Source: Sulfurospirillum barnesii SES-3 (GTDB lineage: Bacteria > Campylobacterota > Campylobacteria > Campylobacterales > Sulfurospirillaceae). Taken from it: a DNA stretch of 64,000 nucleotides. Where the stretch lies: positions 2,294,001 through 2,358,000 of the forward strand of contig NC_018002.1 of the NCBI RefSeq assembly GCF_000265295.1, given 5' to 3'. Positions 1 to 64,000 of this stretch are shown here, piece after piece. The position numbers and the translations under genes are program-made. The notes under the pieces were generated by a model. The model had not been told where the DNA came from, searched no databases, and saw only the letters and a program-made list of their open reading frames with translations. The first letter of the stretch is position 1, and each line of letters starts with the position of its first letter.

Positions 1-1
1 C

Positions 2-148
2 AAAGGCTCTAACAAAGTAACAGGTAAAACATTTACATCCAAACCTATTACCGCGATTGATGCCAATCTCAAAATGAATAAAGAACTCTTCACTATTGTT
101 CAAATGGTGGCTGATTTGAAAACACCTTCTCTCATGATGGCAGCATAA
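2..148 (+). CDS. C-terminal end of an unidentified protein (partial)
   Basis: An open frame enters from the left edge and ends at the TAA at 146-148, giving the last 48 residues (starts KGSNKVTG, ends PSLMMAA). It lies 7 bases before the Gp157-like gene and on the same strand, so it is probably the preceding gene of the same phage-like recombination operon. The visible part has no recognisable motif. From its position it could be a nuclease or recombinase, but nothing in these residues shows that. Confidence 0.6.
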   Translation, partial: KGSNKVTGKTFTSKPITAIDANLKMNKELFTIVQMVADLKTPSLMMAA

Positions 149-155
149 GGGATGA

Positions 156-743
156 ATGATGAAACTGCTCAATTATCAACTACAAACACACATTGAAAGC
201 TTAGCAACCTCTAAATCCACACAGTACTTCTCAGACTACGTCCATTCCATTCTTCAAGATACCGCCAAGCCCTACTATCAAAGAGCTGATTATGTGGGCT
301 TATCACTTCAAGAGATCAAATCAAAGATTGATACCCTCGCCAACGATATTAAAGAGCTTCAAAACCTCAAAAAGAGGCTCTCTGATTCGCTTGAAATCGC
401 CAAAGAGATCATTGCTACAGTGTTCTTAGAAAATGGTGTTGATCGTATTGATGGAAATATCATTAGTTCGCTAACCCTTAGCAATGAAACATCTAGTACA
501 CAAACTTCCTTCACCATTTTAGACCATGAAGCGGTGATGCGTTTGGGTTATATTAAATACCAACCCGATGTTGAAGCGATTGAGCAAGCAATGATGAGCG
601 GTGAAGGTAAAGAAGAGTTAGCAGCATTTGTGAAAAGCGAAACCAATACCACAAAGACACTTGCAAAAGTAAAGGTCAATGCAAAACGTATAGGACTAGG
701 TACTCAAGCAGAAGAACTACTCAACATCGTTGAAGCAGCATAA
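156..743 (+). CDS. Siphovirus Gp157-like protein
   Basis: A 195-residue protein with a helical N-terminal half (residues about 40-95 predicted coiled coil, with LQEIKSKIDTLANDIKELQ) and a small C-terminal domain ending in lysine-rich strands. This layout and length match the siphovirus Gp157 family, whose function is unknown. Members sit beside single-strand annealing proteins in phages and integrative elements, as here with the Rad52-like gene 9 bases downstream. Two ATGs (156 and 159) follow an AAGGG ribosome site and either could be used. It is co-directional with the genes on both sides, so one operon is likely. The family call rests on the overall pattern, not on catalytic residues. Confidence 0.55.
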   Translation: MMKLLNYQLQTHIESLATSKSTQYFSDYVHSILQDTAKPYYQRADYVGLSLQEIKSKIDTLANDIKELQNLKKRLSDSLEIAKEIIATVFLENGVDRIDGNIISSLTLSNETSSTQTSFTILDHEAVMRLGYIKYQPDVEAIEQAMMSGEGKEELAAFVKSETNTTKTLAKVKVNAKRIGLGTQAEELLNIVEAA

Positions 744-752
744 GGAGAAATC

Positions 753-1406
753 ATGTTTGATCAACCACAAAATCAAGCTCTCGCACAAGAGCTTGAAAAC
801 ACACGAATCAAAAGTCGCTCAAAAGGCGATATTGAGCTTGCCTATTTAGAGGGGTTTGATGTCATCGATACGGCTAATAGGATTTTTGGTTATGGCAATT
901 GGAGCTATAACATCTCTACATTAGAGCAAGTATCCCAAGAATCTAACCAAAATCAAAACATTGTCATCTGTTATAAGGCTGTTGTTTCGGTAAAAGTATC
1001 TGATGCCAAGCATGAACACCATATCAGTCGTGAGGATGTTGGCTTTGGTACGGGTATTGCCAAAACACTCTCCGATGCACATGAAAGTGCTGCTAAAGAA
1101 GCGGTGACGGATGCACTTAAACGCTCCATGAGAAGCTTTGGAAATCAGTTTGGCAATTCACTCTACGATAAAAGCAGACAACATCAGAATTCTCAACAAC
1201 CACAACCCTCTAACAAAGTGAACGCTATCCCACAAGATTATTCCAAACTCTCCAATCTAGGCTTGAGCGTAATGCAACAAGGACAAAACCTCATTGTCAT
1301 GGGTGATGATATTTTTGCGAAAAAAGACACCATCAAGGCATGTGGATTCAAGTGGGATGGACGCTTGAAACATTGGTGTAAACCTTTAGAGCAACAGGCG
1401 GCATAA
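753..1406 (+). CDS. Rad52/Rad22-like single-strand annealing protein
   Basis: A 217-residue protein. Residues about 15-135 match the Rad52/59/22 pattern: YLEGFDVIDTANRIFGYGNWS near the start, then a strand ending in SREDVGFGTG, then SAAKEAVTDALKRSMRSFGNQFG. Such proteins bind single-stranded DNA and anneal complementary strands in phage-type recombination. After a Gln/Pro/Ser-rich linker (about 145-160), the last 50 residues form a small separate module with FKWDGRLKHWCK, like the C-terminal modules of other plasmid and phage replication proteins. Its start follows an AAGGAG site 9 bases after the Gp157-like gene. It probably serves element recombination or repair. Confidence 0.75.
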   Translation: MFDQPQNQALAQELENTRIKSRSKGDIELAYLEGFDVIDTANRIFGYGNWSYNISTLEQVSQESNQNQNIVICYKAVVSVKVSDAKHEHHISREDVGFGTGIAKTLSDAHESAAKEAVTDALKRSMRSFGNQFGNSLYDKSRQHQNSQQPQPSNKVNAIPQDYSKLSNLGLSVMQQGQNLIVMGDDIFAKKDTIKACGFKWDGRLKHWCKPLEQQAA

Positions 1407-1407
1407 G

Positions 1408-1716
1408 ATGGATGATCTCATACCAATCTCACTACGTGATAGCATCCCAACACTCTACCAAACGGAAGACACAAAAGATCCTCTGTGCCATATTAAGCTC
1501 TTTACACCTGATTCAAATTGGACATGGTATGTTATTGAGCTTTTCAAGGAAGATATGGATACATGCTATGGTTATGTGCAAGGACTTGAGAATGAATTAG
1601 GCTATTTTAGTTTAAAGGAATTGAGAACTGTCAAGGGGTTTTTAGGTTTGGCGGTTGAACGAGATGTGTTATTTCAACCGACACCGCTATCTCAAATACG
1701 CAAAAAGTACGAATAG
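1408..1716 (+). CDS. DUF2958 family protein
   Basis: A 102-residue protein starting 1 base after the Rad52-like gene. The sequence IPTLYQTEDTKDP, then IKLFTPDSNWTWYV, then GLENELGYFSLKEL and GLAVERD closely matches the DUF2958 family, a small domain of unknown function common on plasmids, phages and integrative elements. No membrane segment or signal peptide is visible. It is the last gene of this operon, since a strong hairpin follows at 1737-1768. Confidence 0.75.
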   Translation: MDDLIPISLRDSIPTLYQTEDTKDPLCHIKLFTPDSNWTWYVIELFKEDMDTCYGYVQGLENELGYFSLKELRTVKGFLGLAVERDVLFQPTPLSQIRKKYE

Positions 1717-1736
1717 GAGTCCAAACTTATATCTCT

Positions 1737-1768
1737 ATCGTAGCAAAGGCTTAGTTCTTTGCTACGAT
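1737..1768. terminator. Hairpin terminator after the recombination operon
   Basis: A perfect 12-bp inverted repeat, ATCGTAGCAAAG with CTTTGCTACGAT, around an 8-base loop, 20 bases after the DUF2958 stop. There is no immediate T run (a T tract begins at 1787), so it may be a weak intrinsic terminator or a 3'-end stabilising hairpin. The rest of the gap to 2003 holds AT-rich DNA with no gene I can support. Confidence 0.6.
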
Positions 1769-2003
1769 CCAAATTACACGTAAATATTTTTTTTCAACAT
1801 ACCAATGAATTGAGAGATATATTAACGTGCCATTAACATAGCGTTTTTTGAAATATAACTTCTTTTGAAAAACACCAAGAATATAGGGTAAATAACAAAG
1901 CATATAATATAAGGGTTATATGTTATACCAAATATAACTTTACTACGAAGATGATAGAGCACATTTAATTTATCTTTTATACTCACATTTGAAGGAAATA
2001 AAG

Positions 2004-2924
2004 ATGAACTATCATACCGTCATTGACACTGTCAAAGTACAAGTAGACTTTGATACTGCATTAGAACAACAAGAAGCTGTAAATACTTTAATTCAAACAT
2101 TAGCAACAACAGGTGCATTCTATATTCAAGACAAAAAGGATGTTTTTCAAAGAGATTATTTTATTTATAGCCATCAAACGGTTATTGCTACGATCACAAC
2201 AGGATCATCTAACGAGCGAAGCCGTAGTATTGTAGGTTGTATACAAAAGTATTATATTAGTGTTAAGTTTGCAGGTTTATGCAGATACAATGAAAAAATA
2301 GATTCTATCTCTCATTATTGCTTACTAAAAATATGTGCTTTTTTTAATGACAATAACATAGCTTTTAAATTGACAGAGCTTGATGTATGTATCGATGCAG
2401 AGTGTAAATTTGATAATATTTTGGCACTATGCGTTAAAAAGTCGCCTAAAACAGACTATTATGCGCTTAGTGAATCGCAAGCATATTTTGACACAACATA
2501 TATCGAAAAAATACCACTGAAAAGAGTAGATAAGGCTGTACTGAGATCTTATGTATATAACAAAAGCCATAAAGAAAACCTCGTTCAACAGATGACACGT
2601 TTTGAGCTAAAGCTACAACCAAAATACTTTCATAAGTATGGCTTTGACATAGAGCCAATTGAAAAAGCTCTTAACAGATACTATGTAATGTATTTTAAGA
2701 ACAGCTATGAAAAAAATCGTGTAATAGAAGCATATGAAAAATATCAATCTTTCTATAAAAGAGAAATAACTAAACTTGGTTTTGATACCTACAGACTCTA
2801 CCCTGATATAACGAAGATCAAATCTTTTGTGGAACAACTTTTAAAAATAGATGATTTTGAAGTATGGTTCATGTATGAATTATCTATGCAAAATATCCAT
2901 AATACGGTCAGAAATACTTTTTAA
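2004..2924 (+). CDS. Possible replication-initiation (Rep_trans-like) protein
   Basis: A 306-residue soluble protein. I place the start at ATG 2004, behind an AAGGAAATAAAG site, rather than at the upstream TTG 1989. Two blocks recall rolling-circle Rep_trans or phage replication-initiation factors: a strand KLTELDVCID at about residues 124-133, and a YVYNKS block followed by RFELKLQP at about 190-215. I do not see a clear catalytic tyrosine motif, so the assignment is tentative. It stands alone, with about 270 bases of AT-rich DNA before it and its own stop 58 bases before hsdM. Such a gene would fit an integrative plasmid or phage-like element. Confidence 0.4.
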   Translation: MNYHTVIDTVKVQVDFDTALEQQEAVNTLIQTLATTGAFYIQDKKDVFQRDYFIYSHQTVIATITTGSSNERSRSIVGCIQKYYISVKFAGLCRYNEKIDSISHYCLLKICAFFNDNNIAFKLTELDVCIDAECKFDNILALCVKKSPKTDYYALSESQAYFDTTYIEKIPLKRVDKAVLRSYVYNKSHKENLVQQMTRFELKLQPKYFHKYGFDIEPIEKALNRYYVMYFKNSYEKNRVIEAYEKYQSFYKREITKLGFDTYRLYPDITKIKSFVEQLLKIDDFEVWFMYELSMQNIHNTVRNTF

Positions 2925-2982
2925 GACATGTGTATTATGATAAAATATAAAATATTCAGTTGTATGTTAGGATTATGGGTCA

Positions 2983-4497
2983 ATGGCAAAAGAAAAAAAT
3001 CAAAAATCGATGGAAGAAACCCTCTGGGAAAGCGCAAATAAGCTAAGAGGTTCTGTTGAATCAAGTGAATACAAGCACATCGTTTTAGGACTTATCTTTT
3101 TAAAATTTGTCAGTGATACCTTTGAAGAGCGGAGGGAAAAGCTCTTAGCAGAAGGTAAAGAAGCATTTATCGATATGGTTGAGTTTTATACCATGGATAA
3201 TGTTTTTTACCTTCCTGAGACTTCAAGGTGGTCATATATAAAACAAAATGCCAAACAAGATGATATCGCTCTCAAAATAGATACAGCCCTTGCAAGCATT
3301 GAAAAAACCAATCCTTCCCTCAAAGGTGCACTACCAGATAACTACTTTTCAAGACTTGGTCTTGATCCGAGTAAGCTCTCTTCCCTTATCGATACGATCA
3401 ACAACATCAACACACTAGAAGATAAAGGGCATGATGTTGTCGGACGTGTTTATGAATACTTTTTAGGTGAATTTGCCCTTGCAGAAGGTAAACTTGGAGG
3501 GCAGTTTTATACTCCAAAATCTATCGTCAATTTGATAGCTAATATGATAGAGCCTTACAAAGGGAAAATCTATGATCCTGCTTGTGGATCAGGTGGTATG
3601 TTTGTACAATCCCTCAAGTTTATAGAAGCACATAAAGGCAATAAAAAAGATATTTCTATCTATGGGCAAGAGTTTACAGCAACGACGTATAAACTTGCCA
3701 AAATGAACTTAGCCATCAGAGGTATATCTGCAAATCTTGGAGCAGTCCCCGCCGATAGCTTTTTTAAAGATCAACATCCAGACCTCAAAGCAGACTATAT
3801 CATGGCAAATCCACCATTTAACCAAAAGGAATGGCGAGGTGTGAATGAACTACTGGATGATCCAAGATGGGCAGGCTATGAAGTACCTTCTGCATCAAAT
3901 GCAAACTACGGATGGATACTCCATATGGTCTCAAAGCTCTCGGAAAACGGCATTGCAGGATTTGTACTTGCTAAAGGAAGTTTAACAAGTAATTCAAGCA
4001 ACGAGGGAGAGATACGAAAACAACTCATTGAGAACAATCTTATCGATTGTATCGTCAATCTTCCTGCAAAACTCTTTTTCAACACTCAAATTCCTGCTTG
4101 TCTTTGGTTTATCAAAAAGAATAAAAAAACCAATGACATCCTCTTTATAGATGCAAGAAATATAGGACATCTTATCAACAGACGCAACAAAGATTTTAGC
4201 GAAGCAAACATAGAACAGATAGCATCTACGTACCATAACTGGAAAGTCGAAAAACACTACGAAGATGTAAAAGGTTTTTGTAAAAGTGCAAGTGTAGAAG
4301 AAGTGCGTACACTTGGCTATGTACTCACACCTGGGCGTTATGTGGGGCTAGAAGATAGTGAAGATGAATTTGACTTTAAAGAGCGATTTGAAAGTTTACA
4401 TGTAAAGCTTCAAGAGCAAATGAAAGAAGAACAAAGCCTCAATGAACGCATCCTTGCAAATCTTGCAAAAGTGAACTTGGCGGTAGTGGATGAGTAG
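2983..4497 (+). CDS. hsdM: Type I restriction-modification DNA methyltransferase subunit HsdM
   Basis: A 504-residue N6-adenine methyltransferase that works with HsdS and HsdR in a type I system. An N-terminal helical domain (about 10-165, LWESANKLRGSVESSEYKHIVLGL) precedes the catalytic domain: QFYTPKSIVNL, the SAM-binding motif DPACGSGG (198-205) and the catalytic NPPF (276-279). The length and order are normal for HsdM. AT-rich sequence with promoter-like TATAAAAT (2946-2953) lies upstream and starts the hsd operon; hsdS overlaps its last 8 bases. The gene contains the only TTTACATGTAAA palindrome in the island (4395-4406). Confidence 0.97.
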   Translation: MAKEKNQKSMEETLWESANKLRGSVESSEYKHIVLGLIFLKFVSDTFEERREKLLAEGKEAFIDMVEFYTMDNVFYLPETSRWSYIKQNAKQDDIALKIDTALASIEKTNPSLKGALPDNYFSRLGLDPSKLSSLIDTINNINTLEDKGHDVVGRVYEYFLGEFALAEGKLGGQFYTPKSIVNLIANMIEPYKGKIYDPACGSGGMFVQSLKFIEAHKGNKKDISIYGQEFTATTYKLAKMNLAIRGISANLGAVPADSFFKDQHPDLKADYIMANPPFNQKEWRGVNELLDDPRWAGYEVPSASNANYGWILHMVSKLSENGIAGFVLAKGSLTSNSSNEGEIRKQLIENNLIDCIVNLPAKLFFNTQIPACLWFIKKNKKTNDILFIDARNIGHLINRRNKDFSEANIEQIASTYHNWKVEKHYEDVKGFCKSASVEEVRTLGYVLTPGRYVGLEDSEDEFDFKERFESLHVKLQEQMKEEQSLNERILANLAKVNLAVVDE

Positions 4498-5641
4498 TTG
4501 GAGAGAATGTAAGTTGGGGGAAGTTGCAGAGATTACATCAAGCAAACGAATTTTTTATTCAGAATATGTTCCATCAGGAATTCCTTTTTGGCGTTCAAAA
4601 GAGGTGATTGAAAAATTTAATCGGAAGAAAATTTCTACTGATTTATTTATTTCACATGATAAATATCAAGAGATTAAATCAAAATTTGGTGTTCCTCAAC
4701 AGAATGATATTCTATTAACTTCTGTAGGAACATTAGGTATACCATATTTGGTACAGCATGACGAGCAATTTTATTTTAAAGATGGTAATTTAACTTGGAT
4801 TAAAAACATAGATAATGAACTTTTAGATCCAATATTTTTGTTTAAATGGTTAAGCTCATCTGTGGGCAAAGAGTCATTACGTGAAATTACAATTGGTTCA
4901 ACACAAGAGGCACTCACTATAGCTGGTTTAAAAACTTTGGAGTTGTTACTCCCACCTCTTGAAGAACAAAGAGCAATTGCAGAGGTGTTGAGTAGCCTTG
5001 ATGATAAGATAGACCTTCTCCACCGCCAAAACAAAACCCTCGAAGACCTCGCCCAAACACTCTTTAGACAATGGTTCATCGAAGAAGCCAGAGAGGAGTG
5101 GGAGGAAGTAACATTAAGTGATGTTATGGAATTAAAATATGGGAAAGACCACAAACATTTAAACGATGGGAAAGTACCAATTTATGGTAGTGGTGGCATT
5201 ATGAGATATGGAGATACAGCTATTTATAACCAAGAATCTATTCTTATCCCTAGAAAAGGTACTTTGAATAATATCTTTTATGTTGATGAACCATTTTGGA
5301 CAGTTGATACAATCTTTTGGAGTAAAATTAATTCAGAAAAAATATCAGGGAAATTACTTTTTGAATTTCTAAAAACTCTGAATTTTTCAAATATGAACGT
5401 TGGTTCTGCTGTCCCTAGTTTAACAACAAAAGTGCTCAATGAGATTTCTTTTGCTTTACCATCTTTACAAGAACAAGAAAAATTTAAAATATATACAGAC
5501 AATGCTTGGGATAAAATAAAACAAAATCAAAAACAAATCCAAACACTTGAAAACTTACGAGATACACTCTTGCCAAAGCTTCTGAGTGGGGAAGTAAGGG
5601 TTAATCAAAGTAAAGAGAGGACTTCGATATGCAACAAATAG
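4490..5641 (+). CDS. hsdS: Type I restriction-modification specificity subunit HsdS
   Basis: A 383-residue specificity subunit with two target recognition domains (about 1-160 and 200-335). Each is followed by a conserved coiled-coil spacer: LPPLEEQRAIAEVLSSLDDKI with LEDLAQTLFRQWF in the middle, and LPSLQEQEKF with QIQTLENLRDTLLPKLLSG at the end. TRD1 and TRD2 set the two halves of the bipartite target, which cannot be read from sequence alone. It overlaps hsdM by 8 bases and the phosphatase gene by 13. A degraded copy of its 3' end lies 0.5 kb downstream (6119-6196), a sign of past recombination here. Confidence 0.95.
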   Translation: MSSWRECKLGEVAEITSSKRIFYSEYVPSGIPFWRSKEVIEKFNRKKISTDLFISHDKYQEIKSKFGVPQQNDILLTSVGTLGIPYLVQHDEQFYFKDGNLTWIKNIDNELLDPIFLFKWLSSSVGKESLREITIGSTQEALTIAGLKTLELLLPPLEEQRAIAEVLSSLDDKIDLLHRQNKTLEDLAQTLFRQWFIEEAREEWEEVTLSDVMELKYGKDHKHLNDGKVPIYGSGGIMRYGDTAIYNQESILIPRKGTLNNIFYVDEPFWTVDTIFWSKINSEKISGKLLFEFLKTLNFSNMNVGSAVPSLTTKVLNEISFALPSLQEQEKFKIYTDNAWDKIKQNQKQIQTLENLRDTLLPKLLSGEVRVNQSKERTSICNK

Positions 5642-6120
5642 GTGATTTGAATATATATGTTGGAACTAAAGAAGAATATACTACTGCATATAAAAACAAT
5701 ATGAAGATAGTATGCGCCTTAAATCGTGCCAGTGGGTTTGTAACACATCAATCAAAAATTGGTTGGAGCGGTAAAGGTTGTGATAAAGGTAACCCATATT
5801 ATCTATATAAAGAAGAAGAGAATGCTATCTATTTGAATATGATAGATGGAGAAGATCCGAAATATGTGAGTGATGAAATGATAAATGCTGCTTTGAGATT
5901 CATAAAATATCATTTAGAAAATAATGAAAAGATTTTTATATATTGTAGTTTGGGTGAATCTCGTAGTCCATCTATCGCTCTTATGTATATGTTAGAAAAT
6001 GAGTTGATAGATACAACCAATACCTTTATAAATTTTACAAATAATTTTTACAATAACTATCAACCCAAAAGAGGCAATTTAGAGTATATTCAAGCAAGAT
6101 GGTTAAAAAGTGAAAAGTAA
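5629..6120 (+). CDS. Dual-specificity/tyrosine phosphatase-like protein in the hsd operon
   Basis: A 163-residue protein with the cysteine phosphatase P-loop CSLGESR (C106-X5-R112) followed by SPS, as in dual-specificity phosphatases. D74 in the MIDGED stretch is placed like the usual general acid. The start ATG lies within the end of hsdS, so the two are translationally coupled. It is not a standard restriction subunit. Extra genes between hsdS and hsdR ('rlo' genes) are known from Campylobacter jejuni type I loci, and this is one such insertion. Its substrate is unknown: it could act on a host or phage phosphoprotein or on RNA ends. Confidence 0.75.
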   Translation: MQQIGDLNIYVGTKEEYTTAYKNNMKIVCALNRASGFVTHQSKIGWSGKGCDKGNPYYLYKEEENAIYLNMIDGEDPKYVSDEMINAALRFIKYHLENNEKIFIYCSLGESRSPSIALMYMLENELIDTTNTFINFTNNFYNNYQPKRGNLEYIQARWLKSEK

Positions 6121-6196
6121 TCATAAACAAATTCAAACTCTTGAGAACTTGAGAGATGTACTCTTTTGCCAAATCTTTTGAGTGATGAAGTAAAAT
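6119..6196 (+). pseudogene. Broken duplicate of the hsdS 3' end
   Basis: This stretch repeats the end of hsdS (5525-5600). Read from 6119 it gives NHKQIQTLENLRDVL, against NQKQIQTLENLRDTL in HsdS. Two extra T bases at about 6173-6176 then shift the frame, where HsdS continues LPKLLSG. It has no start codon and lies between the phosphatase stop and the RloC-like gene. The likely origin is insertion of the phosphatase gene together with an hsdS tail, or exchange of hsdS cassettes that left one tail behind. Confidence 0.8.
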
Positions 6197-6209
6197 AAAG
6201 GATTAATGT

Positions 6210-8318
6210 ATGCAAAACATCATCGAAATAAAAAATTGTAATAATATCGATGAAGGAAAAATAACTTTAGAAATAAATAAACTTAACATTAAATATGGAA
6301 TTAATGGAACGGGGAAAAGTACAATTGCAAAGGCTATAAAATATGGAATTGAATCCCCAAATAAATTAAAAGAACTGACGCCATTTAAAGTTAAAAACAC
6401 AGCTTCAGAGATAAAGCCAGAAGTAATAATCTCACAAGATATAAAAAGTGTATTTATCTTTAATGAAGAATATTTAAGTCAATTTGTTTATAGAGAAGAC
6501 GAGTTGATTTCCAATAGTTTTGAAATTTTCATACAAACTCCAAACTATCTTGAAACAGAAAGAAAAATAGAACAACAATTAGAAACTATAAAAAAAGTTT
6601 TCTTAGCTAATAATGAATTAGACAAGATAATTTTAGATTTTGAAAACTTGTCAAAAAGTTTTAAAACAACAAAAGATGGACTTTCTGATGCATCCGCAAT
6701 TTCTAAAGGTGTTAAAAGTAAATTTTATGACGTTCCAGAAGGTTTAGAAGAATACAAACCATTTATACAAAATAAAGAAACATGTGTTAGCTGGCTAGAG
6801 TGGCAAATGAAAGGAAATGATTTTAGCAAGGATCATGATAGTTGCCCATATTGTGTTTCAGCTACAGATGAATCAAGAAAAGTAAAAATTAAAGCAATTT
6901 CGGAAAATTATGATAAAAATGTTATTAAAAATTTTATAGAAATTATCAGGGTTCTAGAAGATTTAGGAGATTACTTTTCAAGTGCTTCCAAAAATAAGTT
7001 AAAAGAAATTACAAAAAAAACTGAGGGGTTACTCCCTGAAGAAAAAACATATTTAGTTACAATTAAAGGGCAAATAGATAGTTTCTTACAAAGACTAAAA
7101 AATCTAAGAGAGATTTCATTTAATAATTTGAAAGATGAAAAAATCAAGGAAAAAATTGAGGACTTGAAGATAAAAATCGATGAAAGCTTTGATAAATTAA
7201 AATCCGATAAAACTGAAAAAATTGTAGAAGAATTTAATAAATCAATAGATACTACATTAGAGCAGATTATAGAACTTCAAAGAAATATTGGAATACAAAA
7301 CACAGAAATCAAAAAATCTATAGAAAAAAATCAAAAAAACATAAACAATTTTCTAAAAAAAGCAGGGTATCAATACGAAGTATTAATTCCAAGTGAAGAT
7401 AGAAGCTATAAATTAAAATTGAAACACATAGAATCAGACGAGAAAATTTCAAAAGGTAATCAATATTTAAGTTTTGGGGAAAAAAATGCCTTTGCATTAG
7501 TTCTTTTTATGTATGAAGCACTTTCAAAAAAAGCAGACTTGATAATTTTAGACGATCCAATTTCTTCTTTTGATAAAAATAAAAAATATGCGATTATGGA
7601 TATGTTATTTAGAGAAGATAATTCTTTCAAAGGTAAGACTGTTTTAATGCTTACACACGATATTGAGCCAATTATTGACTCTGTGAAAGTTTTGCATCAA
7701 AAATTTGGAAATCTAACTAATGCTTATTTTATACATACAAAAAACAATCAAATTCAAGAATTGGCAATAACAAAAAACGATTTATTATCATTTTCTCAAA
7801 TATGTAATCAAATTACAAGTTCTGGCATTATAAATGAGATTATCAAAATGATTTATTTGAGAAGATATTATGAATCAATAGATGATAAAAGTAATGAATA
7901 TGAAGTTTTATCAAATTTACTCCATAAAAGAAGCAAAGAAGAAGCAACAGATCAAAGAAAAGAAAAAATAGCTGATCAATACCAACAACTATCAGATGAT
8001 GATTTTAATAATGGTATAAATGGAATTCAAAATAAAATTGCAAACTTTGATTACAATTCTCTACTAAATAAATTTAAAGATAATCCACAACTCATTAGCC
8101 TTTATAAACAAACGAATGATAGTTTTGCAAAAATAATATTATTTAGAATAATAATTGATGGAGAAGACAAAATAAGCCCTGATGATGTTTTTATGAAGTT
8201 TATTAATGAAGTTTATCATATTGAAAATGAACTATTGTTTCAACTTGATCCAATGAAATATGATATTGCACCACAATTTATTCTGAATAGGTGTGATGAA
8301 TTTATCAATGGTTTATAA
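6210..8318 (+). CDS. rloC: RloC-like zinc-hook AAA/ABC ATPase (candidate anticodon nuclease)
   Basis: A 702-residue SMC/Rad50-like protein of the AAA_13 group. The Walker A is GINGTGKST (30-38), long coiled coils run from about 115-205 and 225-385, and between them is a zinc-hook CPYC (212-215). The ABC signature region YLSFGEKNA (419-427) and Walker B LIILDDP (444-450) follow, with the H-loop in LTHD (481-484). This plan is that of RloC, an anticodon nuclease linked to type I restriction. The C-terminal region has R551-X3-E555 and H572, which resemble the Arg/Glu/His triad of PrrC/RloC nucleases, but the E-to-H distance is shorter than I recall for those proteins. Location between hsdS and hsdR supports an rlo gene. 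Nuclease activity is inferred, not shown. Confidence 0.7.
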   Translation: MQNIIEIKNCNNIDEGKITLEINKLNIKYGINGTGKSTIAKAIKYGIESPNKLKELTPFKVKNTASEIKPEVIISQDIKSVFIFNEEYLSQFVYREDELISNSFEIFIQTPNYLETERKIEQQLETIKKVFLANNELDKIILDFENLSKSFKTTKDGLSDASAISKGVKSKFYDVPEGLEEYKPFIQNKETCVSWLEWQMKGNDFSKDHDSCPYCVSATDESRKVKIKAISENYDKNVIKNFIEIIRVLEDLGDYFSSASKNKLKEITKKTEGLLPEEKTYLVTIKGQIDSFLQRLKNLREISFNNLKDEKIKEKIEDLKIKIDESFDKLKSDKTEKIVEEFNKSIDTTLEQIIELQRNIGIQNTEIKKSIEKNQKNINNFLKKAGYQYEVLIPSEDRSYKLKLKHIESDEKISKGNQYLSFGEKNAFALVLFMYEALSKKADLIILDDPISSFDKNKKYAIMDMLFREDNSFKGKTVLMLTHDIEPIIDSVKVLHQKFGNLTNAYFIHTKNNQIQELAITKNDLLSFSQICNQITSSGIINEIIKMIYLRRYYESIDDKSNEYEVLSNLLHKRSKEEATDQRKEKIADQYQQLSDDDFNNGINGIQNKIANFDYNSLLNKFKDNPQLISLYKQTNDSFAKIILFRIIIDGEDKISPDDVFMKFINEVYHIENELLFQLDPMKYDIAPQFILNRCDEFINGL

Positions 8319-8345
8319 AATGAAAAATTTGATAGGCAACAAAAA

Positions 8346-8492
8346 ATGACTAACGATTTAACAATATCAAATCTTAGCAGACGCCGTGTGCTAAATAAAA
8401 AGAACTACCTAAAAACATTGTATATTACTTCGGATATAAAATACAGTTTCTTATGTGAAGACTTGAGAAGTACTATAAAATATGGAAAGTAA
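8346..8492 (+). CDS. Small 48-residue ORF between rloC and hsdR
   Basis: An uninterrupted frame from ATG 8346 to TAA 8490-8492 encodes 48 residues (MTNDLTISNLSRRR at the start, RSTIKYGK at the end). It lies 27 bases after the RloC-like gene and stops 2 bases before hsdR, which suits translational coupling. It is basic and has no recognised domain. No strong ribosome site precedes it, so it could also be a remnant or chance frame. If real, it might be a small partner of the ATPase or of HsdR, but that is a guess. Confidence 0.35.
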   Translation: MTNDLTISNLSRRRVLNKKNYLKTLYITSDIKYSFLCEDLRSTIKYGK

Positions 8493-8494
8493 TC

Positions 8495-11400
8495 ATGAAT
8501 AAATTTACAGAAGATAAATTAGAGCAAGCATTTATAGAGTTGCTTCATGAGCAAGAAATTATCCATCAAAACGGCAAAGAGCTGATAAGACATGAGAGTG
8601 ATGTACTCCTCAAAGATGATCTCAAAGAGTATTTAGCTGCCAGATATGAATCCCAACATATTACCAAGAGCGAAATCGATCAAATCATTCGCATATTAGA
8701 AAACTATCCTTCGAATGATTTGTACGATACCAATAAAGCTATTATGAAACTAGTATCTGATGGATTTATCTTTAAGCGAGAAGATGCAAACGAAAAAGAT
8801 ATTTTTATAGAACTGATAGACTATGAAAATTTAGACAAAAACACCTTCAAAATTGTCAATCAGCTAGAAATCATTGGCTATGAAAAACGAATCCCTGATG
8901 GTATTCTCTATATTAACGGTTTACCTCTTGTAGTCTTTGAATTTAAAAGTGCCATTCGAGAAGAAGCAACAATTCATGATGCGTATGTGCAGCTTACTAC
9001 ACGATACCGAAGAGATATTCCAGAACTTTTTAAATACAATGTATTTTGTATCATCAGCGATGGAGTGAATAATAAGGTAGGTTCATTTTTCTCACCCTAT
9101 GAGTTTTTTTATGCTTGGAGAAAAATCACAGGTAATGAAGTAGAGGTGGATGGTATTGCTTCTATGCACTCCATGATTAAAGGAGCATTTAATCGTGAAC
9201 GACTCATCGACATTATTCATAATTTTATTTACATGCCCGACAAATCAAAAAAAGAAGAAAAAATAGTTTGTCGATATCCTCAATATTACGCTACTAAAAA
9301 ACTCTATGACAATATAAAACTTCACCAAAAACCACACGGTGACGGTAAAGGTGGTACCTATTTTGGTGCTACAGGATGCGGTAAAAGCTTTACCATGCTT
9401 TATCTCACTCGATTGCTTATGAAAAGTATCCATTTTTCTAGTCCTACGATCATTCTTATCACTGATAGAACAGACCTAGATGTACAGCTTAGTAGTCAAT
9501 TTTCAAATGCTAAAAGTTTTATAGGTGATGATGGTATTGTCAGTGTTGAGAGCCGAGAAGATTTGAGACAAAAATTACGGGGCAGAGAAAGCGGTGGTGT
9601 TTTTTTAACCACCATCCATAAATTCACGGAAGATATTGAGCTACTTAGCAATAGAGAAAATATCATCTGTATATCCGATGAAGCGCATAGAAGCCAAATC
9701 AACCTAGATCAAAAGATTAAAACCACAAAAGATGGTGTTAAAAAGACATTCGGTTTTGCAAAATACCTGCATGATTCATTACCAAATGCAACCTATGTTG
9801 GATTTACAGGAACGCCAATCGATGGAACTTTAGATGTTTTTGGCGATGTCATTGATAGTTATACCATGACTGAATCCGTTCGAGATGAGATTACTGTTAA
9901 GATCGTTTATGAAGGAAGAGCAGCAAAAGTATTGCTGGATAACAGTAAGCTTCATGAGATAGAAGCATATTATGAAGAGTGCGCTAATGTCGGAGCAAAC
10001 GAGCATCAAATTGATGAGAGCAAAAAAGCTATGGCAAATATGGAGAACATTCTTGGTGATCCTAAGAGAATAAAAGCCTTAGCAAAAGATTTTGTAGAAC
10101 ATTATGAAACAAGAGTAAGTGAAGGAGCCACGCTCAAAGGTAAAGCTATATTTGTTTCCAGTAGTAGACCTATAGCCTATGCCCTTTTTAAAGAGATTAT
10201 TGCTTTACGACCACAATGGAATGAAAAGCGTATCTGTGATGAAAATGTAGAGCTTAGCGAGAAAGAGAAAAAGAAGATACTACCTCTTGAAAAACTCAAA
10301 ATGATTATGACTCGAAATAAAGATGACGAAAAAGAGTTATACAATCTTCTAGGAACCAAAGAGTATAGAAAGACACTCGATACGCAATTTAAAAATGAAA
10401 AATCAAACTTTAAAATAGCCATTGTTGTAGATATGTGGCTTACAGGATTTGATGTACCATGTTTAGATACGATCTATATAGACAAACCTATACAGCAACA
10501 CAATCTTATCCAAACAATTTCAAGAGTAAATAGAAAATATGCAGATAAAGATAAAGGGCTTGTTGTAGATTACATTGGTATCAAAACAGCCATGAATAAA
10601 GCTTTAAAGCAATTTTCAAAGGTTGATAGTAAAAACTTTGAAGATATACAAGCCTCTATTGTAGTGGTTAAAGATCATTTAGACTTGCTTTCAAAACTTT
10701 TTCATAAATTTGACAGCCATTTGTACTTTAGCGGAACCACACTAGAACAACTTGAGTGTTTAAACCTTGCAAGTGAATATGTTCAATTGACTAAAGAGCT
10801 TGAAACACGCTTTATCTATCTTGTTAAACGATTAAAATCTGCCTATGATATTTGTTGTGGTAGTGAAGAATTTACGCAACTCGAAAAAGATTTCATTCAT
10901 TTTTATTTAGCTGTTCGCTCAATTGTCGTGAAACTAACTCGTGGCGATGCCCCCGATACTGCACAAATGAATGCAAAAGTTGCAAAAATGATAGAAGAAG
11001 CTCTTAAAAGCGATGGCATTCAAGTGATCTATAAATTAGGCAGTGAAGAAGAATCAAAAATTGATATTTTTGATGAAGATTATATAAACAAAATCAATAA
11101 AATAAAGCTACCTAATACGAAGATTAAGCTATTGCAAAAGCTTTTAGCCAAAGCATTAGAAGAATTTAAAAAAACAAATAAAGTCAAAGCAATTGATTTT
11201 TCAAAAAAATTTACTGCTTTAGTTGCAAAATACAATGAAAGAAAAGAAGAAGATGTACTTGTCAGTGAAGTCCTTGAGGACTTCACTGATGAGATCATTG
11301 ATCTTTATAATGCATTGAAAAAAGAGAAAGAGTCATTTGGTGATTTGGGCATTGATTTTGAGGAAAAAGCTTTTTACGACATATTGAAAATGATCTCTAT

Positions 11401-11638
11401 TAAATATGACTTTTCATATCCTGATGATAAATTAATAGCCCTTGCAAAAGAAGTCAAAATTGTCGTTGATGATAAATCTAAATATACCGATTGGAATATA
11501 CGAGAAGACATCAAAGCTGAACTCAAAGTGGATTTGATTATGTTGCTTGCCAAACACGGCTATCCACCAATTACTAAAGATGAAGTGTTTAAAGAGATAT
11601 TTGAACAAGCTGAGAATTTTAAGAAATTTAGGCAATGA
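8495..11638 (+). CDS. hsdR: Type I restriction endonuclease subunit HsdR
   Basis: A 1047-residue motor and nuclease subunit. The N-terminal nuclease core has PD (134-135) and EFK (149-151), the PD-(D/E)xK pattern. The SF2 translocase follows with Walker A GATGCGKS (291-298), DEAH box (395-398), the TGTPID motif III region (near 435) and ISRVNRKY motif VI (near 680). The C-terminal 350 residues are helical, as in other HsdR proteins that dock on the methylase core. The length is normal and no lesion is seen, so the locus should restrict unmodified DNA. A GGAAAG site precedes the ATG. Confidence 0.96.
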   Translation: MNKFTEDKLEQAFIELLHEQEIIHQNGKELIRHESDVLLKDDLKEYLAARYESQHITKSEIDQIIRILENYPSNDLYDTNKAIMKLVSDGFIFKREDANEKDIFIELIDYENLDKNTFKIVNQLEIIGYEKRIPDGILYINGLPLVVFEFKSAIREEATIHDAYVQLTTRYRRDIPELFKYNVFCIISDGVNNKVGSFFSPYEFFYAWRKITGNEVEVDGIASMHSMIKGAFNRERLIDIIHNFIYMPDKSKKEEKIVCRYPQYYATKKLYDNIKLHQKPHGDGKGGTYFGATGCGKSFTMLYLTRLLMKSIHFSSPTIILITDRTDLDVQLSSQFSNAKSFIGDDGIVSVESREDLRQKLRGRESGGVFLTTIHKFTEDIELLSNRENIICISDEAHRSQINLDQKIKTTKDGVKKTFGFAKYLHDSLPNATYVGFTGTPIDGTLDVFGDVIDSYTMTESVRDEITVKIVYEGRAAKVLLDNSKLHEIEAYYEECANVGANEHQIDESKKAMANMENILGDPKRIKALAKDFVEHYETRVSEGATLKGKAIFVSSSRPIAYALFKEIIALRPQWNEKRICDENVELSEKEKKKILPLEKLKMIMTRNKDDEKELYNLLGTKEYRKTLDTQFKNEKSNFKIAIVVDMWLTGFDVPCLDTIYIDKPIQQHNLIQTISRVNRKYADKDKGLVVDYIGIKTAMNKALKQFSKVDSKNFEDIQASIVVVKDHLDLLSKLFHKFDSHLYFSGTTLEQLECLNLASEYVQLTKELETRFIYLVKRLKSAYDICCGSEEFTQLEKDFIHFYLAVRSIVVKLTRGDAPDTAQMNAKVAKMIEEALKSDGIQVIYKLGSEEESKIDIFDEDYINKINKIKLPNTKIKLLQKLLAKALEEFKKTNKVKAIDFSKKFTALVAKYNERKEEDVLVSEVLEDFTDEIIDLYNALKKEKESFGDLGIDFEEKAFYDILKMISIKYDFSYPDDKLIALAKEVKIVVDDKSKYTDWNIREDIKAELKVDLIMLLAKHGYPPITKDEVFKEIFEQAENFKKFRQ

Positions 11639-11719
11639 ATAGAGAGCTAAAAATAATATTTGAGTCTCAAAAAATCAATTATATAAAATTCACACTATTT
11701 CAGTCATAGGAAATTTAGA

Positions 11720-12868
11720 ATGAATGTTGCATTTTTATTTAATTCAGACCATGAAAAATATCATGGCTTTTATGGCTATCCTATCTTAAAGCTAATATTA
11801 GAAAAAGATATTATTCAGAAAAGCAATAGAAATATGAAAGTCTCAGTAGGTGATATATTAACTTTTTCAACTGCATCACAAAGTAAAGCACCAACATATG
11901 AATATTTTTATGAATTAAATAGGCAGGTATACACTCCTTACAATTTTAATTATTTAATACAACCGAAACTTACAGATTTATCTCAAACGGTAACAATTTA
12001 TTGTTTATTTTTTCAAAACATGAGTGAGAATACGGCTATTTTCTTACATAATTCTCTAAAATTAGATCCTTCATATTTAGGCTCAATGGATATTAATTTG
12101 AAAAACCCTTATCATGTTTATTTTTTTAAAAATTCTCTAATTACTAGCTATAGACTGCATGGAAAAAAATGCTCTTTATTTTTTTCTATGTCAGAAAATG
12201 AAGATCCTGATTTAAGTTCCAAAGAATATTTTGAAACTTATGGTTATGAAGTTATCTTTGAAGACTTGGGGGCAATGCAAACAATTTTTGATGACTATGA
12301 CACTTTAGAACACTATACTAGAGTCCAGGACACAAAAAATATTTTTTTAAATATAAAAACTTTAACCGATGATATTTTAGATGACTTGATCATATCATTG
12401 GAAGAGTTGCATCCTAAACTGTTTAATTCTTTCGCAGCTCTAGCAAGAACATACGAAAGAGTAGAAACGGAAGAAGATATAGCACAATGCGCATTATCTG
12501 GAAGAAGAATATTAGAACAATGTGCAGACTATCTATTTCCAGCTTCAGATCAATTGTATAATGGAAGAAAAGTTGGGCAAACACAATACAAGAATAGATT
12601 ATGGGCATATATTGAAACAGTAGTTAAAGAAAACTCTTTAGATATAGTTTGCATCCAAGAAGTTGGTAGTCAACTTGATAAATTAATTTCATTATTTAAC
12701 GCAGGGCTTCATTCAGAGCTTAACTTAGTAGATCTCAATACCGTACTTGAAAATCTGATTCTATTTATTATTCAATTAGTAAATTTATCTCCTGAAGCTG
12801 CCAGAAAGCCTTATTTAGCTTACGAAAACAATATAGAAAATTTTATGAAAAATATTCAAAAATTATAA
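11720..12868 (+). CDS. Unrecognised 382-residue protein downstream of hsdR
   Basis: A soluble protein with no signal peptide or membrane segment. The N-terminal half (1-190) is rich in aromatic residues and predicted mixed alpha/beta. The C-terminal half (about 200-382) is all helical and includes LSGRRILEQCADYLFPASD and a following YKNRLWAYIE stretch, reminiscent of HEPN-like helical domains of defence proteins, though I cannot confirm a catalytic R-X4-6-H motif. The start follows an AGGAAA site 82 bases after hsdR, so it may be read with the hsd operon. Its place in a defence-rich island suggests, but does not prove, a defence role. Confidence 0.6.
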   Translation: MNVAFLFNSDHEKYHGFYGYPILKLILEKDIIQKSNRNMKVSVGDILTFSTASQSKAPTYEYFYELNRQVYTPYNFNYLIQPKLTDLSQTVTIYCLFFQNMSENTAIFLHNSLKLDPSYLGSMDINLKNPYHVYFFKNSLITSYRLHGKKCSLFFSMSENEDPDLSSKEYFETYGYEVIFEDLGAMQTIFDDYDTLEHYTRVQDTKNIFLNIKTLTDDILDDLIISLEELHPKLFNSFAALARTYERVETEEDIAQCALSGRRILEQCADYLFPASDQLYNGRKVGQTQYKNRLWAYIETVVKENSLDIVCIQEVGSQLDKLISLFNAGLHSELNLVDLNTVLENLILFIIQLVNLSPEAARKPYLAYENNIENFMKNIQKL

Positions 12869-12990
12869 TTTCCCGAAAACTGATCTAAATATTGGAGATG
12901 AATACATACCACTCCCCCCTTAAAATATCGCGTTTTCCCCTCTAATATTTATCTTTTTCAACTTCTTTTATCATGCCTGTAACAATACCA

Positions 12991-13005
12991 TGACACAACC
13001 TGTCA
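12991..13005. promoter_or_regulatory. Candidate operator, copy 1 (TGACA-N5-TGTCA)
   Basis: The inverted repeat TGACACAACCTGTCA lies 51 bases before the first gene of the unknown cassette (13057). Fourteen of its bases recur exactly at 14275-14288, at the same distance before another cassette gene. A repeated dyad at matched distance from two starts suggests a regulator site; the WYL-domain protein encoded at 18680 is the obvious candidate. Confidence 0.5.
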
Positions 13006-13020
13006 CACACTCTGGCTACA

Positions 13021-13045
13021 CTTCTTCCATAATATTTGGAAGAAG
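13021..13045 (+). promoter_or_regulatory. Inverted repeat that could hide a ribosome binding site
   Basis: CTTCTTCC (13021-13028) and GGAAGAAG (13038-13045) form a perfect 8-bp stem with a 9-base loop. The right arm contains the AGAAGG ribosome site of the 63-residue gene at 13057, so folding would block translation. It may instead be a DNA-level operator. Confidence 0.45.
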
Positions 13046-13056
13046 GTTGAGCCTTT

Positions 13057-13248
13057 ATGCTTTCAATTACCGTAGGGATTATTTTTATTCTTACAACATA
13101 TATTTTAAGAAAGTGTATCCGTGATTTATACGTATTTCAATCTGAAATACCCTCTTCTCCCAAATCCAATGAAAACAATGATTCATTTAATTATGAAGCC
13201 ATTCAAAATGCTTTAGAAACAAAACCAAACAAAGATACACAAATCTAA
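13057..13248 (+). CDS. Small single-pass membrane protein
   Basis: A 63-residue protein with one N-terminal membrane helix (residues 1-17, LSITVGIIFILTTYIL), a basic stop-transfer (RKCIRD) and a polar tail rich in Ser, Asn and Lys. An AGAAGG site lies before the ATG, inside a possible hairpin. It is the first gene of the unknown cassette and stops 14 bases before the start of the exported protein. I recognise no family. It could anchor a complex at the inner membrane. Confidence 0.6.
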   Translation: MLSITVGIIFILTTYILRKCIRDLYVFQSEIPSSPKSNENNDSFNYEAIQNALETKPNKDTQI

Positions 13249-13262
13249 TGCAAGGAGCATTT

Positions 13263-14006
13263 ATGTTAATAAAAAAAATTGCGATACTTACTATGGTAGG
13301 GCTGAACTGTTGGGCTGGTATGCCTTGGGAGACAGGCTGGGCAATGGGCGGAACATCAACGCATGCTATTATCGACAAAGACAATAATCAATTACTCATC
13401 GAGTGTAATGATCAAGGAAGTTATTTATATTTACGAAATGAAAAACGAAATGAAATCAAACTTGGGCAAGCTGTTTCTATTGGCGTTAATAACACTAAAA
13501 CGACTGTACCAACGAGTATAGATGCAACCAGTGCTCAAAGCGATAAAACGGCGTGGGGCAATTTTATTTATTCACTTCCAACATCCAAAACCATCACACT
13601 TAACAATAAAAAATTTGAGCCAAACAACTCAGAAAAGCTATCTGATATAGTACAAGCATGTACGGCTTATGATGAAAATACTATCAATAACCAGCAAAAT
13701 AAAAATTTACCCACACAATCAAATCAGGTACCAGTTCAACTAAAAGTACAAAATTTCCCTGCCAATATAAAAACAGGACAGATATATCAATTTGTAAATA
13801 TTGACGTTATCTCAAAAGTCAATAATGTACAAATAAGTAATGTTATTGTTAATCGTGGGAATTGTAAGACTAATGCCTTAAATGCGAAGTTTCCTTTGCG
13901 TTTAAAATTTGGAGAACAATATCAGGGGACCTATCAATCTTGTAATGCAATTGAAGTTGAAGTCATAACAGATCATGGAAATTGGACATTTAGTTTAACC
14001 AATTAA
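13263..14006 (+). CDS. Exported protein of unknown function
   Basis: The start is set at ATG 13263, behind AAGGAG, not at the earlier in-frame ATG 13248. The 247-residue product begins with a signal peptide (MLIKKIAILTMVGLNCWAG), then a Gly/Trp-rich stretch, and is otherwise beta-rich and polar with a Gln/Asn-rich linker near residues 145-160. The C-terminal 90 residues (from about 160) form a separate beta domain with two cysteines (NCKTN and QSCNA) that may pair in the periplasm. No family is recognised. An exported component suggests a function at the cell envelope rather than only in the cytoplasm. Confidence 0.65.
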   Translation: MLIKKIAILTMVGLNCWAGMPWETGWAMGGTSTHAIIDKDNNQLLIECNDQGSYLYLRNEKRNEIKLGQAVSIGVNNTKTTVPTSIDATSAQSDKTAWGNFIYSLPTSKTITLNNKKFEPNNSEKLSDIVQACTAYDENTINNQQNKNLPTQSNQVPVQLKVQNFPANIKTGQIYQFVNIDVISKVNNVQISNVIVNRGNCKTNALNAKFPLRLKFGEQYQGTYQSCNAIEVEVITDHGNWTFSLTN

Positions 14007-14038
14007 TATTACCATCCATTATTTTAAAGGAGCTATCG

Positions 14039-14302
14039 ATGCTATATGTCATCCTTATTTTTTGCATTGCCTTGAGATTTCCTTTATGCTTCACTATCAT
14101 CTTTTCTTTTTTTGGAGCCTATATGGGTTATATTGGAGCTATAGAGTTAGGGATAAGTTCTGAGTTTTTTAAACTTTTTTTAGGACTTCTAGGGTTTCTT
14201 TTGGCTGGCTATATAGCACCTAGCATACAAAAAAAGTATTTAAAGATATCCCGTGAGTATCCCTTTACATTTACGACACAACCTGTCATACCATTTAATT
14301 AA
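14039..14302 (+). CDS. Small multi-pass membrane protein
   Basis: An 87-residue hydrophobic protein with two or three membrane helices (about 2-20, 22-40 and 44-62) and a basic C-terminal tail. The ATG follows AAAGGAG. It is on the same strand as the exported protein 32 bases upstream. The end of the gene contains the second copy of the candidate operator (14275-14288), which suggests that a second transcript starts just after it. No family is recognised. Confidence 0.6.
   Translation: MLYVILIFCIALRFPLCFTIIFSFFGAYMGYIGAIELGISSEFFKLFLGLLGFLLAGYIAPSIQKKYLKISREYPFTFTTQPVIPFN
14275..14288. promoter_or_regulatory. Candidate operator, copy 2
   Basis: GACACAACCTGTCA is identical over 14 bases to 12992-13005. 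It lies inside the 3' end of the small membrane protein gene, 48 bases before the gene at 14337. The codons it uses place it in the C-terminal tail, where constraint on protein sequence should be low. Confidence 0.45.
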
Positions 14303-14336
14303 ACTTTGATTGTTATTTTAAGAATAAGGAGCAAAT

Positions 14337-14999
14337 ATGTTACCACTTATTTTAGGCGGAGTCGCCATTGCAGCCACAGGCTATAAAATCAAACAGTTTC
14401 TTAGCAATGAGGATAATCTTGATAAAATCAATGATACTCTGATGAAAGGAGTTGATTGGCTTGACAGTGTTGATCAAAAAACAGAAAAGTTTTTTGATGG
14501 CTTAATCCAAAAGATTGATGAATCAAAAAATAAAGAAAAACTAGCTTTACTTTTAGACGAACTTGATGATATTAAAAGTACAACAGCAACAATCATCTAT
14601 AACGACATTGATGAGTTACTGTTTGATACTACAAAAAATTCTTGTTCAGAAATCTATAAACCATGTGAAATAGAACTGATAAGAGACCAAAAACAAACAC
14701 CACTACGATATACAGAAGAAAACTATCTCATTATAGAAAAATTCTGCGATATATTAACAACGGCAAATAACTTTCTCTCTCAATACATTGATGAAATTAA
14801 AACATTGCCCACTCAAAATCAATCTTCAGTGCAACCTTATACACTTTCACAAAATCAAATTAAAAAATTATATATAATTCAAACTTTTTTAGAAAATGTT
14901 ATTTGTTGTAAAGTTAGTAGCGATAATGTAACAATTTCAAAGGTTACAATAAGATCTTTTAATAGAATTAAGCATACAATTGAGCTATTTAAGAGTTAA
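14337..14999 (+). CDS. Unrecognised protein with N-terminal hydrophobic segment
   Basis: A 220-residue protein. The first 16 residues (MLPLILGGVAIAATGY) could be a short membrane anchor or glycine-rich insertion helix; the rest is charged and mostly helical, with heptad-like stretches at about 25-85. Two cysteine pairs (near 105-111 and 190-191) have no clear motif. An AAGGAG site precedes the start. It appears to open the second part of the cassette, after the second operator copy. Function unknown. Confidence 0.6.
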   Translation: MLPLILGGVAIAATGYKIKQFLSNEDNLDKINDTLMKGVDWLDSVDQKTEKFFDGLIQKIDESKNKEKLALLLDELDDIKSTTATIIYNDIDELLFDTTKNSCSEIYKPCEIELIRDQKQTPLRYTEENYLIIEKFCDILTTANNFLSQYIDEIKTLPTQNQSSVQPYTLSQNQIKKLYIIQTFLENVICCKVSSDNVTISKVTIRSFNRIKHTIELFKS

Positions 15000-15047
15000 T
15001 GAAATATATTAGTTCTTAATCATTTATATTTTACAAAGGAATTCTCT

Positions 15048-15605
15048 ATGGAAATACTTTTACTATTGTTCTTCGTTGTGTTACTTCAGTTCATTGTTTT
15101 ACTTATAGTTCTAAAAAATGTAAAACATCAACAGAAAGCAACTCAAGAATACATAACAAGCCTTGAACAAAATATTACAAATTTAGTGCAGTCCACTTTT
15201 CATACAATTAGCCAGCAAATCTTAAATTTAAAAATTGATAATTATGTTAATACGGCAAATAAAACCTTAAACTCTAAAGAGCATATATACGAGAATGAAT
15301 TTTTTACTCAAGAGTTTGGACATTGTAAAATTGTTAAAATTATCGATAAAAAAGACAATTCTATTACAAATGTTTATTACAATGAGAATGGGGGAAAATC
15401 TTATACTGAGACATTTAACGAAAATATCTTGACATACTCAGCACATTATCAAGATGATAGATTACATAGAGGCTGTGAGTACGATTCACATGCAAATCTT
15501 CTTTTTGAATATTTTTACAATGAGATTGGTGAGGTCACTAAAAGAATTGAATATTTTTACGCAGAAGATGGGGCATTAGAACAAACACAAGAAACTCATT
15601 ATTAG
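15048..15605 (+). CDS. Membrane-anchored protein with coiled coil and beta repeats
   Basis: A 185-residue protein with an N-terminal membrane helix (about 2-23), a coiled coil (about 25-70), then a beta-rich domain with repeated Y/F-N-E-x-G units (VYYNENGG, FYNEIGE, FYAEDG), similar in style to MORN-like or YwqK-type repeats. The cytoplasmic or periplasmic side is not clear. The TerB-like gene starts 8 bases after its stop, so the two are probably co-translated. No named family is assigned. Confidence 0.6.
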   Translation: MEILLLLFFVVLLQFIVLLIVLKNVKHQQKATQEYITSLEQNITNLVQSTFHTISQQILNLKIDNYVNTANKTLNSKEHIYENEFFTQEFGHCKIVKIIDKKDNSITNVYYNENGGKSYTETFNENILTYSAHYQDDRLHRGCEYDSHANLLFEYFYNEIGEVTKRIEYFYAEDGALEQTQETHY

Positions 15606-15613
15606 GAATGACC

Positions 15614-16030
15614 ATGTATTTACATTTATTAAAAGAAGAAGAGCAAGAAGATTTTTTGGAATTAGCGTATCATCTCATGGGGATAGATGGGATGCATCAA
15701 GATGAGGAAGTTATTGTATTTGAGAGTTATAAACATGAATGTTCTTTAGAAGAGTATATAATTTCAAAACAAAATGATTTAGAAAGTGTTATTGCTAATC
15801 TTAAAAATACTTCTTCTAAAACTAAAAGAATAATTCTCATTGAACTCTTTGAAATTTTATTAACCGATGGTGAAGTACATGAAAATGAAAAAACTTTTAT
15901 CAATCACCTTGCTAGTGAATTTAAAGTTTCAAGTGAAGAGTTAGAAAAGATAAATAAATGGACCTTGGCAATGGATCATATTGTCAAATTAGGATACACG
16001 ATTATCAACAAAGGAAATGATAATGCTTGA
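15614..16030 (+). CDS. TerB-like protein
   Basis: A 138-residue acidic helical protein. The two-half pattern LAYHLMGIDGMHQDEE and LFEILLTDGEVHENEKTFI matches the TerB/DjlA-type fold, in which each half carries an acidic D-G-x-x-x-x-E loop proposed to bind metal. I chose ATG 15614 because AGGA lies a normal distance before it; ATG 15608 is almost on top of that site. TerB domains are found in tellurite/phage resistance (Ter) systems and near membrane and nuclease components. Here the neighbours are a coiled-coil protein (8-base overlap) and a membrane protein with an HNH-like motif. Confidence 0.65.
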   Translation: MYLHLLKEEEQEDFLELAYHLMGIDGMHQDEEVIVFESYKHECSLEEYIISKQNDLESVIANLKNTSSKTKRIILIELFEILLTDGEVHENEKTFINHLASEFKVSSEELEKINKWTLAMDHIVKLGYTIINKGNDNA

Positions 16031-16949
16031 TATTTTTGATAACCCTTTAAAATCTATAAATGATTTTTTTGGAGTTACTGGAGATACTTTAGATTCTACT
16101 CTAAAGGACATTAAAAAACACGGTTCAAAAGTTTTGAGTAGAATTACGGGAGAAGATAAATTCAAGCAAGCTGAAAAATTACGTAAGAAAATTACAAGAA
16201 AATATAATAAAACAGAAACATCCTATGAACAACAATCAAAAATACTCCTAGATTCTTTGGAACAAACAATAACTTCAATAAACAATCATAAACAAGAAAT
16301 TTACAAAAACCACTTTTCTCAATTTACCTTATTAGCAAATCGTCTGCATAATCTTTCCATTCAAGGTGAGAGTTTCATAGAATATTTTGATAGTAGTATT
16401 TATGAAATGAAAAATTTAAATGCCGTGAGATCAAAAAATGACTTATATAGCATTGACTTCAATAATATGAAAGCTCAAGAGATCACTATAGGAATAATTA
16501 CTTTAGGTTGGTCAACACGAAGTAAAGCTGTAGAAACTTTACGAAATGTACAAGCAGAAGAAAAAAGAGTACATGAAGAAATTACAAAGATGAATGCACA
16601 TATTACTCAGTTAGAAACAGCATTATTAGCACTTGAAAATGTTGAAGAATATTTTGCTTCTCTCATACATAATTATGAAAAATTACTGCATCGTTTTAGA
16701 TATGGAATTGCTTCTCAAATGCAAAAAAACATGTTAAATGATATTGCATTAGAAACTGGAAAGTTAGATTTTAAAATGATGCCTATAGTTCATATAGAAG
16801 AATTTCAAGCGCTTTTCAATCTTTCTATCATTTTGAAAACAATGGCTACAATGGGCTATCTTGATGAACAAGGTAATGTCAACGAAGAAGATCAAAAATC
16901 TATTAATAATATCAAGCTTTTAGTCACCCAAGAACTAGCTGTAGCATAA
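16023..16949 (+). CDS. Coiled-coil protein of the cassette
   Basis: A 308-residue, almost wholly helical protein. Long coiled coils occur at about 45-110 and 170-225, separated by a short hydrophobic segment with ITIGIITLGWSTRSKA. Two starts are possible (16017 and 16023); the second has better spacing from AAAGGA. It overlaps the TerB-like gene and ends 6 bases before the next, so the three are one transcription unit. It may be a scaffold linking TerB to the membrane effector. I recognise no named family. Confidence 0.6.
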   Translation: MLDIFDNPLKSINDFFGVTGDTLDSTLKDIKKHGSKVLSRITGEDKFKQAEKLRKKITRKYNKTETSYEQQSKILLDSLEQTITSINNHKQEIYKNHFSQFTLLANRLHNLSIQGESFIEYFDSSIYEMKNLNAVRSKNDLYSIDFNNMKAQEITIGIITLGWSTRSKAVETLRNVQAEEKRVHEEITKMNAHITQLETALLALENVEEYFASLIHNYEKLLHRFRYGIASQMQKNMLNDIALETGKLDFKMMPIVHIEEFQALFNLSIILKTMATMGYLDEQGNVNEEDQKSINNIKLLVTQELAVA

Positions 16950-16955
16950 GGATAA

Positions 16956-18674
16956 ATGATGAGTAACGAAAAATATATAATAAAAGAACTTTCGCTTGAT
17001 GAGATGCTTGATGAGCTCAATGGCACATCTCCGCTCAATATGAGTAAAAAATTAATGGAGTATGAACTCTTCGACCAACAATCGTCTATAGAAATATTGG
17101 AGCAAATTTACAAAGAATTTGAAAGTAAAGAAAAGGTTATTGATAATCTTGTGACACCTATGCTTCTTAATATATTTGATGGGCTTATCAAACATCCAAA
17201 ACTTGAAGGTACCTTCAGAAAAACCAATATTACCCCTAGTAGATTAGTAAATGATGTTAACTCTTTTAGCTATAAAACTTTTAAGCCTAAACAAACGATA
17301 TTTAACCATGACTTCTTCCTGAGACAAGGAGAAAAAGCACATTATAGTCCGTGGACAAGAATGAAGTTTTATGATACTAAACCTCGAAGTACAACAGAAG
17401 AAGAAAAAGGTTTAGTTAGAGATACAACCATTACATACGAAGATAAAAATGGCGAAATAAAAACAATAACTACTACAACTGTCATTGATAATATCACTGG
17501 TGAAACACTTGATTTAACTATAGCTGGTGCTAAGCAAAAAGATATAAAGACGTCACATATGGATCATATTAATCCAATAAGCAAGATACGTGAAGACAAT
17601 AAAAATAATCCTTATCTTTACAGAGATGACCTTGAAAAGTTAGTCGGATTACCAGAAAATGAATCATATATTAACGCATCTCTCAACATATCTAAAAATG
17701 ATATGTCATGGAGTGAATATATTGAAAAAAATCCAAATAAATTAACCCCTGAAGAACAGCAAAAGGCATTAGAATTAGAAAAAAAGGCAAATGAAGCACA
17801 AAAAAATGAAGCTAGAAAGTTAATGGCTAAAAATATTGGGTTAGATGCGTTAGGAGATGTTATTATTTTTATTTTAAAACCTATTTGGTTTGAAATCAAA
17901 GATATGTTTACTCATGGAATTTTAGGAGATTTTGCATCAAAAACTAAGAATAAATTTGAAGCTTTTTTATTAAGAATCAAAAGAGCATATAACTTTATAA
18001 AAGAGAATATACTTCATATGCTAGGCGAAAATTTACAAAAAATTATGGAAAACTTCATTGGGATATTAATAAGTGCTTTAATTCAAGTATGCAAAGGTAT
18101 ATTTCAAAAAATTGTTCAAATTATTTCTGATGGATACTTGGCTTTAAAAGAAGCATTGAAGATTATATTAAAAGACAAAGATGAGAATGGTAATATAATA
18201 TCCCCTGCTCAGAAAGCAGATGCTATAGTTAAAATAGTAGCATCTGCGATAGTTCCAATCTTAATCTTCTCATTTGAACAAACCTTGAGTAAAATACCAA
18301 TTATAGGGGATATAGCTACAATAATTGTATCAGGATTAGCAACAACCTTGGTAGTCTGGGTTCTGGATGAAATTGATCTATTCTCGGTTAAAAGTGAAAA
18401 GCGACTAATGAGAGTAAAAGAAATTTTTGAATTAAGAATTGAAACAATCAAAAAGAATACTGACATATTTGAAAAAGCATCCATTGAAGTGTTAGCAAAA
18501 CAAAAACTTCAATTTAAAAAGATAGCTTCAGATATGCACCATGCTATAGAAAATAATTTGAATGTAAATAATTCAGTCTATCAAATGGCTAATTTTATGC
18601 ATATTGATCTACAAGCTAAATCTACCGACGAATTTTTAGCGCTACTTAGTAGTAAAAAACAATTAGTGATCTAA
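16956..18674 (+). CDS. Large membrane protein with HNH-like nuclease motif (candidate effector)
   Basis: A 572-residue protein. After a helical N-terminal region, residues 200-250 contain SHMDHINPIS, then about 35 residues on NASLNISKND. This order (H-x-D-H-I-x-P, later N and N-x-S-K) is that of HNH endonucleases, here with H201, D203, H204 and N240/N244. The C-terminal half is amphipathic and hydrophobic, with likely membrane helices at about 365-390 and 423-470 (IVASAIVPILIFSF, IVSGLATTLVVWVL). A nuclease-like part joined to a membrane part is unusual and suggests a membrane-associated effector. No CxxC zinc pairs are present. Start at 16956 or 16959. Confidence 0.6.
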   Translation: MMSNEKYIIKELSLDEMLDELNGTSPLNMSKKLMEYELFDQQSSIEILEQIYKEFESKEKVIDNLVTPMLLNIFDGLIKHPKLEGTFRKTNITPSRLVNDVNSFSYKTFKPKQTIFNHDFFLRQGEKAHYSPWTRMKFYDTKPRSTTEEEKGLVRDTTITYEDKNGEIKTITTTTVIDNITGETLDLTIAGAKQKDIKTSHMDHINPISKIREDNKNNPYLYRDDLEKLVGLPENESYINASLNISKNDMSWSEYIEKNPNKLTPEEQQKALELEKKANEAQKNEARKLMAKNIGLDALGDVIIFILKPIWFEIKDMFTHGILGDFASKTKNKFEAFLLRIKRAYNFIKENILHMLGENLQKIMENFIGILISALIQVCKGIFQKIVQIISDGYLALKEALKIILKDKDENGNIISPAQKADAIVKIVASAIVPILIFSFEQTLSKIPIIGDIATIIVSGLATTLVVWVLDEIDLFSVKSEKRLMRVKEIFELRIETIKKNTDIFEKASIEVLAKQKLQFKKIASDMHHAIENNLNVNNSVYQMANFMHIDLQAKSTDEFLALLSSKKQLVI

Positions 18675-18679
18675 AAAAT

Positions 18680-19570
18680 ATGAGTAAACAAATAACTGAA
18701 CACGATAAAATAGCTACGAGATTAGCATTGATTCTGCAAAAACTGGTTGCTAAAGAAAGATTTACAATTGAAGAGCTATGTGAAGAGTTCAATGTCAATA
18801 AGCGAACTATCCAAAGAGATGTCAATGAGCGACTTGCATTTTTACCTATTAAAAAAGAAAATGGGTATTATTTTGCTAAGTCTTTTGCATTTGGAGATCT
18901 AAGCTTTAAAGACATTCAGGCATTTGCTACTCTAAGTGGTATAAAATCACTCTACCCTGCTTTAACCAATGAATTTATTGTGGATCTGCTTAATATCAAA
19001 ACCAATCAAGCATATCTTATTAAATCATTCAACCATGAAAGTATTACAAACCAACAGAAATCTTTTGAAACTATCTCTGCATGGATTCTCAAACATCAAC
19101 AAATCTCATGTACTTATAAAAATAAACAAAGAGTTTTAAACCCTTACAAGCTTGTCAATATCAATGGTATTTGGTATTTGGGTGCAGATGAAGATGGTAC
19201 TTTCAAAACATTTACTTTTTCAAAAATCACCAAATTGAAATTTTTAGATACTAATTTTTCAGAGAATCCTGAGTTTGTAGAACTTCTCAAAAAAAATGAA
19301 GTAACATGGTTTTCTAATAATACTCTTGAGGTGACCTTACAAATCAATTCAAATGTTTCTGAGTATTTTTTTAGAAGAGCACTTCTTCCTAACCAAAAAA
19401 TCATAGAACAAAATGATGATTATCTTATTCTTTCTACAAAAGTATCCTACGAAGATGAACTCTTTAGCATCGTCAAATATTGGTTACCACATATAAAAAT
19501 TCTACAACCAACGGATTTACAAACTAAGTTTGAAAAGATTTTAGAGGAGTATCTCTCGAACAACAATTAA
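18680..19570 (+). CDS. HTH-WYL domain transcriptional regulator
   Basis: A 296-residue regulator. An N-terminal winged helix-turn-helix (about 10-65, FTIEELCEEFNVNKRTIQRDV) is followed by a WYL domain (about 135-215, with LNPYKLVNINGIWYLGA) and a C-terminal WCX-like domain. WYL regulators bind nucleic-acid or nucleotide ligands and often control anti-phage systems (for example BrxR and CapW). It starts 5 bases after the HNH-like gene, so it is the last gene of that operon and may be autoregulated through the repeated operators at 12991 and 14275. Confidence 0.85.
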   Translation: MSKQITEHDKIATRLALILQKLVAKERFTIEELCEEFNVNKRTIQRDVNERLAFLPIKKENGYYFAKSFAFGDLSFKDIQAFATLSGIKSLYPALTNEFIVDLLNIKTNQAYLIKSFNHESITNQQKSFETISAWILKHQQISCTYKNKQRVLNPYKLVNINGIWYLGADEDGTFKTFTFSKITKLKFLDTNFSENPEFVELLKKNEVTWFSNNTLEVTLQINSNVSEYFFRRALLPNQKIIEQNDDYLILSTKVSYEDELFSIVKYWLPHIKILQPTDLQTKFEKILEEYLSNNN

Positions 19571-19752
19571 GATAATATAGCTATTCAATAATTCCATAAC
19601 TTCCATCTGCTCAATGCGCTGAAAGTCACACAACTCTGCAATATCTCTTGATACTGTTTTCAAGTGGCACCTATGGAGACATCATAATCACACCATAAAT
19701 GGTACGATTATTTATATTTAATCGTTTCTAACCCTCTTTTTCTTCACATGAA

Positions 19753-20994
19753 CTAATACAAAAATCCAAAGAGCCATAATGGGATTTTATGTCCAATTCC
19801 TATTTCCAAATCATCACTCACAACATAAGAATCAGGGGTGTCTTTAATTTGACCAAATCCCTTCTTTTTGCCACCCACCTCAAATGTATATTTTTCCTCA
19901 CAATAAAAATCTCCACTCTTACCTGCAAAAATACCATCATCACTAAGGCTTCGTTTGATTTTATAATAATTGTCTAATTGATTTACAAAGAACGTTTCTC
20001 TCAAGTTGCCAATATCAGGCTCTTTTGTGTACATTAAATTTGGATTGGCGAGATAAATCTTCTCTGGCTTATCAATAGACTTCATGGCTAAAGCGTTTCG
20101 CATCAGAAGTTTAATAAGCCCTGCATCATCTAGTTTTGAAAGATACTCTTTTAACGTTCTATCATCTGCTATTTCAGCAGCTTTTTTCATATCACTGATA
20201 TTTGGCTCAAACGGTACACTTTTGATAATAATAGAGAGTAATATTTTGATTTTTTTAATACTAGTACCATTGAGTTTTGGATAGACATAGAGTAGGTCAC
20301 TCTCAATAGAGACATTGATATTCTGTTGAAGGGTTTGCAGGAATAATGTTATATTGGGCATTGATAAATAGTAAGGATAATAACCGTATTTGAGATAATT
20401 TTTAAACAAAGGGATAATCTTATGCTCTTTGATTTCAATCATTTTTTTAATTTCTGTTGCTATATCTACATGGTTTTCTAAAATATTGTGTAAATCATAA
20501 GAACTAAATTCAAACCCATAATGCAATTCTAAAAATTCTCGAAAGCTCATGCCTACCATTGTATAGACGATAGCACGTCTACTGAGATCATGGCTACCTT
20601 GATTGATTTGTAAAGCCGAGCTTCCTGTAGCAATGATTTTAAGTTCACCAAAACGATCATAAATATTTTTAAGCTCTGCTGACCAAGAGTTATATTTGTG
20701 AATCTCATCAAAGCATAGCAGCTTTCCACCATTTAAAACAAACTCTTCTGCAATCTCTGTCATGCTAAATTGGGAGGTGTTCTGGATATCATCAAGATTA
20801 ACATACAAAGCTTCATGCTCTTTATAATGCAAACTCATATATTGTGCGATGGTCGTTGTTTTACCAATACCTCTTGCTCCAACAATAATAGAAAGTCTAT
20901 GTTCTAATGGTTCTGTTATTAAAAAATAACGCTTATATACTTGGTTATTGAGTGCTATAAATTCACGGCTTTTAATAAATAGTTCTTCTAACAT
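19753..20994 (-). CDS. AAA ATPase with DUF4143 domain
   Basis: A 413-residue protein with an N-terminal AAA_14 ATPase (Walker A GARGIGKTT at about 34-42, Walker B LLCFDEIHK near 93-101) and a C-terminal DUF4143 domain containing nuclease-like strand patterns (GDFYCEEKYTFEVGGKKKG). I chose ATG 20994, behind an AGGA site, instead of the upstream in-frame ATG 21021. It is transcribed alone, towards the WYL gene, separated by 182 bases with no visible gene. These ATPases are common, often strain-variable and of uncertain role; they have been suggested to act in mobile elements or in DNA repair. Confidence 0.85.
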   Translation of the reverse strand: MLEELFIKSREFIALNNQVYKRYFLITEPLEHRLSIIVGARGIGKTTTIAQYMSLHYKEHEALYVNLDDIQNTSQFSMTEIAEEFVLNGGKLLCFDEIHKYNSWSAELKNIYDRFGELKIIATGSSALQINQGSHDLSRRAIVYTMVGMSFREFLELHYGFEFSSYDLHNILENHVDIATEIKKMIEIKEHKIIPLFKNYLKYGYYPYYLSMPNITLFLQTLQQNINVSIESDLLYVYPKLNGTSIKKIKILLSIIIKSVPFEPNISDMKKAAEIADDRTLKEYLSKLDDAGLIKLLMRNALAMKSIDKPEKIYLANPNLMYTKEPDIGNLRETFFVNQLDNYYKIKRSLSDDGIFAGKSGDFYCEEKYTFEVGGKKKGFGQIKDTPDSYVVSDDLEIGIGHKIPLWLFGFLY

Positions 20995-21136
20995 AGCTTG
21001 TCCTAATGTTTTATAAAACAATTATACATCAACTTTATATGTAATACAATACATATAAATAAATTTTTTATTCTTCCGAATCACACATTATACTTTTGAT
21101 AAATATTTTTATTATCAAATATTAATAATTCTTCTT

Positions 21137-22315
21137 TTATTTTCTTACTCTACTAAAAAAGTCTTCCAATGACTCTGCTGCTACTTCTTGACGAACTTTA
21201 GAATACCGCTTTGTCACACTAATAGACGTGTGCCCTAAAACAGAAGCCACCTGTTCTAGTGTTCTTCCACTTGATACCAACGTTCCACCAATCAAGTGTC
21301 TTAGATCATGAATTCTAAGATGAACTCCTAATTGTTTTAAGACCTTATCCCAGTGATTACGTACCGTTCCCTTATCCATTTTTCTACTTTTATCGCTGAA
21401 CGCATGGAAAATATAATGATTTCCACTCTGAATTCCTAGAACTTCTAGTGTTCCTATAAGTTCTTTGCTCAATTTATACGTCATCGGCTTTCTGACTTTA
21501 TTGTTCTCGTATTTGATAGTATAAGTGTTGTTTTCAAGGTTAATGTCACTCCATTGAAGGCTTAATGTCTCATTAAGCCTTCTACCATGCGTTAACCAAA
21601 TAAATATACTTTTAAAAGGCTCTAACGGATAGTTATACAAAATATCGTAAAGCTCTTTTGTTTTTTCATCGGATAATTCAACGCTCATCTGATTATCAAA
21701 TTTTGGTATTTGAATTAAGTCTGCTGGATTTGATTTTAATGTCCCATCTAATACATAGCGTTTGAACATAGGTCGAAGAGTTTCTTTTAACGATTTTGCA
21801 GTACGAGGGCTTTTCCCAGAATCTAAAATACCATTAACAATCGATTGTAATTTACGTGTTGTAACTTTATCAATGGGCGCCTTTGCTAAGTCTGGTTGAG
21901 AAAGTATCCATTTGTTAGCAAACGTTTTATACGAAACAAGTGTATTGAGGGAGAGTTGATTCTTCTTCATATCCATAAATTCCTCCCATGCTTGCTGAAG
22001 AGTTGGAATTTTAATCTTCAATTCTTTATGCGAGCCTTCTATTAACTTTGTCAATAGTATTTCTCTTTGAGAAGAAACCTGTCGAAGAGCTTGTAAAAAA
22101 GTGGTCTTTTGAGAAAAATCAAATGTTTTTTTAGTTTGTGTTCGCACGCAGCTTTGATTAACATATGTAATGCGTAGTACAAGCTTATAATCTCGAGGAA
22201 TATAGGTTGGCGCTTTTGTGATTTCCTTACCACTAAAAATTTCATCATTATTAATAAAATACATATTGCGACAATCTACATTTGGAAGATTCACTTTTAC
22301 AAGAATATCAGCCAT
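21137..22315 (-). CDS. Tyrosine recombinase (island integrase)
   Basis: A 392-residue phage-type integrase. The N-terminal part carries a helical SAM-like core-binding domain (about 100-200, LQQAWEEFMDMKKNQLSLNTLVSYKTFANKW). The catalytic residues are all visible in order: R in THGRRLNETLSLQW, H-x-x-R in HDLRHLIGG, H in GHTSIS and the nucleophile Y in TKRYSK. ATG 22315 is preferred, since AAGG lies 8 bases before it; an upstream ATG at 22333 is possible. The gene lies 150 bases from the tRNA-Leu fragment, as expected for the recombinase that inserted the island. It looks intact. Confidence 0.95.
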   Translation of the reverse strand: MADILVKVNLPNVDCRNMYFINNDEIFSGKEITKAPTYIPRDYKLVLRITYVNQSCVRTQTKKTFDFSQKTTFLQALRQVSSQREILLTKLIEGSHKELKIKIPTLQQAWEEFMDMKKNQLSLNTLVSYKTFANKWILSQPDLAKAPIDKVTTRKLQSIVNGILDSGKSPRTAKSLKETLRPMFKRYVLDGTLKSNPADLIQIPKFDNQMSVELSDEKTKELYDILYNYPLEPFKSIFIWLTHGRRLNETLSLQWSDINLENNTYTIKYENNKVRKPMTYKLSKELIGTLEVLGIQSGNHYIFHAFSDKSRKMDKGTVRNHWDKVLKQLGVHLRIHDLRHLIGGTLVSSGRTLEQVASVLGHTSISVTKRYSKVRQEVAAESLEDFFSRVRK

Positions 22316-22481
22316 CTTTATAACCTTGAGCATATTGTGTTAGGGTACACATTAGGGTACACATTTTTATAAACAATTATAGTTACTTGTACCTTACAAG
22401 AAAGTCATTAATGGCTACGGAATCCCATAAATTAGGGATTCCGTAATTACTTGTATTTAGTTGTATTTACTCTACTAATCG

Positions 22482-22536
22482 GACTTAGGATCTGGTGCCG
22501 AGAGGCATGGGAGTTCGAGTCTCTTTATCCGCACCA
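22482..22536 (+). repeat. attachment site: 3' fragment of tRNA-Leu(UAG)
   Basis: These 55 bases are the 3' half of a tRNA-Leu: the anticodon loop CTTAGGA (anticodon UAG), the right arm of the anticodon stem, a long variable arm (TGCC GAGA GGCA), the T arm (GGGAG TTCGAGT CTCTT) and the acceptor strand TATCCGC plus ACCA. No D arm or 5' acceptor strand precedes it, so it is not a working tRNA. The paired bases before 22482 do not match, which places one edge of the identical core near there. It marks the right end of the island. Confidence 0.85.
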
Positions 22537-22551
22537 TCCCTTTTCTAGGGA
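22537..22551 (+). terminator. Terminator of the original tRNA-Leu gene
   Basis: TCCCT-TTTCT-AGGGA followed by CTTTTC directly after the tRNA CCA. It was probably the native terminator of the tRNA gene and belongs to the chromosome. Between here and 22825 I see no gene, only AT-rich sequence that should hold the promoter of the universal stress protein. Confidence 0.55.
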
Positions 22552-22825
22552 CTTTTCAAAAGCTTTTTCTCTCTTTTTAAGAAATCAAATTGAACATCTT
22601 TTAACTACTTTTTTGCTTCAGGCTATCAGTATTTTGAACAATACATTTGAAATGAATGACACACAATGATATTTTCACATTACAGATGAAGTGTCTTGAT
22701 GAGATGGCATAATCATCCCATTTCAAATTTTGTACTTTATCCCCCTTTTATCCTAAATCTATGTTTTTATTGTAAAATTAAAAAAGGCTCTTTTGAGCTT
22801 TGAAAATTGTTTTAAAGGGGAACGT

Positions 22826-23635
22826 ATGAAGCCTACACTTTTAGTTGCGACAGATTTTTCACAAAACAGTACCAGTGTTTTGAAAAAAGCGCTCCATTTA
22901 GCCAACGTTATTAATGCATCATTGCATGTTATCCATGTTGTTGAAACCTCTTTTTTTACACTCAAAAATAAAGAGTACATTAGAGTACAGTGTTTAAACA
23001 AGATTGCTGAGGCAATTCCATCCTTTGTACCAGAGTATTTTCATTGCCTTGAGGGTGAACTCAAAAGTACTATTTCTCATGTTGCTAAAGAAATAAACGC
23101 TACACTCATCGTCATTGAAGACAATCAAAACAAATACATTGCAGAGAAAATTTTTATTGGCTCTGATATGCAAAATATTATTAAAAAAGCAGGTACGCCT
23201 GTGCTTGTTTTTAAAAATACTCTTCCATCAGACTACCAATCCATCCTTCTGCCAACCGATTTATCTGAAGATTCTGCATTCTTTATTCAAGGTATTACAG
23301 AGCTATTTCCAAAAGCGCATCTAAACTTGCTTCATATTTGGAGAGTTCCTGTGGAGTTTCGCCTCAGTCTTTATGGTCTGGATAGAGAAGATATTGCGGA
23401 GTTTAAAAAACGCTGCTTGGCTGATAGTAAAGCTGAATTAGAGGCATTTGTTCAAAGCAATCATCTTCCAAAAGAACGTATCAGTACTTTACTTCGTGAA
23501 GATTTAGATTTTGAAACACTCAAAGAGATTAATCCTGAACTTGTTGCCATGCATACAACAGGGGCGATTAGTCTTTTTGCCTTTAATGTGCTTAAAGAAT
23601 CCACCGCCGATGTTCTTATCTATAAACTTCATTAA
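22826..23635 (+). CDS. Tandem universal stress protein (UspA family)
   Basis: A 269-residue protein of two Usp domains. The first (1-135) begins MKPTLLVATDFSQNS and ends GTPVLVFKN; the second (140-269) begins SILLPTDLSEDS and ends with TADVLIYKL. The first keeps part of the ATP-binding loop (GSDM); the second has no glycine loop and may not bind nucleotide. The start is ATG 22826, with AAAGGGGAA before it. It stands alone right after the island boundary and ends at a shared bidirectional hairpin. Usp proteins act in stress tolerance in the cytoplasm; the trigger here is not known. Confidence 0.88.
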   Translation: MKPTLLVATDFSQNSTSVLKKALHLANVINASLHVIHVVETSFFTLKNKEYIRVQCLNKIAEAIPSFVPEYFHCLEGELKSTISHVAKEINATLIVIEDNQNKYIAEKIFIGSDMQNIIKKAGTPVLVFKNTLPSDYQSILLPTDLSEDSAFFIQGITELFPKAHLNLLHIWRVPVEFRLSLYGLDREDIAEFKKRCLADSKAELEAFVQSNHLPKERISTLLREDLDFETLKEINPELVAMHTTGAISLFAFNVLKESTADVLIYKLH

Positions 23636-23638
23636 TAA

Positions 23639-23660
23639 CAAGGGGGAATTTCCCCTTGTC
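23639..23660. terminator. Bidirectional intrinsic terminator
   Basis: ACAAGGGG and CCCCTTGT form an 8-bp stem between two converging genes, with A/T-rich flanks on both sides. It can end both the universal stress gene and the NosL cluster. Confidence 0.75.
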
Positions 23661-24797
23661 TTATTTATCTTGTGCGTAAACTAACGCTTCGCTAATCTTA
23701 TCAAAACTCAAAATCTCACTGCCTTTGTGGTCTTTTAAAAAGCTCTGCGCACTTTTAAGCGTTGCAAAAGGGATAAACTCTTTTCCCATCGGTCCATAGG
23801 TGTCACTTCCTATCACATAAAATGCACTCTTGCCATCAATTGCTTCTTGCGTGTAATAATCACTGACTAAAATCGTATATGCCGCATCGTTTTGTTTGGT
23901 GTATTTTCCCCATTTGGATGGATTGTGATAAAACTTGAGCAAATCTTTCACCCCATCAAACGCATGACTCACTTTTTTACCATTCTCCTCATAGCTCATG
24001 CGTGCCGTCCATTTAGGGTATTTATAGACAAACATTCCACACACAGGACATTTTTCATCTTTTTCGACATGAATCACACTTTTATGCGTATGATTGTGCT
24101 CTGACAAACGCAAAATTTCCCACAAATAGAGTGAAACCGCTTGAAGCTCTTTTTCTTCCAATTCACCACAGAGTTTTGTTTTTTTCAAAGAAAACTTCAA
24201 CTCACTAATCGTGTTAAAATCATGCAGATGAATCTTCTCTTTATCGCATGCTTTGTGGTAAATTTTTTCACCCATAGGGTACATACCCTTTTGCTTTTTC
24301 TTAATAAACTCATCCACATCATCGCTCAAAGAAGCTTTGGCTTTGGCAAAAGCGCTCTCAAAGCTTGCCAACTCTCCGCCATACTCTTTCATAAACGCAA
24401 GCGCATCTGCCTCTTTTTCAAATGCCACCTTACTGACCACACTCATGGTTCCTGGCACTTTAGAACCCACGACGTAAACTGCTTTGTTCGCATCAATCAG
24501 CTTCTCACTCACTACGTCGGTGACCACCACTTTAACAAGGCGCGATTCAATCGCCTCCCAATCCGCAGCCAAACAACGCATAGAACAATACTGTTTTGCT
24601 GTACCATCACTTAAAATTGCCCCGTGTGAAGTTTTGTAGTACTGCTTTAAGTTCATACCGCAAATAGGACAGTAGAGTTTGTCCTCACCTTTTTGAATCA
24701 GCTCAGGCTCGTTGGAAGCTACCTTACTAAACTCTTGTGCAATTAGCATTGAACTAAAAAGCAACCCAAAACAGACCATACCCAATCGTTTAAACAT
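23661..24797 (-). CDS. Double NosL-like exported metal-binding protein
   Basis: A 378-residue protein with a signal peptide (about 1-20, ending MLIAQ). The first NosL-like domain has CPICGM (43-48) and a further C71/C75 pair; the second, near residue 250, has CPVCGM, and both end in a strand similar to the NosL fold (YVVGS, FYVIGS). Between them (about 170-230) is a stretch with YPMGEKIYHKAC and SLYLWE that resembles a c-type cytochrome fold without a CxxCH haem site. NosL proteins bind Cu(I) for nitrous oxide reductase. It is the last gene of a six-gene unit. Copper handling is inferred; no nos genes are in the window. Confidence 0.75.
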   Translation of the reverse strand: MFKRLGMVCFGLLFSSMLIAQEFSKVASNEPELIQKGEDKLYCPICGMNLKQYYKTSHGAILSDGTAKQYCSMRCLAADWEAIESRLVKVVVTDVVSEKLIDANKAVYVVGSKVPGTMSVVSKVAFEKEADALAFMKEYGGELASFESAFAKAKASLSDDVDEFIKKKQKGMYPMGEKIYHKACDKEKIHLHDFNTISELKFSLKKTKLCGELEEKELQAVSLYLWEILRLSEHNHTHKSVIHVEKDEKCPVCGMFVYKYPKWTARMSYEENGKKVSHAFDGVKDLLKFYHNPSKWGKYTKQNDAAYTILVSDYYTQEAIDGKSAFYVIGSDTYGPMGKEFIPFATLKSAQSFLKDHKGSEILSFDKISEALVYAQDK

Positions 24798-24822
24798 ACT
24801 CTCTCCTTTTACATGTAAAGAT

Positions 24823-25332
24823 TTAACGCTCTTCTACTAAGAGTTTTCTCACCCTTGGATCACTCATATTTTCCCCTCGAAGCATACGAAGGCGCATCTG
24901 CTCATACCCCACAAACGCCTCTTTTTTCCCTTCATACGCCCCAAAACCATACTGCATGGGGGTTTCATCCCTAAGGGAATACCATGCATCAAACCCATCA
25001 ATATAACGCTTACTATCTCGGCTAAAAACCCACAGTTTTCCGCCCTCTAGCTCTATTTTTTGCTCTGCTTGCCACAAGACAAAACAGCCAATATCATCAA
25101 AAAAGTATGTTTTTCCCTTAGACGTAATGAATTGAGCGGTATCTTTTTTACCTACCAAATACATATGACACTGTGGACATTGAAGGGTGTTGTCTTTAAA
25201 TTCAAGGGGAAGTTGCGCTTTATTGTTAATTTCATCTGGTTTTTGGTTAACTTTAGCGTAATAACTAAACAAAAATACCAATGCTATTAGTGGAAAAGCA
25301 ATTAAAATGAATGTTGATTTTTTCACAACCAC
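24823..25332 (-). CDS. Membrane-anchored NosL-like protein
   Basis: A 169-residue protein with an N-terminal membrane helix (about 7-25) and a periplasmic domain containing LQCPQCHMYL, a C-x2-C-x-M motif as in NosL copper sites, followed by a conserved YFFDDIGCFVLW strand. It overlaps the upstream polytopic protein by 10 bases. A TTTACATGTAAA palindrome (24808-24819) lies between it and the double NosL gene. It probably passes copper to or from the larger paralogue. Confidence 0.7.
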   Translation of the reverse strand: MVVKKSTFILIAFPLIALVFLFSYYAKVNQKPDEINNKAQLPLEFKDNTLQCPQCHMYLVGKKDTAQFITSKGKTYFFDDIGCFVLWQAEQKIELEGGKLWVFSRDSKRYIDGFDAWYSLRDETPMQYGFGAYEGKKEAFVGYEQMRLRMLRGENMSDPRVRKLLVEER

Positions 25333-26285
25333 ACCCCATTTTTAAGAAAATAAACCAGAGGATACGCACTTACCAACAGCAGATATATCCCATTGAACAG
25401 AAGTGACAAACGCATGATTTTTACCGCAGGCTTGGCACTGATGTGCGCCATTAACACACCACCAATCCCATAAAATGTTCCTAAAAATAAACTCGTATAC
25501 ATCCCATACCCTACCCCATAATACTCCTTTTGCAGTAAACAAAATGGGCAATGGTGTGTCGGAAGTTCGTACACATAGGTACTAAAAAAAACAATCAATG
25601 AGACAATACCAAAAAGAAGAAATAAGAGATTGCTAAAGAGATAAACCGCACCATTTCGAAGGAAAAATCCCACCACCATTAAAGTAAAAGAGGCGTAAAA
25701 AATAGCTACCACAACCCTCTCATCCATGGCAAATAAAAAGGAGAAAGAAGTATGTTCTGTTGCAGAAAAAAGAGTGCCACAGCAGCTGACAATTTTACTA
25801 ATATCTAAGGAGGTAAAAAACAAAATCTCTAGCACAATTTCTGCAACTAAAACAAAAAAGATTCCACAAAAAAAGAACGATTTAGCTCTCATGTAAGGCT
25901 GAACCTCAGAGCGTACATCGTTAGAATGTAAAAGTAACCAAAACCCAAACAGATAGAGGTTTAAGAGTTTAAACAAGAGCAAAAAAAGCCCAAAATCCAC
26001 TGAATTCACCACACCCGCTGCGCACATTGCCCCTGTAATAATGCTTGAGAGCGTATCACAGGTGTAAATAAAAAAGAGAAATAAAGGCACTTTGAGCATC
26101 AAAATATACTTTACCACAATGCCTACGAGATAAGCATTTTTTTCAAGTTGATACTGATTTTTTGTGGTGGCATTTCTATCCCATGCAATAAATATCCTCA
26201 AAGAGAGCACAAAGGCAAGCGTTCCAAAAAAGAGAAAAAGCCCATCGAGCATCAAAAGCATAATAATTTCAGGGGTAAGATTCAT
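25323..26285 (-). CDS. Polytopic membrane protein of the NosL/ABC cluster
   Basis: A 320-residue protein with about eight predicted membrane helices. A loop with HHCPFCLLQKEYYGVGY (near residues 238-254) has a C-x2-C pair after two histidines, a likely metal or thiol-redox site facing the periplasm. I recognise no named family. It overlaps the ABC ATPase gene by 4 bases and the NosL-like gene by 10, so its product probably works with them in the inner membrane. Confidence 0.65.
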   Translation of the reverse strand: MNLTPEIIMLLMLDGLFLFFGTLAFVLSLRIFIAWDRNATTKNQYQLEKNAYLVGIVVKYILMLKVPLFLFFIYTCDTLSSIITGAMCAAGVVNSVDFGLFLLLFKLLNLYLFGFWLLLHSNDVRSEVQPYMRAKSFFFCGIFFVLVAEIVLEILFFTSLDISKIVSCCGTLFSATEHTSFSFLFAMDERVVVAIFYASFTLMVVGFFLRNGAVYLFSNLLFLLFGIVSLIVFFSTYVYELPTHHCPFCLLQKEYYGVGYGMYTSLFLGTFYGIGGVLMAHISAKPAVKIMRLSLLFNGIYLLLVSAYPLVYFLKNGVWL

Positions 26286-26950
26286 CCGACAATCACTCCA
26301 TGCTTCACTTCAATGATGCGATCTGCAAACTCTAACTGGAAAAAAAGTGGGTCATGCGTTGCAATCAGCATACTCACACCCTCGTTTTTTAAGCTTCGAA
26401 GCATGTCAATAAAGTGCAAAGAGAGGGTTTCATCCAAATTTGCCGTTGGTTCATCGGCTAAAATAATTTTAGGAGAATTTACCAACGCTCTAGCAATGCT
26501 AACACGCTGTTGCTCACCGCCTGAGAGATACCGTGTGAGGGTATTGGCTTTGTGGGCAATTTCACAGCGTTGCATCACCGCATTGACTTTAGCGTCTAAC
26601 ACCTTTGCATCAGGGTTGCTTGGAATGAGTGGCAAAAGAATATTCTCTTTAACACTTAAATTGGAAATCAGATGAAAACGCTGAAAAATAAAACCGATTT
26701 TTTCTCGTCTTACATGTGCACTAAAAGGATCAATCAATTTAGAAATGGAAGCACCATCAACCATCACATTGCCAGAACTTGGTTTACAAAGCCCTGCAAT
26801 TAAAGAGAGAATGGTACTCTTTCCACTCCCACTTGCCCCTTTTAAAATAACACACTCCCCTTCTTTTACATGTAAAGAAATATTTTGCAGGGCATCCACA
26901 CGTTGTGCGCTTGTTTCATACTGTTTGTAGACATTTTCTAAGACGATCAT
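26282..26950 (-). CDS. ABC transporter ATP-binding protein (MacB/LolD type)
   Basis: A 222-residue ATPase with Walker A GASGSGKST (39-47), signature LSGGEQQR (near 143-150), Walker B IILADEPT (near 163-170) and an H-loop in ATHD. The size and sequence fit the LolD/MacB group, which pairs with FtsX-like permeases. The permease gene is directly upstream with a 4-base overlap. It powers either export of a metal or lipoprotein or a mechanical change across the membrane. Confidence 0.92.
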   Translation of the reverse strand: MIVLENVYKQYETSAQRVDALQNISLHVKEGECVILKGASGSGKSTILSLIAGLCKPSSGNVMVDGASISKLIDPFSAHVRREKIGFIFQRFHLISNLSVKENILLPLIPSNPDAKVLDAKVNAVMQRCEIAHKANTLTRYLSGGEQQRVSIARALVNSPKIILADEPTANLDETLSLHFIDMLRSLKNEGVSMLIATHDPLFFQLEFADRIIEVKHGVIVG

Positions 26951-28128
26951 CGAAGCACCTCATCCGCATCCAACATTGCCGCTCTCCACGAGGGAATTAT
27001 CACAGAGCCCACATACACAGGCACGCTAAAGAAAAAAAGTAAAATGACCATCGGTGCGTTAAAATAAAACGGTAATTCAAAGGAGGGTTTCAGCGTAGAA
27101 TACCCCACAAAAAGGGCATTTAAAAGCGGTGCATTGAAGAAAAAAACATACGCCATTGAAAGTGCTAAAGCAAGCAAAAATGCCCCAAAACAGAGGATGA
27201 AACTCTCATAAAAACGCTCTTTTAAAATATCATCCATGCTCCATCCCAATGCCTTTAACACCCCTATCTCTCTTCGCTCTTCAGAGCTAAGACCGCTTAG
27301 TTTATCATACACTATCATGAAAAAGGTAAAGGCACAGACAACAAAAAGGGCGAGAAAAAACCCACTTTTATAATCAAAAATATTGTGGTAACTCACACGA
27401 ATATCTTCTTTGGTAATGACACGCATATCAGGATAAAGCTCATTAATTTTACGCACCACCGTCGCAATCTCCTCAGGATTTGCAACCCTTAAAACCACAT
27501 CGGTAGCTTCATGGCGTGGCATTCCAAAAATTTCATAGGCACTCTTTTTAGGCAGGACTATCATATCGTTTGCTTCAAGGGAAACATCGCTATCAAAACT
27601 CCCGACGATAGACATTTTCTTCCATTTACCCTCAGCCGTAATAAAATTAAAAAAATCTTGATAATGATAGCTTTGCAACAGTTTTTGCACACCTTTGCCA
27701 ACCAACATGCCATCCTCTTTTTCTAAAGCTTTCACATCATGCGTATCGACAATTTTTTGCAAACTCTCTTTATAACTCTGCTCAAACGCATCAATACCCA
27801 CCACGGAGAAATTCACCCCAGCAGGCTTGAAATAATAATAGCCCCAAATCCGAGGAATAACCGCACTCACGCCCTCAATCTCTAAAAGCGCATCCACTCT
27901 GTTCAAAGGCACGTTTATCTGTTTTCCTGCTTGAAGTCGCTGCAGGGTAATATCAGGAAGGCTTTGAAGCGTACCATTGAGCTCTTGCTTCATGGCATCA
28001 GAGATAAACAAAACCGATGAGAGTAAAAAAATAAGAAAGGTTAAGAGTAAAAACACAAAAAGCGTTTTTGCTCCTTTGCGCATCAGCGATGAGAGTGAAA
28101 ATTGCAGCAAATACACATTAAACTTCAT
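26947..28128 (-). CDS. FtsX/MacB-like ABC permease
   Basis: A 393-residue permease with the four-helix FtsX plan: one N-terminal helix (about 18-42), a large periplasmic domain (about 45-255) and three C-terminal helices (about 260-385). The loop SSEERREIGVLKALGWS before the third helix is typical of the family and contacts the ATPase. It lies between a small membrane protein gene (4-base overlap) and its ATPase gene (4-base overlap). The substrate cannot be read from sequence; the NosL partners suggest copper or the maturation of a copper enzyme. Confidence 0.88.
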   Translation of the reverse strand: MKFNVYLLQFSLSSLMRKGAKTLFVFLLLTFLIFLLSSVLFISDAMKQELNGTLQSLPDITLQRLQAGKQINVPLNRVDALLEIEGVSAVIPRIWGYYYFKPAGVNFSVVGIDAFEQSYKESLQKIVDTHDVKALEKEDGMLVGKGVQKLLQSYHYQDFFNFITAEGKWKKMSIVGSFDSDVSLEANDMIVLPKKSAYEIFGMPRHEATDVVLRVANPEEIATVVRKINELYPDMRVITKEDIRVSYHNIFDYKSGFFLALFVVCAFTFFMIVYDKLSGLSSEERREIGVLKALGWSMDDILKERFYESFILCFGAFLLALALSMAYVFFFNAPLLNALFVGYSTLKPSFELPFYFNAPMVILLFFFSVPVYVGSVIIPSWRAAMLDADEVLR

Positions 28129-28439
28129 GGCTCCACGCTCCCACTGCTCGTTGAGACATAAGGAGCATAGTGGTACACAAAGGTGGAGGGAAAATACTCC
28201 AAAAGCTCAGGTGACTCACCAAAAATAGAAAAAATATCACTTAAACTTCGATGCCTTACATAACGAGCCTCTCCCACCAAACTCATATCAGGCAAACCCA
28301 CATGAGCGATAAAACGTGTTTTTTTTTCAAGCACTTTAGGGCTGAGGGTTCTCGTGGCATACAAATAGACAAACTGTGCGGCTAGACACACACCAACACT
28401 TACAAAAAATGTTACAAGAAACAACATGCTGCGTGTCAT
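28125..28439 (-). CDS. Small membrane-anchored protein, first gene of the NosL/ABC cluster
   Basis: A 104-residue protein with one N-terminal helix (about 5-25) and a polar exported part. No family is recognised. It overlaps the FtsX-like permease by 4 bases and therefore should be a subunit or helper of that transporter. The leader between it and the next gene (28440-28547) carries one TTTACATGTAA site. Confidence 0.6.
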   Translation of the reverse strand: MTRSMLFLVTFFVSVGVCLAAQFVYLYATRTLSPKVLEKKTRFIAHVGLPDMSLVGEARYVRHRSLSDIFSIFGESPELLEYFPSTFVYHYAPYVSTSSGSVEP

Positions 28440-28547
28440 TGACGAATAAATCCTTAAAAAAATGTTTTGAATTTAAAAACATAAGTGTAACATTTTAATT
28501 TTCATATGCTAAATTAGTGTTAAACAAGACTTTACATGTAACGCTGT

Positions 28548-28889
28548 TTACTGCTTCTCGCACCCATGTTGTTTAACGTAAAAGAGACCAAACTCATACA
28601 TGGCTTTGACCATTGGCTCTATTTTTTTTCCTGTTGCACTGAGCGCATACTCTACCTTGGGAGGGACTTGTGCATAGACGGTTCGTGTTATCATCTGTGA
28701 CGCTTCAAGCTCTTTGAGTTTGATAGAGACGGTTTTTTGTGTGATACTAGGAAAGGTATCGCAAATCTCTTTAAAGCGTTTTGCTCCATCAAGCAAGCTA
28801 TAGACAATAAACAACTTCCACTTGTCATTTAAAATATGCAAGGTCACTTGCATGGGACAGAAAAATTCTTCTCCGTTGAGTTCGTACAT
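28548..28889 (-). CDS. HxlR-family transcriptional regulator
   Basis: A 113-residue winged-helix protein. CPMQVTLHILNDKWKLFIVYSLLDGAKRFKEI and the SITQKTVSIKLKELE recognition helix match the HxlR family; the conserved N-terminal cysteine (C11) is the usual redox or electrophile sensor. It is divergent from the flavodoxin-like reductase gene at 29031, with a perfect inverted repeat between them, so it most likely controls that gene and itself in response to quinones, aldehydes or thiol stress. Confidence 0.88.
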   Translation of the reverse strand: MYELNGEEFFCPMQVTLHILNDKWKLFIVYSLLDGAKRFKEICDTFPSITQKTVSIKLKELEASQMITRTVYAQVPPKVEYALSATGKKIEPMVKAMYEFGLFYVKQHGCEKQ

Positions 28890-28935
28890 GGTTTATCCTT
28901 TATGTGTACAGATTATAACACAGAAGAAGTTAAGC

Positions 28936-28968
28936 GTGAAATAAATTCATTACTAACATTTATTTCAC
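28936..28968. promoter_or_regulatory. HxlR operator (perfect inverted repeat)
   Basis: GTGAAATAAAT and ATTTATTTCAC are perfect 11-base arms around an 11-base spacer, midway between the divergent HxlR and reductase genes. Promoter-like TATATTAT follows at about 28972. A dimeric HxlR protein would sit here and block both promoters. Confidence 0.75.
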
Positions 28969-29030
28969 TAAGTATATTATAAGTTTATATACGATAAATT
29001 TCTCAAAATTAAACTTTCAAAGGATTTACC

Positions 29031-29597
29031 ATGAAAAAAACCTTAGTCATTCTTGCCCATCCATCGATGAATGAATCACGATTAAACAAAGCACTCATCA
29101 ATGCTATCTCACATGAAGAGCACATCACCGTTCACGACCTTTATGCCACCTATGGTCGCACAGGGGAGATTGATGTGAAAAAAGAGCAAGACCTTCTTGT
29201 AGCGAATGAGCGCATTGTATTTCAGTTTCCACTCTTCTGGTTTAGTACCCCTTCTTTACTCAAAGAGTGGCAAGACAAAGTCCTAGAGTATGGCTTTGCC
29301 TATGGAAGTGAAGGGAGTAAACTGGCTAACAAAGAGTTTAAAGTGGCGCTTACCACAGGCTCTCCTGACTATGCGTATCAAGCAGGCGCTTACGACCATG
29401 CTTCCATCAGTGAACTCTTAAAGCCACTGCAAATCACCGCTTTGTTTACAGGCATGGTCTATACCGCACCTTTTGCCGTCCACGGTGCGCTGAAAATCAA
29501 AGAAGAAGAGCTTGCGCAAAAAGCCCTTGAGTACAAAGCGCTTTTACACGAAGAGGACTGGAGCAGTTCCCTTTTTAAATACCTCCAAAGCAACTAA
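29031..29597 (+). CDS. NAD(P)H quinone oxidoreductase, KefF/MdaB-like
   Basis: A 188-residue flavodoxin-fold enzyme. It starts with the strand KTLVILAHPSMNESRLN (FMN or FAD phosphate loop), then FQFPLFWFSTPSLLKEW and YAPF-like motifs of the NQO1/KefF/MdaB group. These enzymes reduce quinones by two electrons and protect from electrophiles. An AAAGGA site precedes the ATG. Control by the adjacent HxlR regulator through 28936-28968 is likely. Confidence 0.88.
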   Translation: MKKTLVILAHPSMNESRLNKALINAISHEEHITVHDLYATYGRTGEIDVKKEQDLLVANERIVFQFPLFWFSTPSLLKEWQDKVLEYGFAYGSEGSKLANKEFKVALTTGSPDYAYQAGAYDHASISELLKPLQITALFTGMVYTAPFAVHGALKIKEEELAQKALEYKALLHEEDWSSSLFKYLQSN

Positions 29598-29688
29598 ACC
29601 CTTTTACATGTAAAGAAAAAACGCTTTACATGTAATGCTCCTTTAACCAAATTCAAGTACACTACTTCCTAAAATGCAAGGAGTGGTT

Positions 29689-30126
29689 ATGCGATTACTT
29701 GGCAATATCATCTGGTTTCTTTTTGGCGGTGTTTTTATGGGGCTTTCGTGGTGGTTTTTTGGGCTGATGGCACTCATAAGTATCGTCGGCATTCCATGGG
29801 CAAAAGCATGTTTTGTCATCGGTCAATTTACCTTTTTCCCTTTTGGCAAAGAAGCCATTAGCCGACAAATGCTGCACCAAAAAGAGGACATCGGCACAGG
29901 CACACTAGGTTTTATTGGCAATGTAATTTGGCTTGTTTTCGCAGGCATCTGGCTTGCTATTGGGCACATTCTCTCCGCATGTGCGTGTGCTATCACCATC
30001 ATTGGTATACCCTTTGCGATTCAACACCTCAAACTCATCGGTATCTCACTAGCACCCATTGGTATGACCATTGTCGATAAAGAAGTCGCCGATGCACTCT
30101 ATCAAAAAGGGGAAGAGTTAAAATAA
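29689..30126 (+). CDS. yccF: YccF-family inner membrane protein
   Basis: A 145-residue protein with two repeats of the YccF domain, each having a Gly/Trp-rich helix (GNIIWFLFGG and GNVIWLVFAG), then GIPWAKACF or GIPFAIQHLKL. About four membrane helices are expected. ATG 29689, with AAGGAG before it, is a better start than ATG 29674, which precedes that site. The function of YccF is not established. Two TTTACATGTAA palindromes lie just upstream (29603 and 29625). Confidence 0.88.
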   Translation: MRLLGNIIWFLFGGVFMGLSWWFFGLMALISIVGIPWAKACFVIGQFTFFPFGKEAISRQMLHQKEDIGTGTLGFIGNVIWLVFAGIWLAIGHILSACACAITIIGIPFAIQHLKLIGISLAPIGMTIVDKEVADALYQKGEELK

Positions 30127-30128
30127 AC

Positions 30129-30400
30129 CATCTCAAATGTGTCTTTTTTGGCGTAGGTGCACTCAGCAGTGTTATGGCTCAGGCGTTATTTGAGCTCTCC
30201 TCAAACGAAGCGAAGGGGACGTGAGCTTTGTCTGTGTTACAAGAAACCCATCGGTCATTAAAAAATACTTTTTTGCACACGCTAAACTGCTTGAAGTTTC
30301 AAGTGGTGCGAGATGCTCAAACGAAAACTGAGCATTTACAAAATTGGCTTGTTTCATCTGATGTCGCAAAGTGAGGGGAATTAGGGGTGTTAAAGATGGA
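30129..30400 (+). pseudogene. Remnant of a ketopantoate reductase-like (PanE/ApbA) gene
   Basis: Read in one frame from 30129, the sequence gives HLKCVFFGVGALSSVMAQAL, like the N-terminal Rossmann motif of ApbA/PanE. A stop follows at about 30222. Reading in the next frame continues with FVCVTRNPSVIKKYF and LLEVSSGARC, which fits the next part of that family. Further stops follow, and no start codon or C-terminal half remains. So it is a decayed gene fragment in the 322-base gap between yccF and the PIN toxin. The remainder of the gap holds one palindrome (30418-30429). Confidence 0.45.
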
Positions 30401-30448
30401 GCGTAAAGGAAATAAGATTTACATGTAAACATGAAAGCTTATTTTCCT

Positions 30449-30865
30449 CTAGTTTGCATCCATAAAAATCAAAAAATCCTGTGGAGACATCACCTTGATG
30501 GCTGAATTTTTAAAGCCTGTTTTATCACGTGTGACAATAACATCTATCTTGGTATGTTTCGCACTGGTGTAAATCACGCTGTCTTCAAAGTCGCTCCCAA
30601 CACTTCGCACACTATCAATCAAAACGGATTTTGTAAGAGTGCTTATCTCAAACAGAGCCAGCAAGTTTTCCATCGTTTGATTGCACTGTTTTTTATTAAG
30701 GTGTTTACTTAAAAGGTAGTAAAGCGTGGTGAGTGTGGTGGGGCATAAAAAACCTTGAATCTGCTTTGATTCTACTGTTAAAAAAATCGCTTGTGCGAGT
30801 TCACTAAAAGGTTCACGGTCTAAAAGAAGGTCTAAAACAACATTGGTATCGAGCAATACTCTCAT
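30449..30865 (-). CDS. PIN-domain toxin (VapC-like RNase)
   Basis: A 138-residue PIN protein. RVLLDTNVVLDLLLDREPF carries the first catalytic aspartates; SDFEDSVIYTSAKHTKIDVIVTRD has the later acidic residues, giving the usual four-acid site for Mg-dependent RNA cleavage. It overlaps its antitoxin gene by 4 bases. Target RNA is not known; many such toxins cut tRNA or rRNA. Confidence 0.85.
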   Translation of the reverse strand: MRVLLDTNVVLDLLLDREPFSELAQAIFLTVESKQIQGFLCPTTLTTLYYLLSKHLNKKQCNQTMENLLALFEISTLTKSVLIDSVRSVGSDFEDSVIYTSAKHTKIDVIVTRDKTGFKNSAIKVMSPQDFLIFMDAN

Positions 30866-31092
30866 AGGTATTTCTTCTCTAAATGCGTTAAATAGTCATC
30901 TTCCTTTGCTCCTTTTAAAACACCTCGAAGCTGTGACGTTTTAGACGATGGAGCACTTTTTTCCTCTTTTTTCAAAATAGACTCAAAAAATTGTGTTACC
31001 ATTTTCGAAACAGAAGTATTATGCTTTTTTGCATACAGTTTCATATTTTCGATCAACTGCACATCGGTATAAAGCGTTATTTTCGAACTCAT
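30862..31092 (-). CDS. Antitoxin of the PIN toxin (DUF6364/RHH-like)
   Basis: A 76-residue protein with the ribbon-helix-helix-like pattern KITLYTDVQLIENMKLYAKKHNTSVSKMVTQFF, followed by a charged tail (about 48-76) suited to wrap the toxin. This N-terminal pattern is that of the DUF6364 antitoxins paired with PIN toxins. It is the first gene of the pair; an AAGGAG site precedes it and it probably represses its own promoter. Confidence 0.8.
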   Translation of the reverse strand: MSSKITLYTDVQLIENMKLYAKKHNTSVSKMVTQFFESILKKEEKSAPSSKTSQLRGVLKGAKEDDYLTHLEKKYL

Positions 31093-31194
31093 GCTCCACT
31101 CCTTTTAGTCGTATATATTTTTGATTATTATACGGTATTTTTTGTTTTGTGTCAAAAGGGAATTTAGAGATAATCTTATTTTTATTGATTCACG

Positions 31195-31785
31195 CTAATA
31201 CTCAAAATCTTTGAGTGTCAAGCCTTGTATAAAACCATGATATTCGGCATAAGCAGATGAAACCTCATTGACCAAACTAATATACTTATTATTGATTTTA
31301 TCAAACTCTTTTTGTCCACTTATCTCATCAGGCTTTATAGATGCAACATATAAAGTAACTGCCATTGTTTTATCTTTAACAAGAATTGAAACTTCAGAAA
31401 GTCTATCATTCGTTTTTTTCGTGCCATAATCTTTTATTAATTGGTAAATTTTTTCAAATTTTACAGGTTCATGCATTTCTTTATGGTGGGCATTTAGCTT
31501 ATCAACAGCATCTACTATGCCATCTCGTGTTCTTAAGTAAACATTTTCTGGATGATACTTTTCCCTTACATATTTGATTTGCTGTAGATTACTTTGGAAT
31601 TCAATTAAAGTAGAATTTATTTCTTGTTTTACCTTGCTTGAATCGAAAATTTGTATACATGCAATAATAACCCCTATAGCAGCAACAATAACTCCTATAA
31701 TTTGTATCCAATCGCTAAAGGTAGGTTTGTCTAGAATAGACCTTACATACTTTTCCCACTGTTCTATTTTCAGTATATCTAACAT
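31195..31785 (-). CDS. Unrecognised membrane-anchored protein
   Basis: A 196-residue protein. ATG 31785 has a good AAGGAATT site, so I prefer it to the upstream start at 31806. A membrane helix lies at about 25-47 (WIQIIGVIVAAIGVIIACIQIF); the rest is a charged, helical cytoplasmic domain. No family is recognised. It stands alone between two toxin-antitoxin pairs, in AT-rich DNA unlike the neighbouring core genes, so acquisition by transfer is likely. Confidence 0.6.
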   Translation of the reverse strand: MLDILKIEQWEKYVRSILDKPTFSDWIQIIGVIVAAIGVIIACIQIFDSSKVKQEINSTLIEFQSNLQQIKYVREKYHPENVYLRTRDGIVDAVDKLNAHHKEMHEPVKFEKIYQLIKDYGTKKTNDRLSEVSILVKDKTMAVTLYVASIKPDEISGQKEFDKINNKYISLVNEVSSAYAEYHGFIQGLTLKDFEY

Positions 31786-31845
31786 TGAATTCCTTTGAAT
31801 AGTCAAATAGAGCTAAACTTTTACTTTTTCTTCTATTTCCTAAAC

Positions 31846-32052
31846 TCACCACTGAATTTTAGGCTCAACATGCCTTTGCGCGCAGTCCATCAAAAATGAA
31901 TTAATCAGCGTTTGATAGGGCATCCCTACTTTGGCAGATAACGCTTTAAAATAGTCAATGGTCTCAACATCCACATTGAGTGAAATCTGTTTTTTAACTT
32001 TTTTTGCATAAGGATTTTTAACAGATTGGCTAAAATCGTACTCTTTTTTCAT
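31846..32052 (-). CDS. brnA: BrnA-like antitoxin
   Basis: A 68-residue protein with the BrnA ribbon-helix-helix core: KKQISLNVDVETIDYFKALSAKVGMPYQTLINSFLMD. BrnA binds DNA and neutralises BrnT. It overlaps the end of the brnT gene by 4 bases in the usual brnT-brnA order. Since brnT is frameshifted here, brnA may remain as an orphan antitoxin. Confidence 0.85.
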   Translation of the reverse strand: MKKEYDFSQSVKNPYAKKVKKQISLNVDVETIDYFKALSAKVGMPYQTLINSFLMDCAQRHVEPKIQW

Positions 32053-32342
32053 GATAAAAACTCCTTATATTGATTTGCTTCATTTTTGGTTGACTTGCGT
32101 GCAGAGATGATTCGGATGATACCTTCATGATCTCGGTAACAATGAACAACCGTCAAAATTTTGAGGGTATAACTCATACCCAGTAAGATAAAAACGCTCT
32201 TCGTTTTCTGAATGTTTAGGATTAAGCATAAACCTTATATTTTCATTATCAAAATGGTTTTGGCTTCTTCAAATGAGATGCCATGTTTTTTAAGGTTTGA
32301 TACTGCTTTGGTTTGTTCCCATTCAAAGGGGAGTGTTTTCAT
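32049..32342 (-). pseudogene. brnT: Frameshifted BrnT toxin
   Basis: From ATG 32342 the sequence reads MKTLPFEWEQTKAVSNLKKH, then GISFEEAKT, then runs into a stop. One base more in the T run (A run 32251-32254 on the plus strand) would restore the frame: FDNENIRFMLN, then ENEERFILLGMSYT, then YRDHEGIIRIISARKST, which is typical BrnT to its normal end. So the gene is complete except for one missing base. It may be a dead toxin or, as the lesion is in a short homopolymer, a switchable or sequencing-related one. Confidence 0.85.
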
Positions 32343-32689
32343 GTAGATATTGTAATGATATTATCATGATATATCAAGAAGAAAATATATTTACATGTAA
32401 AAACCTTACCATTTTCCTATCATCGGAGTGGCGATGCGTTGTATTACTTCGCTTCGTCAACGTAAATTATCATCACCATAGCCGTCTTTGCCACAATACC
32501 AACAGAAAAAAAGGTCAGGTCTTTACTTTCAACTTTTTCCATACCATTTCACTGCATCGCCCCCCCTTGTGCAAGAAATCCGCCAGTGCTAAAGGAAACC
32601 TTCAAAAAAAGAGTTAGGCATCTAGATTATTGATTGTCTGAGTTATTAGGAGTATCATTCTCCTAATTATATTCATGTAAGGATTTTCC
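32343..32689. other. Intergenic stretch without a supported gene
   Basis: The 347 bases hold a TTTACATGTAAA palindrome (32390-32401), a stretch with AAAAGGTCAGGTCTTTAC (about 32509-32526) that recalls the flanks of REP-associated transposase genes, and a run of seven C bases (about 32570-32576). Frames crossing it have no recognisable protein. It may be a scar of a lost mobile gene. The promoter of the FMN reductase gene should be in its last 100 bases. Confidence 0.5.
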
Positions 32690-33193
32690 ATGTTTATCAT
32701 CTTAGTCGCAAGTTTAAATGAAAATATGAAGTTAGCGCAAGAGATTCAACACACGCTAGAAGCGATGCAATGCAAAAGCGAAATCATCAACCTCGTCACG
32801 TTAAACGCTCCACTCTACGACACTCAAAAAGAGAGCAACCAAGGCATTCCAGACTCTATCAAAGCCCTCTCAGAGAAAATGAAAAACGCCTTAGGCTACA
32901 TCGTTGTAGCACCTGAGTACAACTACTCCATTCCTCCTGTTTTAACCAATGTGGTTGCGTGGTTATCCAGACAAGGAGAGCATTTTAGAGAACTCTTTAC
33001 CCTCAAATACGTTCAACTTGCTACCCATTCAGGAAGTGGGGGAAATGAGGTCTGCAATGCCATGCGAACGCAATTTAGCAAACTAGGAGCCATCGTTGCC
33101 CCTCGAGAGATTTTAGCAACGTACGATAAAAAAGTCGAAGCAGAAAGTTTAAAGAGAATTTTGACGCAATTTGTAGCCATTGCACGAAAATAA
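32690..33193 (+). CDS. NADPH-dependent FMN reductase-like protein
   Basis: A 167-residue flavodoxin-fold protein. PEYNYSIPPVLTNVVAWLSR is the signature of the NADPH-dependent FMN reductase family (usual P-E-Y-N), and HSGSGGN lies at the second FMN loop. The N-terminal phosphate loop is SLNENMK, slightly different from the common G-S-x-R. Likely substrates are FMN, quinones or azo compounds. AAGGATT precedes the ATG. It stands alone. Confidence 0.82.
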   Translation: MFIILVASLNENMKLAQEIQHTLEAMQCKSEIINLVTLNAPLYDTQKESNQGIPDSIKALSEKMKNALGYIVVAPEYNYSIPPVLTNVVAWLSRQGEHFRELFTLKYVQLATHSGSGGNEVCNAMRTQFSKLGAIVAPREILATYDKKVEAESLKRILTQFVAIARK

Positions 33194-33284
33194 GCGCTTT
33201 TTTTCTTTACATGTAACCTCCTCACTTTTCTTCCTTCTAACCTTCACTGTGGTAGAGTGTGCGTGAAATTTTGAAGGAAAAATC

Positions 33285-34154
33285 ATGCGTTATTTAGTGG
33301 CGGTTACGTTTATTTGGGCGTTTTCATTTAGTTTTATTGGCGAGTTTTTAGCAGGCTCTTTGGATAACTATTTTGCCGTACTTATTCGTGTTTGTATCGC
33401 TTCGCTTATCTTTTTACCGCTCACCCGTTTTCGTGGCATTCCAAAAATCTTAGCGCTGAAAACTATGCTCATTGGTAGCATTCAAATCGGTCTTATGTAC
33501 CTCTTTTTCTACCACGCTTTTGGCTACCTTAGTGTGCCTGAGGTGATTTTATTTACCATTTTTACCCCAATGTATGTTACCCTTGTGTATGATGGCTTAA
33601 AAATGCAGTTCAAACCCCTCTACCTCATCAGCACGGGTGTGGCGGTTTTGGGAGCGTACATCATTCGCTACCATGCCATCAGTGCGGAGTTTATCACAGG
33701 ATTTTTACTGGTTCAAGGAGCCAATCTCTCCTTTGCCATCGGACAAAGCGGTTATAAAAAGCTAATGGAGTCCCACCCAAATCTCTCTCAAAAAGAGGTG
33801 TTTGGCTACTTTCATTTTGGCGCACTTGTGGTCAGCCTTTTTGCCTTTACACTCTTTGCCAACCCCGAAAAACTCTCTCCCTCTTTGCTTCAGTGGGGCG
33901 TTTTACTCTGGCTTGGCTGTGTTGCTTCTGGTCTGGGCTATTTTTGGTGGAACAAAGGAGCGTGTGAGGTGGATGCGGGCGTGCTTGCCATTATGAACAA
34001 CGCCTTAGTTCCCGTAGGACTCTTGATGAATCTTCTTTTATGGGGAAGCAAAACCAATCTTAGCTTACTGGGAATAGGCAGTGTGGTCATTGGTTTTTCA
34101 CTCTGGTTACACCACTTTTTTATGCGCTACTACGAAAGGCGCAAGTGTTTCTAA
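33285..34154 (+). CDS. EamA/DMT-family transporter
   Basis: A 289-residue membrane protein with about ten helices in two EamA repeats (1-130 and 145-285), as in drug/metabolite exporters. VALWGFS-like VTFIWAFSFSFIGEF opens the first repeat and SGLGYFWWNKG lies in the second. It probably exports an amino acid or metabolite. AAGGAA precedes the start. It converges on the fbp operon with a TTTACATGTAAA palindrome (34158-34169) in the 20-base gap. Confidence 0.85.
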   Translation: MRYLVAVTFIWAFSFSFIGEFLAGSLDNYFAVLIRVCIASLIFLPLTRFRGIPKILALKTMLIGSIQIGLMYLFFYHAFGYLSVPEVILFTIFTPMYVTLVYDGLKMQFKPLYLISTGVAVLGAYIIRYHAISAEFITGFLLVQGANLSFAIGQSGYKKLMESHPNLSQKEVFGYFHFGALVVSLFAFTLFANPEKLSPSLLQWGVLLWLGCVASGLGYFWWNKGACEVDAGVLAIMNNALVPVGLLMNLLLWGSKTNLSLLGIGSVVIGFSLWLHHFFMRYYERRKCF

Positions 34155-34174
34155 CGCTTTACATGTAAACCCTC

Positions 34175-35137
34175 TCACCCCTCAAAATACATCAATTTAT
34201 TCTTATCAATCTCAAACCCGATGCTCTGCCCTACGTTCAAGCTATCATCAAAACTGTATGCCATCAAAAGTTCACCCTCAACGTCTAAAGAAATTTCGTA
34301 AAAATTGCCGTAAAAAACAATCTCTTTAATGAAAGCTTTGTGCTTCAAATGTCCACCTAAGTGCACCGCATCCAAACGGCAATAGAACTCTTTTTCACCC
34401 ACATGTAAGCTCTGAGGTAGTACATTCATCTTGCCTAAAAAATGAGCACACTGCAATGAGTTTGGATGGTTGTAAACCTCTTTGGGTGAGCCAATTTGCA
34501 AAATGTCACCTCCTTCCATAATGGCAATGCGATCTGAGAGAAAAAACGCATCTTCTTTGTCATGCGTAATGAAAAGCGCTGTGATGCCAAAGCGTTTGAT
34601 CATCTCTTTAAGCTCCGCCCTTAAAATGGCTCTAAGCTCGGTGTCGATGTTGCTCAGTGGTTCATCAAGCAGTAAAATTTTGGGCTTATCTAAAATGGCA
34701 CGTGCCAATGCCACACGCTGTTGTTGCCCTCCACTAATCTCATGCGGGTACTTGGAAGAGAGGGTTTCTATCTTCGTTTTTTGCATGACATGTAAAAGCT
34801 CTTTTTGGTCAGCTTTGCTTCCAAAAGCGATGTTTTGAGCAATGTTTAGATGGGGTAAAAGTGCGTAGTTTTGAAAGACAATGGCAATTTCTCGCTGATT
34901 GGGAGGGACATTGGTTTTGGCGTCAAAGACAACCTTATCGCCAATGCAAATTGTGCCACTGTCTGGCGTTTCAAGTCCTGAGAGCATCCGCAAAAGCGTG
35001 GTTTTACCACTGCCACTTCTGCCTAAAATGGTAAAAATCTCGCCTTCTTGAATGGAAAAAGAGACTTCATTGGCAACACAAACATTGCCTTTGCAAAAAC
35101 GTTTGTGTAAATTTTCGATGCTAACGATGGGTTTCAT
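34175..35137 (-). CDS. fbpC: Ferric iron ABC transporter ATP-binding protein FbpC
   Basis: A 320-residue ATPase: Walker A GRSGSGKTT (38-46), signature ISGGQQQR (near 131-138), Walker B ILLLDEPLS (near 151-159), then a C-terminal regulatory beta domain (about 230-320). This long form is typical of iron, spermidine and sulfate importers; the gene order with an FbpA-like binding protein and a double permease points to iron. It overlaps the permease gene by 4 bases. Confidence 0.88.
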   Translation of the reverse strand: MKPIVSIENLHKRFCKGNVCVANEVSFSIQEGEIFTILGRSGSGKTTLLRMLSGLETPDSGTICIGDKVVFDAKTNVPPNQREIAIVFQNYALLPHLNIAQNIAFGSKADQKELLHVMQKTKIETLSSKYPHEISGGQQQRVALARAILDKPKILLLDEPLSNIDTELRAILRAELKEMIKRFGITALFITHDKEDAFFLSDRIAIMEGGDILQIGSPKEVYNHPNSLQCAHFLGKMNVLPQSLHVGEKEFYCRLDAVHLGGHLKHKAFIKEIVFYGNFYEISLDVEGELLMAYSFDDSLNVGQSIGFEIDKNKLMYFEG

Positions 35138-36696
35138 CTGCTACCTCGTACAAATTTTGAATGGAGTAATAAGACCGCAATGGCAGTTGTCACCACCAAT
35201 AAGAGCGATGGAAAAGCACTTTTATAGAGGATTTCATTACTCGCTAGCTCGTAAATGCGAATGGCAATGGTGTCGTAATTAAACGGTCTTAACAGTAAGG
35301 TTGCAGGAAGCTCTTTGGCAAGGTCAATGTAAAGAATCAAAAAACCACTGAGCAAATACGGTCGCAAAAGTGGCACATAAACGTTAAAAATGCGTCCCCA
35401 TTCGCTTGTTCCAAAAACAGTGGTCGCATCATCAATGCTTTTGTCTATCTTACTAAACCCGTTTTCAACCGAGCCAATGCTAGCGGCAAAATAACGGCTC
35501 AAATAGGCAAATATCAGCGCAAAAAAAGAGCCTCCAAGAATGACTTTACCCACACTTTGGTCAATAAAATTGGTAAACAATAAAATGCCAATACCAACAA
35601 TCGCACCAGGAATGGAGTAGCCTAGTATCGAGAGTTTATGGCTAAAAGTACCCAAGGTGCTGGGGTAAAAACGTGAAGCATACACCATGATAAAGGCTAA
35701 AGCAATAATCAGCAAAGAGGAGAGGACATTGAGGCTAAGGGTATGGTAGAGATAGCCCAAAGCACTCCAATCCAGTGTGTTAAAATCAAGATAAAACCAG
35801 TACAAAAGCACACCTGTGGGAATGAAAAGGCTCACCGTACCAATCAAAAAGGAAAGCCCAAACGCTAGGGCATTGTGCCAACCTTTGAGCTGAACTTTAG
35901 GCGCTTTTTGACTGCTGTGCGTGGCGCTGATAAAACGAATTTTGGCTCTAAGACGTGCTTCGCCAAACATCATCGCAAACACAACCACGAGCAGTATCAT
36001 CGCAAGGTTAATCGCCTCACCCAAATTGCCATAGCCAAACCAGCTCTTGAAAATGCCCACACTAAAGGTGTCAACACCAAAGTAGGCTACCGTTCCATAA
36101 TCACTAAGCACTTCCATCATGGCAAGCACAAGTCCCGCAAAAATGGCAGGGTACGCTAAGGGGAGATACACCGTGAAAAAGGCTTTGAAAAAGAAAAGCT
36201 GTTTGAGTGAAACGAGTTCGACCACCGTTGAAGAGAGTGAAGCAAAAGAGACTCGTGCTAAGATAAAGACGTATGGGAACATCGCAAACGAGAGAATTGC
36301 CGTAACACCGTAAATATTTAAGATGTCAAGTTTAATTTTGGGCTGAAAGAGAAGCGTGGCTAAGATGCCATGAAACTCAAAAAATCCCACATAGGTGTAC
36401 CCTAAGATGTAGGCGGGGAAAGCTAAAGGAAGCACAAAAATGAGGCTAAAAAAACGACTCCCAAAATACACAAAACGTGCACTCATAAACGCTGTACTGA
36501 TGCCTAAAAGAAGTACTAAAAACGCTGTTCCTACAAGAACAAAGCTTGTATGGTATGTGTAACGTACCAGCTCAGATGCGTTGATGTTTCTCATAAAAAA
36601 ATCATTCTGAGCAATAAAATAAAGGACAAGACAAACAATAGGAAGAGCGATGACCAGCCCCAAAAAAGGGGCTAGTAAGTATTTAAATTTTTGCAT
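35134..36696 (-). CDS. fbpB: Ferric iron ABC transporter permease FbpB
   Basis: A 520-residue permease with about twelve helices in two fused halves, each ending in an ATPase-contact loop (for example SLSSTVVELVSLKQLFFFKAFF and KIDKSIDDATTVFG). This duplicated form is typical of FbpB. I use ATG 36696, which forms a TAATG overlap with the binding-protein stop; the alternative upstream TTG 36705 is less likely. Confidence 0.88.
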   Translation of the reverse strand: MQKFKYLLAPFLGLVIALPIVCLVLYFIAQNDFFMRNINASELVRYTYHTSFVLVGTAFLVLLLGISTAFMSARFVYFGSRFFSLIFVLPLAFPAYILGYTYVGFFEFHGILATLLFQPKIKLDILNIYGVTAILSFAMFPYVFILARVSFASLSSTVVELVSLKQLFFFKAFFTVYLPLAYPAIFAGLVLAMMEVLSDYGTVAYFGVDTFSVGIFKSWFGYGNLGEAINLAMILLVVVFAMMFGEARLRAKIRFISATHSSQKAPKVQLKGWHNALAFGLSFLIGTVSLFIPTGVLLYWFYLDFNTLDWSALGYLYHTLSLNVLSSLLIIALAFIMVYASRFYPSTLGTFSHKLSILGYSIPGAIVGIGILLFTNFIDQSVGKVILGGSFFALIFAYLSRYFAASIGSVENGFSKIDKSIDDATTVFGTSEWGRIFNVYVPLLRPYLLSGFLILYIDLAKELPATLLLRPFNYDTIAIRIYELASNEILYKSAFPSLLLVVTTAIAVLLLHSKFVRGSR

Positions 36697-37715
36697 TATC
36701 GCCAATTTGCCTTTGTTGCAATTTCAACGGCTTTTTTGGTGTATTTTCCCACGTCCCCAAGAGGCAGTGTGTCTTCTTTAAACACTCCAAAGGTTGCGAC
36801 GGTACCAGAAGCTTTAACCGCAGGATTAACAGGGTACTCATGGTTCGCTTCGGCAAAGAGGGTTTGCGCCTCAACACTGCTTAAAAACTCAATAAGCTTC
36901 ATGGCATTCTCTTTGTTTTTAGCATACTTTGTCACACCCGCTCCACTGATGTTAATGTGCGTACCTTCTGCTTTTTGAGCAGGGAAAAAGAGCTTAACAC
37001 TTTTTGCGATTTCAACATCTTTGGGGTCTTTACTGTTCAGCATGATGCCTAAATAGTAGGTATTCACAATCGCCAAATCCCCCTCACCACTTGCCACGGC
37101 TTTGATTTGGTCTCTATCGTTCCCTTTAGGCTCTCTGGCAAAATTAGCAACCAATCCTTTGGCAAATTCCAGCGCTTTGGCTTCACCGTGATTGGCGATA
37201 ATAGAGGCTAAAAGCGATTTATTGTACGAGTTAGAAGAGCTACGGGTAAGCAATTTAGCTTTAAATTTAGGATCACTTAAATCAAGGTAACTTCCTAGCT
37301 CTTTTTCAGAGAGTTTTTCAGGATTGTAGACAAAAATACGTGCTCGTTTCGTAAGAGCAAACCACTCATTTTCACCGTCTCGTAAATGCTCAGGAATGTT
37401 TACATGTAAAATTTTAGAGTCAACTTTTTGGAGCAACCCCTCCTCTTTGGCTTCGTATAAATTACCAACATCAGAGGTAATGAGCACATCAGCAGGGCTG
37501 TTGGCTCCTTCAATTTTCAACTTTGTAACCAACTCTTCTGCCTTTGCCGTAATGACATTGACCTTAACGCCACTTTTTTCTTCAAACGCTTTAAAAAGCG
37601 CTTTGTCGCTGTCGTAATGGCGATGGGAATAGACATTGACCTCACTGGCAAGCGCCATGCTTGAAGCAACGCTAAGCCCTAAAAATAGCTTAAATAGACT
37701 CGATGAAACACGCAT
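36696..37715 (-). CDS. fbpA: Periplasmic ferric iron-binding protein FbpA
   Basis: A 339-residue substrate-binding protein with a signal peptide (ending SMALASEV). YSHRHYDSDKALFKAFEEKSG and the later NTYYLGIM and ANHEYPVNP motifs match the FbpA/FutA group, where tyrosines bind Fe(III). ATG 37715 has better spacing from AAGGAG than ATG 37718. It is the first gene of the operon; a Fur-box-like palindrome lies about 60-80 bases upstream. Confidence 0.88.
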   Translation of the reverse strand: MRVSSSLFKLFLGLSVASSMALASEVNVYSHRHYDSDKALFKAFEEKSGVKVNVITAKAEELVTKLKIEGANSPADVLITSDVGNLYEAKEEGLLQKVDSKILHVNIPEHLRDGENEWFALTKRARIFVYNPEKLSEKELGSYLDLSDPKFKAKLLTRSSSNSYNKSLLASIIANHGEAKALEFAKGLVANFAREPKGNDRDQIKAVASGEGDLAIVNTYYLGIMLNSKDPKDVEIAKSVKLFFPAQKAEGTHINISGAGVTKYAKNKENAMKLIEFLSSVEAQTLFAEANHEYPVNPAVKASGTVATFGVFKEDTLPLGDVGKYTKKAVEIATKANWR

Positions 37716-37771
37716 CATTCTTCTCCTTGTTTGATTATTTTGTGGCAGTCTAATATAAAAAACTTTTAATA

Positions 37772-37794
37772 AATCATAATAACTATTATCAATT
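37772..37794 (-). promoter_or_regulatory. Fur-box-like palindrome before fbpABC
   Basis: On the minus strand the sequence is AATTGATAATAGTTATTATG, with ATAATA and TATTAT arms around two bases. It resembles the Fur consensus (repeats of GATAAT and ATTATC) and lies in the expected place before an iron uptake operon. Iron repression is inferred. Confidence 0.55.
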
Positions 37795-37864
37795 AAAAAG
37801 TTTAAGCCTTTTTCTTTTTATCGCCATACAATACCCTGCTGTTTTAATCTTGAGTATTTTAATA

Positions 37865-37900
37865 ATTTTACTTGACAATAGAGAAGTAAAATGCTATTAT
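37865..37900 (+). promoter_or_regulatory. Promoter and operator of the sulfate assimilation operon
   Basis: TTGACA (37872-37877), a 17-base spacer and TATTAT (37895-37900, preceded by TG for an extended -10) form a near-consensus sigma-70 promoter. The -35 lies inside a perfect inverted repeat, ATTTTACTT-N10-AAGTAAAAT (37865-37892), a likely repressor site. The regulator is not in the window. Confidence 0.75.
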
Positions 37901-37925
37901 TCTGAAAATTTAAGCAGGAGCACGT

Positions 37926-38153
37926 ATGGTAGAGCATAAGAAGCGAAGCATTGTTAAAGCGATTTCATGGAGAACACTAGGAACGCTCGATACAATGCTA
38001 ATTAGTTTTATCGTCACTGGTAGTCCGCTTGCTGCTGTTTCTATCGGTGCTTTTGAGCTCATAACCAAAACAGCTTTGTACTATTTTCACGAACGTGCAT
38101 GGAATAAAATTGATTTTGGAAGAGAAAAAGAACAACCCGAGTATCAAATATGA
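37926..38153 (+). CDS. DUF2061 membrane protein
   Basis: A 75-residue protein with the DUF2061 pattern: RSIVKAISWRTLGTLDTMLISFIVTGSP, then EKITKTALYYFHERAWNKI-like FELITKTALYYFHERAWNK. Two membrane helices are expected. The family is often found in sulfur assimilation operons, as here, but its role is unknown. It overlaps cysH by 4 bases (ATGA), so the two are coupled. Confidence 0.85.
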   Translation: MVEHKKRSIVKAISWRTLGTLDTMLISFIVTGSPLAAVSIGAFELITKTALYYFHERAWNKIDFGREKEQPEYQI

Positions 38154-38842
38154 ATCAGAGCTATGAACTTAAAATCACCGAAGCGTTGCACATGCTTCAC
38201 ACGTTAATTGGCGAGAAACATCTCAACGTCACGTTGGCATTTAGCCACCAAAGTGAAGATGCGATTGCCCTCTCTTTGGCGCAAAAAGCAGGCATTGATT
38301 TTCGTGTTTTTACCCTTGATACGCACAAACTTTTTGAGGAGTCTTTGGCGTATGAAAAAGAAGTCGAAGCTTTTTTTGGCATCAAAATTGAGCGCTTTAG
38401 CGCAGAGGATGCAACCATCAAAGCGTTAGAAGAAAGCGTGGGAGAGTATGGCATTTTTGATGACATTAATCTTCGCAAAGAGTGTTGTCGTGTACGAAAA
38501 ATACTCCCTTTACACGAGGCGTTAAAAGGGTATCAATGCTGGATAAGTGGCATTCGAAGTGCTCAGTCCATCACCCGAGCCAATACCCCTTTGATGGAGT
38601 ATGATGAAAATTTTAAGCTCTTAAAATTTAATCCTTTAGCACACTTTAGTGATGAAGATGTAGAGCGTTACATGCAAGAACACGCCATTCCTAAAAATGG
38701 CTTGTACGCCAAAGGTTTTAAAAGCATCGGCTGTCAACCCTGTACACGTGCCCTCCGTGATGGCGAAGACATCAGAGCGGGACGTTGGTGGTGGGAAAAC
38801 CCTGAACATAAAGAGTGCGGATTGCATTTACATAAAAATTAA
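38150..38842 (+). CDS. cysH: Adenylyl-sulfate (APS) reductase, CysH family
   Basis: A 230-residue PP-loop reductase. The cysteine pairs CCRVRK (near 107-108) and C-x2-C in GCQPCTRAL (near 192-195) bind the 4Fe-4S cluster that marks APS reductases, rather than PAPS reductases that lack it. The catalytic cysteine is in KECGLH near the end. It reduces APS to sulfite. No APS kinase gene is nearby, which fits direct use of APS. Confidence 0.92.
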   Translation: MNQSYELKITEALHMLHTLIGEKHLNVTLAFSHQSEDAIALSLAQKAGIDFRVFTLDTHKLFEESLAYEKEVEAFFGIKIERFSAEDATIKALEESVGEYGIFDDINLRKECCRVRKILPLHEALKGYQCWISGIRSAQSITRANTPLMEYDENFKLLKFNPLAHFSDEDVERYMQEHAIPKNGLYAKGFKSIGCQPCTRALRDGEDIRAGRWWWENPEHKECGLHLHKN

Positions 38843-38862
38843 TACTACTTTGAGTACATCAA

Positions 38863-38990
38863 AGTAAAAGCGAAGCGTGGGCTTGCCGCCGAGGCAAACT
38901 TAGCATTAGCGTAGCCACAAGGAGCTTTGCTCTGTTGGCGTTATTAAAGTTCAAAAGCGTAGTATCACGAGCTTTGCTTGTGATACGTAT
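38863..38990 (+). repeat. Hairpin-rich leader, repeat copy A
   Basis: The gap between cysH and cysD contains an element whose first 70 bases resemble the leader of the sulfite reductase gene (42753-42833): GCGTGGG, then TTAGCGTAG, then GAGCTTTGCTC. At 38962-38986 it has an 11-bp hairpin, GTATCACGAGC-TTT-GCTTGTGATAC. Roles as attenuator, mRNA processing site or plain dispersed repeat are all possible. Confidence 0.55.
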
Positions 38991-39016
38991 TAAAAAATCA
39001 ATTAAGGATTTTACTA

Positions 39017-39895
39017 ATGAACCATTTAGACAGACTCGAAGCACAGAGTGTTTACATTTTACGTGAAGCGTATCGAAGCTTCCCAAATCTTGCCATGCTT
39101 TGGAGTATTGGTAAAGATAGCACCGTACTTTTATGGTTGACACGAAAAGCATTTTTTGGACACGTTCCCTACCCGTTGGTGCACATTGATACGGCGTTTA
39201 AAGTGCCCGAGATGATTCGCTACCGTGATGAAATTGCCATTCAATGGGATTTAAACTTGGTCGTGGGACAAAATAAAGAAGCCCTAGCCAAAGGCGAAAC
39301 GTTTGTGAACGGATTAGACCGCCTTAGTTGCTGTAAAAAACTCAAAAGCGATGCGCTCAAGTACACCTTAGATGGCACATGGGCACGCCGTAAATGGAAC
39401 CCGTATAAAAAAGAGTGGGAAGAAGAATTAAACGGTGCTCCTTACACAGGTGTCATCGTAGGTGTCAGGGCGGATGAAGAGGGAAGTCGTTCTAAAGAGC
39501 GTGTTTTCTCAGCCCGTGATGAAAAGAGTGAGTGGGATGCCAGTACGCAACCCCCAGAGCTTTGGAATCAGTACAAAACGGACTTTGCACCAGGCACTCA
39601 CGTGCGCATTCACCCACTTTTAGAGTGGACGGAGCTTAATATTTGGGAGTACATTCAAAGGGAAAATATCCCTATTATTGATTTGTATTTTAACAAAGGA
39701 GACGGCAAACGTTACCGCTCTTTGGGCTGTTTTCCATGTACGGCACCAGTCGATTCTGAGGCGACGAACCCTCAAGAGATTATTGAAGAGCTAACTTCTG
39801 GGAAGTTTAAAGATATTGCGGAACGCTCAGGCAGAGCGCAAGATAAAGACGGTGGTGGAACACTAGAAGCCCTTAGAAAAGAAGGATACATGTAA
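39017..39895 (+). CDS. cysD: Sulfate adenylyltransferase small subunit CysD
   Basis: A 292-residue PP-loop ATP pyrophosphatase. [15 protein letters not shown] carries the SGGKDS-like loop (here S-I-G-K-D-S), and [37 protein letters not shown] follow as in CysD. With CysN it activates sulfate to APS. AAGGA precedes the ATG; cysN begins on its last base. Confidence 0.96.
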
Positions 39896-41268
39896 TGCAA
39901 AGACTCAATATTGTCATCACAGGACACGTCGATCACGGCAAAAGCACACTCATCGGACGGCTTCTTGCCGATACCGACTCATTGCCACAAGGAAAACTAG
40001 AGAGTGTGAAAAAGATGTGTGAAAACAATGCACGTCCGTTTGAGTACGCCTTCTTGCTTGATGCCTTAGCCGATGAGCAAAAGCAAGGCATCACGATTGA
40101 TAGTGCACGTGTTTTTTTTCAAAGTCAAAAACGAGAGTACATCATCATTGACGCTCCTGGGCACATCGAATTTTTGAAAAACATGATCAGCGGTGCTTCA
40201 CGTGCGGAGGCGGCTTTGCTTCTTATTGATGCTAAAGAGGGTGTGGCAGAGAACTCCAAACGCCATGGCATGTTGCTCTCCCTTTTAGGCATCAAGCAAA
40301 TTGCTGTTGTGGTCAATAAGATGGATTTGGTGGACTTTAGCGAGATTGCTTTTACCAAACTCAAAGTGGAGTACACCGAATATTTAGAAACCCTTGGTGT
40401 TAAGGCGGAGATTTTTATCCCTATCAGCGCTCGTGGTGGCGTCAACTTGATTGAACATGCCCCGCAAACACCGTGGTATAAAGGCAAAACGGTTCTTGAA
40501 GTGTTAGATAGCTTTGAGAGCATTGAAGAAAAAGAGGCAGAGCATTTTAGAATGCCTCTGCAAGATGTCTACAAGTTTACCCGTGACAACGATGATAGGC
40601 GTATTTACGCAGGAACGGTGAGTAGTGGTGAATTACATGTAAACGATGAAGTCATCTTTTACCCTTCGCTCAAACGCTCACGTGTGGCGAGTATTGAGAG
40701 TTTTAACACAGAAGTGAAAACCAGTGTTAAAGAGAGTGAGGCGGTGGGATTTACCCTTCAAACTCAAATTTATGTGAAAAACGGTGAAGTGGTCGCCAGA
40801 GCAGACCAGAGTGCACCAAAGGTGAGTAACCGTTTTGAGGCGAATCTTTTTTGGCTAGGGGCACGACCGTTGGAGCTCAATAAGCCCTATAAAATCAAGA
40901 TAGGCTCAGCGCAAAGTACGATTTATCTTGAAGAGATTAAACGGGTGATTGATGGCGACACACTTGATAGCGATGATGAACCCCATGTCTCACGCCATGA
41001 AGCAGCGTGTGTCATCTTTAGGGTGCATGACCTTTTGGCGATGGAACTTTTTTGCGACAACCAAAAGCTGGGGCGTTTTGTCATTGTTGATGAGTTTGAC
41101 ATTGCAGGCGGGGGCATCATCACCGAAGTGTTGGAACAATACACAACAAGACGAACCAAAGCGTTACATGTAAGCGATGTTTTGGTCGACAAAGCGAGTA
41201 CTAGTGCTGAGTTTGAAGAGGAGCTTTTTGCGCTTCTTCGTAAACATTTTCCACACCAATTTAACTAA
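39895..41268 (+). CDS. cysN: Sulfate adenylyltransferase GTPase subunit CysN
   Basis: A 457-residue EF-Tu-like GTPase. G1 GHVDHGKST (near 9-17), G3 DAPGH (near 86-90) and G4 NKMD are intact, followed by two beta-barrel domains. GTP hydrolysis drives APS synthesis by CysD. There is no fused APS kinase domain (as in NodQ/CysNC), in line with an APS-reducing pathway. Two palindromes of the TTACATGTAA type lie inside (40632 and 41164). Confidence 0.96.
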
Positions 41269-41277
41269 GGATAGTCA

Positions 41278-41484
41278 ATGAAACTTATAATTAACGGCGA
41301 AACAAAAGAGATAAAAGAGGCTATTAGCTTGCCAGAATTACTCATTATTGAAAATGTTGAACAACCTGACATGGTTTCGGTACAACTCAACGATGAATTT
41401 GTAAGACAAGACGAACACAAAAGTGTTGTGCTTAAAGAGGGTGATGAGATTAACTTTTTATACTTCATGGGAGGTGGCGCATGA
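41278..41484 (+). CDS. hcyS: Sulfur carrier protein HcyS (ThiS/MoaD-like, -GGA tail)
   Basis: A 68-residue beta-grasp protein of the ThiS type. It ends in FMGGGA, so a single alanine follows the Gly-Gly that must carry the thiocarboxylate. This matches HcyS-Ala of Wolinella succinogenes, where a JAMM protease (HcyD) removes the alanine before activation by HcyF. Both partner genes follow directly. AGGATAG precedes the ATG. Confidence 0.88.
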   Translation: MKLIINGETKEIKEAISLPELLIIENVEQPDMVSVQLNDEFVRQDEHKSVVLKEGDEINFLYFMGGGA

Positions 41485-42287
41485 GAGAGTTTAGCGATGA
41501 GGAATTAGAGCGTTATTCACGTCACATTATCTTACAAGATGTGGGTATTGAAGGGCAAGAGAAAATTGCCAATTCTAAAGTTTTAGTCATTGGTGCAGGC
41601 GGACTTGGCTCTCCTGTGGCACTCTACTTAGCCGCTGCGGGTGTGGGAGAAATTGGCATCGTCGATGGCGACGTGGTGGATTTAAGCAATCTTCAGCGTC
41701 AAGTCATTCACACCACAGCCGATGTAAACGTACCCAAAGTGCTCTCCGCCAAAGCGAAGATGGAAGCGATTAACCCCAATGTGAAAGTCACGGTCTATCA
41801 AAAATTTTTAGACGCTTCCAACATTTTGGACATTGTGAAAGGCTATGATTTTGTTATCGATGGAACGGACAATTTTTCATCAAAGTTTTTGATTAATGAT
41901 GCGTGTGTTTTGGCAAACGTGCCCTATTCTCACGGTGGTATTTTACGTTTTGGTGGACAAACCATGACGATTAAACCCAACGAGAGTGCATGTTACGCAT
42001 GTGTGTTTGATAGCCCACCACCAGCCAATGCCATTCCAACGTGTTCGAGTGCAGGTATCTTAGGCGCAGTTGCTGGAATGCTAGGAACCATTCAAGCCGC
42101 AGAAGCGCTGAAATACATCGTGGGTGTGGGTGAGCCGTTGTACAACAGACTTTTAAGTTTTGATGCAAAAACCATGAACTTTAGAAACGTCAATTTTAAG
42201 AAAAATCCAAAGTGTCGGGTGTGCGGTGAGCATGGAATAAAGGAAATTAAAGACTATGAAGCCGTGGTCTGTGAGGCAAAATTATGA
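41481..42287 (+). CDS. hcyF: HcyS adenylyltransferase HcyF (ThiF/MoeB family)
   Basis: A 268-residue E1-like enzyme. SRHIILQDVGIEGQEKI opens the protein, GAGGLGSPVALYLAAAGVG is the nucleotide loop and VDLSNLQRQ the adenylation motif. Two C-x2-C pairs (CYAC and CRVC) bind structural zinc. It adenylates the C-terminal glycine of HcyS. Its ATGA overlaps hcyS. Confidence 0.9.
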   Translation: MREFSDEELERYSRHIILQDVGIEGQEKIANSKVLVIGAGGLGSPVALYLAAAGVGEIGIVDGDVVDLSNLQRQVIHTTADVNVPKVLSAKAKMEAINPNVKVTVYQKFLDASNILDIVKGYDFVIDGTDNFSSKFLINDACVLANVPYSHGGILRFGGQTMTIKPNESACYACVFDSPPPANAIPTCSSAGILGAVAGMLGTIQAAEALKYIVGVGEPLYNRLLSFDAKTMNFRNVNFKKNPKCRVCGEHGIKEIKDYEAVVCEAKL

Positions 42288-42688
42288 TAAAAATTCCACA
42301 AAGTGCGTACAACGAGATGGTTCTCCACGCACTCAAAGACAACCCCATTGAAGCGTGTGGTTATTTAGCAGGGATTAATGGCGAAGTGAAGTATGCGATT
42401 CCTATGAGAAACACCGATGAAAGCAACGAACACTTTAGCTTTGACCCACAGGAGCAATTTGATGCCTTTAAAAAGACGCAAAAAGAGGGGCTTCGCTTAA
42501 TCGGTGTGTACCATTCACATCCTGAAACCCCCGCACGCCCAAGCGAGGAAGACATTCGTTTGGCGTTTGATCCTAATGTGAGTTATGTCATTATCTCACT
42601 GGCAGGGATAGAGCCTGATGTGAAGTCATTTTTGATTAAAAATAAAACGGTTGAAATTGAAGAAATTGAAATTATTTTAGAGGTGTGA
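42284..42688 (+). CDS. hcyD: JAMM/Mov34 metalloprotease HcyD
   Basis: A 134-residue zinc protease. The JAMM motif is complete: E in NPIEACGYL as the general base and YHSHPETPARPSEED (H-x-H-P-x6-S-x2-D) for zinc and catalysis. It should trim the terminal alanine of HcyS. It overlaps hcyF by 4 bases. Confidence 0.88.
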   Translation: MIKIPQSAYNEMVLHALKDNPIEACGYLAGINGEVKYAIPMRNTDESNEHFSFDPQEQFDAFKKTQKEGLRLIGVYHSHPETPARPSEEDIRLAFDPNVSYVIISLAGIEPDVKSFLIKNKTVEIEEIEIILEV

Positions 42689-42752
42689 TGAAGTCGCATA
42701 AAAGAGAACACAAAGCGATTTTTTTATTAAAAAGCACCAAGGGTGCGTGGGC

Positions 42753-42833
42753 ACTCTGCCGAAGAGAACGCAGTGTTAGCGTAGTTTTTGAAGCTTTGCT
42801 TTAAAAACGTGTTAAGAGTTCTACAAGAACTCT
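42753..42833 (+). repeat. Hairpin-rich leader, repeat copy B
   Basis: This leader resembles 38863-38990 (GCGTGGGC, GTTAGCGTAG, GAAGCTTTGCTT). It has two hairpins: GTTTTTGAAGC-TTT-GCTTTAAAAAC (42784-42808) and the perfect AGAGTTCT-ACA-AGAACTCT (42815-42833), just before the ribosome site of the sulfite reductase gene. It may set the level of the downstream genes. Confidence 0.55.
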
Positions 42834-42860
42834 CTAATGTAACAATAAGGAGTTACGATT

Positions 42861-45143
42861 ATGAGCAGATACGAAATCCCCCAAATGGTCTATGATGACC
42901 TTGCCACATTTAAAAAAAACCATGCTGATTTTTTAGCAGGCACACTCGATGAGCTGACCTTTAAAACCATGCGTGTCCCTTTTGGTGTCTATGAGCAACG
43001 TGCCGCCAATACCTTTATGGTGCGCATTAAACTAGCAGGTGGTATCCTAACACCTAAACAACTGTTGACTTTAGCGGATTTAGCCCAAAAGTACGCACAT
43101 GAAGCCATTCACATCACCACCCGTGGTGGCGCACAGCTGCATTATGTCAAAATCGAAGATATTATCAGTATTATCGAAACCCTGCACAGTATTGATTTAA
43201 GCGGCAGAGGTGGCGGAGGAAATACCGTGCGTAACGTGATGGCTGACCCACTTGCAGGCACAGCGCAAGATGAAGTCTTTGATGTCTCTCCTTACGCTCT
43301 TGCGATGACCTCTAAAATGTTAGAGCAAAAAGATTCATTCGCACTTCCACGAAAATTTAAAATCACGTTTAGTGGTTCTGAGGCAGACCGTGGTTATGCA
43401 ACCATCCATGACGTAGGCTTTATCGCTAAAATTCACGGTGGCATCAAAGGCTTTAAGCTCTTCACCGCTGGTGGTATGGGTGCGAAGTCTCGCTTAGGAA
43501 CACTGTTGCGTGAGTTTGTACCCGACACCGAAGTTTTTTTATACTCGCAAGCCATCAAACAAGTGTTTGACAAATACGGCAACCGCAAAAACAAACATGC
43601 CGCACGCCTTCGCTTTTTATTTGAAGATTTGGGTCTTGAAGAATTTAACACACTTTTAGAAGTGGAACTAAATGACCTTAGAGCTAAGGGCGATTGGGAG
43701 ATGCCCATCACTGAAATCGAGCGAACGGTGGGTGACACCACGCATGAGCCATTTAGCGTTCCTACAAACATTCAAAAATGGTGGAATCGTTACGTTTACG
43801 CCCAAAAACAAGCAGGGCTTTATGGCTGTAAAGTGCCTGTGCATTTGGGTGATATTCACTTTGAAAACGCACGCAACCTTGCCAATGCACTTTTACCCTT
43901 TGGTGAAGATGTGCTTCGTTTTACAGGCGATCAAAACCTTTACATTCGCAACCTCACAGCGCCTCAAATGGCAAGTTTGCACGACATCTTGCAAAAATTT
44001 TCTGTGGAAGTCTCTAAACCAACGCTCTTTGGCGATATGGTCGCATGTACGGGAGCGGCAACCTGTCAGCTTGGCATCGCGCGTCCTCGTGGCGCGGTGG
44101 ATGCGATTCAAAAACGTCTCAATAAACTCATCGATGAGCGTGACTATGACGCCCTTCAAGGCTTTAAGATTCATTTATCGGGTTGCCCAAACAGTTGTGG
44201 CAAACACCTCATCGGCGATCTTGGATTTTTCGGAAAAGTCCAACGCAATGAGGGCTACTCCTACCCTGCCTACAACGTCGTAGCAGGTTCACGCACCCAT
44301 GGCGATGGAAGTGTGTACGCCCAAAAAGCAGGTGATGTTGCAGCCTTTCATGTTCCTGCTTTTGTGGAAGAAGTTTTGGATACATGGCTTTTACATGTAA
44401 AGGCTTATGAGAGTTTTGCAGACTGGATTGACGATGGTGGATTAGCAATTATTACCGAAATCAGTAAAAAATACGTCGATATTCCTTCGTTCAAAGAGGA
44501 TAAAAACCCTTACTTTGACTACGACGCGGTTGAACTCTTCTCACTCAAAGGTCGAGGAACAGGTGAGTGTAGTGCAGGTATGTATGACCTTATCGAAGCC
44601 GATAAAAAAGCACTTAAAGAAGCACTTGAGAAAGAGGAAAAAGACTATGAGTTGATTCGTCTTTTAGCCGCTCGTATGCTACTCGTCACACGTGGAGAGG
44701 ATGCACGTGATAAAGCAGGTGTGCTTAAAGCCTTCAAAACCCATTTTATCGACACCACGCTTCTTAATGCTTACTTTGGCACCATGCTAGAAGGCGATGC
44801 GGATGAAAAATCAATCGAACTTGCCGAAGAGGTGATGAAGCTTTACGAAAGCATGGATCATACGCTAAAATTTGCCAAAGAAAAAGAGTTGGCGGCAAGT
44901 GCACAAGCGCAACCTGAAAAATCAGCCCACTTTAAAGACTTAAGCGGCGTGGCATGTCCGATGAACTTTGTCAAAACCAAAATGGAGCTTTCAAAAATGA
45001 AGAGCGGTGAAATTTTAGAAATTTTATTGGATGATGGCGCACCCATTGATAACGTGCCAAAATCGGTCTCAAGTGAGGGACACACGGTAGAAGCCACCAC
45101 AAAAGAGGGCAAGGGTTGGCGTGTAAGGATTGTCAAAAAATGA
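42861..45143 (+). CDS. sir: Sulfite reductase fused to a TusA-like domain
   Basis: A 760-residue protein. Residues 1 to about 560 are a sulfite/nitrite reductase with two ferredoxin-like halves and the siroheme-4Fe4S ligands C-x5-C (CTGAATC) and C-x3-C (CPNSC). A helical linker follows (about 565-685), then a C-terminal TusA-like domain (about 690-760) with LSGVACPMNFVKTKM, including the Cys-Pro sulfur-transfer site. The fusion could hand sulfide sulfur directly to the HcyS system. AAGGAG precedes the ATG. Confidence 0.92.
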   Translation: MSRYEIPQMVYDDLATFKKNHADFLAGTLDELTFKTMRVPFGVYEQRAANTFMVRIKLAGGILTPKQLLTLADLAQKYAHEAIHITTRGGAQLHYVKIEDIISIIETLHSIDLSGRGGGGNTVRNVMADPLAGTAQDEVFDVSPYALAMTSKMLEQKDSFALPRKFKITFSGSEADRGYATIHDVGFIAKIHGGIKGFKLFTAGGMGAKSRLGTLLREFVPDTEVFLYSQAIKQVFDKYGNRKNKHAARLRFLFEDLGLEEFNTLLEVELNDLRAKGDWEMPITEIERTVGDTTHEPFSVPTNIQKWWNRYVYAQKQAGLYGCKVPVHLGDIHFENARNLANALLPFGEDVLRFTGDQNLYIRNLTAPQMASLHDILQKFSVEVSKPTLFGDMVACTGAATCQLGIARPRGAVDAIQKRLNKLIDERDYDALQGFKIHLSGCPNSCGKHLIGDLGFFGKVQRNEGYSYPAYNVVAGSRTHGDGSVYAQKAGDVAAFHVPAFVEEVLDTWLLHVKAYESFADWIDDGGLAIITEISKKYVDIPSFKEDKNPYFDYDAVELFSLKGRGTGECSAGMYDLIEADKKALKEALEKEEKDYELIRLLAARMLLVTRGEDARDKAGVLKAFKTHFIDTTLLNAYFGTMLEGDADEKSIELAEEVMKLYESMDHTLKFAKEKELAASAQAQPEKSAHFKDLSGVACPMNFVKTKMELSKMKSGEILEILLDDGAPIDNVPKSVSSEGHTVEATTKEGKGWRVRIVKK

Positions 45144-46408
45144 GAACGCTTGGCATCGCACTTAAGCCCAAAAAAACGCTTCTCATTGGTGCGGGAAAAG
45201 TAGCGGCGCAAAAATCTAAAGTGCTTGATAGTCTTGATTTTCCACACGACATCATCGCACAAGAGGTTTTGGACGACTACTTTGCATCCAAAACCTTTAC
45301 ATGTAAAGCCTTTGAAGATGCTGACGCCATAGGTTATGAGGTGATTATTGATGCCACAGGCAATGAAGCGGTAACCTCTCGTCTAGTTGCACTCAAACCC
45401 CTGCATCACTTTTGGCTCAACGTGGTAGATGTGCCAGAGCTGTGCGATTTTTACTTTAGCGCACTCACCCAACGAGATGACATTCAAGTCGCCATCAGTA
45501 GCGGTGGCAGTTCGCCCAGCTTAGCGCAAGTCATTCGTGATAAAGTAGAGCGCATTTTACCCCGTAACCTAGGCTCTTTGATTGAGCGCCTCAAACGTGA
45601 GCGTCAACAACCTGAGCGTGATTTGGCAAGGCTTCGTGGCATTGCCAAAGAGGGTGTGGGAAAAGTGTTTCTCATCGGATGTGGCACAGGCTACGTAGGC
45701 AATCTCACCCTCGATGCCCTAAATGCCTTTGAACTGCTCGATGTTGCCCTTGTAGATGCGTTGGTTTCAGAAGAAATCCGTGCCCTCATTCCACTTACAT
45801 GTAACGTCGTTGATGTGAGTAAAAAGAAGGGATTTCATTCCAAAACGCAAGAGGAGATTAACGCTCTTTTGGTAGGATACGCCAAAGAGGGATTGGTGGT
45901 AGGACGGCTTAAAGGGGGTGAGCCACTTTTGTTTGGACGTTTGGGAGAAGAGAAGCAAACGCTCAAAGAACACGGCATTGAATTTGAAGTCATAAACGGT
46001 GTCAGTTCTGCCTTTCGCTCGTGTACGGTCTCTGGCATTGTGCCGACCATTCGTGATATTTCCAAAGGGGTGAGCATCGTCTCAGCACACCTTAGGGAGA
46101 GCCTTTTTAACGATGAGTGGATTACGCTCATTCGCCAACCGCTTCATACCGTCATCGTTTTAATGGCACACAGTTTTGCCAAAAAAATTCAAGACGCTAT
46201 TGCTAAAGAGGGAATTGATGCGAACACCCCTGCAGCATTTGTCTCAAAAATTGACTTGCCCAATCAAGTCACCATTGTGGGAACTGTGGCAAATTTAGAT
46301 AAAATGGCTGCTTTATGTTCCACCCCAGCCGTACTGATTATCGGTGAGTGCGTCGCACGTGAGAACATTATCGCTTCTGCAAATAGCGGTAAAATTATTT
46401 ACATGTAA
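45140..46408 (+). CDS. cysG: Siroheme synthase, CysG-type
   Basis: A 422-residue bifunctional enzyme: an N-terminal precorrin-2 dehydrogenase/ferrochelatase (1-150, LLIGAGKVAAQKSK and AISSGGSSPSLAQVIRD) and a C-terminal uroporphyrinogen-III methyltransferase (about 170-422, VVGRLKGGEPLLFGRLGEE). The glycine loop IGCGTGYVGNLT deviates from the common GAGPGDP form, so activity of the methyltransferase half merits a test. ATG 45140 overlaps the sir stop (ATGA). It should supply siroheme to the sulfite reductase. Confidence 0.85.
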   Translation: MRTLGIALKPKKTLLIGAGKVAAQKSKVLDSLDFPHDIIAQEVLDDYFASKTFTCKAFEDADAIGYEVIIDATGNEAVTSRLVALKPLHHFWLNVVDVPELCDFYFSALTQRDDIQVAISSGGSSPSLAQVIRDKVERILPRNLGSLIERLKRERQQPERDLARLRGIAKEGVGKVFLIGCGTGYVGNLTLDALNAFELLDVALVDALVSEEIRALIPLTCNVVDVSKKKGFHSKTQEEINALLVGYAKEGLVVGRLKGGEPLLFGRLGEEKQTLKEHGIEFEVINGVSSAFRSCTVSGIVPTIRDISKGVSIVSAHLRESLFNDEWITLIRQPLHTVIVLMAHSFAKKIQDAIAKEGIDANTPAAFVSKIDLPNQVTIVGTVANLDKMAALCSTPAVLIIGECVARENIIASANSGKIIYM

Positions 46409-46419
46409 AGAGGATTCTT

Positions 46420-47703
46420 ATGGGATTTACGACCAAAGCACTGCACAGCAAACCAATTCAAAACGATGTTCATGGCGCAATGCGCTTTCCAATTTATCAA
46501 AGCTCCGCCTTTGAATTTGAAAAAGCAGAAGAGTTGGAAGCCGTTTTTAAGGGCTTTAAAATGGGGCATGTCTACACCCGCTCCTCAAACCCTACCATTG
46601 AAGCCTTAGAAACACAAATCAAAGCTATCAGTGGTGCATTGGGTGTTATTGCAACAGCAACAGGGATGGCGGCAATTTCAAACGCCTTGTTTGCGCTTTT
46701 GAAAAATGGCGATAATATCATCACCACGAAGTATCTTTTTGGCAACACGCTCTCTTTATTCCAGACACTTTTGAGTGATTTTGGTGTGGAAGTGCGCTTT
46801 GTAGATGTGAACAATCTCGAGGAAATCCGCTCCAACATCGATGAAAAAACTCGCCTTCTTTTTTGCGAGAGTGTAAGTAACCCTCAACTCATTGTGCCTG
46901 ATTTTGAAGCCATCAAAGCGGTGTTGAGTGAACACCATGTGCCTCTTGTTGTCGATACCACGATGACACCGTGGAACATTTTTGATGCGAAAAAACATGG
47001 CGTAGATGTGGAAATCATCTCTGCAACCAAATACTTAAGCGGTGGCGGTCATGTTTTGGGTGGTTTAATTGTCGATAATGGAACGTTTGAGTGGCAAAAC
47101 CATGCAAACCTAGCGCCATATTGTAAAAAATTTGGTCCCAATGCACTTATGGCACGCTTGCGTAAAGAGACCTTTCGCAATTTAGGTGCAACGCTCACTG
47201 CTCAAAGTGCAGCCCTTCTCTCTTTGGGACTAGAGACACTGGATTTACGAGTGAAGCGAAGTTGCGAAAATGCCCTTGTGGTTGCCAAACATTTGCAAAC
47301 CAAAAGCGAGGTTTGCCGTGTTGATTATCCTCTCTTAGAAGCTTCACGCTCCTACGAAAATGCCACGAAACAGTTTAGCGGAGGTGGGGCGATTGTCACG
47401 TTTAGTTTAGCCAATAAAAAAAGTGCTTATGCCTTTTTAAACAAACTCAAACTGATTCGCAGAGGAACCAACATTCAAGATAACAAATCTTTGGCGATTG
47501 CGCCGTACCATACGATTTATGCGGAGTATCCTGAAGAGCAACGCCTTGCGTACGAACTCAATGAGGGGATGATACGTCTCTCCGTGGGTATTGAAGATGT
47601 GGAAGATTTGATTGAAGATATGGATCAAGCGCTCTTTAAAGAAGAGCAAGCTGTGGCAAGTGATGAAGCAGCTTCCGAGAAACCGTATCTGCTTGATTTT
47701 TAA
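46420..47703 (+). CDS. metY: O-acetylhomoserine sulfhydrylase MetY
   Basis: A 427-residue PLP enzyme of the Cys/Met metabolism family. TKYLSGGGHVLGG has the Schiff-base lysine and FSGGGAIVTFSL, RLSVGIEDVEDLIEDM are the conserved C-terminal motifs. In the Wolinella system MetY takes sulfur from HcyS thiocarboxylate to form homocysteine; the gene context suggests the same. A TTTACATGTAAA (46398-46409) lies in the gap before its AGGATT site. Confidence 0.92.
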   Translation: MGFTTKALHSKPIQNDVHGAMRFPIYQSSAFEFEKAEELEAVFKGFKMGHVYTRSSNPTIEALETQIKAISGALGVIATATGMAAISNALFALLKNGDNIITTKYLFGNTLSLFQTLLSDFGVEVRFVDVNNLEEIRSNIDEKTRLLFCESVSNPQLIVPDFEAIKAVLSEHHVPLVVDTTMTPWNIFDAKKHGVDVEIISATKYLSGGGHVLGGLIVDNGTFEWQNHANLAPYCKKFGPNALMARLRKETFRNLGATLTAQSAALLSLGLETLDLRVKRSCENALVVAKHLQTKSEVCRVDYPLLEASRSYENATKQFSGGGAIVTFSLANKKSAYAFLNKLKLIRRGTNIQDNKSLAIAPYHTIYAEYPEEQRLAYELNEGMIRLSVGIEDVEDLIEDMDQALFKEEQAVASDEAASEKPYLLDF

Positions 47704-47749
47704 TAATAGACAATGAAACAAAACATGCGGTAAATAAGGAGATTCTGGA

Positions 47750-48067
47750 GTGGAAGATTTAAAAAACAAAGTCATACTTGTTTCTATACGCACTATTTTA
47801 GAGGATGGGACAGAAGCAAAAGAAGTCTATTTTGGGAAAATCATATCTTACAATTTAAATACTGTTTGTGTTACAAAACAAAATAACAATGAAGAAATTA
47901 CCTTACCTTATTTTGAAGATTTATTTGAACATGCAGAAGAAGGGTTTTACGAATTAGAAGATGGTTCAACTTGTGAAAATCCAGACTATATTGCAAGATT
48001 TGTTAAATATGTGAATGAAGCTACTTTTGAAAAATTTCAAGATTGCAATCAACCAACACGTGATTAA
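47750..48067 (+). CDS. Unrecognised small acidic protein
   Basis: A 105-residue protein starting at GTG 47750, behind AAGGAG. It is acidic and predicted beta-rich in the first half (VILVSIRTILEDG, YFGKIISYNLNTVCVT), like small Sm-like or barrel proteins, with a helical end. No family is recognised. Its base composition is more AT-rich than the flanking sulfur genes. Confidence 0.6.
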   Translation: MEDLKNKVILVSIRTILEDGTEAKEVYFGKIISYNLNTVCVTKQNNNEEITLPYFEDLFEHAEEGFYELEDGSTCENPDYIARFVKYVNEATFEKFQDCNQPTRD

Positions 48068-48157
48068 AAATAAATGGTGTCCTATTTTTGGGCCAACACG
48101 AAACGTAAAGACTTTTACTCTTTAGACGTCGAAAATGTAAATAAAAGAGATATAACT

Positions 48158-49177
48158 ATGAAAATTGCACTACTGATGAGCGGAGGAATTGATTCAAGCT
48201 ACTCCGCTTATTTACTCAAAGAAGAAGGTCATGAAGTGGTGGGGATTTACCTCAAACTGCATGACGATGAGAAAAAACACAGCGTTAACATTGCCAACAT
48301 TGAAAAAGTAAGCCAGCATTTGGGCATTGAAACCCACATCATTGACGCAAAAGCCCTTTTTAAAGAGCATGTCTATGACTACTTTGTGCGCTCTTATGAG
48401 CAAGGACTTACGCCAAATCCCTGTGCGTTTTGTAACCCTAAGATGAAGTTTGGCTTTGCCTTTCAAAAAGCCTTAGAATTTGGCTGTGAAAAAATTGCCA
48501 CAGGGCATTACGCCAGAGTGAAAAATGGGCATATTCAAGAAGCCTATGACATGAGCAAAGACCAGAGTTACTTTCTTTTTGGTCTTAAAAAAGAGGTGAT
48601 TGAAAAAATCATTTTCCCACTAGGCGAGATGAAAAAAGAGGACATTAAACCCATTGCCCTAGAAAAACTGCCGTGGCTTGGAAGTTTAGAAACCTATAAA
48701 GAGTCGCAAGAAATTTGTTTTGTCACCGATACGTACATTGATATTCTAAAAAAACACCTCGATGTTGACCAAAAAGGGGTGGTGAAAGATACAAGCGGAA
48801 AAGTGATTGGAGAGCATAAAGGCTACATGCACTACACCATTGGAAAGCGAAAAGGCTTAACCATCAACGGTGCGCATGACCCTCATTTTGTGGTAGGCAT
48901 TGATGCGAAGAGCAACACGGTTATTGCAGGTACTAAAGAGGAGTTACTCCAAAAACAAGTCATAGCACAAAACTTCTCCTTAGGTGAGGATTTTAAAGAG
49001 GGGACGTATGGGGTAAAAGTTCGCTACCGAAGCCCACAAGTCAAAGCCCATGTGAAAATCGAGGGTGATAAAATCATCGCTGAACTTGAAGAGGGTGTGT
49101 ATGGACTTGCCAGCGGTCAAGCCCTTGTGGTTTATCAAGAAGATTTAGTCTTAGGCGGAGGCTGGATAGAAGCGTAA
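48158..49177 (+). CDS. mnmA: MnmA-like tRNA 2-thiouridylase
   Basis: A 339-residue PP-loop enzyme. [20 protein letters not shown] has the SGGxDS loop; catalytic cysteines are in NPCAFCNP (near 85-88) and SQEICFV (near 182-187), and the C-terminal beta barrel ends in [11 protein letters not shown] prefer ATG 48158 to an upstream in-frame start at 48074, since the MnmA homology begins there. It thiolates U34 of tRNAs for Lys, Glu and Gln. It may be the housekeeping gene or a second copy; this cannot be told from the window. Confidence 0.85.
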
Positions 49178-49207
49178 GCAGCTTATTTTGTAGCGTTACA
49201 TGTAATG

Positions 49208-49972
49208 CTACAAAATGCCTACAATCAATAAAACCGCAACACTTCCTAACATCCACGCCACCACCGTACGAATAAACTCAATGCTCACTTTTTGAAGATA
49301 CTGTTTGCCAATAAACGTCCCCACAAAAGCACACACAATTGCCACCACAATCATCTGCCATTGTGTAAGTGCACTCTCCCAATGCTTGGCATACACACTA
49401 AGACGGGAGAGATCCACTACCACCGCAATGCTCACACCTGTGGCTAAAAAGACCTCTTTACAGAGTGCGTTTTGGGTAAGAAAAAGGCTACGAAAAGCGC
49501 CTTGATGCCCGCTCAATCCCCCAAAAAAACCGCTTAAAGCGCCACCCAACCAAAGTTTTTTAAAGGCGTTTGGAAGATGCAAAGTAGCGCTTGATTCGAG
49601 GATAAGAAAAAGTGCTATCACCACACCAATGATGAATTTAAGTGGGGTTATTGTACAGGCAACACCCAAAATGCTATAGGCAAAACTCCATTCCCACACA
49701 CTTAAACGCTCTAAACTCCATGCGCCCAAAAAAGAAAAAATAACCGCAGGTAAGCCAAAACGCAATAAAATAGAAATATCACTGTGCTTCACAAGAAGAA
49801 AAAATTTCAAAAGATTATTGGAAAAATGAACGATAGCCGTAATAGCAATCGCAAGAGGCAGAGGGAAAAAAAGTGCAATAATGGGCATAAGAAGTGTGCC
49901 CAATCCAAAGCCCGAAAAAAAAGTCAGTAAAGAAGCCAGTAGAGCAACACTGCCAACAAGAAAAAGTTCCAT
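49208..49972 (-). CDS. TauE/SafE (TSUP) family permease
   Basis: A 254-residue membrane protein with about eight helices in two repeats, each with the TSUP glycine-rich loop (SGFGLGTLLMP and GFFGGLSGHQGAFRS). Family members export sulfite or import organosulfur compounds. Its place beside sulfate assimilation genes fits sulfite or sulfate transport, though it is on the opposite strand. TTACATGTAA sites flank it (49196 and 49981). Confidence 0.82.
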   Translation of the reverse strand: MELFLVGSVALLASLLTFFSGFGLGTLLMPIIALFFPLPLAIAITAIVHFSNNLLKFFLLVKHSDISILLRFGLPAVIFSFLGAWSLERLSVWEWSFAYSILGVACTITPLKFIIGVVIALFLILESSATLHLPNAFKKLWLGGALSGFFGGLSGHQGAFRSLFLTQNALCKEVFLATGVSIAVVVDLSRLSVYAKHWESALTQWQMIVVAIVCAFVGTFIGKQYLQKVSIEFIRTVVAWMLGSVAVLLIVGIL

Positions 49973-50001
49973 AGTGCACCTTTACATGTAAATAGTATGT
50001 G

Positions 50002-51435
50002 TTAAACCACAACTACTTGATTTTTACCTGCTTTTTTTGCCTCATATAAAGCATTATCCACTTTATGCACCAATCCATCTTGACTCTCAAAGTTGCTGAG
50101 CTCACCCACACCAATACTCAATGTCAAAGGTTTGCGCAAACGCTCCAAAAAGAAAGCATCGTTTTGTATTGCTTGGCATATTTTTTGTGCAATCTCTTTG
50201 GCGTGCTCTTTCTCCACATCAAGGAGTAAAATGGCAAACTCCTCGCCACCCCAACGTGCCACAACATCACTAGAACGCACGTGTGCTTGTAAAAGTTGTG
50301 CGACACGTACCAGCGTTTCATCACCGACCAAATGCCCAAAAAGGTCATTCACCTCTTTAAAATCATCAATATCAATCAATAAAAGGGTGATTTTTTTAAG
50401 CCCTTTTTGGTGCAATTTATAAAATGCCTCAAAGGATTCATTAAAAGTTCTTCGGTTCGAAAGGCTTGTGAGCGCATCTTCACTCGCCAATTGTACCAAC
50501 TGTTTTTGATAAATATTAATCGTATAGAGAATAATCGCAATCACCAAACACGTGACCAAAAGCGACATGATAAGATTGAGATAAAAGGTCTTTTGAATCT
50601 CGTTTAAATACTCTTTTTTATTGATTTCCACAAAAAGATGGAGTTTGAGTTTGTCGATGTATTTGGTGTTTAAAAGGTACTCGCCCGCTTTATCCTTGTA
50701 CTCAAATTGGGTCTGTTTTCCGCTAAAAATAGCCTCTTGAATTTTCTTTAATCCCTCAATATTAGCGATATTTCCCCGCTTATTTAACTCTTGTGCGTAC
50801 AGCGTTAGCTCACCCTTTGTGTCAATAAAATAGACATCGTATTTGTACCTTGCTTTAAAGGAACTGAGCATCTGCTCAATGTTCACCAGCCGTACACCCA
50901 CGCCCGTAGCACCAATCATCTCATTTTTATAATTCATCACTTTGTAGTTAATAAACATAATAAGTGTATCGCTTAAATGAGCGTTGTAGTCCAAATTAAT
51001 CTCATACGGTTCTGCTTGATCTTTAAAACGAAAATACCATGCATCCGCACTGTTTTGGTCATTGACCACATCAATTAAGCCCCGAGGATGGTAATAATTT
51101 TTCGTGACATCAGAGACCAAAAACGTGGTAAAAATGTCATATTTTTGCTGAATTTGCGTTAGATAACGCACAATACCGTTCATATCAGCCTCCCCTTCCA
51201 TAATCCAATCACGCAAAAACGTGTCATGGGACATGAGCGATGAAACCAAAAGAGGCTCAATCATACGTTGCTGAATCTCCGTGTAGATGTTATCTACCGA
51301 GAGAGGTAAAGAGGTGTTTTGCAGTTGTGCTTGCGTGTCTCGTACATTTTTGAGGTAATTAAAAAAAGAACCCACCAGTGAAACGCCGAGCAATAAACCC
51401 GCTATGGTTAAAACCACTTTTGTTTTTAACTGCAT
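50002..51435 (-). CDS. Diguanylate cyclase with periplasmic sensor domain
   Basis: A 477-residue protein: a first membrane helix (about 7-27), a large periplasmic dCache-like sensor (about 30-285), a second helix (about 290-315) and a GGDEF domain (about 325-477) with the active RWGGEEF and the RSSD inhibition site five residues before. It makes cyclic di-GMP in response to an outside signal. The start at 51435 has AAGGAGAGAGG before it; an earlier in-frame ATG at 51495 lacks such a site. Confidence 0.9.
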   Translation of the reverse strand: MQLKTKVVLTIAGLLLGVSLVGSFFNYLKNVRDTQAQLQNTSLPLSVDNIYTEIQQRMIEPLLVSSLMSHDTFLRDWIMEGEADMNGIVRYLTQIQQKYDIFTTFLVSDVTKNYYHPRGLIDVVNDQNSADAWYFRFKDQAEPYEINLDYNAHLSDTLIMFINYKVMNYKNEMIGATGVGVRLVNIEQMLSSFKARYKYDVYFIDTKGELTLYAQELNKRGNIANIEGLKKIQEAIFSGKQTQFEYKDKAGEYLLNTKYIDKLKLHLFVEINKKEYLNEIQKTFYLNLIMSLLVTCLVIAIILYTINIYQKQLVQLASEDALTSLSNRRTFNESFEAFYKLHQKGLKKITLLLIDIDDFKEVNDLFGHLVGDETLVRVAQLLQAHVRSSDVVARWGGEEFAILLLDVEKEHAKEIAQKICQAIQNDAFFLERLRKPLTLSIGVGELSNFESQDGLVHKVDNALYEAKKAGKNQVVVV

Positions 51436-51541
51436 CCTCTCTCCTTTATAAGGAGAGAGTATAACACAAAACGATTTCACTGCATTGTTTGTCAAAAAAA
51501 ATTAATAAATAATTTTATGCAAAAAATAGTCTTAATTAATA

Positions 51542-51555
51542 TTCGTTAACACGAA
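51542..51555. promoter_or_regulatory. Palindrome before the RND operon
   Basis: TTCGT-TAAC-ACGAA, 90 bases before the start of the membrane fusion gene, in an AT-rich region with promoter-like sequences. It may bind a TetR-like or other repressor, but no regulator gene lies beside the pump. Evidence is only the symmetry and the position. Confidence 0.35.
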
Positions 51556-51644
51556 CCATGCTAAACTAACGCCAACAATAAATATCTACATATGTTAATA
51601 TGAGTATATATAACATTGTACTAGGTTATTTTAAAGGAAATAAA

Positions 51645-52766
51645 ATGTTTGCTCCCACCAAAAAATTGTTTTTTTACCTATTAATCACATGTGCTTCAGC
51701 GTCTTCCTATGCAGAAGGAACCCCAACATTGATTCCTGTAGATGTTTTTAAAGTAGGCGCTCCTAAAGAAGAAGCTATTACCCTAACCTATCCAGCAAAA
51801 ACACTCAGTTCTCAAACTACAACACTCAAAGCCAGAGCCAATGGAATATTGCTTGAAAAATTTTTTAATGAAGGTGACTTTGTTAAAAAGGGAGATATTT
51901 TGTATCAAATAGAGCCTGATAGTTATCGTGCAGCACAGAAGCTGGCAAAAGCCAATGTTACCTTACAAGAGATTCAAGTACAAAAAACAAGCAAGGAGTG
52001 GAATCGTATTAAAACTCTTTTTGATAAAGGCGCATCCAGCGAACAAGACAAAGATACCGCTTACTGGGCATACGAGAGTGCAAAAAGTGCGTTAGAAAGT
52101 GCAAAAGCTTCCTTGGATATTGCGACTATTAATTTAGAGAGAACGACCATTAAATCGCCAATAAATGGATATAGTGGTGCAAAACTGATTGATGTAAGTG
52201 CGCTAGTAACAGAGGGGACACCCCTGGTAGAAATTACTCAAATTGATCCTTTACATGTAGAGTTCGCTATTCCAAATAGTGACCTTCTCAAAGAAAAATA
52301 CACCATTAAAAATGGGACATGGGCGCATCCAACAGAAGGAAAACTCAAAGCCTCTCTCCTGCTTGGAAAAACAGCATACAAAGAGTTAGGCGTAGTTGAT
52401 TTTATTGATAACACCATCAATGCCAAAACTGGCACTTTAAAAGCCAGAGCATCCTTTCAAAATTCTCATAAAGAACTGCTTCCAAATCAGTTTGTAACCA
52501 TTTCGCTAATAGGTCTTGTGCGACAAAATGTCGTTCAAATTCCACAAAAGGCTTTAGTACAAAATCCTTTGGGAACCAACGTATATATCATCGAAAACAA
52601 TAAAGCTATTCTTAAAAATGTTGTAACAGCGGAAGTCAGTCATGGCAATGCCATTATCGAAGCAGGGTTAAAAGAGGGGGATATACTCATTGTCAATAAT
52701 CTTCTCAAAATCAAACAAGATACGCCTGTAAAAATTGATAAAATCATTAACAAAGAAGGAAAATAG
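51645..52766 (+). CDS. RND efflux periplasmic adaptor (membrane fusion protein)
   Basis: A 373-residue adaptor with an N-terminal signal (ending SSYAEG), two lipoyl halves (ILLEKFFNEGDFVKKGDILYQIEPD and TTIKSPINGYSG) around a coiled-coil hairpin (about 100-155), then beta-barrel and membrane-proximal domains. ATG 51645, with AAAGGAAATAAA, is preferred to the earlier ATG 51600. Together with the next two genes it forms a complete tripartite pump. Confidence 0.92.
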   Translation: MFAPTKKLFFYLLITCASASSYAEGTPTLIPVDVFKVGAPKEEAITLTYPAKTLSSQTTTLKARANGILLEKFFNEGDFVKKGDILYQIEPDSYRAAQKLAKANVTLQEIQVQKTSKEWNRIKTLFDKGASSEQDKDTAYWAYESAKSALESAKASLDIATINLERTTIKSPINGYSGAKLIDVSALVTEGTPLVEITQIDPLHVEFAIPNSDLLKEKYTIKNGTWAHPTEGKLKASLLLGKTAYKELGVVDFIDNTINAKTGTLKARASFQNSHKELLPNQFVTISLIGLVRQNVVQIPQKALVQNPLGTNVYIIENNKAILKNVVTAEVSHGNAIIEAGLKEGDILIVNNLLKIKQDTPVKIDKIINKEGK

Positions 52767-55700
52767 ATGTTTTCCAAATTCTTTATTGAACGCCCCATCT
52801 TTGCTTCTGTTATTTCGCTTATTATCCTTATTGCGGGTATTGTTTCAATTCGGATACTGCCAGTGCAAGAATACCCAAATGTTGTCCCTCCACAAATTAT
52901 TCTCTCCACAACCTATCCAGGAGCGGATGCAAAAACATTAGAAGAAACAGTTGCGTCACCGCTTGAACAACAGCTCAATGGATTAGAAAATATGATTTAT
53001 ATGGTTTCTACAACTTCTCCTAGTGGCGCATTTAATATCTACCTCTTTTTTGAAGTGGGAACCGATATTGCCCAAGCAAAAATTGATGTCAATAACCGTG
53101 TCCAAATGGCTTCTAATAAACTCCCTGACGCAGTTAAACGACAAGGGGTTGATGTAACTGAAAAATCACCTGATGTACTACGTGTTATAGCACTTACATC
53201 CAAAGAAAATGTTCACGACACTACTTATATTGCCAACTATGCAATTAACAATATTATTGAAGAGTTTAAACGTATTCCTGGTGTTGCAGATGCTAGTATT
53301 ATTGGCAATAAAGATTATTCTATCCGTATATGGATTGATCCACAAAAACTCTCATTCTATCAAATCACAACCATGGAAGTCCTCAGTGCCATTAAAAACC
53401 AAAATGAAAAATATCCCTCTGGGCAAATAGCACAAGAACCCATCAGCCAAACAGCTTCTTTTACCTATACCATCGCATCGCAAGGGAGACTTCAAAAACC
53501 AGAAGAGTTTAAAGAAATTATTCTAAAAGCAAATCCTGATGGTTCGACTTTAACATTAGGCGATGTTGCTACGGTAGAGTTGGGCTCTGAGAGTTACTTT
53601 TTTGCAGGCCTTTTTAATGGCAAACCTATGTCTGCTATTAGAATTTTCTTAACCTCACAAGCAAATGCTTTAGATGTTTCCAAGCAGTTAGATGACAAAA
53701 TTGCCGAACTCTCAAAAAATTTTCCAAGTGATTTACAGCTTGATGCAGCCTATGATCCCACAACCTTTGTAAGAGCTTCTATTAAAGAAGTTATTATGAC
53801 TTTATTAGAAGCGGTTGTTCTTGTTGTGTTGGTCGTTTATCTTTTTTTAGGGAATATAAGAGCAACCATTATCCCTCTTTTAGCAATTCCAGTCTCTATT
53901 GTTGGAACCTTTGCGGGATTTTACGCTATGGGATTTTCTATTAACCTTCTAACGCTTTTTGGTCTCACCCTTGCAATTGGACTGGTGGTCGATGATGCCA
54001 TTATTGTCATTGAAAATGTAGAACGTATTTTAAAACAAGGCGAAATGAACGTTAAGCAAGCGACCATTAAAGCCATGCACGAAATTACAGGGCCTGTGAT
54101 TGCCATTGTATTGGTGATTTGTGCTGTGTTTATGCCATCGGTTTTTTCCAACAGTATGAGTGGTGTCATGTCCAAACAATTTGCTATCACGCTCATTATT
54201 TCTGTCTCCATTTCAGGGCTTATCGCACTCACGTTAACACCTGCTTTGTGTGCTTTAATTTTGAAACATGAAACACATAAACCCTTTTGGTTTATCCAAA
54301 AATTTAATCATTTTTTTCATGCATTAACAGAAAGATTTGGAAGTATTGTTCAGCGTACAATTCGTTTTAGTTTTATAACGCTTCTTCTTTTTGGCGTTAT
54401 GCTAATGGCCACATACTTTATTTGGCAAAAAATTCCAACAGGACTAATTCCGAAGGAAGATAAAGGCACTTTTTTTGCCGTCAGTACACTTCCTCCTGGT
54501 GCTTCACTTAGCCGAACACTCGCCGTCAATCAAGAGATTGCTTCCATAGCCCTAAATAACCCTCTGGTTGCTAAAGTAGGTGGCTTTTCAGGAACCGATT
54601 TTAGTTCTAAGGCTTATAAAACCGATGCAGGATACAGTTATATACGCTTGGTTGATTGGAGTCAAAGAAAAGATGCCAATCAAAGCTTAGATGCTATTGC
54701 CAAAACACTAACCACACAATTTTCAAAAAATAAAGAAGCGCGCATTGTGGCTGTAACACCACCACCCATTATGGGGCTAAGTGTTACAGGTGGATTTGAA
54801 CTCTATATACAAAATCGTACAGGAACAGGATACAGTGCGCTTAGCCATTACGCAAAAGAAATCGTTCAAAAAGCTTCGCAAAGAGAAGAACTAAAAGCTG
54901 TTCGAACAACGCTCAACACCAATGTCCCACAATACGCTATTTCTGTCGATACTAAAAAAGCAAAAGCATACAATGTCGAAATTTCAGATATTTATACCAC
55001 CCTTCAAGCTACATTTGGAAATGTCTATGTAAATGATTTTAATCTTTTTGGTCGTACCTACAAAGTCAATCTTCAATCAACACACTTATTTCGAGAAGGG
55101 GTTGATAATTATAGTGATGTCTTTGTCCGCTCAAGCGATGGAAATCTTATCCCCATAAGTATTCTTGCTACCTTAACACCTATCGTCAATCCAAGTGTAA
55201 CGCAACGTTTTAATATGTTTCAAGCAGCCCAAATCTTAGGAGAACCTGCTGCTGGATATACCTCAGGAGAAGCGATGCAGATCATAGAAAACATTGCTCA
55301 AGAAATTTTACCAAATGGCTATACCCTAGAATGGGGAGGAGCTTCTTTTCAAGAAAAACGCCTCCAAAAAGAAGGAAATAATGCCTTAATTTACGCCATC
55401 GTCTTTGTCTTTTTAATTCTAGCAGCTCTTTATGAAAGTTGGACTATTCCTTTTGCAGTTTTATTTGCCATTCCTTTTGCTCTTTTTGGCTCAGCACTTT
55501 TCACACTCACATGGGAGTTACAAAACGATATTTATTTCCAAATTGGGCTTGTAACGTTGGTGGGGCTTTCGGCTAAAAACGCTATTTTAATGGTCGAATT
55601 TGCTATGCAACGTATCAAAAGTGGTACTCCTTTGCTCTGTGCAACAATTGAAGGAGCAAAAATTCGTTTTCGTCCTATCATTATGACCTCTTTGGCATTT

Positions 55701-55892
55701 ATTGCAGGAACTCTTCCTCTGGCACTAAGCAATGGGGCAGGAGCCAACAGTCGTCATATTTTAGGAACAACCATTGTTGGGGGTATGGTAACACTCACAC
55801 TCATTGGTATTGTCTTTGTACCATTCTTCTTTTATTTTATTATGCGTATGAAGGAGAAATTTTATTCTAAAGGAGGATTCAATGAAGCGTAA
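52767..55892 (+). CDS. RND multidrug efflux transporter (AcrB/HAE1 family)
   Basis: A 1041-residue inner membrane pump with twelve helices and two large periplasmic loops. The proton relay residues are present: the Asp-Asp pair in GLVVDDAIIVIENV (helix 4) and Lys in LSAKNAILMVEFA (helix 10). The N-terminus FFIERPIFASVISLII is typical. The sequence belongs to the hydrophobe/amphiphile (HAE1) group that exports drugs, dyes and bile-like compounds, not the metal group. It starts one base after the adaptor stop. Confidence 0.95.
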   Translation: MFSKFFIERPIFASVISLIILIAGIVSIRILPVQEYPNVVPPQIILSTTYPGADAKTLEETVASPLEQQLNGLENMIYMVSTTSPSGAFNIYLFFEVGTDIAQAKIDVNNRVQMASNKLPDAVKRQGVDVTEKSPDVLRVIALTSKENVHDTTYIANYAINNIIEEFKRIPGVADASIIGNKDYSIRIWIDPQKLSFYQITTMEVLSAIKNQNEKYPSGQIAQEPISQTASFTYTIASQGRLQKPEEFKEIILKANPDGSTLTLGDVATVELGSESYFFAGLFNGKPMSAIRIFLTSQANALDVSKQLDDKIAELSKNFPSDLQLDAAYDPTTFVRASIKEVIMTLLEAVVLVVLVVYLFLGNIRATIIPLLAIPVSIVGTFAGFYAMGFSINLLTLFGLTLAIGLVVDDAIIVIENVERILKQGEMNVKQATIKAMHEITGPVIAIVLVICAVFMPSVFSNSMSGVMSKQFAITLIISVSISGLIALTLTPALCALILKHETHKPFWFIQKFNHFFHALTERFGSIVQRTIRFSFITLLLFGVMLMATYFIWQKIPTGLIPKEDKGTFFAVSTLPPGASLSRTLAVNQEIASIALNNPLVAKVGGFSGTDFSSKAYKTDAGYSYIRLVDWSQRKDANQSLDAIAKTLTTQFSKNKEARIVAVTPPPIMGLSVTGGFELYIQNRTGTGYSALSHYAKEIVQKASQREELKAVRTTLNTNVPQYAISVDTKKAKAYNVEISDIYTTLQATFGNVYVNDFNLFGRTYKVNLQSTHLFREGVDNYSDVFVRSSDGNLIPISILATLTPIVNPSVTQRFNMFQAAQILGEPAAGYTSGEAMQIIENIAQEILPNGYTLEWGGASFQEKRLQKEGNNALIYAIVFVFLILAALYESWTIPFAVLFAIPFALFGSALFTLTWELQNDIYFQIGLVTLVGLSAKNAILMVEFAMQRIKSGTPLLCATIEGAKIRFRPIIMTSLAFIAGTLPLALSNGAGANSRHILGTTIVGGMVTLTLIGIVFVPFFFYFIMRMKEKFYSKGGFNEA

Positions 55893-57264
55893 ATATATCA
55901 GCATATCATTACTCACAATGGTTATTTTATCGGGATGCTCACTCTCTCCAACCCTTCAAGTTCCTTCCATAGAACTTCCCAACAAGCCTCTGACTGCTTT
56001 ACATGTAAACGAAAAATGGTGGACTTCTTTTAACGATGAAACGCTCAATCGCCTTATTGAAGAAGCATTAACACACAATGATGATATTAAACTTTCAGCC
56101 CTTCGCATTTTAAAAGCGAAGCAAATGTATGGGTTAAGCGATGCCAATCTCTACCCATCCCTCAATGCCACAGGAACACAATCTAGGCAGAAAACAAGTG
56201 AAGAGACGTATCAAAATAAACGGTACAACTATACAGATTATTCCCTGGGTCTCTCATTGCAATATGAAATAGACTTTTGGGGAAAACTCAGTAACCAAGC
56301 AGAATCAAATTGGTCCTTATACCTCGCAAGTAAAATGGCATACCAAACCGTAACCAATACCTTAATTAATGATGTTATTCAAGCCTATTTAAATCTTGCC
56401 TCACTTGAAGAGCGCATTAAAATTCTTGATGAGAGTATTGAAAATTATCGTCAAAGCTATACATACAGAAGCCAACAACACCAAGCAGGTACAATTAATG
56501 AGCTTCTGGCAACGCAAGCGCTCGCACAATACAATAATGCAAATGCAAGCAAAGGAGTACTTCTTGAAACGAAAACAACACAACAAAGTGCTTTAGCCAT
56601 TCTTTTGGGAAAATCTCCCAAAGAACTTTTTGATGGTGAAAAACCACTCATCGACCACTTACCATCTCCTGTGACTATTCCTCAGGGTATCTCTTCTGAT
56701 TTACTGGAAAATAGACCTGATATTCAAGAATCCCTCATGAATTTACACAGTAAAAATGCGCTTATTGGCGTAGAACGCTCTGCTTATTTTCCCAGCATTA
56801 GCCTTACAGGAAGTTATGGACAACAAAGCGAAAGCTCCAGTAATCTTTTTCAACCAACAGCTAACAAATGGGGTTTTGGACCAACATTTACCTTGCCAAT
56901 TTTTGATTTTGGCAAAATTAATACCAAAGTTGAACTATCCAAAACAGATTTGCAAAGTGCGCTCATTAGTTATGAACAAACGGTTAAAAAAGCTTATAAA
57001 GAAGTTTATGATGCACTCTCTAAAGAGGCACTCATTCAAAACAGGCTACTCTATCATGAAGATGAAATAAAGGCATATCAAAAAATGCTTTCCATTACAA
57101 CAACACGCTTTGAAAATGGAGCAGCCAACTGGCTTGAAGTTCTTGATTCTCAAAAAAGTCTTTTAAATGCGTCTCTTAACCATACCACCACAAAACAAAC
57201 CCTTCTTGTTTCACAAGTAGAACTCTTTAAAGCTTTAGGTGGAGGATGGAATCAACATCAGTAG
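55882..57264 (+). CDS. Outer-membrane efflux lipoprotein (TolC/NodT family)
   Basis: A 460-residue lipoprotein with lipobox ILSGC (Cys at about 19) and the two OEP repeats of the NodT group, including WWTSFNDETLNRLIEEAL and ENRPDIQESLMNL. It provides the outer membrane channel of the pump. It overlaps the RND gene by 11 bases and has a GGAGG site inside that gene. A TTTACATGTAAA codes for part of LHVNEK (55998-56009). Confidence 0.93.
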   Translation: MKRKYISISLLTMVILSGCSLSPTLQVPSIELPNKPLTALHVNEKWWTSFNDETLNRLIEEALTHNDDIKLSALRILKAKQMYGLSDANLYPSLNATGTQSRQKTSEETYQNKRYNYTDYSLGLSLQYEIDFWGKLSNQAESNWSLYLASKMAYQTVTNTLINDVIQAYLNLASLEERIKILDESIENYRQSYTYRSQQHQAGTINELLATQALAQYNNANASKGVLLETKTTQQSALAILLGKSPKELFDGEKPLIDHLPSPVTIPQGISSDLLENRPDIQESLMNLHSKNALIGVERSAYFPSISLTGSYGQQSESSSNLFQPTANKWGFGPTFTLPIFDFGKINTKVELSKTDLQSALISYEQTVKKAYKEVYDALSKEALIQNRLLYHEDEIKAYQKMLSITTTRFENGAANWLEVLDSQKSLLNASLNHTTTKQTLLVSQVELFKALGGGWNQHQ

Positions 57265-57266
57265 CA

Positions 57267-57284
57267 AGAGGGAAGTCCCTCCTG
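57267..57284. terminator. Short hairpin between converging operons
   Basis: GAGGG-AAGT-CCCTC lies in the 25-base gap between the outer membrane lipoprotein and the end of the arsenic operon. It can serve as a weak terminator for either side. Confidence 0.45.
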
Positions 57285-57289
57285 TTACA

Positions 57290-57565
57290 TTAACATTTAC
57301 CCCCACAACAACATCCGCCTTGTGAAGGTTTATGTGAATCCAAAAGAGCAATAATTTCATCAGCATTTAAGAGTTTGCCACTGCTTACAACAGCACCATC
57401 TACCACCAATGCAGGGGTTGACGTGACACCATAATTCATAATCTGCATAATGTCTTCCACTTTCACAATTTCTGCAAAAATCCCTTTTTGCGCTACCGCT
57501 TTTTTGGTTGCTTCGGTTAATGCCTGACATTTGGCACACCCTGTTCCTAAAATTTCGATTTTCAT
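57290..57565 (-). CDS. Small thioredoxin-like disulfide protein
   Basis: A 91-residue protein of the 'redox-active disulfide protein 2' group: KIEILGTGCAKCQAL has the C-x2-C site, and STPALVVDG the cis-proline loop. An extra Cys-rich tail (GGCCCGGKC) may bind metal or arsenite. Such proteins often lie beside ArsP-like permeases. It is the last gene of the operon and overlaps the rhodanese by 4 bases. Confidence 0.82.
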   Translation of the reverse strand: MKIEILGTGCAKCQALTEATKKAVAQKGIFAEIVKVEDIMQIMNYGVTSTPALVVDGAVVSSGKLLNADEIIALLDSHKPSQGGCCCGGKC

Positions 57566-58023
57566 TTTTTCTCCTTTAACGTTTTAAGTTCATCCATATA
57601 CTCTTTAGCATTCTCACCTCGCAAAAAATCAGCCGTTTTCAAAAGCCCATCGTTTAAATAGACCGCCTTATAGCCTTTGAGGGTTAAATAAAGCCTTGCC
57701 ATATTGGAGCGGTCGTTGTGCGGACACGCTGTAACAATGAGTTTATCTTTTGGCAGTTCCTGATAGCGTTTGGGAAGTTCATTCAGCGGAATGTTGAGCG
57801 AGCCTGCAATATGCCACGCCGCATACTCCTCTTTAAAGCGAATATCCACCAACACTGCTTTTCCCTCTTCCACAAGGGCTAGCATATCGGGTGTTCTGAT
57901 TTTCATAGCACTGCGCTCTTCATAACCAAAACCTTGCAAATAGGCATCAAAACTCACCTCTTTAGGCGTTTGCGCTTGCAAAAGTCCTACCAACACCAAA
58001 AAAACTCCAATGATTTTTCTCAT
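57562..58023 (-). CDS. Exported rhodanese-like protein
   Basis: A 153-residue protein with a signal peptide (ending LLQAQT) and a rhodanese domain. The active loop is ACPHNDRSNMA, with the catalytic cysteine before an acidic/basic pair. It may transfer sulfur or hold thiols in the periplasm. It lies 10 bases after the ArsP-like permease gene. Confidence 0.82.
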   Translation of the reverse strand: MRKIIGVFLVLVGLLQAQTPKEVSFDAYLQGFGYEERSAMKIRTPDMLALVEEGKAVLVDIRFKEEYAAWHIAGSLNIPLNELPKRYQELPKDKLIVTACPHNDRSNMARLYLTLKGYKAVYLNDGLLKTADFLRGENAKEYMDELKTLKEKK

Positions 58024-58032
58024 CGTTTCCCC

Positions 58033-58992
58033 TTATAAAATCGCATTAAAAACATAGCCCACCAACAAAATACCAAACCCAACAATGCCAAAAAAGACAC
58101 CAATAAGCTTTACATGTAAAATGCGCTTTAAAATCATCGCCTCAGGCAAAGAGAGGGCGGTAACTGCCATCATAAAGCTTAGCGCACTGCCCAAAAGCAT
58201 CCCTTTGCTGGTTAAAACTTCAATCAAAGGCATCACCCCTGCAGCATTTGAGTACATAGGAATGCCAAGCAGAACCGCCAAAGGCACCGCATACCACGCA
58301 TCACCACCTGCATAGCGTGCAATAAAATCTGCAGGAATATAGCCATGAATAAACGCCCCAATACCCACACCAATGAGCACGTAGAGATAAATTTTTATGA
58401 AAATATCTTTGGTATAAACCCACGCATCGTTGATACGCTTCGTTACATGTAAACGAATGTGTACCTCTTCTAAATCTCCGCTCATAGGCGTTACAGGAAT
58501 AAGTACGTATTTTTCTAAGTTACATTTTCCAATGATAAATCCCCCTAAAATCGCCACCAAAAGACCAAACCCAATGTAAAGAGCTGTGACTTTCCAGCCA
58601 AAAAGACCAAAAAGCATCGCAATGGCAATTTCATTGTTCAGCGGTGCTGAAATCAAAAAGCTAAAGGTAATGCCCATAGGAATACGCGCTTGCATAAACC
58701 CTAAAAACAAAGGAATCGCCGAACAACTGCAAAAAGGGGTAATAATGCCAAAAAGTGCGGCTAAGACATTGCCACTAAACTCACTTTTACCTTGCAAATA
58801 GACCCTCACCTTTTCGGTGTTAAAGTAGGTGCGCAAAAAACTCACCGCAAAAATAATCGCCACTAAAAGCATGTAAATTTTCAAGGTATCGTAAATAAAA
58901 AAATGCACGGCTTCGCCTAGCTGTGAGCCTTTCACAAGTCCTAGTCCATCAAAAACCATCACAGCACTTAACTGCTCCCACCAATCAAACAT
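58033..58992 (-). CDS. ArsP/YraQ-like permease (DUF318)
   Basis: A 319-residue membrane protein with about eight helices. The motif FGIITPFCSCSAIPLFLGFMQ with two close cysteines and APLNNEIAIAML are typical of the permease family that includes ArsP, which exports trivalent organoarsenicals in Campylobacter. The substrate may also be inorganic arsenite; the operon has no ArsB or Acr3 gene. Confidence 0.82.
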   Translation of the reverse strand: MFDWWEQLSAVMVFDGLGLVKGSQLGEAVHFFIYDTLKIYMLLVAIIFAVSFLRTYFNTEKVRVYLQGKSEFSGNVLAALFGIITPFCSCSAIPLFLGFMQARIPMGITFSFLISAPLNNEIAIAMLFGLFGWKVTALYIGFGLLVAILGGFIIGKCNLEKYVLIPVTPMSGDLEEVHIRLHVTKRINDAWVYTKDIFIKIYLYVLIGVGIGAFIHGYIPADFIARYAGGDAWYAVPLAVLLGIPMYSNAAGVMPLIEVLTSKGMLLGSALSFMMAVTALSLPEAMILKRILHVKLIGVFFGIVGFGILLVGYVFNAIL

Positions 58993-59006
58993 CGTTATAT
59001 CCTTTT

Positions 59007-59744
59007 TTAAATTATCAATGAATACATCATTTTAAACCCAATAAGATACAACGAAAAAGCAATAAATTTTCGTGTATGTTCCACACTGAGTTTAAACACC
59101 ATAATATAATTCCCAAGCACACCACCAAGAGCAGCTGCTAAAGCTACAACGCCTAAAAGTATCCAATCAATTTCAATCAAATAAACATACGTTAAAAAAG
59201 CAGCAAGGGTTGAAAAAGGAATCATAAAACTTACCGTTATAGCCGTTTGCTTTGCGTCATACCCTAAATAAATCAGTAAAGGGATAATAATCGCTCCACC
59301 GCCAATGCCCAAAAGTCCGCCTAAAAAACCAACCACACCCCCCATAAATACCATAAACCATGCGGATGTAAACCGAACACTGCCTTGTTTTTTTTGTACT
59401 AACATCATCGTCGCACTAAAAAGAAGAAAAAAAGCAAACCCAATCTTGACATAATGCACATCAATCTGTGTCGACACATAAGCGCCCAAAGGAGAACATG
59501 CCACAGACATGAAAACAAACGGTAGTGTACGCTTAACATCAATGCTTTTGCGAAGCACATTCATAATAGATGCACCAATCGTTGAAGCTGTGTTGGCAAA
59601 TAACCCAACTGCCTTAGCAATATCAAATCCAACCCCTAAAAAATTAAGCATCGGAATTAATGCTACGGCTGAACCCGTCCCCCCAATAGAAAAGAGGGTG
59701 GAGATAATCAATGTCACACCAAAATAAAGCGCATATTCCATCAT
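59007..59744 (-). CDS. TauE/SafE (TSUP) permease of the arsenic operon
   Basis: A 245-residue membrane protein with about eight helices and the TSUP loops SIGGTGSAVALIPML and GLLGIGGGAIIIP. Family members move sulfite, sulfide-like or organosulfur ions. Together with two rhodaneses it suggests a sulfur-transfer or thioarsenic branch in the operon. It lies 14 bases before the ArsP-like gene. Confidence 0.8.
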   Translation of the reverse strand: MMEYALYFGVTLIISTLFSIGGTGSAVALIPMLNFLGVGFDIAKAVGLFANTASTIGASIMNVLRKSIDVKRTLPFVFMSVACSPLGAYVSTQIDVHYVKIGFAFFLLFSATMMLVQKKQGSVRFTSAWFMVFMGGVVGFLGGLLGIGGGAIIIPLLIYLGYDAKQTAITVSFMIPFSTLAAFLTYVYLIEIDWILLGVVALAAALGGVLGNYIMVFKLSVEHTRKFIAFSLYLIGFKMMYSLII

Positions 59745-59746
59745 GA

Positions 59747-60112
59747 TTATTTCAAAGAAAGGTCTTTAGCCTTGCCACCTTTAAGACGACTCATTAAAAC
59801 AAGAAGACCGCAAGAGAGAATTTTTGCATCAAACCCTTTCACACACAAATACTGCTTAGCAATATTGGAACGACACGATTCAGGACAGGCGCATACGATA
59901 ATTTTATCTTTAGGTAGTTCATCAAGTCTATCAGGTAATTCATTCAAAGGAATGTTACATGTAAAAGGAAGTCCCCACACGTGATGCTCAAAGCCATAGC
60001 GTACATCCAGTAAAATTGCCTCACCTCTGTTATACATCGCTATAAAATCATCAGCGTCTATATTGTCCCGTGCGATCACTTTCATATCAAGGCTACGAAT
60101 ATAACTGTCCAT
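59747..60112 (-). CDS. Rhodanese-like protein
   Basis: A 121-residue cytoplasmic rhodanese without signal peptide. The active loop CACPESCRSNIA carries the likely catalytic cysteine and two others. It lies 2 bases upstream of the TSUP gene and 9 after the thioredoxin lipoprotein. It is a paralogue of the exported rhodanese of the same operon (shared PLNELP and DK-I-V). Confidence 0.82.
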   Translation of the reverse strand: MDSYIRSLDMKVIARDNIDADDFIAMYNRGEAILLDVRYGFEHHVWGLPFTCNIPLNELPDRLDELPKDKIIVCACPESCRSNIAKQYLCVKGFDAKILSCGLLVLMSRLKGGKAKDLSLK

Positions 60113-60121
60113 TTTCTCTCC

Positions 60122-60535
60122 CTACTGAATAATTTTCTCCGCTTTAAGCTTTGAGCGTAACTGCTCATAACTCGCCACACCCATATGCCTATCTGTCTCT
60201 TCGCCTTTGGAATTGAGGTAAATTTGTGTGGGAATCATCTGTATACCGTAATTTTTCATTGCCATTTTGTCATCATACACTTCAATAAAATAGACATGAC
60301 TTTGGGGGTCTTCCTCTTTTATTTTACGCAAAATCTTTCCCATCTCCACGCACGATGCACACGTGGTAGAGCCAAACTCCAAAAGCACGGCTTCTTTCCC
60401 AATGATAGGAACAATTTTCTCATACGCCGTTGCAGCCAAACCTTCGCTAGGAAGGGCTACGCTTGATTTTTCTTCCAACGTACACCCTGCAAATAAAAGA
60501 AGTACTAAAACGACCATCACTTGTTTATATTTCAT
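60122..60535 (-). CDS. Thioredoxin-like lipoprotein
   Basis: A 137-residue protein with lipobox LFAGC (Cys near 18) and a thioredoxin domain with GSTTCASCVEMG (C-x2-C) and the cis-proline MIPTQIYLN. It is anchored in the periplasm and probably gets electrons from the CcdA-like protein encoded just upstream. Confidence 0.85.
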   Translation of the reverse strand: MKYKQVMVVLVLLLFAGCTLEEKSSVALPSEGLAATAYEKIVPIIGKEAVLLEFGSTTCASCVEMGKILRKIKEEDPQSHVYFIEVYDDKMAMKNYGIQMIPTQIYLNSKGEETDRHMGVASYEQLRSKLKAEKIIQ

Positions 60536-60543
60536 CGCTCATC

Positions 60544-61251
60544 CTAAAAAACACGGTAACTTTGGTAGAGAAAATAAACGCCAATTCCCACCAAAACCAC
60601 AACAAAAAAGCCGTTAATCACACGACTCACCTTATTAATCTTGCGACTTGAAACGACACTTTGTGTAAAGCCAAGTGAGGTTCCTGCCACCAAAAGCAAC
60701 ATACCATGCCCCAATGCAAACGCCAAAACAAGGGCATACGAATAGACCCAACCGCTTTGACTTGCAATGGTGATAATCGCCACCAAAGGTGCTGAAGCAC
60801 ACGGCGTGCTCACCAGCCCAAAAATCAGCCCGATGATGATGGCTCCTAAAAGTTTGAACTTTAAAAACTTTCGTGCCACCTTGTCTTTATCAAACCCTTG
60901 AATCCATCCAAGCGCATACGCCACCACAACAAAGGTAGCAAGGGATGCTAAAAGATACGCCCAAAAGGGCGCAAACGAGAGCATCATGCCCATTTTCGAG
61001 ACAAAAAGCATCAGCAATGAAAAGCTTATCACCAAGCCCAAAACAAACAAAAAGGAGTATTGGTAAATAAAGACTTTTTTCTGCTTAGCACTCAAATCCA
61101 TCGACAAACCAAGCGCACTGCCTGCAAGCAGGGGAAGGGTGATGATGGAGCATGGAGCCAGCGAAGTCAAAAGACCGATGCCAAAGGAAGCAACAATCGC
61201 CCATATTCCAAACTGCGAAGTCATTTCAACGAGCATCTGCTCTACATTCAT
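60544..61251 (-). CDS. CcdA/DsbD-like thiol transporter
   Basis: A 235-residue membrane protein with six or seven helices of the CcdA family: LAPCSIITLPLLAGSALG and LVSTPCASAPLVAI each contain one of the two conserved redox cysteines. It moves reducing power from cytoplasmic thioredoxin to the periplasmic thioredoxin lipoprotein. It overlaps arsC by 4 bases. Confidence 0.88.
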   Translation of the reverse strand: MNVEQMLVEMTSQFGIWAIVASFGIGLLTSLAPCSIITLPLLAGSALGLSMDLSAKQKKVFIYQYSFLFVLGLVISFSLLMLFVSKMGMMLSFAPFWAYLLASLATFVVVAYALGWIQGFDKDKVARKFLKFKLLGAIIIGLIFGLVSTPCASAPLVAIITIASQSGWVYSYALVLAFALGHGMLLLVAGTSLGFTQSVVSSRKINKVSRVINGFFVVVLVGIGVYFLYQSYRVF

Positions 61252-61646
61252 GAAAGTTTTTCTTTGATAATCGGTAAAAGTTCCGCTTCTATCGCTTTAC
61301 ATGTAAGAATAAACGCCCCATAATCTTTTCCATCTGGGTCTGAAAACCCCACATGAATTTTAGGAATGGGACGAGGAAACATCGGGCAGGTTTCATGGGC
61401 ATGATCGCACACGGTCACGACCAAATCAAAGTTTACATGTAAAACCTCATCCAGCGTTTTGGAATGGTATGAATCCCTCCAAATGCCTTCCTCTTCTAAA
61501 ACCTTTTTCGCATATGCATTGACCTTGCCCGTCGCTTTTACTCCAGCACTTTGCGCCTCAATCCCTTCTAATTTAGCATTGACCAACGCTTCTGCGATAA
61601 TGCTTCGGCAACTGTTTCCCGTACATAAAATCAGAACTTTTTTCAT
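61248..61646 (-). CDS. arsC: Arsenate reductase, thioredoxin-coupled type
   Basis: A 132-residue enzyme of the low-molecular-weight phosphatase fold. CTGNSCR is the P-loop (C8-X5-R14), and the shuttle cysteines lie in VCDHAHETCP (near 81 and 88), as in the Staphylococcus-type ArsC that uses thioredoxin. It reduces arsenate to arsenite. It is the first gene of the operon after the palindromic operator at 61691. Confidence 0.93.
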   Translation of the reverse strand: MKKVLILCTGNSCRSIIAEALVNAKLEGIEAQSAGVKATGKVNAYAKKVLEEEGIWRDSYHSKTLDEVLHVNFDLVVTVCDHAHETCPMFPRPIPKIHVGFSDPDGKDYGAFILTCKAIEAELLPIIKEKLS

Positions 61647-61690
61647 TCCTCACCTTTACATGTAAATAATGCAACATCATAGCACAGTAT

Positions 61691-61724
61691 CTGTTATATA
61701 TCAAGATATGTTGATATATAACAG
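61691..61724 (-). promoter_or_regulatory. ArsR-type operator of the arsenic operon
   Basis: CTGTTATATATCAA and TTGATATATAACAG are perfect 14-base arms around six bases. The ATCAA/TTGAT core is typical of ArsR/SmtB sites. It lies 45 bases upstream of arsC on the minus strand and 75 bases before the plus-strand gene at 61800. No arsR gene is in the window. Confidence 0.8.
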
Positions 61725-61799
61725 ACTCTGCAATGCATTTGTTTTCTCTTTTTGGTACAATGCATATTCCATAATCTTTTAGTACGGAATGACGAAAAA

Positions 61800-63080
61800 A
61801 TGATGAATGAATACCCAAATGAATCACACCATCTAAAATTTAGTGATGTTGAAAAAAAAATAACCCTTTTTCTTCAAAACTTCCCCATTGAAAACTATAA
61901 AATTCACGAAGCGCTTTACGGTTTTGAAGACAGTGAACTTACAGAAATTATTGCACTTTTGAATACCACCAAACTACCCAAACATTATGCTTCCTACAAA
62001 GATGTTTTGCGTGAGCACCTCAGCGAACGCTTAAACCTCGAACCCAATGATTTGATTATTTTTGTGGAAGGGGGCATTTATATTAAACTTTTTTTTCAAC
62101 TCACTAGCGAAGAAAATGCGGAGCGTAGAGCATGTGGCATTGATAACACAATGCTAGAGGGCTATAAAAATCAATTTTTTCCAAACGGTGAGTATAAAAA
62201 ATCCATCATGGACTTTTTGCATTACATCATTGAAGAGAACCTTAGTTTTCGAAAAATTACCCCTGCTCACTTTAAACGTATTTTTATTCCCACACTTGTC
62301 AACGTGGTTGAAACGGTTGTGATTACACAGACTAAATTGGAAGATTTAAAAACCATTCGAGGGTTTAGTTTCTACCTTTTACGTGAACTTTTTGATGAAA
62401 TGATGCTTCAAATTTCACAAGATATTCTCTTTCATTTCTCCAACAGTGATAAAAAAGCCATTGAATTTTTAAGCGCTTTTAGTGTACATGAGACCATAGA
62501 TTCCAAAGGCAATCGCCATAAACCCAACCCTATTTTAGACGAAAGTAATCACGCATGGAATACCACCACCATTCGCTCCACGATGCTCCAACATAAAAAA
62601 GCCAAACAAACCCTTTACGATAAAAAAAATGCGCTTATTACCATTAAAAAGAAAATAGAAACCCTTGCCATGGATCAAAAAGAAATTTTACAAGAGATGC
62701 AAAACGCTCAAAATATCCTCCAAAGCATAGAGGATAAAATTCTCCAACTTCACCGTACCATGGACAAACTCAATGAGAGTGACTCCGAGGAAGTCACCTT
62801 CAATGAAAATGGGGTTGAGAGCATTTTTAACCGTAAAATGCTTATGACAAAACTCTTCAAAAAAGAAGATACACTTTTGAATGAAAAGACAAAAGTACGA
62901 AGAAACTGTGACGAAATTGATCTGCGCTTAAGCAATAAAAACAAAGAGATAGATATGTGGGTAAAACGCTACAATGAAGCCAAAACCTTTGTTGAAACCT
63001 CTGAAAAGAGTACTCACCCTTTGGACAAACAATACGAAAGGATTCAAAGAGCCTTAGCCAAAACCCTTGCTTCACGGTAA
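61800..63080 (+). CDS. Unrecognised coiled-coil protein
   Basis: A 426-residue soluble protein. The N-terminal 280 residues are mostly helical with no known motif; residues about 285-420 form long coiled coils with a short break near 345-365. I set the start at ATG 61800 (or 61803), with a weak GGAA site; the in-frame TTG at 61752 lies before the operator-proximal promoter zone and is less likely. It is divergent from the arsenic operon. Cellular role unknown. Confidence 0.65.
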   Translation: MMNEYPNESHHLKFSDVEKKITLFLQNFPIENYKIHEALYGFEDSELTEIIALLNTTKLPKHYASYKDVLREHLSERLNLEPNDLIIFVEGGIYIKLFFQLTSEENAERRACGIDNTMLEGYKNQFFPNGEYKKSIMDFLHYIIEENLSFRKITPAHFKRIFIPTLVNVVETVVITQTKLEDLKTIRGFSFYLLRELFDEMMLQISQDILFHFSNSDKKAIEFLSAFSVHETIDSKGNRHKPNPILDESNHAWNTTTIRSTMLQHKKAKQTLYDKKNALITIKKKIETLAMDQKEILQEMQNAQNILQSIEDKILQLHRTMDKLNESDSEEVTFNENGVESIFNRKMLMTKLFKKEDTLLNEKTKVRRNCDEIDLRLSNKNKEIDMWVKRYNEAKTFVETSEKSTHPLDKQYERIQRALAKTLASR

Positions 63081-63362
63081 AACACATACAAACCACGTTT
63101 ACATGTAAACACACTCATATACCTTCTAAAACTTTAATATGTGTAAAAATGTAACGTAAATATCACACATCAAATGACGAAAAAATAATTCCACTCTTTT
63201 ACATGTAAGCCTCTAAAGCTTCACACAAGGCTTTTCATATCTTTACCCTACTTAAAAAAAATCGTTGATAACAAATCATTATAGTTTAATGTTACATTTT
63301 TAGATTCTTTTTAGAAAAAATGGATTACCTTAAAAAAGTATATTCCACTAAAGGAGACACAG
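63081..63362 (+). promoter_or_regulatory. Upstream region of the arsenite oxidase operon
   Basis: The 282 bases hold two TTTACATGTAA palindromes (63098-63109 and 63198-63208) and an AT-rich stretch near 63260-63330 where the aio promoter should lie. AAAGGAG precedes aioB. I see no gene here. Confidence 0.4.
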
Positions 63363-63851
63363 ATGGTAAGCCTAGAGAAAAGACACAACAGACGAGAATT
63401 TTTAAAATTCTCTGCCCTAAGCTTAGGTGCGGTAGTTGCGACACCATCGCTTATGGCTAGCAATAAAACCCCTTTTGAGATGTCCGTGTATGGAGGCTAC
63501 ACAAAACATAAAATAGGCTCTTTAGCACAGCTCAAAAAAGCGGGTGAACTTGATTTTTCATACCCTGATGAAAACGCTTTGTGTAAAGCGGTCTATGTGA
63601 ACAATGAAGTCAAAGCCTACAGCATTATCTGCACCCACAAAGGGTGTCCAACCGTTTATAACAAAGAAAAAGCACTGTTTGAATGCCCCTGTCATTTCAC
63701 CAAATATGACGCAAAAAAAGAGGGACAAATGATTATTGGTCACGCAACAGGGGCCCTTCCTCGTGTGCTTTTAGAGATCAGTGGTGATGACATCTTTGCC
63801 ATTGGTATGGATGGGCTTATCTTTGGTCGCATTAACAATAACGTAGGTTAA
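63363..63851 (+). CDS. aioB: Arsenite oxidase small (Rieske) subunit AioB
   Basis: A 162-residue Rieske protein. The twin-arginine signal [13 protein letters not shown] (about 9-21) sends it folded to the periplasm. The cluster ligands are C-x-H in ICTHKGC and C-x2-H in CPCHFTKYD; the extra cysteines (KGC and CPC) can form the disulfide seen in many Rieske proteins. The order aioB-aioA and the following large subunit support arsenite oxidase over other Rieske proteins. Confidence 0.88.
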
Positions 63852-63861
63852 GGAGAACACC

Positions 63862-64000
63862 ATGGCACTTACTTTAAACGACAGACTCCCCATTCCGCAT
63901 AAAAATGCTGAAGTCAAAAATGTTACCTGTGAATTTTGTATTGTCGGGTGTGGCTATAAGTCTTATAAATGGCCTCTTGGCACAGAGGGAACCTACAAAG
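63862..64000 (+). CDS. aioA: Arsenite oxidase large subunit AioA (N-terminal part)
   Basis: The first 46 residues of a protein cut by the window end. [18 protein letters not shown] has the C-x2-C-x3-C cluster motif of molybdopterin enzymes in the form typical of AioA. AAGGAG precedes the ATG, 10 bases after aioB. The enzyme oxidises arsenite to arsenate in the periplasm. Confidence 0.85.

Follow-up and report, generated by a model that had tools for sequence, protein, structure and literature searches.

A conserved dyad ahead of cassette genes in Sulfurospirillum barnesii as a predicted operator of a DriD/PafBC-type WYL activator

DriD of Caulobacter crescentus binds ATACGAC(N7)GTCGTAT, with sigma region 4 at the site centre, and its sites cover the -35 region and keep a fixed distance to the -10 (PMC12340889); structures are available (PDB 8tp8, 9pfq and 9pfv). 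The driD promoter contains the 15-mer CGACCGTTTCTGTCG, from which 11 nt lead to CAATCT, and has a G at -14 (PMC12340889). When we aligned the driD and didA promoters, anchoring the alignment on the -14 G reported in the same paper, both had 11 nt between the 15-mer and the likely -10. RecA-independent PafBC promoters of mycobacteria read tTGTCRgtg-8nt-TannnT (PMC5656591). BrxR and CapW, the WYL proteins of defence islands that have been studied to date, are repressors and bind inverted repeats (PMC9122601, PMC9122588).

The dyads and the WYL protein of the cassette

We analyzed a 64,000-nt stretch of S. barnesii SES-3 (NC_018002.1, positions 2,294,001 to 2,358,000; here the window), in which a gene cassette ends in a WYL gene (Table 1). 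The original prediction had singled out a 14-mer, GACACAACCTGTCA, at 12992-13005 and 14275-14288, and we confirmed both copies, found no third in the window, and placed them 51 and 48 bases ahead of the starts at 13057 and 14337. The first copy is the perfect TGACA-N5-TGTCA that had been described, and the second reads CGACA-N5-TGTCA, with C replacing the first T, so that one arm position is off. The accompanying claim that such a repeat is unlikely by chance did not hold on repetition alone, because six pairs of identical 14-mers lie within 2 kb of each other in the window; moreover, TGACA-N5-TGTCA with one mismatch is as frequent in the window as in shuffles. The second copy and its -10 also run over the 3' end of an 87-aa ORF, so the intergenic region is not clean, and since the copy falls within the last codons of an ORF with a good ribosome site, a coding coincidence needed excluding. 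The case for the dyad is therefore built on conservation, not repetition.

Table 1. Features of the cassette and its two predicted promoters (window coordinates).
Feature	Position	Strand	Remarks
Promoter 1	12991..13022
Dyad 1, TGACACAACCTGTCA	12991..13005	+	WYL site (predicted); spans -38 to -24 in promoter 1
11-nt spacer, cacactctggc	13006..13016	+
-10 box TACACT, promoter 1	13017..13022	+	N11-TANNNT rule
63-aa small membrane protein	13057..13248	+	First gene of the cassette; paralog in L005
252-aa protein	13248..14006	+	Homologue in paralogous cassette, 54%
87-aa membrane-protein ORF	14039..14302	+	3' end holds dyad 2
Promoter 2	14274..14305
Dyad 2, CGACACAACCTGTCA	14274..14288	+	Counterpart of dyad 1 at promoter 2
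11-nt spacer, taccatttaat	14289..14299	+
-10 box TAAACT, promoter 2	14300..14305	+	Overlaps stop of ORF 14039-14302
220-aa protein, N-terminal MLPLILGGVAIAATGYKIK	14337..14999	+	Family found most often after the dyad
185-aa membrane-anchored protein	15048..15605	+
TerB-domain protein	15608..16030	+	Pfam TerB, 9.8e-9
310-aa predicted coiled-coil protein	16017..16949	+
572-aa predicted membrane protein	16956..18674	+	Weak PADLOC match, defence candidate PDC-M40B, 1.5e-5
HTH-WYL-WCX regulator	18680..19570	+	Predicted dyad binder; Pfam WYL, HTH_11, WCX; model and fold search

The window WYL protein carries an HTH, a three-helix bundle, a WYL and a WCX domain on one chain, as judged from Pfam (HTH_11, WYL, WCX) and from a predicted structure with a mean pLDDT of 77, in which helices 76-85, 97-103 and 106-112 lie between HTH and WYL. 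A PDB search with the single sequence gave weak HTH matches only, and a search with the family profile found PafBC and DriD. Foldseek with the model ranked DriD first (7e-13), PafBC next (1e-10), and then BrxR and CapW (6e-8 or weaker), although sequence identity to DriD is only ~17%. Five residues of the recognition helix (R42, T43, R46, D47 and R51) are invariant in 23 members, in step with the invariant half-site.

The cassette probably has a role in defence or conflict. The commonest gene behind the dyad encodes a short protein starting M(L/V)(P/R)-(I/L)-x-GG-(V/I)-A-L-A-A-T-G-Y-G-x-K-K; TerB-domain proteins, a MoxR AAA protein, GTPases with DUF697, DUF4062-TPR proteins and small zinc-ribbon-like proteins also occur in this position. 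The 572-aa protein contains an HNH nuclease-like HMDHINPI...N..LN.SK stretch followed by membrane segments, and an analogue with LDHIKS is found in the paralogous cassette (L005:5571-7190). The long ORF at 8495-11638, ahead of the cassette, is presumably a type I restriction subunit. A search of viral contigs for relatives of the 87-aa ORF found none.

Conservation and linkage to a WYL subfamily

The 14-mer occurs four times in the 2.51-Mb Sulfurospirillum genome vs. 0.012 expected, and all four copies lie in two paralogous cassettes, two in each. The second cassette (L005) is 1.27 Mb from the window copies and likewise has its dyads 51 and 48 bases before starts; its homologues of 13057, 13248, 14337 and the WYL protein show tblastn identities of 41, 54, 22 and 91%, respectively, and a single WYL gene is present in each cassette. 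The gap at its second dyad is short, with no reading frame resembling the 87-aa ORF. GACA-N5-TGTC-N12-TANNNT was found at five places genome-wide (2.5 Mb), four of them in the two cassettes, and the reversed control at none; a match at G000:1019148, in a coding stretch resembling a response-regulator receiver and outside the cassettes, was set aside. As a separate observation, homology between the paralogous WYL gene (L005:3501-4717) and the window copy does not extend into the last residues of the former, which adjoins a broken transposase-like ORF, and an insertion may have altered its 3' end.

Conservation of the dyad in related cassettes, on which the original prediction was to be judged, was confirmed. 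Across Campylobacterales it is found ahead of homologous genes, and in Gamma- and Betaproteobacteria it accompanies WYL relatives. In 399 Campylobacterales genomes, YGACANNACCTGTCR was found at 116 sites vs. 23 for the reversed control. We delimited the WYL subfamily by a score of at least 190 bits to the window protein, with a visible score gap beneath, which yielded 48 genomes. YGACA[CT][AC]ACCTGTCR and the subfamily were found together in 33 genomes, the motif alone in 11, the WYL gene alone in 15, and neither in 340 (Fisher p = 2.7e-27 over the 399 genomes, a statistic that ignores phylogeny), and this WYL gene lies within a few kb of most fetched motif loci. No clear site was seen in the fetched DNA of ~10 of the 48 subfamily genomes, some contigs being short, and several WYL loci without the exact site carry a variant in the same layout, e.g., GGACACAACCTGTCC or CGACACAAGCTGTCA. 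The site is absent from a more distant WYL clade (at most 36% identity), and no such dyad was found with distant WYL proteins of a Moraxella phage and of Sulfurospirillum/Sulfuricurvum plasmids. Between distant copies, 13-15 of the 15 motif bases are kept, and the 60 nt upstream are 23-42% identical; this drift of the flanks to chance identity around a preserved motif suggests selection. Judged by comparison across genomes, the 15-base mirror-image word is a real element.

One Helicobacteraceae genome (G093, loci L244-L247) has ten dyad sites, and a 43-kb region around its WYL gene holds nine of these. The sites precede MoxR, GTPase-DUF697 and small cysteine-rich proteins. In five genomes (G301, G306, G286, G390 and G364), the WYL-subfamily genes contain stops or are fragmentary, and dyad sites are still in the genome.

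Outside the phylum, plasmid WYL relatives of 31-34% identity were found in Acinetobacter, Cronobacter (two) and Diaphorobacter, and all four plasmids have the dyad with N11-TANNNT ahead of the WYL gene, at a distance of up to about 400 bp. A scan of GTDB genomes for exact TGACACAACCTGTCA returned 119 stretches, mostly chance matches, and became useful after WYL-profile screening: nine non-Campylobacterota loci among them encode this WYL family at >150 bits (Oceanospirillum, two Acinetobacter, four Psychrobacter, one Vibrio and one betaproteobacterium). The background rate of the family, at the cut-off used, was 2 in 350 genomes of the class searched. The second of the two came up through its protein alone, and CGACACCACCTGTCA lies directly behind its WYL gene. 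Viral contigs yielded one partial WYL only. On one of them (L331:629-643), GGACATTAGGTGTCC followed by 11 nt and TAGAAT lies just upstream of a WYL fragment, and the GGACA/TGTCC form is also seen in Diaphorobacter and genome G355. Several Bacteroidota loci (L057, L108, L146, L151 and similar) carry exact TGACACAACCTGTCA, 11 nt and TAnnTTTG with this WYL subfamily not nearby, and another regulator may use the same word there.

Promoter layout and alternative readings

Exactly N11 and then TANNNT follow the dyad in 33 of 55 non-redundant Campylobacterales sites (other spacings, 0-8), and by direction this layout occurs 33 times on the motif strand vs. three on the other. A gene with a ribosome site lies on the motif strand at 43 of the 55 sites and on the opposite strand at eight. 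Dyad-to-start distances cluster at 40-52 nt, and G is enriched at -14, as in extended -10 promoters. Since the dyad ends 11 nt ahead of the -10, it spans about -38 to -24. The half-sites are often CGACA-N5-TGTCG (general form, YGACA-N5-TGTCR), the 7 bases between half-sites are strongly conserved as ACAACCT, and A alone is enriched at the base before the dyad, the extended ATA/TAT arms of the DriD type being absent. Sigma-70 scanning did not flag these promoters, as follows from their lacking a -35 box. Campylobacter promoters generally lack this box and have an A/T-rich periodic stretch instead (PMC3656092), so its absence here is not in itself proof of activator dependence. The dyad, which is half G+C, interrupts this stretch. 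In Gamma- and Betaproteobacteria, promoters are expected to have a -35 box, and at the dyad sites of these classes the hexamer with a 16-18 nt spacing agrees with TTGACA at only 0-3 of 6 positions. Sequence comparison establishes the site together with its spacing and direction, and shows that it is conserved and linked to this WYL subfamily.

Directly after the -10 of promoter 1, an inverted repeat, CTTCCATAATATTTGGAAG, occupies 13023-13041, and of the 29 nt that follow this -10, 26-27 positions are kept in the paralog and in genome G021, far above the upstream flank. The region is a possible leader element.

The dyads are probably operators of a cassette-encoded WYL activator of the DriD/PafBC type, with the site forming the upstream half of the promoter. 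The window WYL protein is predicted to bind the dyad, a prediction supported by the co-occurrence of the two and by agreement with known WYL sites in the DriD core and the PafBC spacing. The regulator encoded at the cassette end would bind each YGACA-N5-TGTCR dyad, most likely as a homodimer, and the bound site would take the place of the -35 box. It would then recruit housekeeping RNA polymerase to otherwise weak promoters, as DriD and PafBC do, and turn on both the first gene and an internal block that starts at 14337 and ends with the WYL gene, whose own activation would result in positive feedback. If DriD and PafBC are a guide, the trigger would be single-stranded DNA from damage or invasion. 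The most likely role of the 15-base word is to switch defence-like cassettes on.

The same protein could instead act on the same dyads as a repressor resembling CapW or BrxR, keeping the cassette shut until a ligand releases it. Indeed, these two defence-island WYL proteins of established function both repress, occupancy of -38 to -24 could block sigma or RNA polymerase, and the WYL gene lies inside the operon that it would control, as in negative autoregulation. However, the sites of CapW overlap the -10 and that of BrxR is downstream of its -10, whereas the dyad ends 11 nt upstream, in one exact phase. The asymmetric, direction-dependent core of the dyad, the poor hexamers of the Gamma- and Betaproteobacteria sites, and the top ranking of the activators DriD and PafBC in the fold search also argue against repression, which we regard as unlikely. 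The position and direction of the site, its exact phase, the missing -35 and the fold neighbours favour activation over repression, and we consider activation likely.

A genuine site read by some other regulator, with the WYL gene a mere neighbour, would account for the motif genomes that lack the WYL subfamily and for the similar Bacteroidota sites without it. We consider this very improbable given the strength of the co-occurrence (p about 1e-27), recurrence beside WYL relatives in two further classes, and a core equal to the DriD site in a phase equal to that of PafBC sites. Moreover, only three Campylobacterales genomes have YGACACAACCTGTCR without a subfamily member, and two of these still have a WYL gene at the motif, as a pseudogene in one and as a more distant WYL in another.

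Slightly less credible still is that nTGACA serves as a -35 box 21 nt from the -10, with a MerR-type regulator distorting the DNA to align the two. At a spacing of 21, nTGACA agrees with TTGACA at 4-6 of 6 positions in the 13 out-of-phylum sites, but 33 of the 55 non-redundant Campylobacterales sites begin with C (CGACA), which is unselected as a -35 and fits a half-site, and the sites are linked to a WYL regulator rather than a MerR one. A chance repeat, with the two 14-mers unrelated to each other and copy 2 owed only to codons for TTQPV, could draw on the six 14-mer pairs within 2 kb and on the place of copy 2 in an ORF, but we rejected it on conservation as next to negligible, since every one of the four genome copies is cassette-linked at equal distances and the dyad is kept in tens of genomes without the 87-aa ORF.

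Comparison with described WYL systems

With activation by the cassette's WYL protein as the preferred reading, the analysis provides, from computation, a sequence rule for where one WYL subfamily acts, which is valid in at least three classes and makes the regulons of this subfamily listable by computer. A broader and more tentative possibility, to which we give somewhat less than even weight, is that one promoter code, YGACACAACCTGTCR-N11-TANNNT, belongs to a WYL activator that has been transferred widely and that controls a damage- or invasion-induced programme of defence-type cassettes, in Campylobacterota at up to ten promoters per genome and also in Gamma- and Betaproteobacteria, and that DriD and PafBC are branches of the same ancient WYL code. 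Helicobacter pylori and Campylobacter jejuni are without LexA and the SOS switch (PMC2912397), which would make a DriD/PafBC-type WYL activator in the phylum a candidate for a missing damage-response circuit, tied here to defence-like cassettes. The data also suggest that WYL control of islands extends beyond repression.

Compared with known systems, the repressors BrxR and CapW are a weaker fold match to the modelled protein than DriD and PafBC. SiwR of Mycobacterium smegmatis, a cassette-linked activator of the WYL family whose palindrome lies between -35 and -10, depends on the -26 region, but its palindrome is 19 bp with a GGA triplet and its target genes are DinB-like (PMC10693628). PafBC, a WYL activator needing no -35, shares TGTCR, 11 nt and TANNNT with the dyad promoters (PMC5656591, PMC11804915), although the outer gtg of its promoters is not conserved at the dyad sites. 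PafBC also acts as a heterodimer, recognizes a half-site and needs RNA polymerase for binding, whereas a full dyad and a single WYL gene are found here, and the full dyad suggests a homodimer. DriD is the closest counterpart in fold, being the best match of the model and, like the window protein, of HTH-WYL-WCX architecture. Its sites have the core CGAC-N7-GTCG in common with the dyad, and in both sets of promoters the site lies over a weak -35 region at a constant distance from the -10. The DriD regulon in Caulobacter consists of DNA-damage genes, whereas the dyads described here are predicted to drive cassettes that carry their own WYL gene.

Follow-up and report, generated by a model that had tools for sequence, protein, structure and literature searches.

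We analysed a window of 64,000 nucleotides from Sulfurospirillum barnesii SES-3 (NC_018002.1, positions 2,294,001 to 2,358,000 of the forward strand), in which the 3' half of a tRNA-Leu(UAG) gene stands beside a tyrosine integrase gene. The part of the window right of about position 28100 was covered by the open reading frame list and by tRNA, Rfam, motif and composition scans. The features are listed below; plain numbers are window positions, and L005 8537/8538 corresponds to G000:C1:2288537/2288538 in the genome of this strain (G000).

L005 7179-8333, minus strand: int1, tyrosine integrase of island 1, 384 aa
L005 8662-8675: TTAGGGTACACATT, putative arm-type site, left-end copy, 70 bp past the CCA of the middle tRNA copy
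1..22481, no strand: the part of island 2 in the window; the whole island is G000:C1:2288538-2316481 (about 27.9 kb), with its left end at L005 8537/8538
156..1716, plus strand: Gp157-like, Rad52-like and DUF2958 genes
2983..11638, plus strand: type I restriction-modification genes hsdM, hsdS and hsdR, with DSPc-like and PDC-S06-like genes between hsdS and hsdR
19753..21021, minus strand: AAA_14-type ATPase gene at the right end of island 2; similar DNA in G022, G023, G011, G015 and G016
21137..22333, minus strand: int2, tyrosine integrase of island 2, 398 aa (Pfam PF00589, E 4.5e-20; R, HxxR, H and Y motifs readable in the alignment)
22340..22353, plus strand: TTAGGGTACACATT, putative arm-type site, right-end copy 1, exact
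22352..22365, plus strand: TTAGGGTACACATT, putative arm-type site, right-end copy 2, overlapping copy 1 by 2 bp
22416..22445, no strand: 11-bp perfect inverted repeat between arm sites and core (terminator scan: 1 site found, 0.8 expected from shuffles)
22482..22536, plus strand: 3' 55 bases of tRNA-Leu(UAG) without the 5' half, the displaced half in attR of island 2; anticodon at 22486-22488, CCA at 22534-22536
22484..22490, plus strand: CTTAGGA, anticodon loop, putative 7-bp overlap region at the edge of the block common to three copies
22537..22551, plus strand: hairpin 3' of CCA, TCCCT-TTTCT-AGGGA, weakly terminator-like, related in all three copies
22552..22700, plus strand: possible scar of an older island's left end, resembling G004 sequence after the intact tRNA
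22793..23635, plus strand: chromosomal flank gene, called usp by reading alone, followed by an open reading frame at 23661-24797 on the minus strand

The tRNA fragment runs GACTTAGG...CCGCACCA, beginning two bases 5' of the anticodon loop and ending at CCA, and it lacks the D arm and the 5' acceptor strand. All 55 bases are identical to those of the intact gene, which bears out an earlier note on this DNA that had read the stretch as a tRNA-Leu 3' half, from anticodon loop to CCA, without its 5' half. Neither ARAGORN nor Rfam at the gathering threshold finds a complete tRNA in the window, and a single-strand fold of the fragment picks a different structure. The intact reference gene (G000:C1:2271488-2271572), the only intact copy found in the genome, is the last gene of a Pro-His-Arg-Arg-Leu cluster and lies 45 kb left of the fragment in the same orientation, where the earlier note had proposed to look for it. 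In a genome search with a 99-base query, the other two copies score E = 2.9e-30 each, and the match of the fragment to the tRNA is far above chance.

The hairpin that follows CCA has a folding energy of -6.4 kcal/mol (z -1.55), and 12 of 200 shuffled sequences fold as well. The earlier note had called this hairpin a terminator; the hairpin is present, but because it has no strong T run and was not called by the terminator scan, its function as a terminator is only plausible. The scan called the inverted repeat at 22416-22445 instead, and related sequence is partly kept in G022 and G002.

The genome holds three collinear copies of the tRNA-Leu(UAG) 3' half, one intact gene and two fragments. 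From left to right, the intact tRNA is followed after 17,020 bp by one fragment, which starts at G000:C1:2288537/2288538, and after a further 27,944 bp by the fragment in the window. This extra fragment indicates two tandem islands, and it is this middle fragment that forms the left end of island 2, rather than the intact gene. Island 1 (17.0 kb) and island 2 (27.9 kb) stand head-to-tail behind one intact tRNA gene, and each has its own minus-strand tyrosine integrase left of its fragment, so that in both islands the integrase lies at the end distant from the intact tRNA. The int1 gene starts 204 bp ahead of its fragment and int2 148 bp ahead, the latter being the adjoining integrase already reported for the window. 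The two proteins share 22% identity over 258 aligned positions; int2 was aligned to a XerC-like recombinase and is similar to entries named Integrase, some of which we take to be lambda's. The G+C content is 30-36% in window positions 1-20000 versus 38-44% in the flank at 24001-64000. No relaxase family match was found among the 30 open reading frames from both islands given to Pfam, and island 1 has a coupling-protein-like gene; no capsid, terminase or portal genes were found among the frames scanned, and the Gp157-like protein gave one weak tape-measure match (E 4e-4).

The three copies agree from GACTTAGG rightwards and diverge leftwards, and copies 1 and 2 agree over 83 bases. Across the genus, we mapped 14 tRNA-Leu(UAG) fragments, those of this genome included and a fifteenth piece, the degenerate remnant at L005 8923-8939, left out. 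The shared block starts at tRNA base 28-31 in 11 of the 14, from ten genomes, and the other three, starting at base 63 (G016), 66 (G021) and 50 (G017), are other island kinds or eroded copies. Since the block begins at base 28-31, CTTAGGA lies at its edge, and a block edge at the 7-bp overlap region is described as a general rule in the relevant passage of a review (PMC8371274). The edge of identity, together with the allele break in G008 described below, points to a crossover within the anticodon stem-loop, as is typical of anticodon-loop integrases, and sequence comparison puts the strand exchange at the anticodon loop or right beside it. The earlier note had placed the crossover near the anticodon stem, and the argument offered for that, that pairing to the upstream bases fails there, is inexact: by direct reading of TCGGA/TCTGG, five anticodon-stem pairs are still possible, two of them G-U. 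Elsewhere in G014, G012 and G016, there are tRNA matches confined to query bases 80-118.

In an attP of the phage lambda type, the core is flanked on both sides by repeated short arm motifs. The core of island 2 likewise has repeated short motifs on either side, for which an arm function is suggested by the sequence only. The 14-bp TTAGGGTACACATT occurs exactly three times in the 2.51-Mb genome, always at the two ends of island 2, and the right-end pair lies just upstream of int2. With tRNA fragments and arm motif at both ends, the fragment is confirmed as the right end of an island. Across 24 genomes of the genus, the motif has 13 exact copies, and 13/13 lie at ends of int2-type islands (reversed control, 0). 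With at most one mismatch per unit, the doubled motif is present at 5/5 right ends of the 95-98% int2 family, and the motif is present at 6/6 left ends picked by similarity; the three other intact-tRNA flanks scanned (island 1 of G000, G005 and G014) have no TTAGGGTACACATT motif. When one mismatch is allowed, the genome has a fourth copy, at 917555 and thus distant from the island, and one copy turns up in the reversed control as well. A scan of the window with three mismatches shows no excess (7 found versus 6.96 expected), so the case for TTAGGGTACACATT is built on the exact copies and their places. Because all 13 exact copies lie at the ends of such islands, TTAGGGTACACATT is probably an arm site of int2.

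Two of the 13 copies belong to islands in which int2 is missing (G009) or reduced to a stub (G015); both islands keep a left end with the motif and no tRNA fragment was found for either, indicating that island ends are not always a functional pair. The 14-bp signature can thus locate ends of the family even on islands that have lost the tRNA fragment or the integrase. The decayed island in G015 (L046 434-2624) consists of the left end with the motif, AAA_14-like DNA and only a C-terminal stub of int2.

A second motif, TTTTACTAC-N(1-4)-TTTWACTAC, was found 11 times in the 24 genomes versus 2 times in the control. Seven of the 11 lie at tRNA-Leu(UAG) copies, either 62-63 bp past CCA or some 148 bp ahead of the core. 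In G007 and G012, two copies precede tRNA-Leu(CAA) fragments by about 148 bp, and two more, judging by their coordinates, follow other tRNA-Leu genes at about 63 bp. These G007 and G012 regions also contain int1 relatives of 60-64% identity, yet at 1.5 and 7.9 kb from the tRNA-Leu(CAA) fragment rather than adjoining it. Place and repetition of the motifs underlie both assignments, and the TTTTACTAC-type motif may be the arm site of int1, a weaker case than that for int2.

A search for int2 across the 24 genomes (E <= 1e-20) gave 13 matches, of which 8 lie beside tRNA-Leu(UAG) fragments, 2 beside tRNA-Leu(CAA) fragments (G010 and G006, where an N run splits the fragment) and 3 beside a tRNA-Gln/Met pair. 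Copies of 95-98% identity are present in G023, G002, G022 and G011, so that int2 is up to 98% identical to a copy in another species, and copies of 73-74% identity on one Sulfurimonas and two Sulfurovum MAG contigs have the same motif and the same target. All 8 int2 copies of at least 73% identity (8/8, its own included) have a tRNA-Leu(UAG) 3' half and the doubled motif upstream, with at most one mismatch in one unit; the collection scan was built on six short peptide patterns, and the 8 copies are a lower bound. The relatives of int2 in a phage collection are all distant (588 records, each below 60% identity). The Sulfurimonas genome G041 has one intact gene and two fragments on separate contigs.

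The tRNA-Leu(CAA) 3' fragments (L101 1475-1531, L102 6217-6273, L103 5098-5152 and L104 2365-2687) mark a second island hotspot of the genus. The int2 relatives that adjoin them in G010 and G006 are 38% identical to int2, and the sequences suggest a switch of Leu isoacceptor target between integrase relatives. The relatives beside the tRNA-Gln/Met pair in three genomes (L092, L091 and L093) are distant (27-31% identity, open frames of 294-320 codons), and we guess that they could be a resident Xer-type recombinase.

We compared occupied with empty sites. G019 has an intact tRNA-Leu(UAG), no fragment that we could find and no island, and its close relative G008 has an intact tRNA, a 15.7-kb island with an int2-like integrase (about 35% identity) and a fragment. 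The left flanks of the two are 97% identical over 463 bp and the right flanks 94.3% over 8.9 kb, and in G019 the two G008 flanks join at tRNA base 30. This clean empty/occupied pair concerns a related island, whose integrase is only about 35% identical to int2. G005 provides a near-empty site for the window itself, in which relatives of usp and of the frame at 23661-24797 follow the tRNA at 0.7 and 1.5 kb; no tRNA-Leu(UAG) fragment was found there, and the 20 kb examined contain neither an int1-like nor an int2-like gene. It is not clean: the distance from tRNA to usp is 670 bp versus about 257 bp in the window, about 400 bp extra.

The displaced half in G008 has the sequence of the working half in G019. 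The working and displaced halves of G008 differ at 5 of 55 bases, first at tRNA base 46, which places the exchange within tRNA bases 31-45. The island appears to have altered the sequence of the working tRNA in G008, which makes G008 versus G019 a natural case of an island apparently changing a working tRNA. The halves differ at 2 positions in G013 and at none in G000, G023, G002, G020, G018 and G004, and G011 has two intact tRNA-Leu(UAG) genes with 0 and 4 differences.

Taken together, we are highly confident that the fragment is the chromosome-side attR half of the 27.9-kb int2 island, in tandem with the 17.0-kb island 1, with exchange in the anticodon loop and probable TTAGGGTACACATT arms. 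This reading brings together the observed array, identities, boundaries, motif distribution and the empty/occupied pair of a related island. In the proposed mechanism, the island would have been a circle, and int2 would have recombined the attP of this circle with the only tRNA-Leu(UAG) gene, at its anticodon loop. The attP would have brought its own tRNA 3' half and hairpin, so that integration would have restored a complete tRNA on the left and shifted the old half to the right. Island 1, with a different integrase, would have been inserted at the same loop, and the result would be the array tRNA - island 1 - half - island 2 - half. Besides the core, int2 would bind the putative TTAGGGTACACATT arm sites, of which the right end has two and the left end one and a half. 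We infer the arm function, the present activity and the order of insertion, as well as an excision of island 2 through the window fragment and L005 8537.

Could the array instead be one composite island of 45 kb, with the outer copies as its only working ends and the middle fragment a passive relic? All three cores are identical, and recombination of the outer pair is possible in principle. Each segment, however, has its own integrase; the int2 motif is found only to the right of the middle copy and to the left of the rightmost one, an ACTAC-type pair flanks the intact copy on its right and the middle copy on its left, and in G023 and G002 a lone int2-type island reaches from the intact tRNA to one fragment. 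We consider a composite island improbable. Pseudogenes of tRNAs exist in general, and the fragment might be one that arose by duplication or decay, unrelated to the integrase; the identity of 55/55 bases, the adjoining integrase, the empty/occupied pair and the common 5' edge at base 28-31 in 11 fragments from 10 genomes argue so strongly against it that its chance is negligible.

Whether the islands still move is a separate matter. They may be immobile now and the halves fossils, as the decayed relatives in G015 (C-terminal int2 stub) and G009 (left end only), the possible scar and the degenerate 3' end at L005 8923-8939 would suggest. Against this, int2 has its full length, its catalytic motifs can be read and a copy in another species matches it at 98% identity; the two cores are intact, as are the two sets of arm motifs. 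We regard immobility as unlikely, though with an appreciable chance of being right.

Beyond the attR reading preferred for this locus, the tRNA-Leu(UAG) of Sulfurospirillum and related genera might be a chimera, rebuilt repeatedly by islands with distantly related integrases that use the same loop, each supplying a fresh 3' half and hairpin and leaving the old half at the far end; we see the chances for and against this as even. On this view, and given the differing halves of G008 and the match of its displaced half to G019, tRNA halves would travel between species on islands, and the displaced old halves would be a record of earlier insertions. For tRNA-Leu(UAG), 22/23 loci share a single form of the 5' half, and the 3' half occurs in six forms; the 23 loci come from 22 of the 24 genus genomes and one of a neighbouring genus, leaving out G017 and G022, in whose loci no whole gene was found, and the second G011 copy. 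In tRNA-Arg(UCG) of the same cluster, the 5' half has one form in 23/23 loci and the 3' half four forms. We rejected the genus-wide signal of half-exchange, because tRNA-Arg(UCG) is skewed in the same way and the skew alone proves nothing. In the open-access literature, we found no work on tRNA allele replacement.

Ccr recombinases are serine recombinases, and int1 and int2 are tyrosine integrases. In the sections of the Islander report considered here (PMC4383910), an anticodon-centred site is given for 2083/3919 islands (Table 1), along with 125 tandems of 2 or more. As in Islander tRNA islands, an intact tRNA and a displaced 3' fragment downstream in the same orientation mark the ends, and a tyrosine integrase lies between them, with lengths within 2-200 kb; as in Islander tandems, each member has its own integrase and its own fragment (PMC4383910). 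The present islands are the same in kind, and here probable arm sites also tie each end to its integrase. Exchange in the loop by an element that rebuilds its target resembles the anticodon-loop sublocation integrases of Williams 2002, as far as these are relayed in PMC4383910, PMC8371274 and PMC2647930. The Dehalococcoides ssrA islands are also a tandem at a single-copy RNA gene, each marked by a 3'-end copy; they differ in that their site is in the T loop of tmRNA and their integrase is related to Ccr recombinases, according to the portions of PMC3146451 consulted. The combination of Sulfurospirillum, integrase and tRNA-Leu yields only one paper, on Dehalococcoides by its title and abstract, in the open-access literature searched. 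Judged by these excerpts, the island end and the tandem array are of an ordinary, already catalogued kind (PMC4383910, PMC3146451). The present analysis contributes the tandem structure and the ends, together with probable arm sites and, in G008, an apparent exchange of tRNA halves; the probable integrase docking sites and displaced tRNA halves are unusually clear to read at this locus.

The right flank of the fragment suggests an older history. Up to position 22698, it is 90% identical over 139 bp to the sequence of G004 around and after its tRNA, 55 of these bases being the tRNA half; beyond the half, identity is 84.5% over 84 bp. G004 carries the second arm motif, a similar stretch is found in a Sulfurimonas contig, and a degenerate ACTAC arm-like pair lies at 22599-22619 in the window. 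Judging from this resemblance, 22552-22700 may be a scar left by an older island and not plain chromosome; alternatively, the similarity to G004 is that of a shared ancestral flank. Inside the left end of island 2, L005 8714-8939 is 76% similar to the right end of another island kind (G016), and its last 17 bases (8923-8939) match the tRNA-Leu 3' end exactly. On account of the scar-like stretch and this remnant, the array, which records at least two insertions, probably records three or four.

Both ends of the island are fixed within a few bases, and the restriction-modification genes and candidate defence cargo can therefore be assigned to an element. The PDC-S06-like candidate defence gene lies at 6210-8318 (E 3.1e-255). 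Upstream of the Gp157-like, Rad52-like and DUF2958 genes, a DUF932-like gene (L005 13330-14148) matches plasmid proteins annotated DUF932 or DUF945; a PDB search with its product gave weak syntaxin matches alone, which we took as chance. The cargo of island 1 comprises the coupling-protein-like gene, a Toprim gene and a StbB-like protein below the curated cut-off. A run of seven open reading frames at 13248-18674 in island 2 has a Pfam match over the cut-off in one frame only (TerB-like) and is followed by a WYL-domain regulator at 18680-19570; the run and the regulator are possibly an unknown defence operon.
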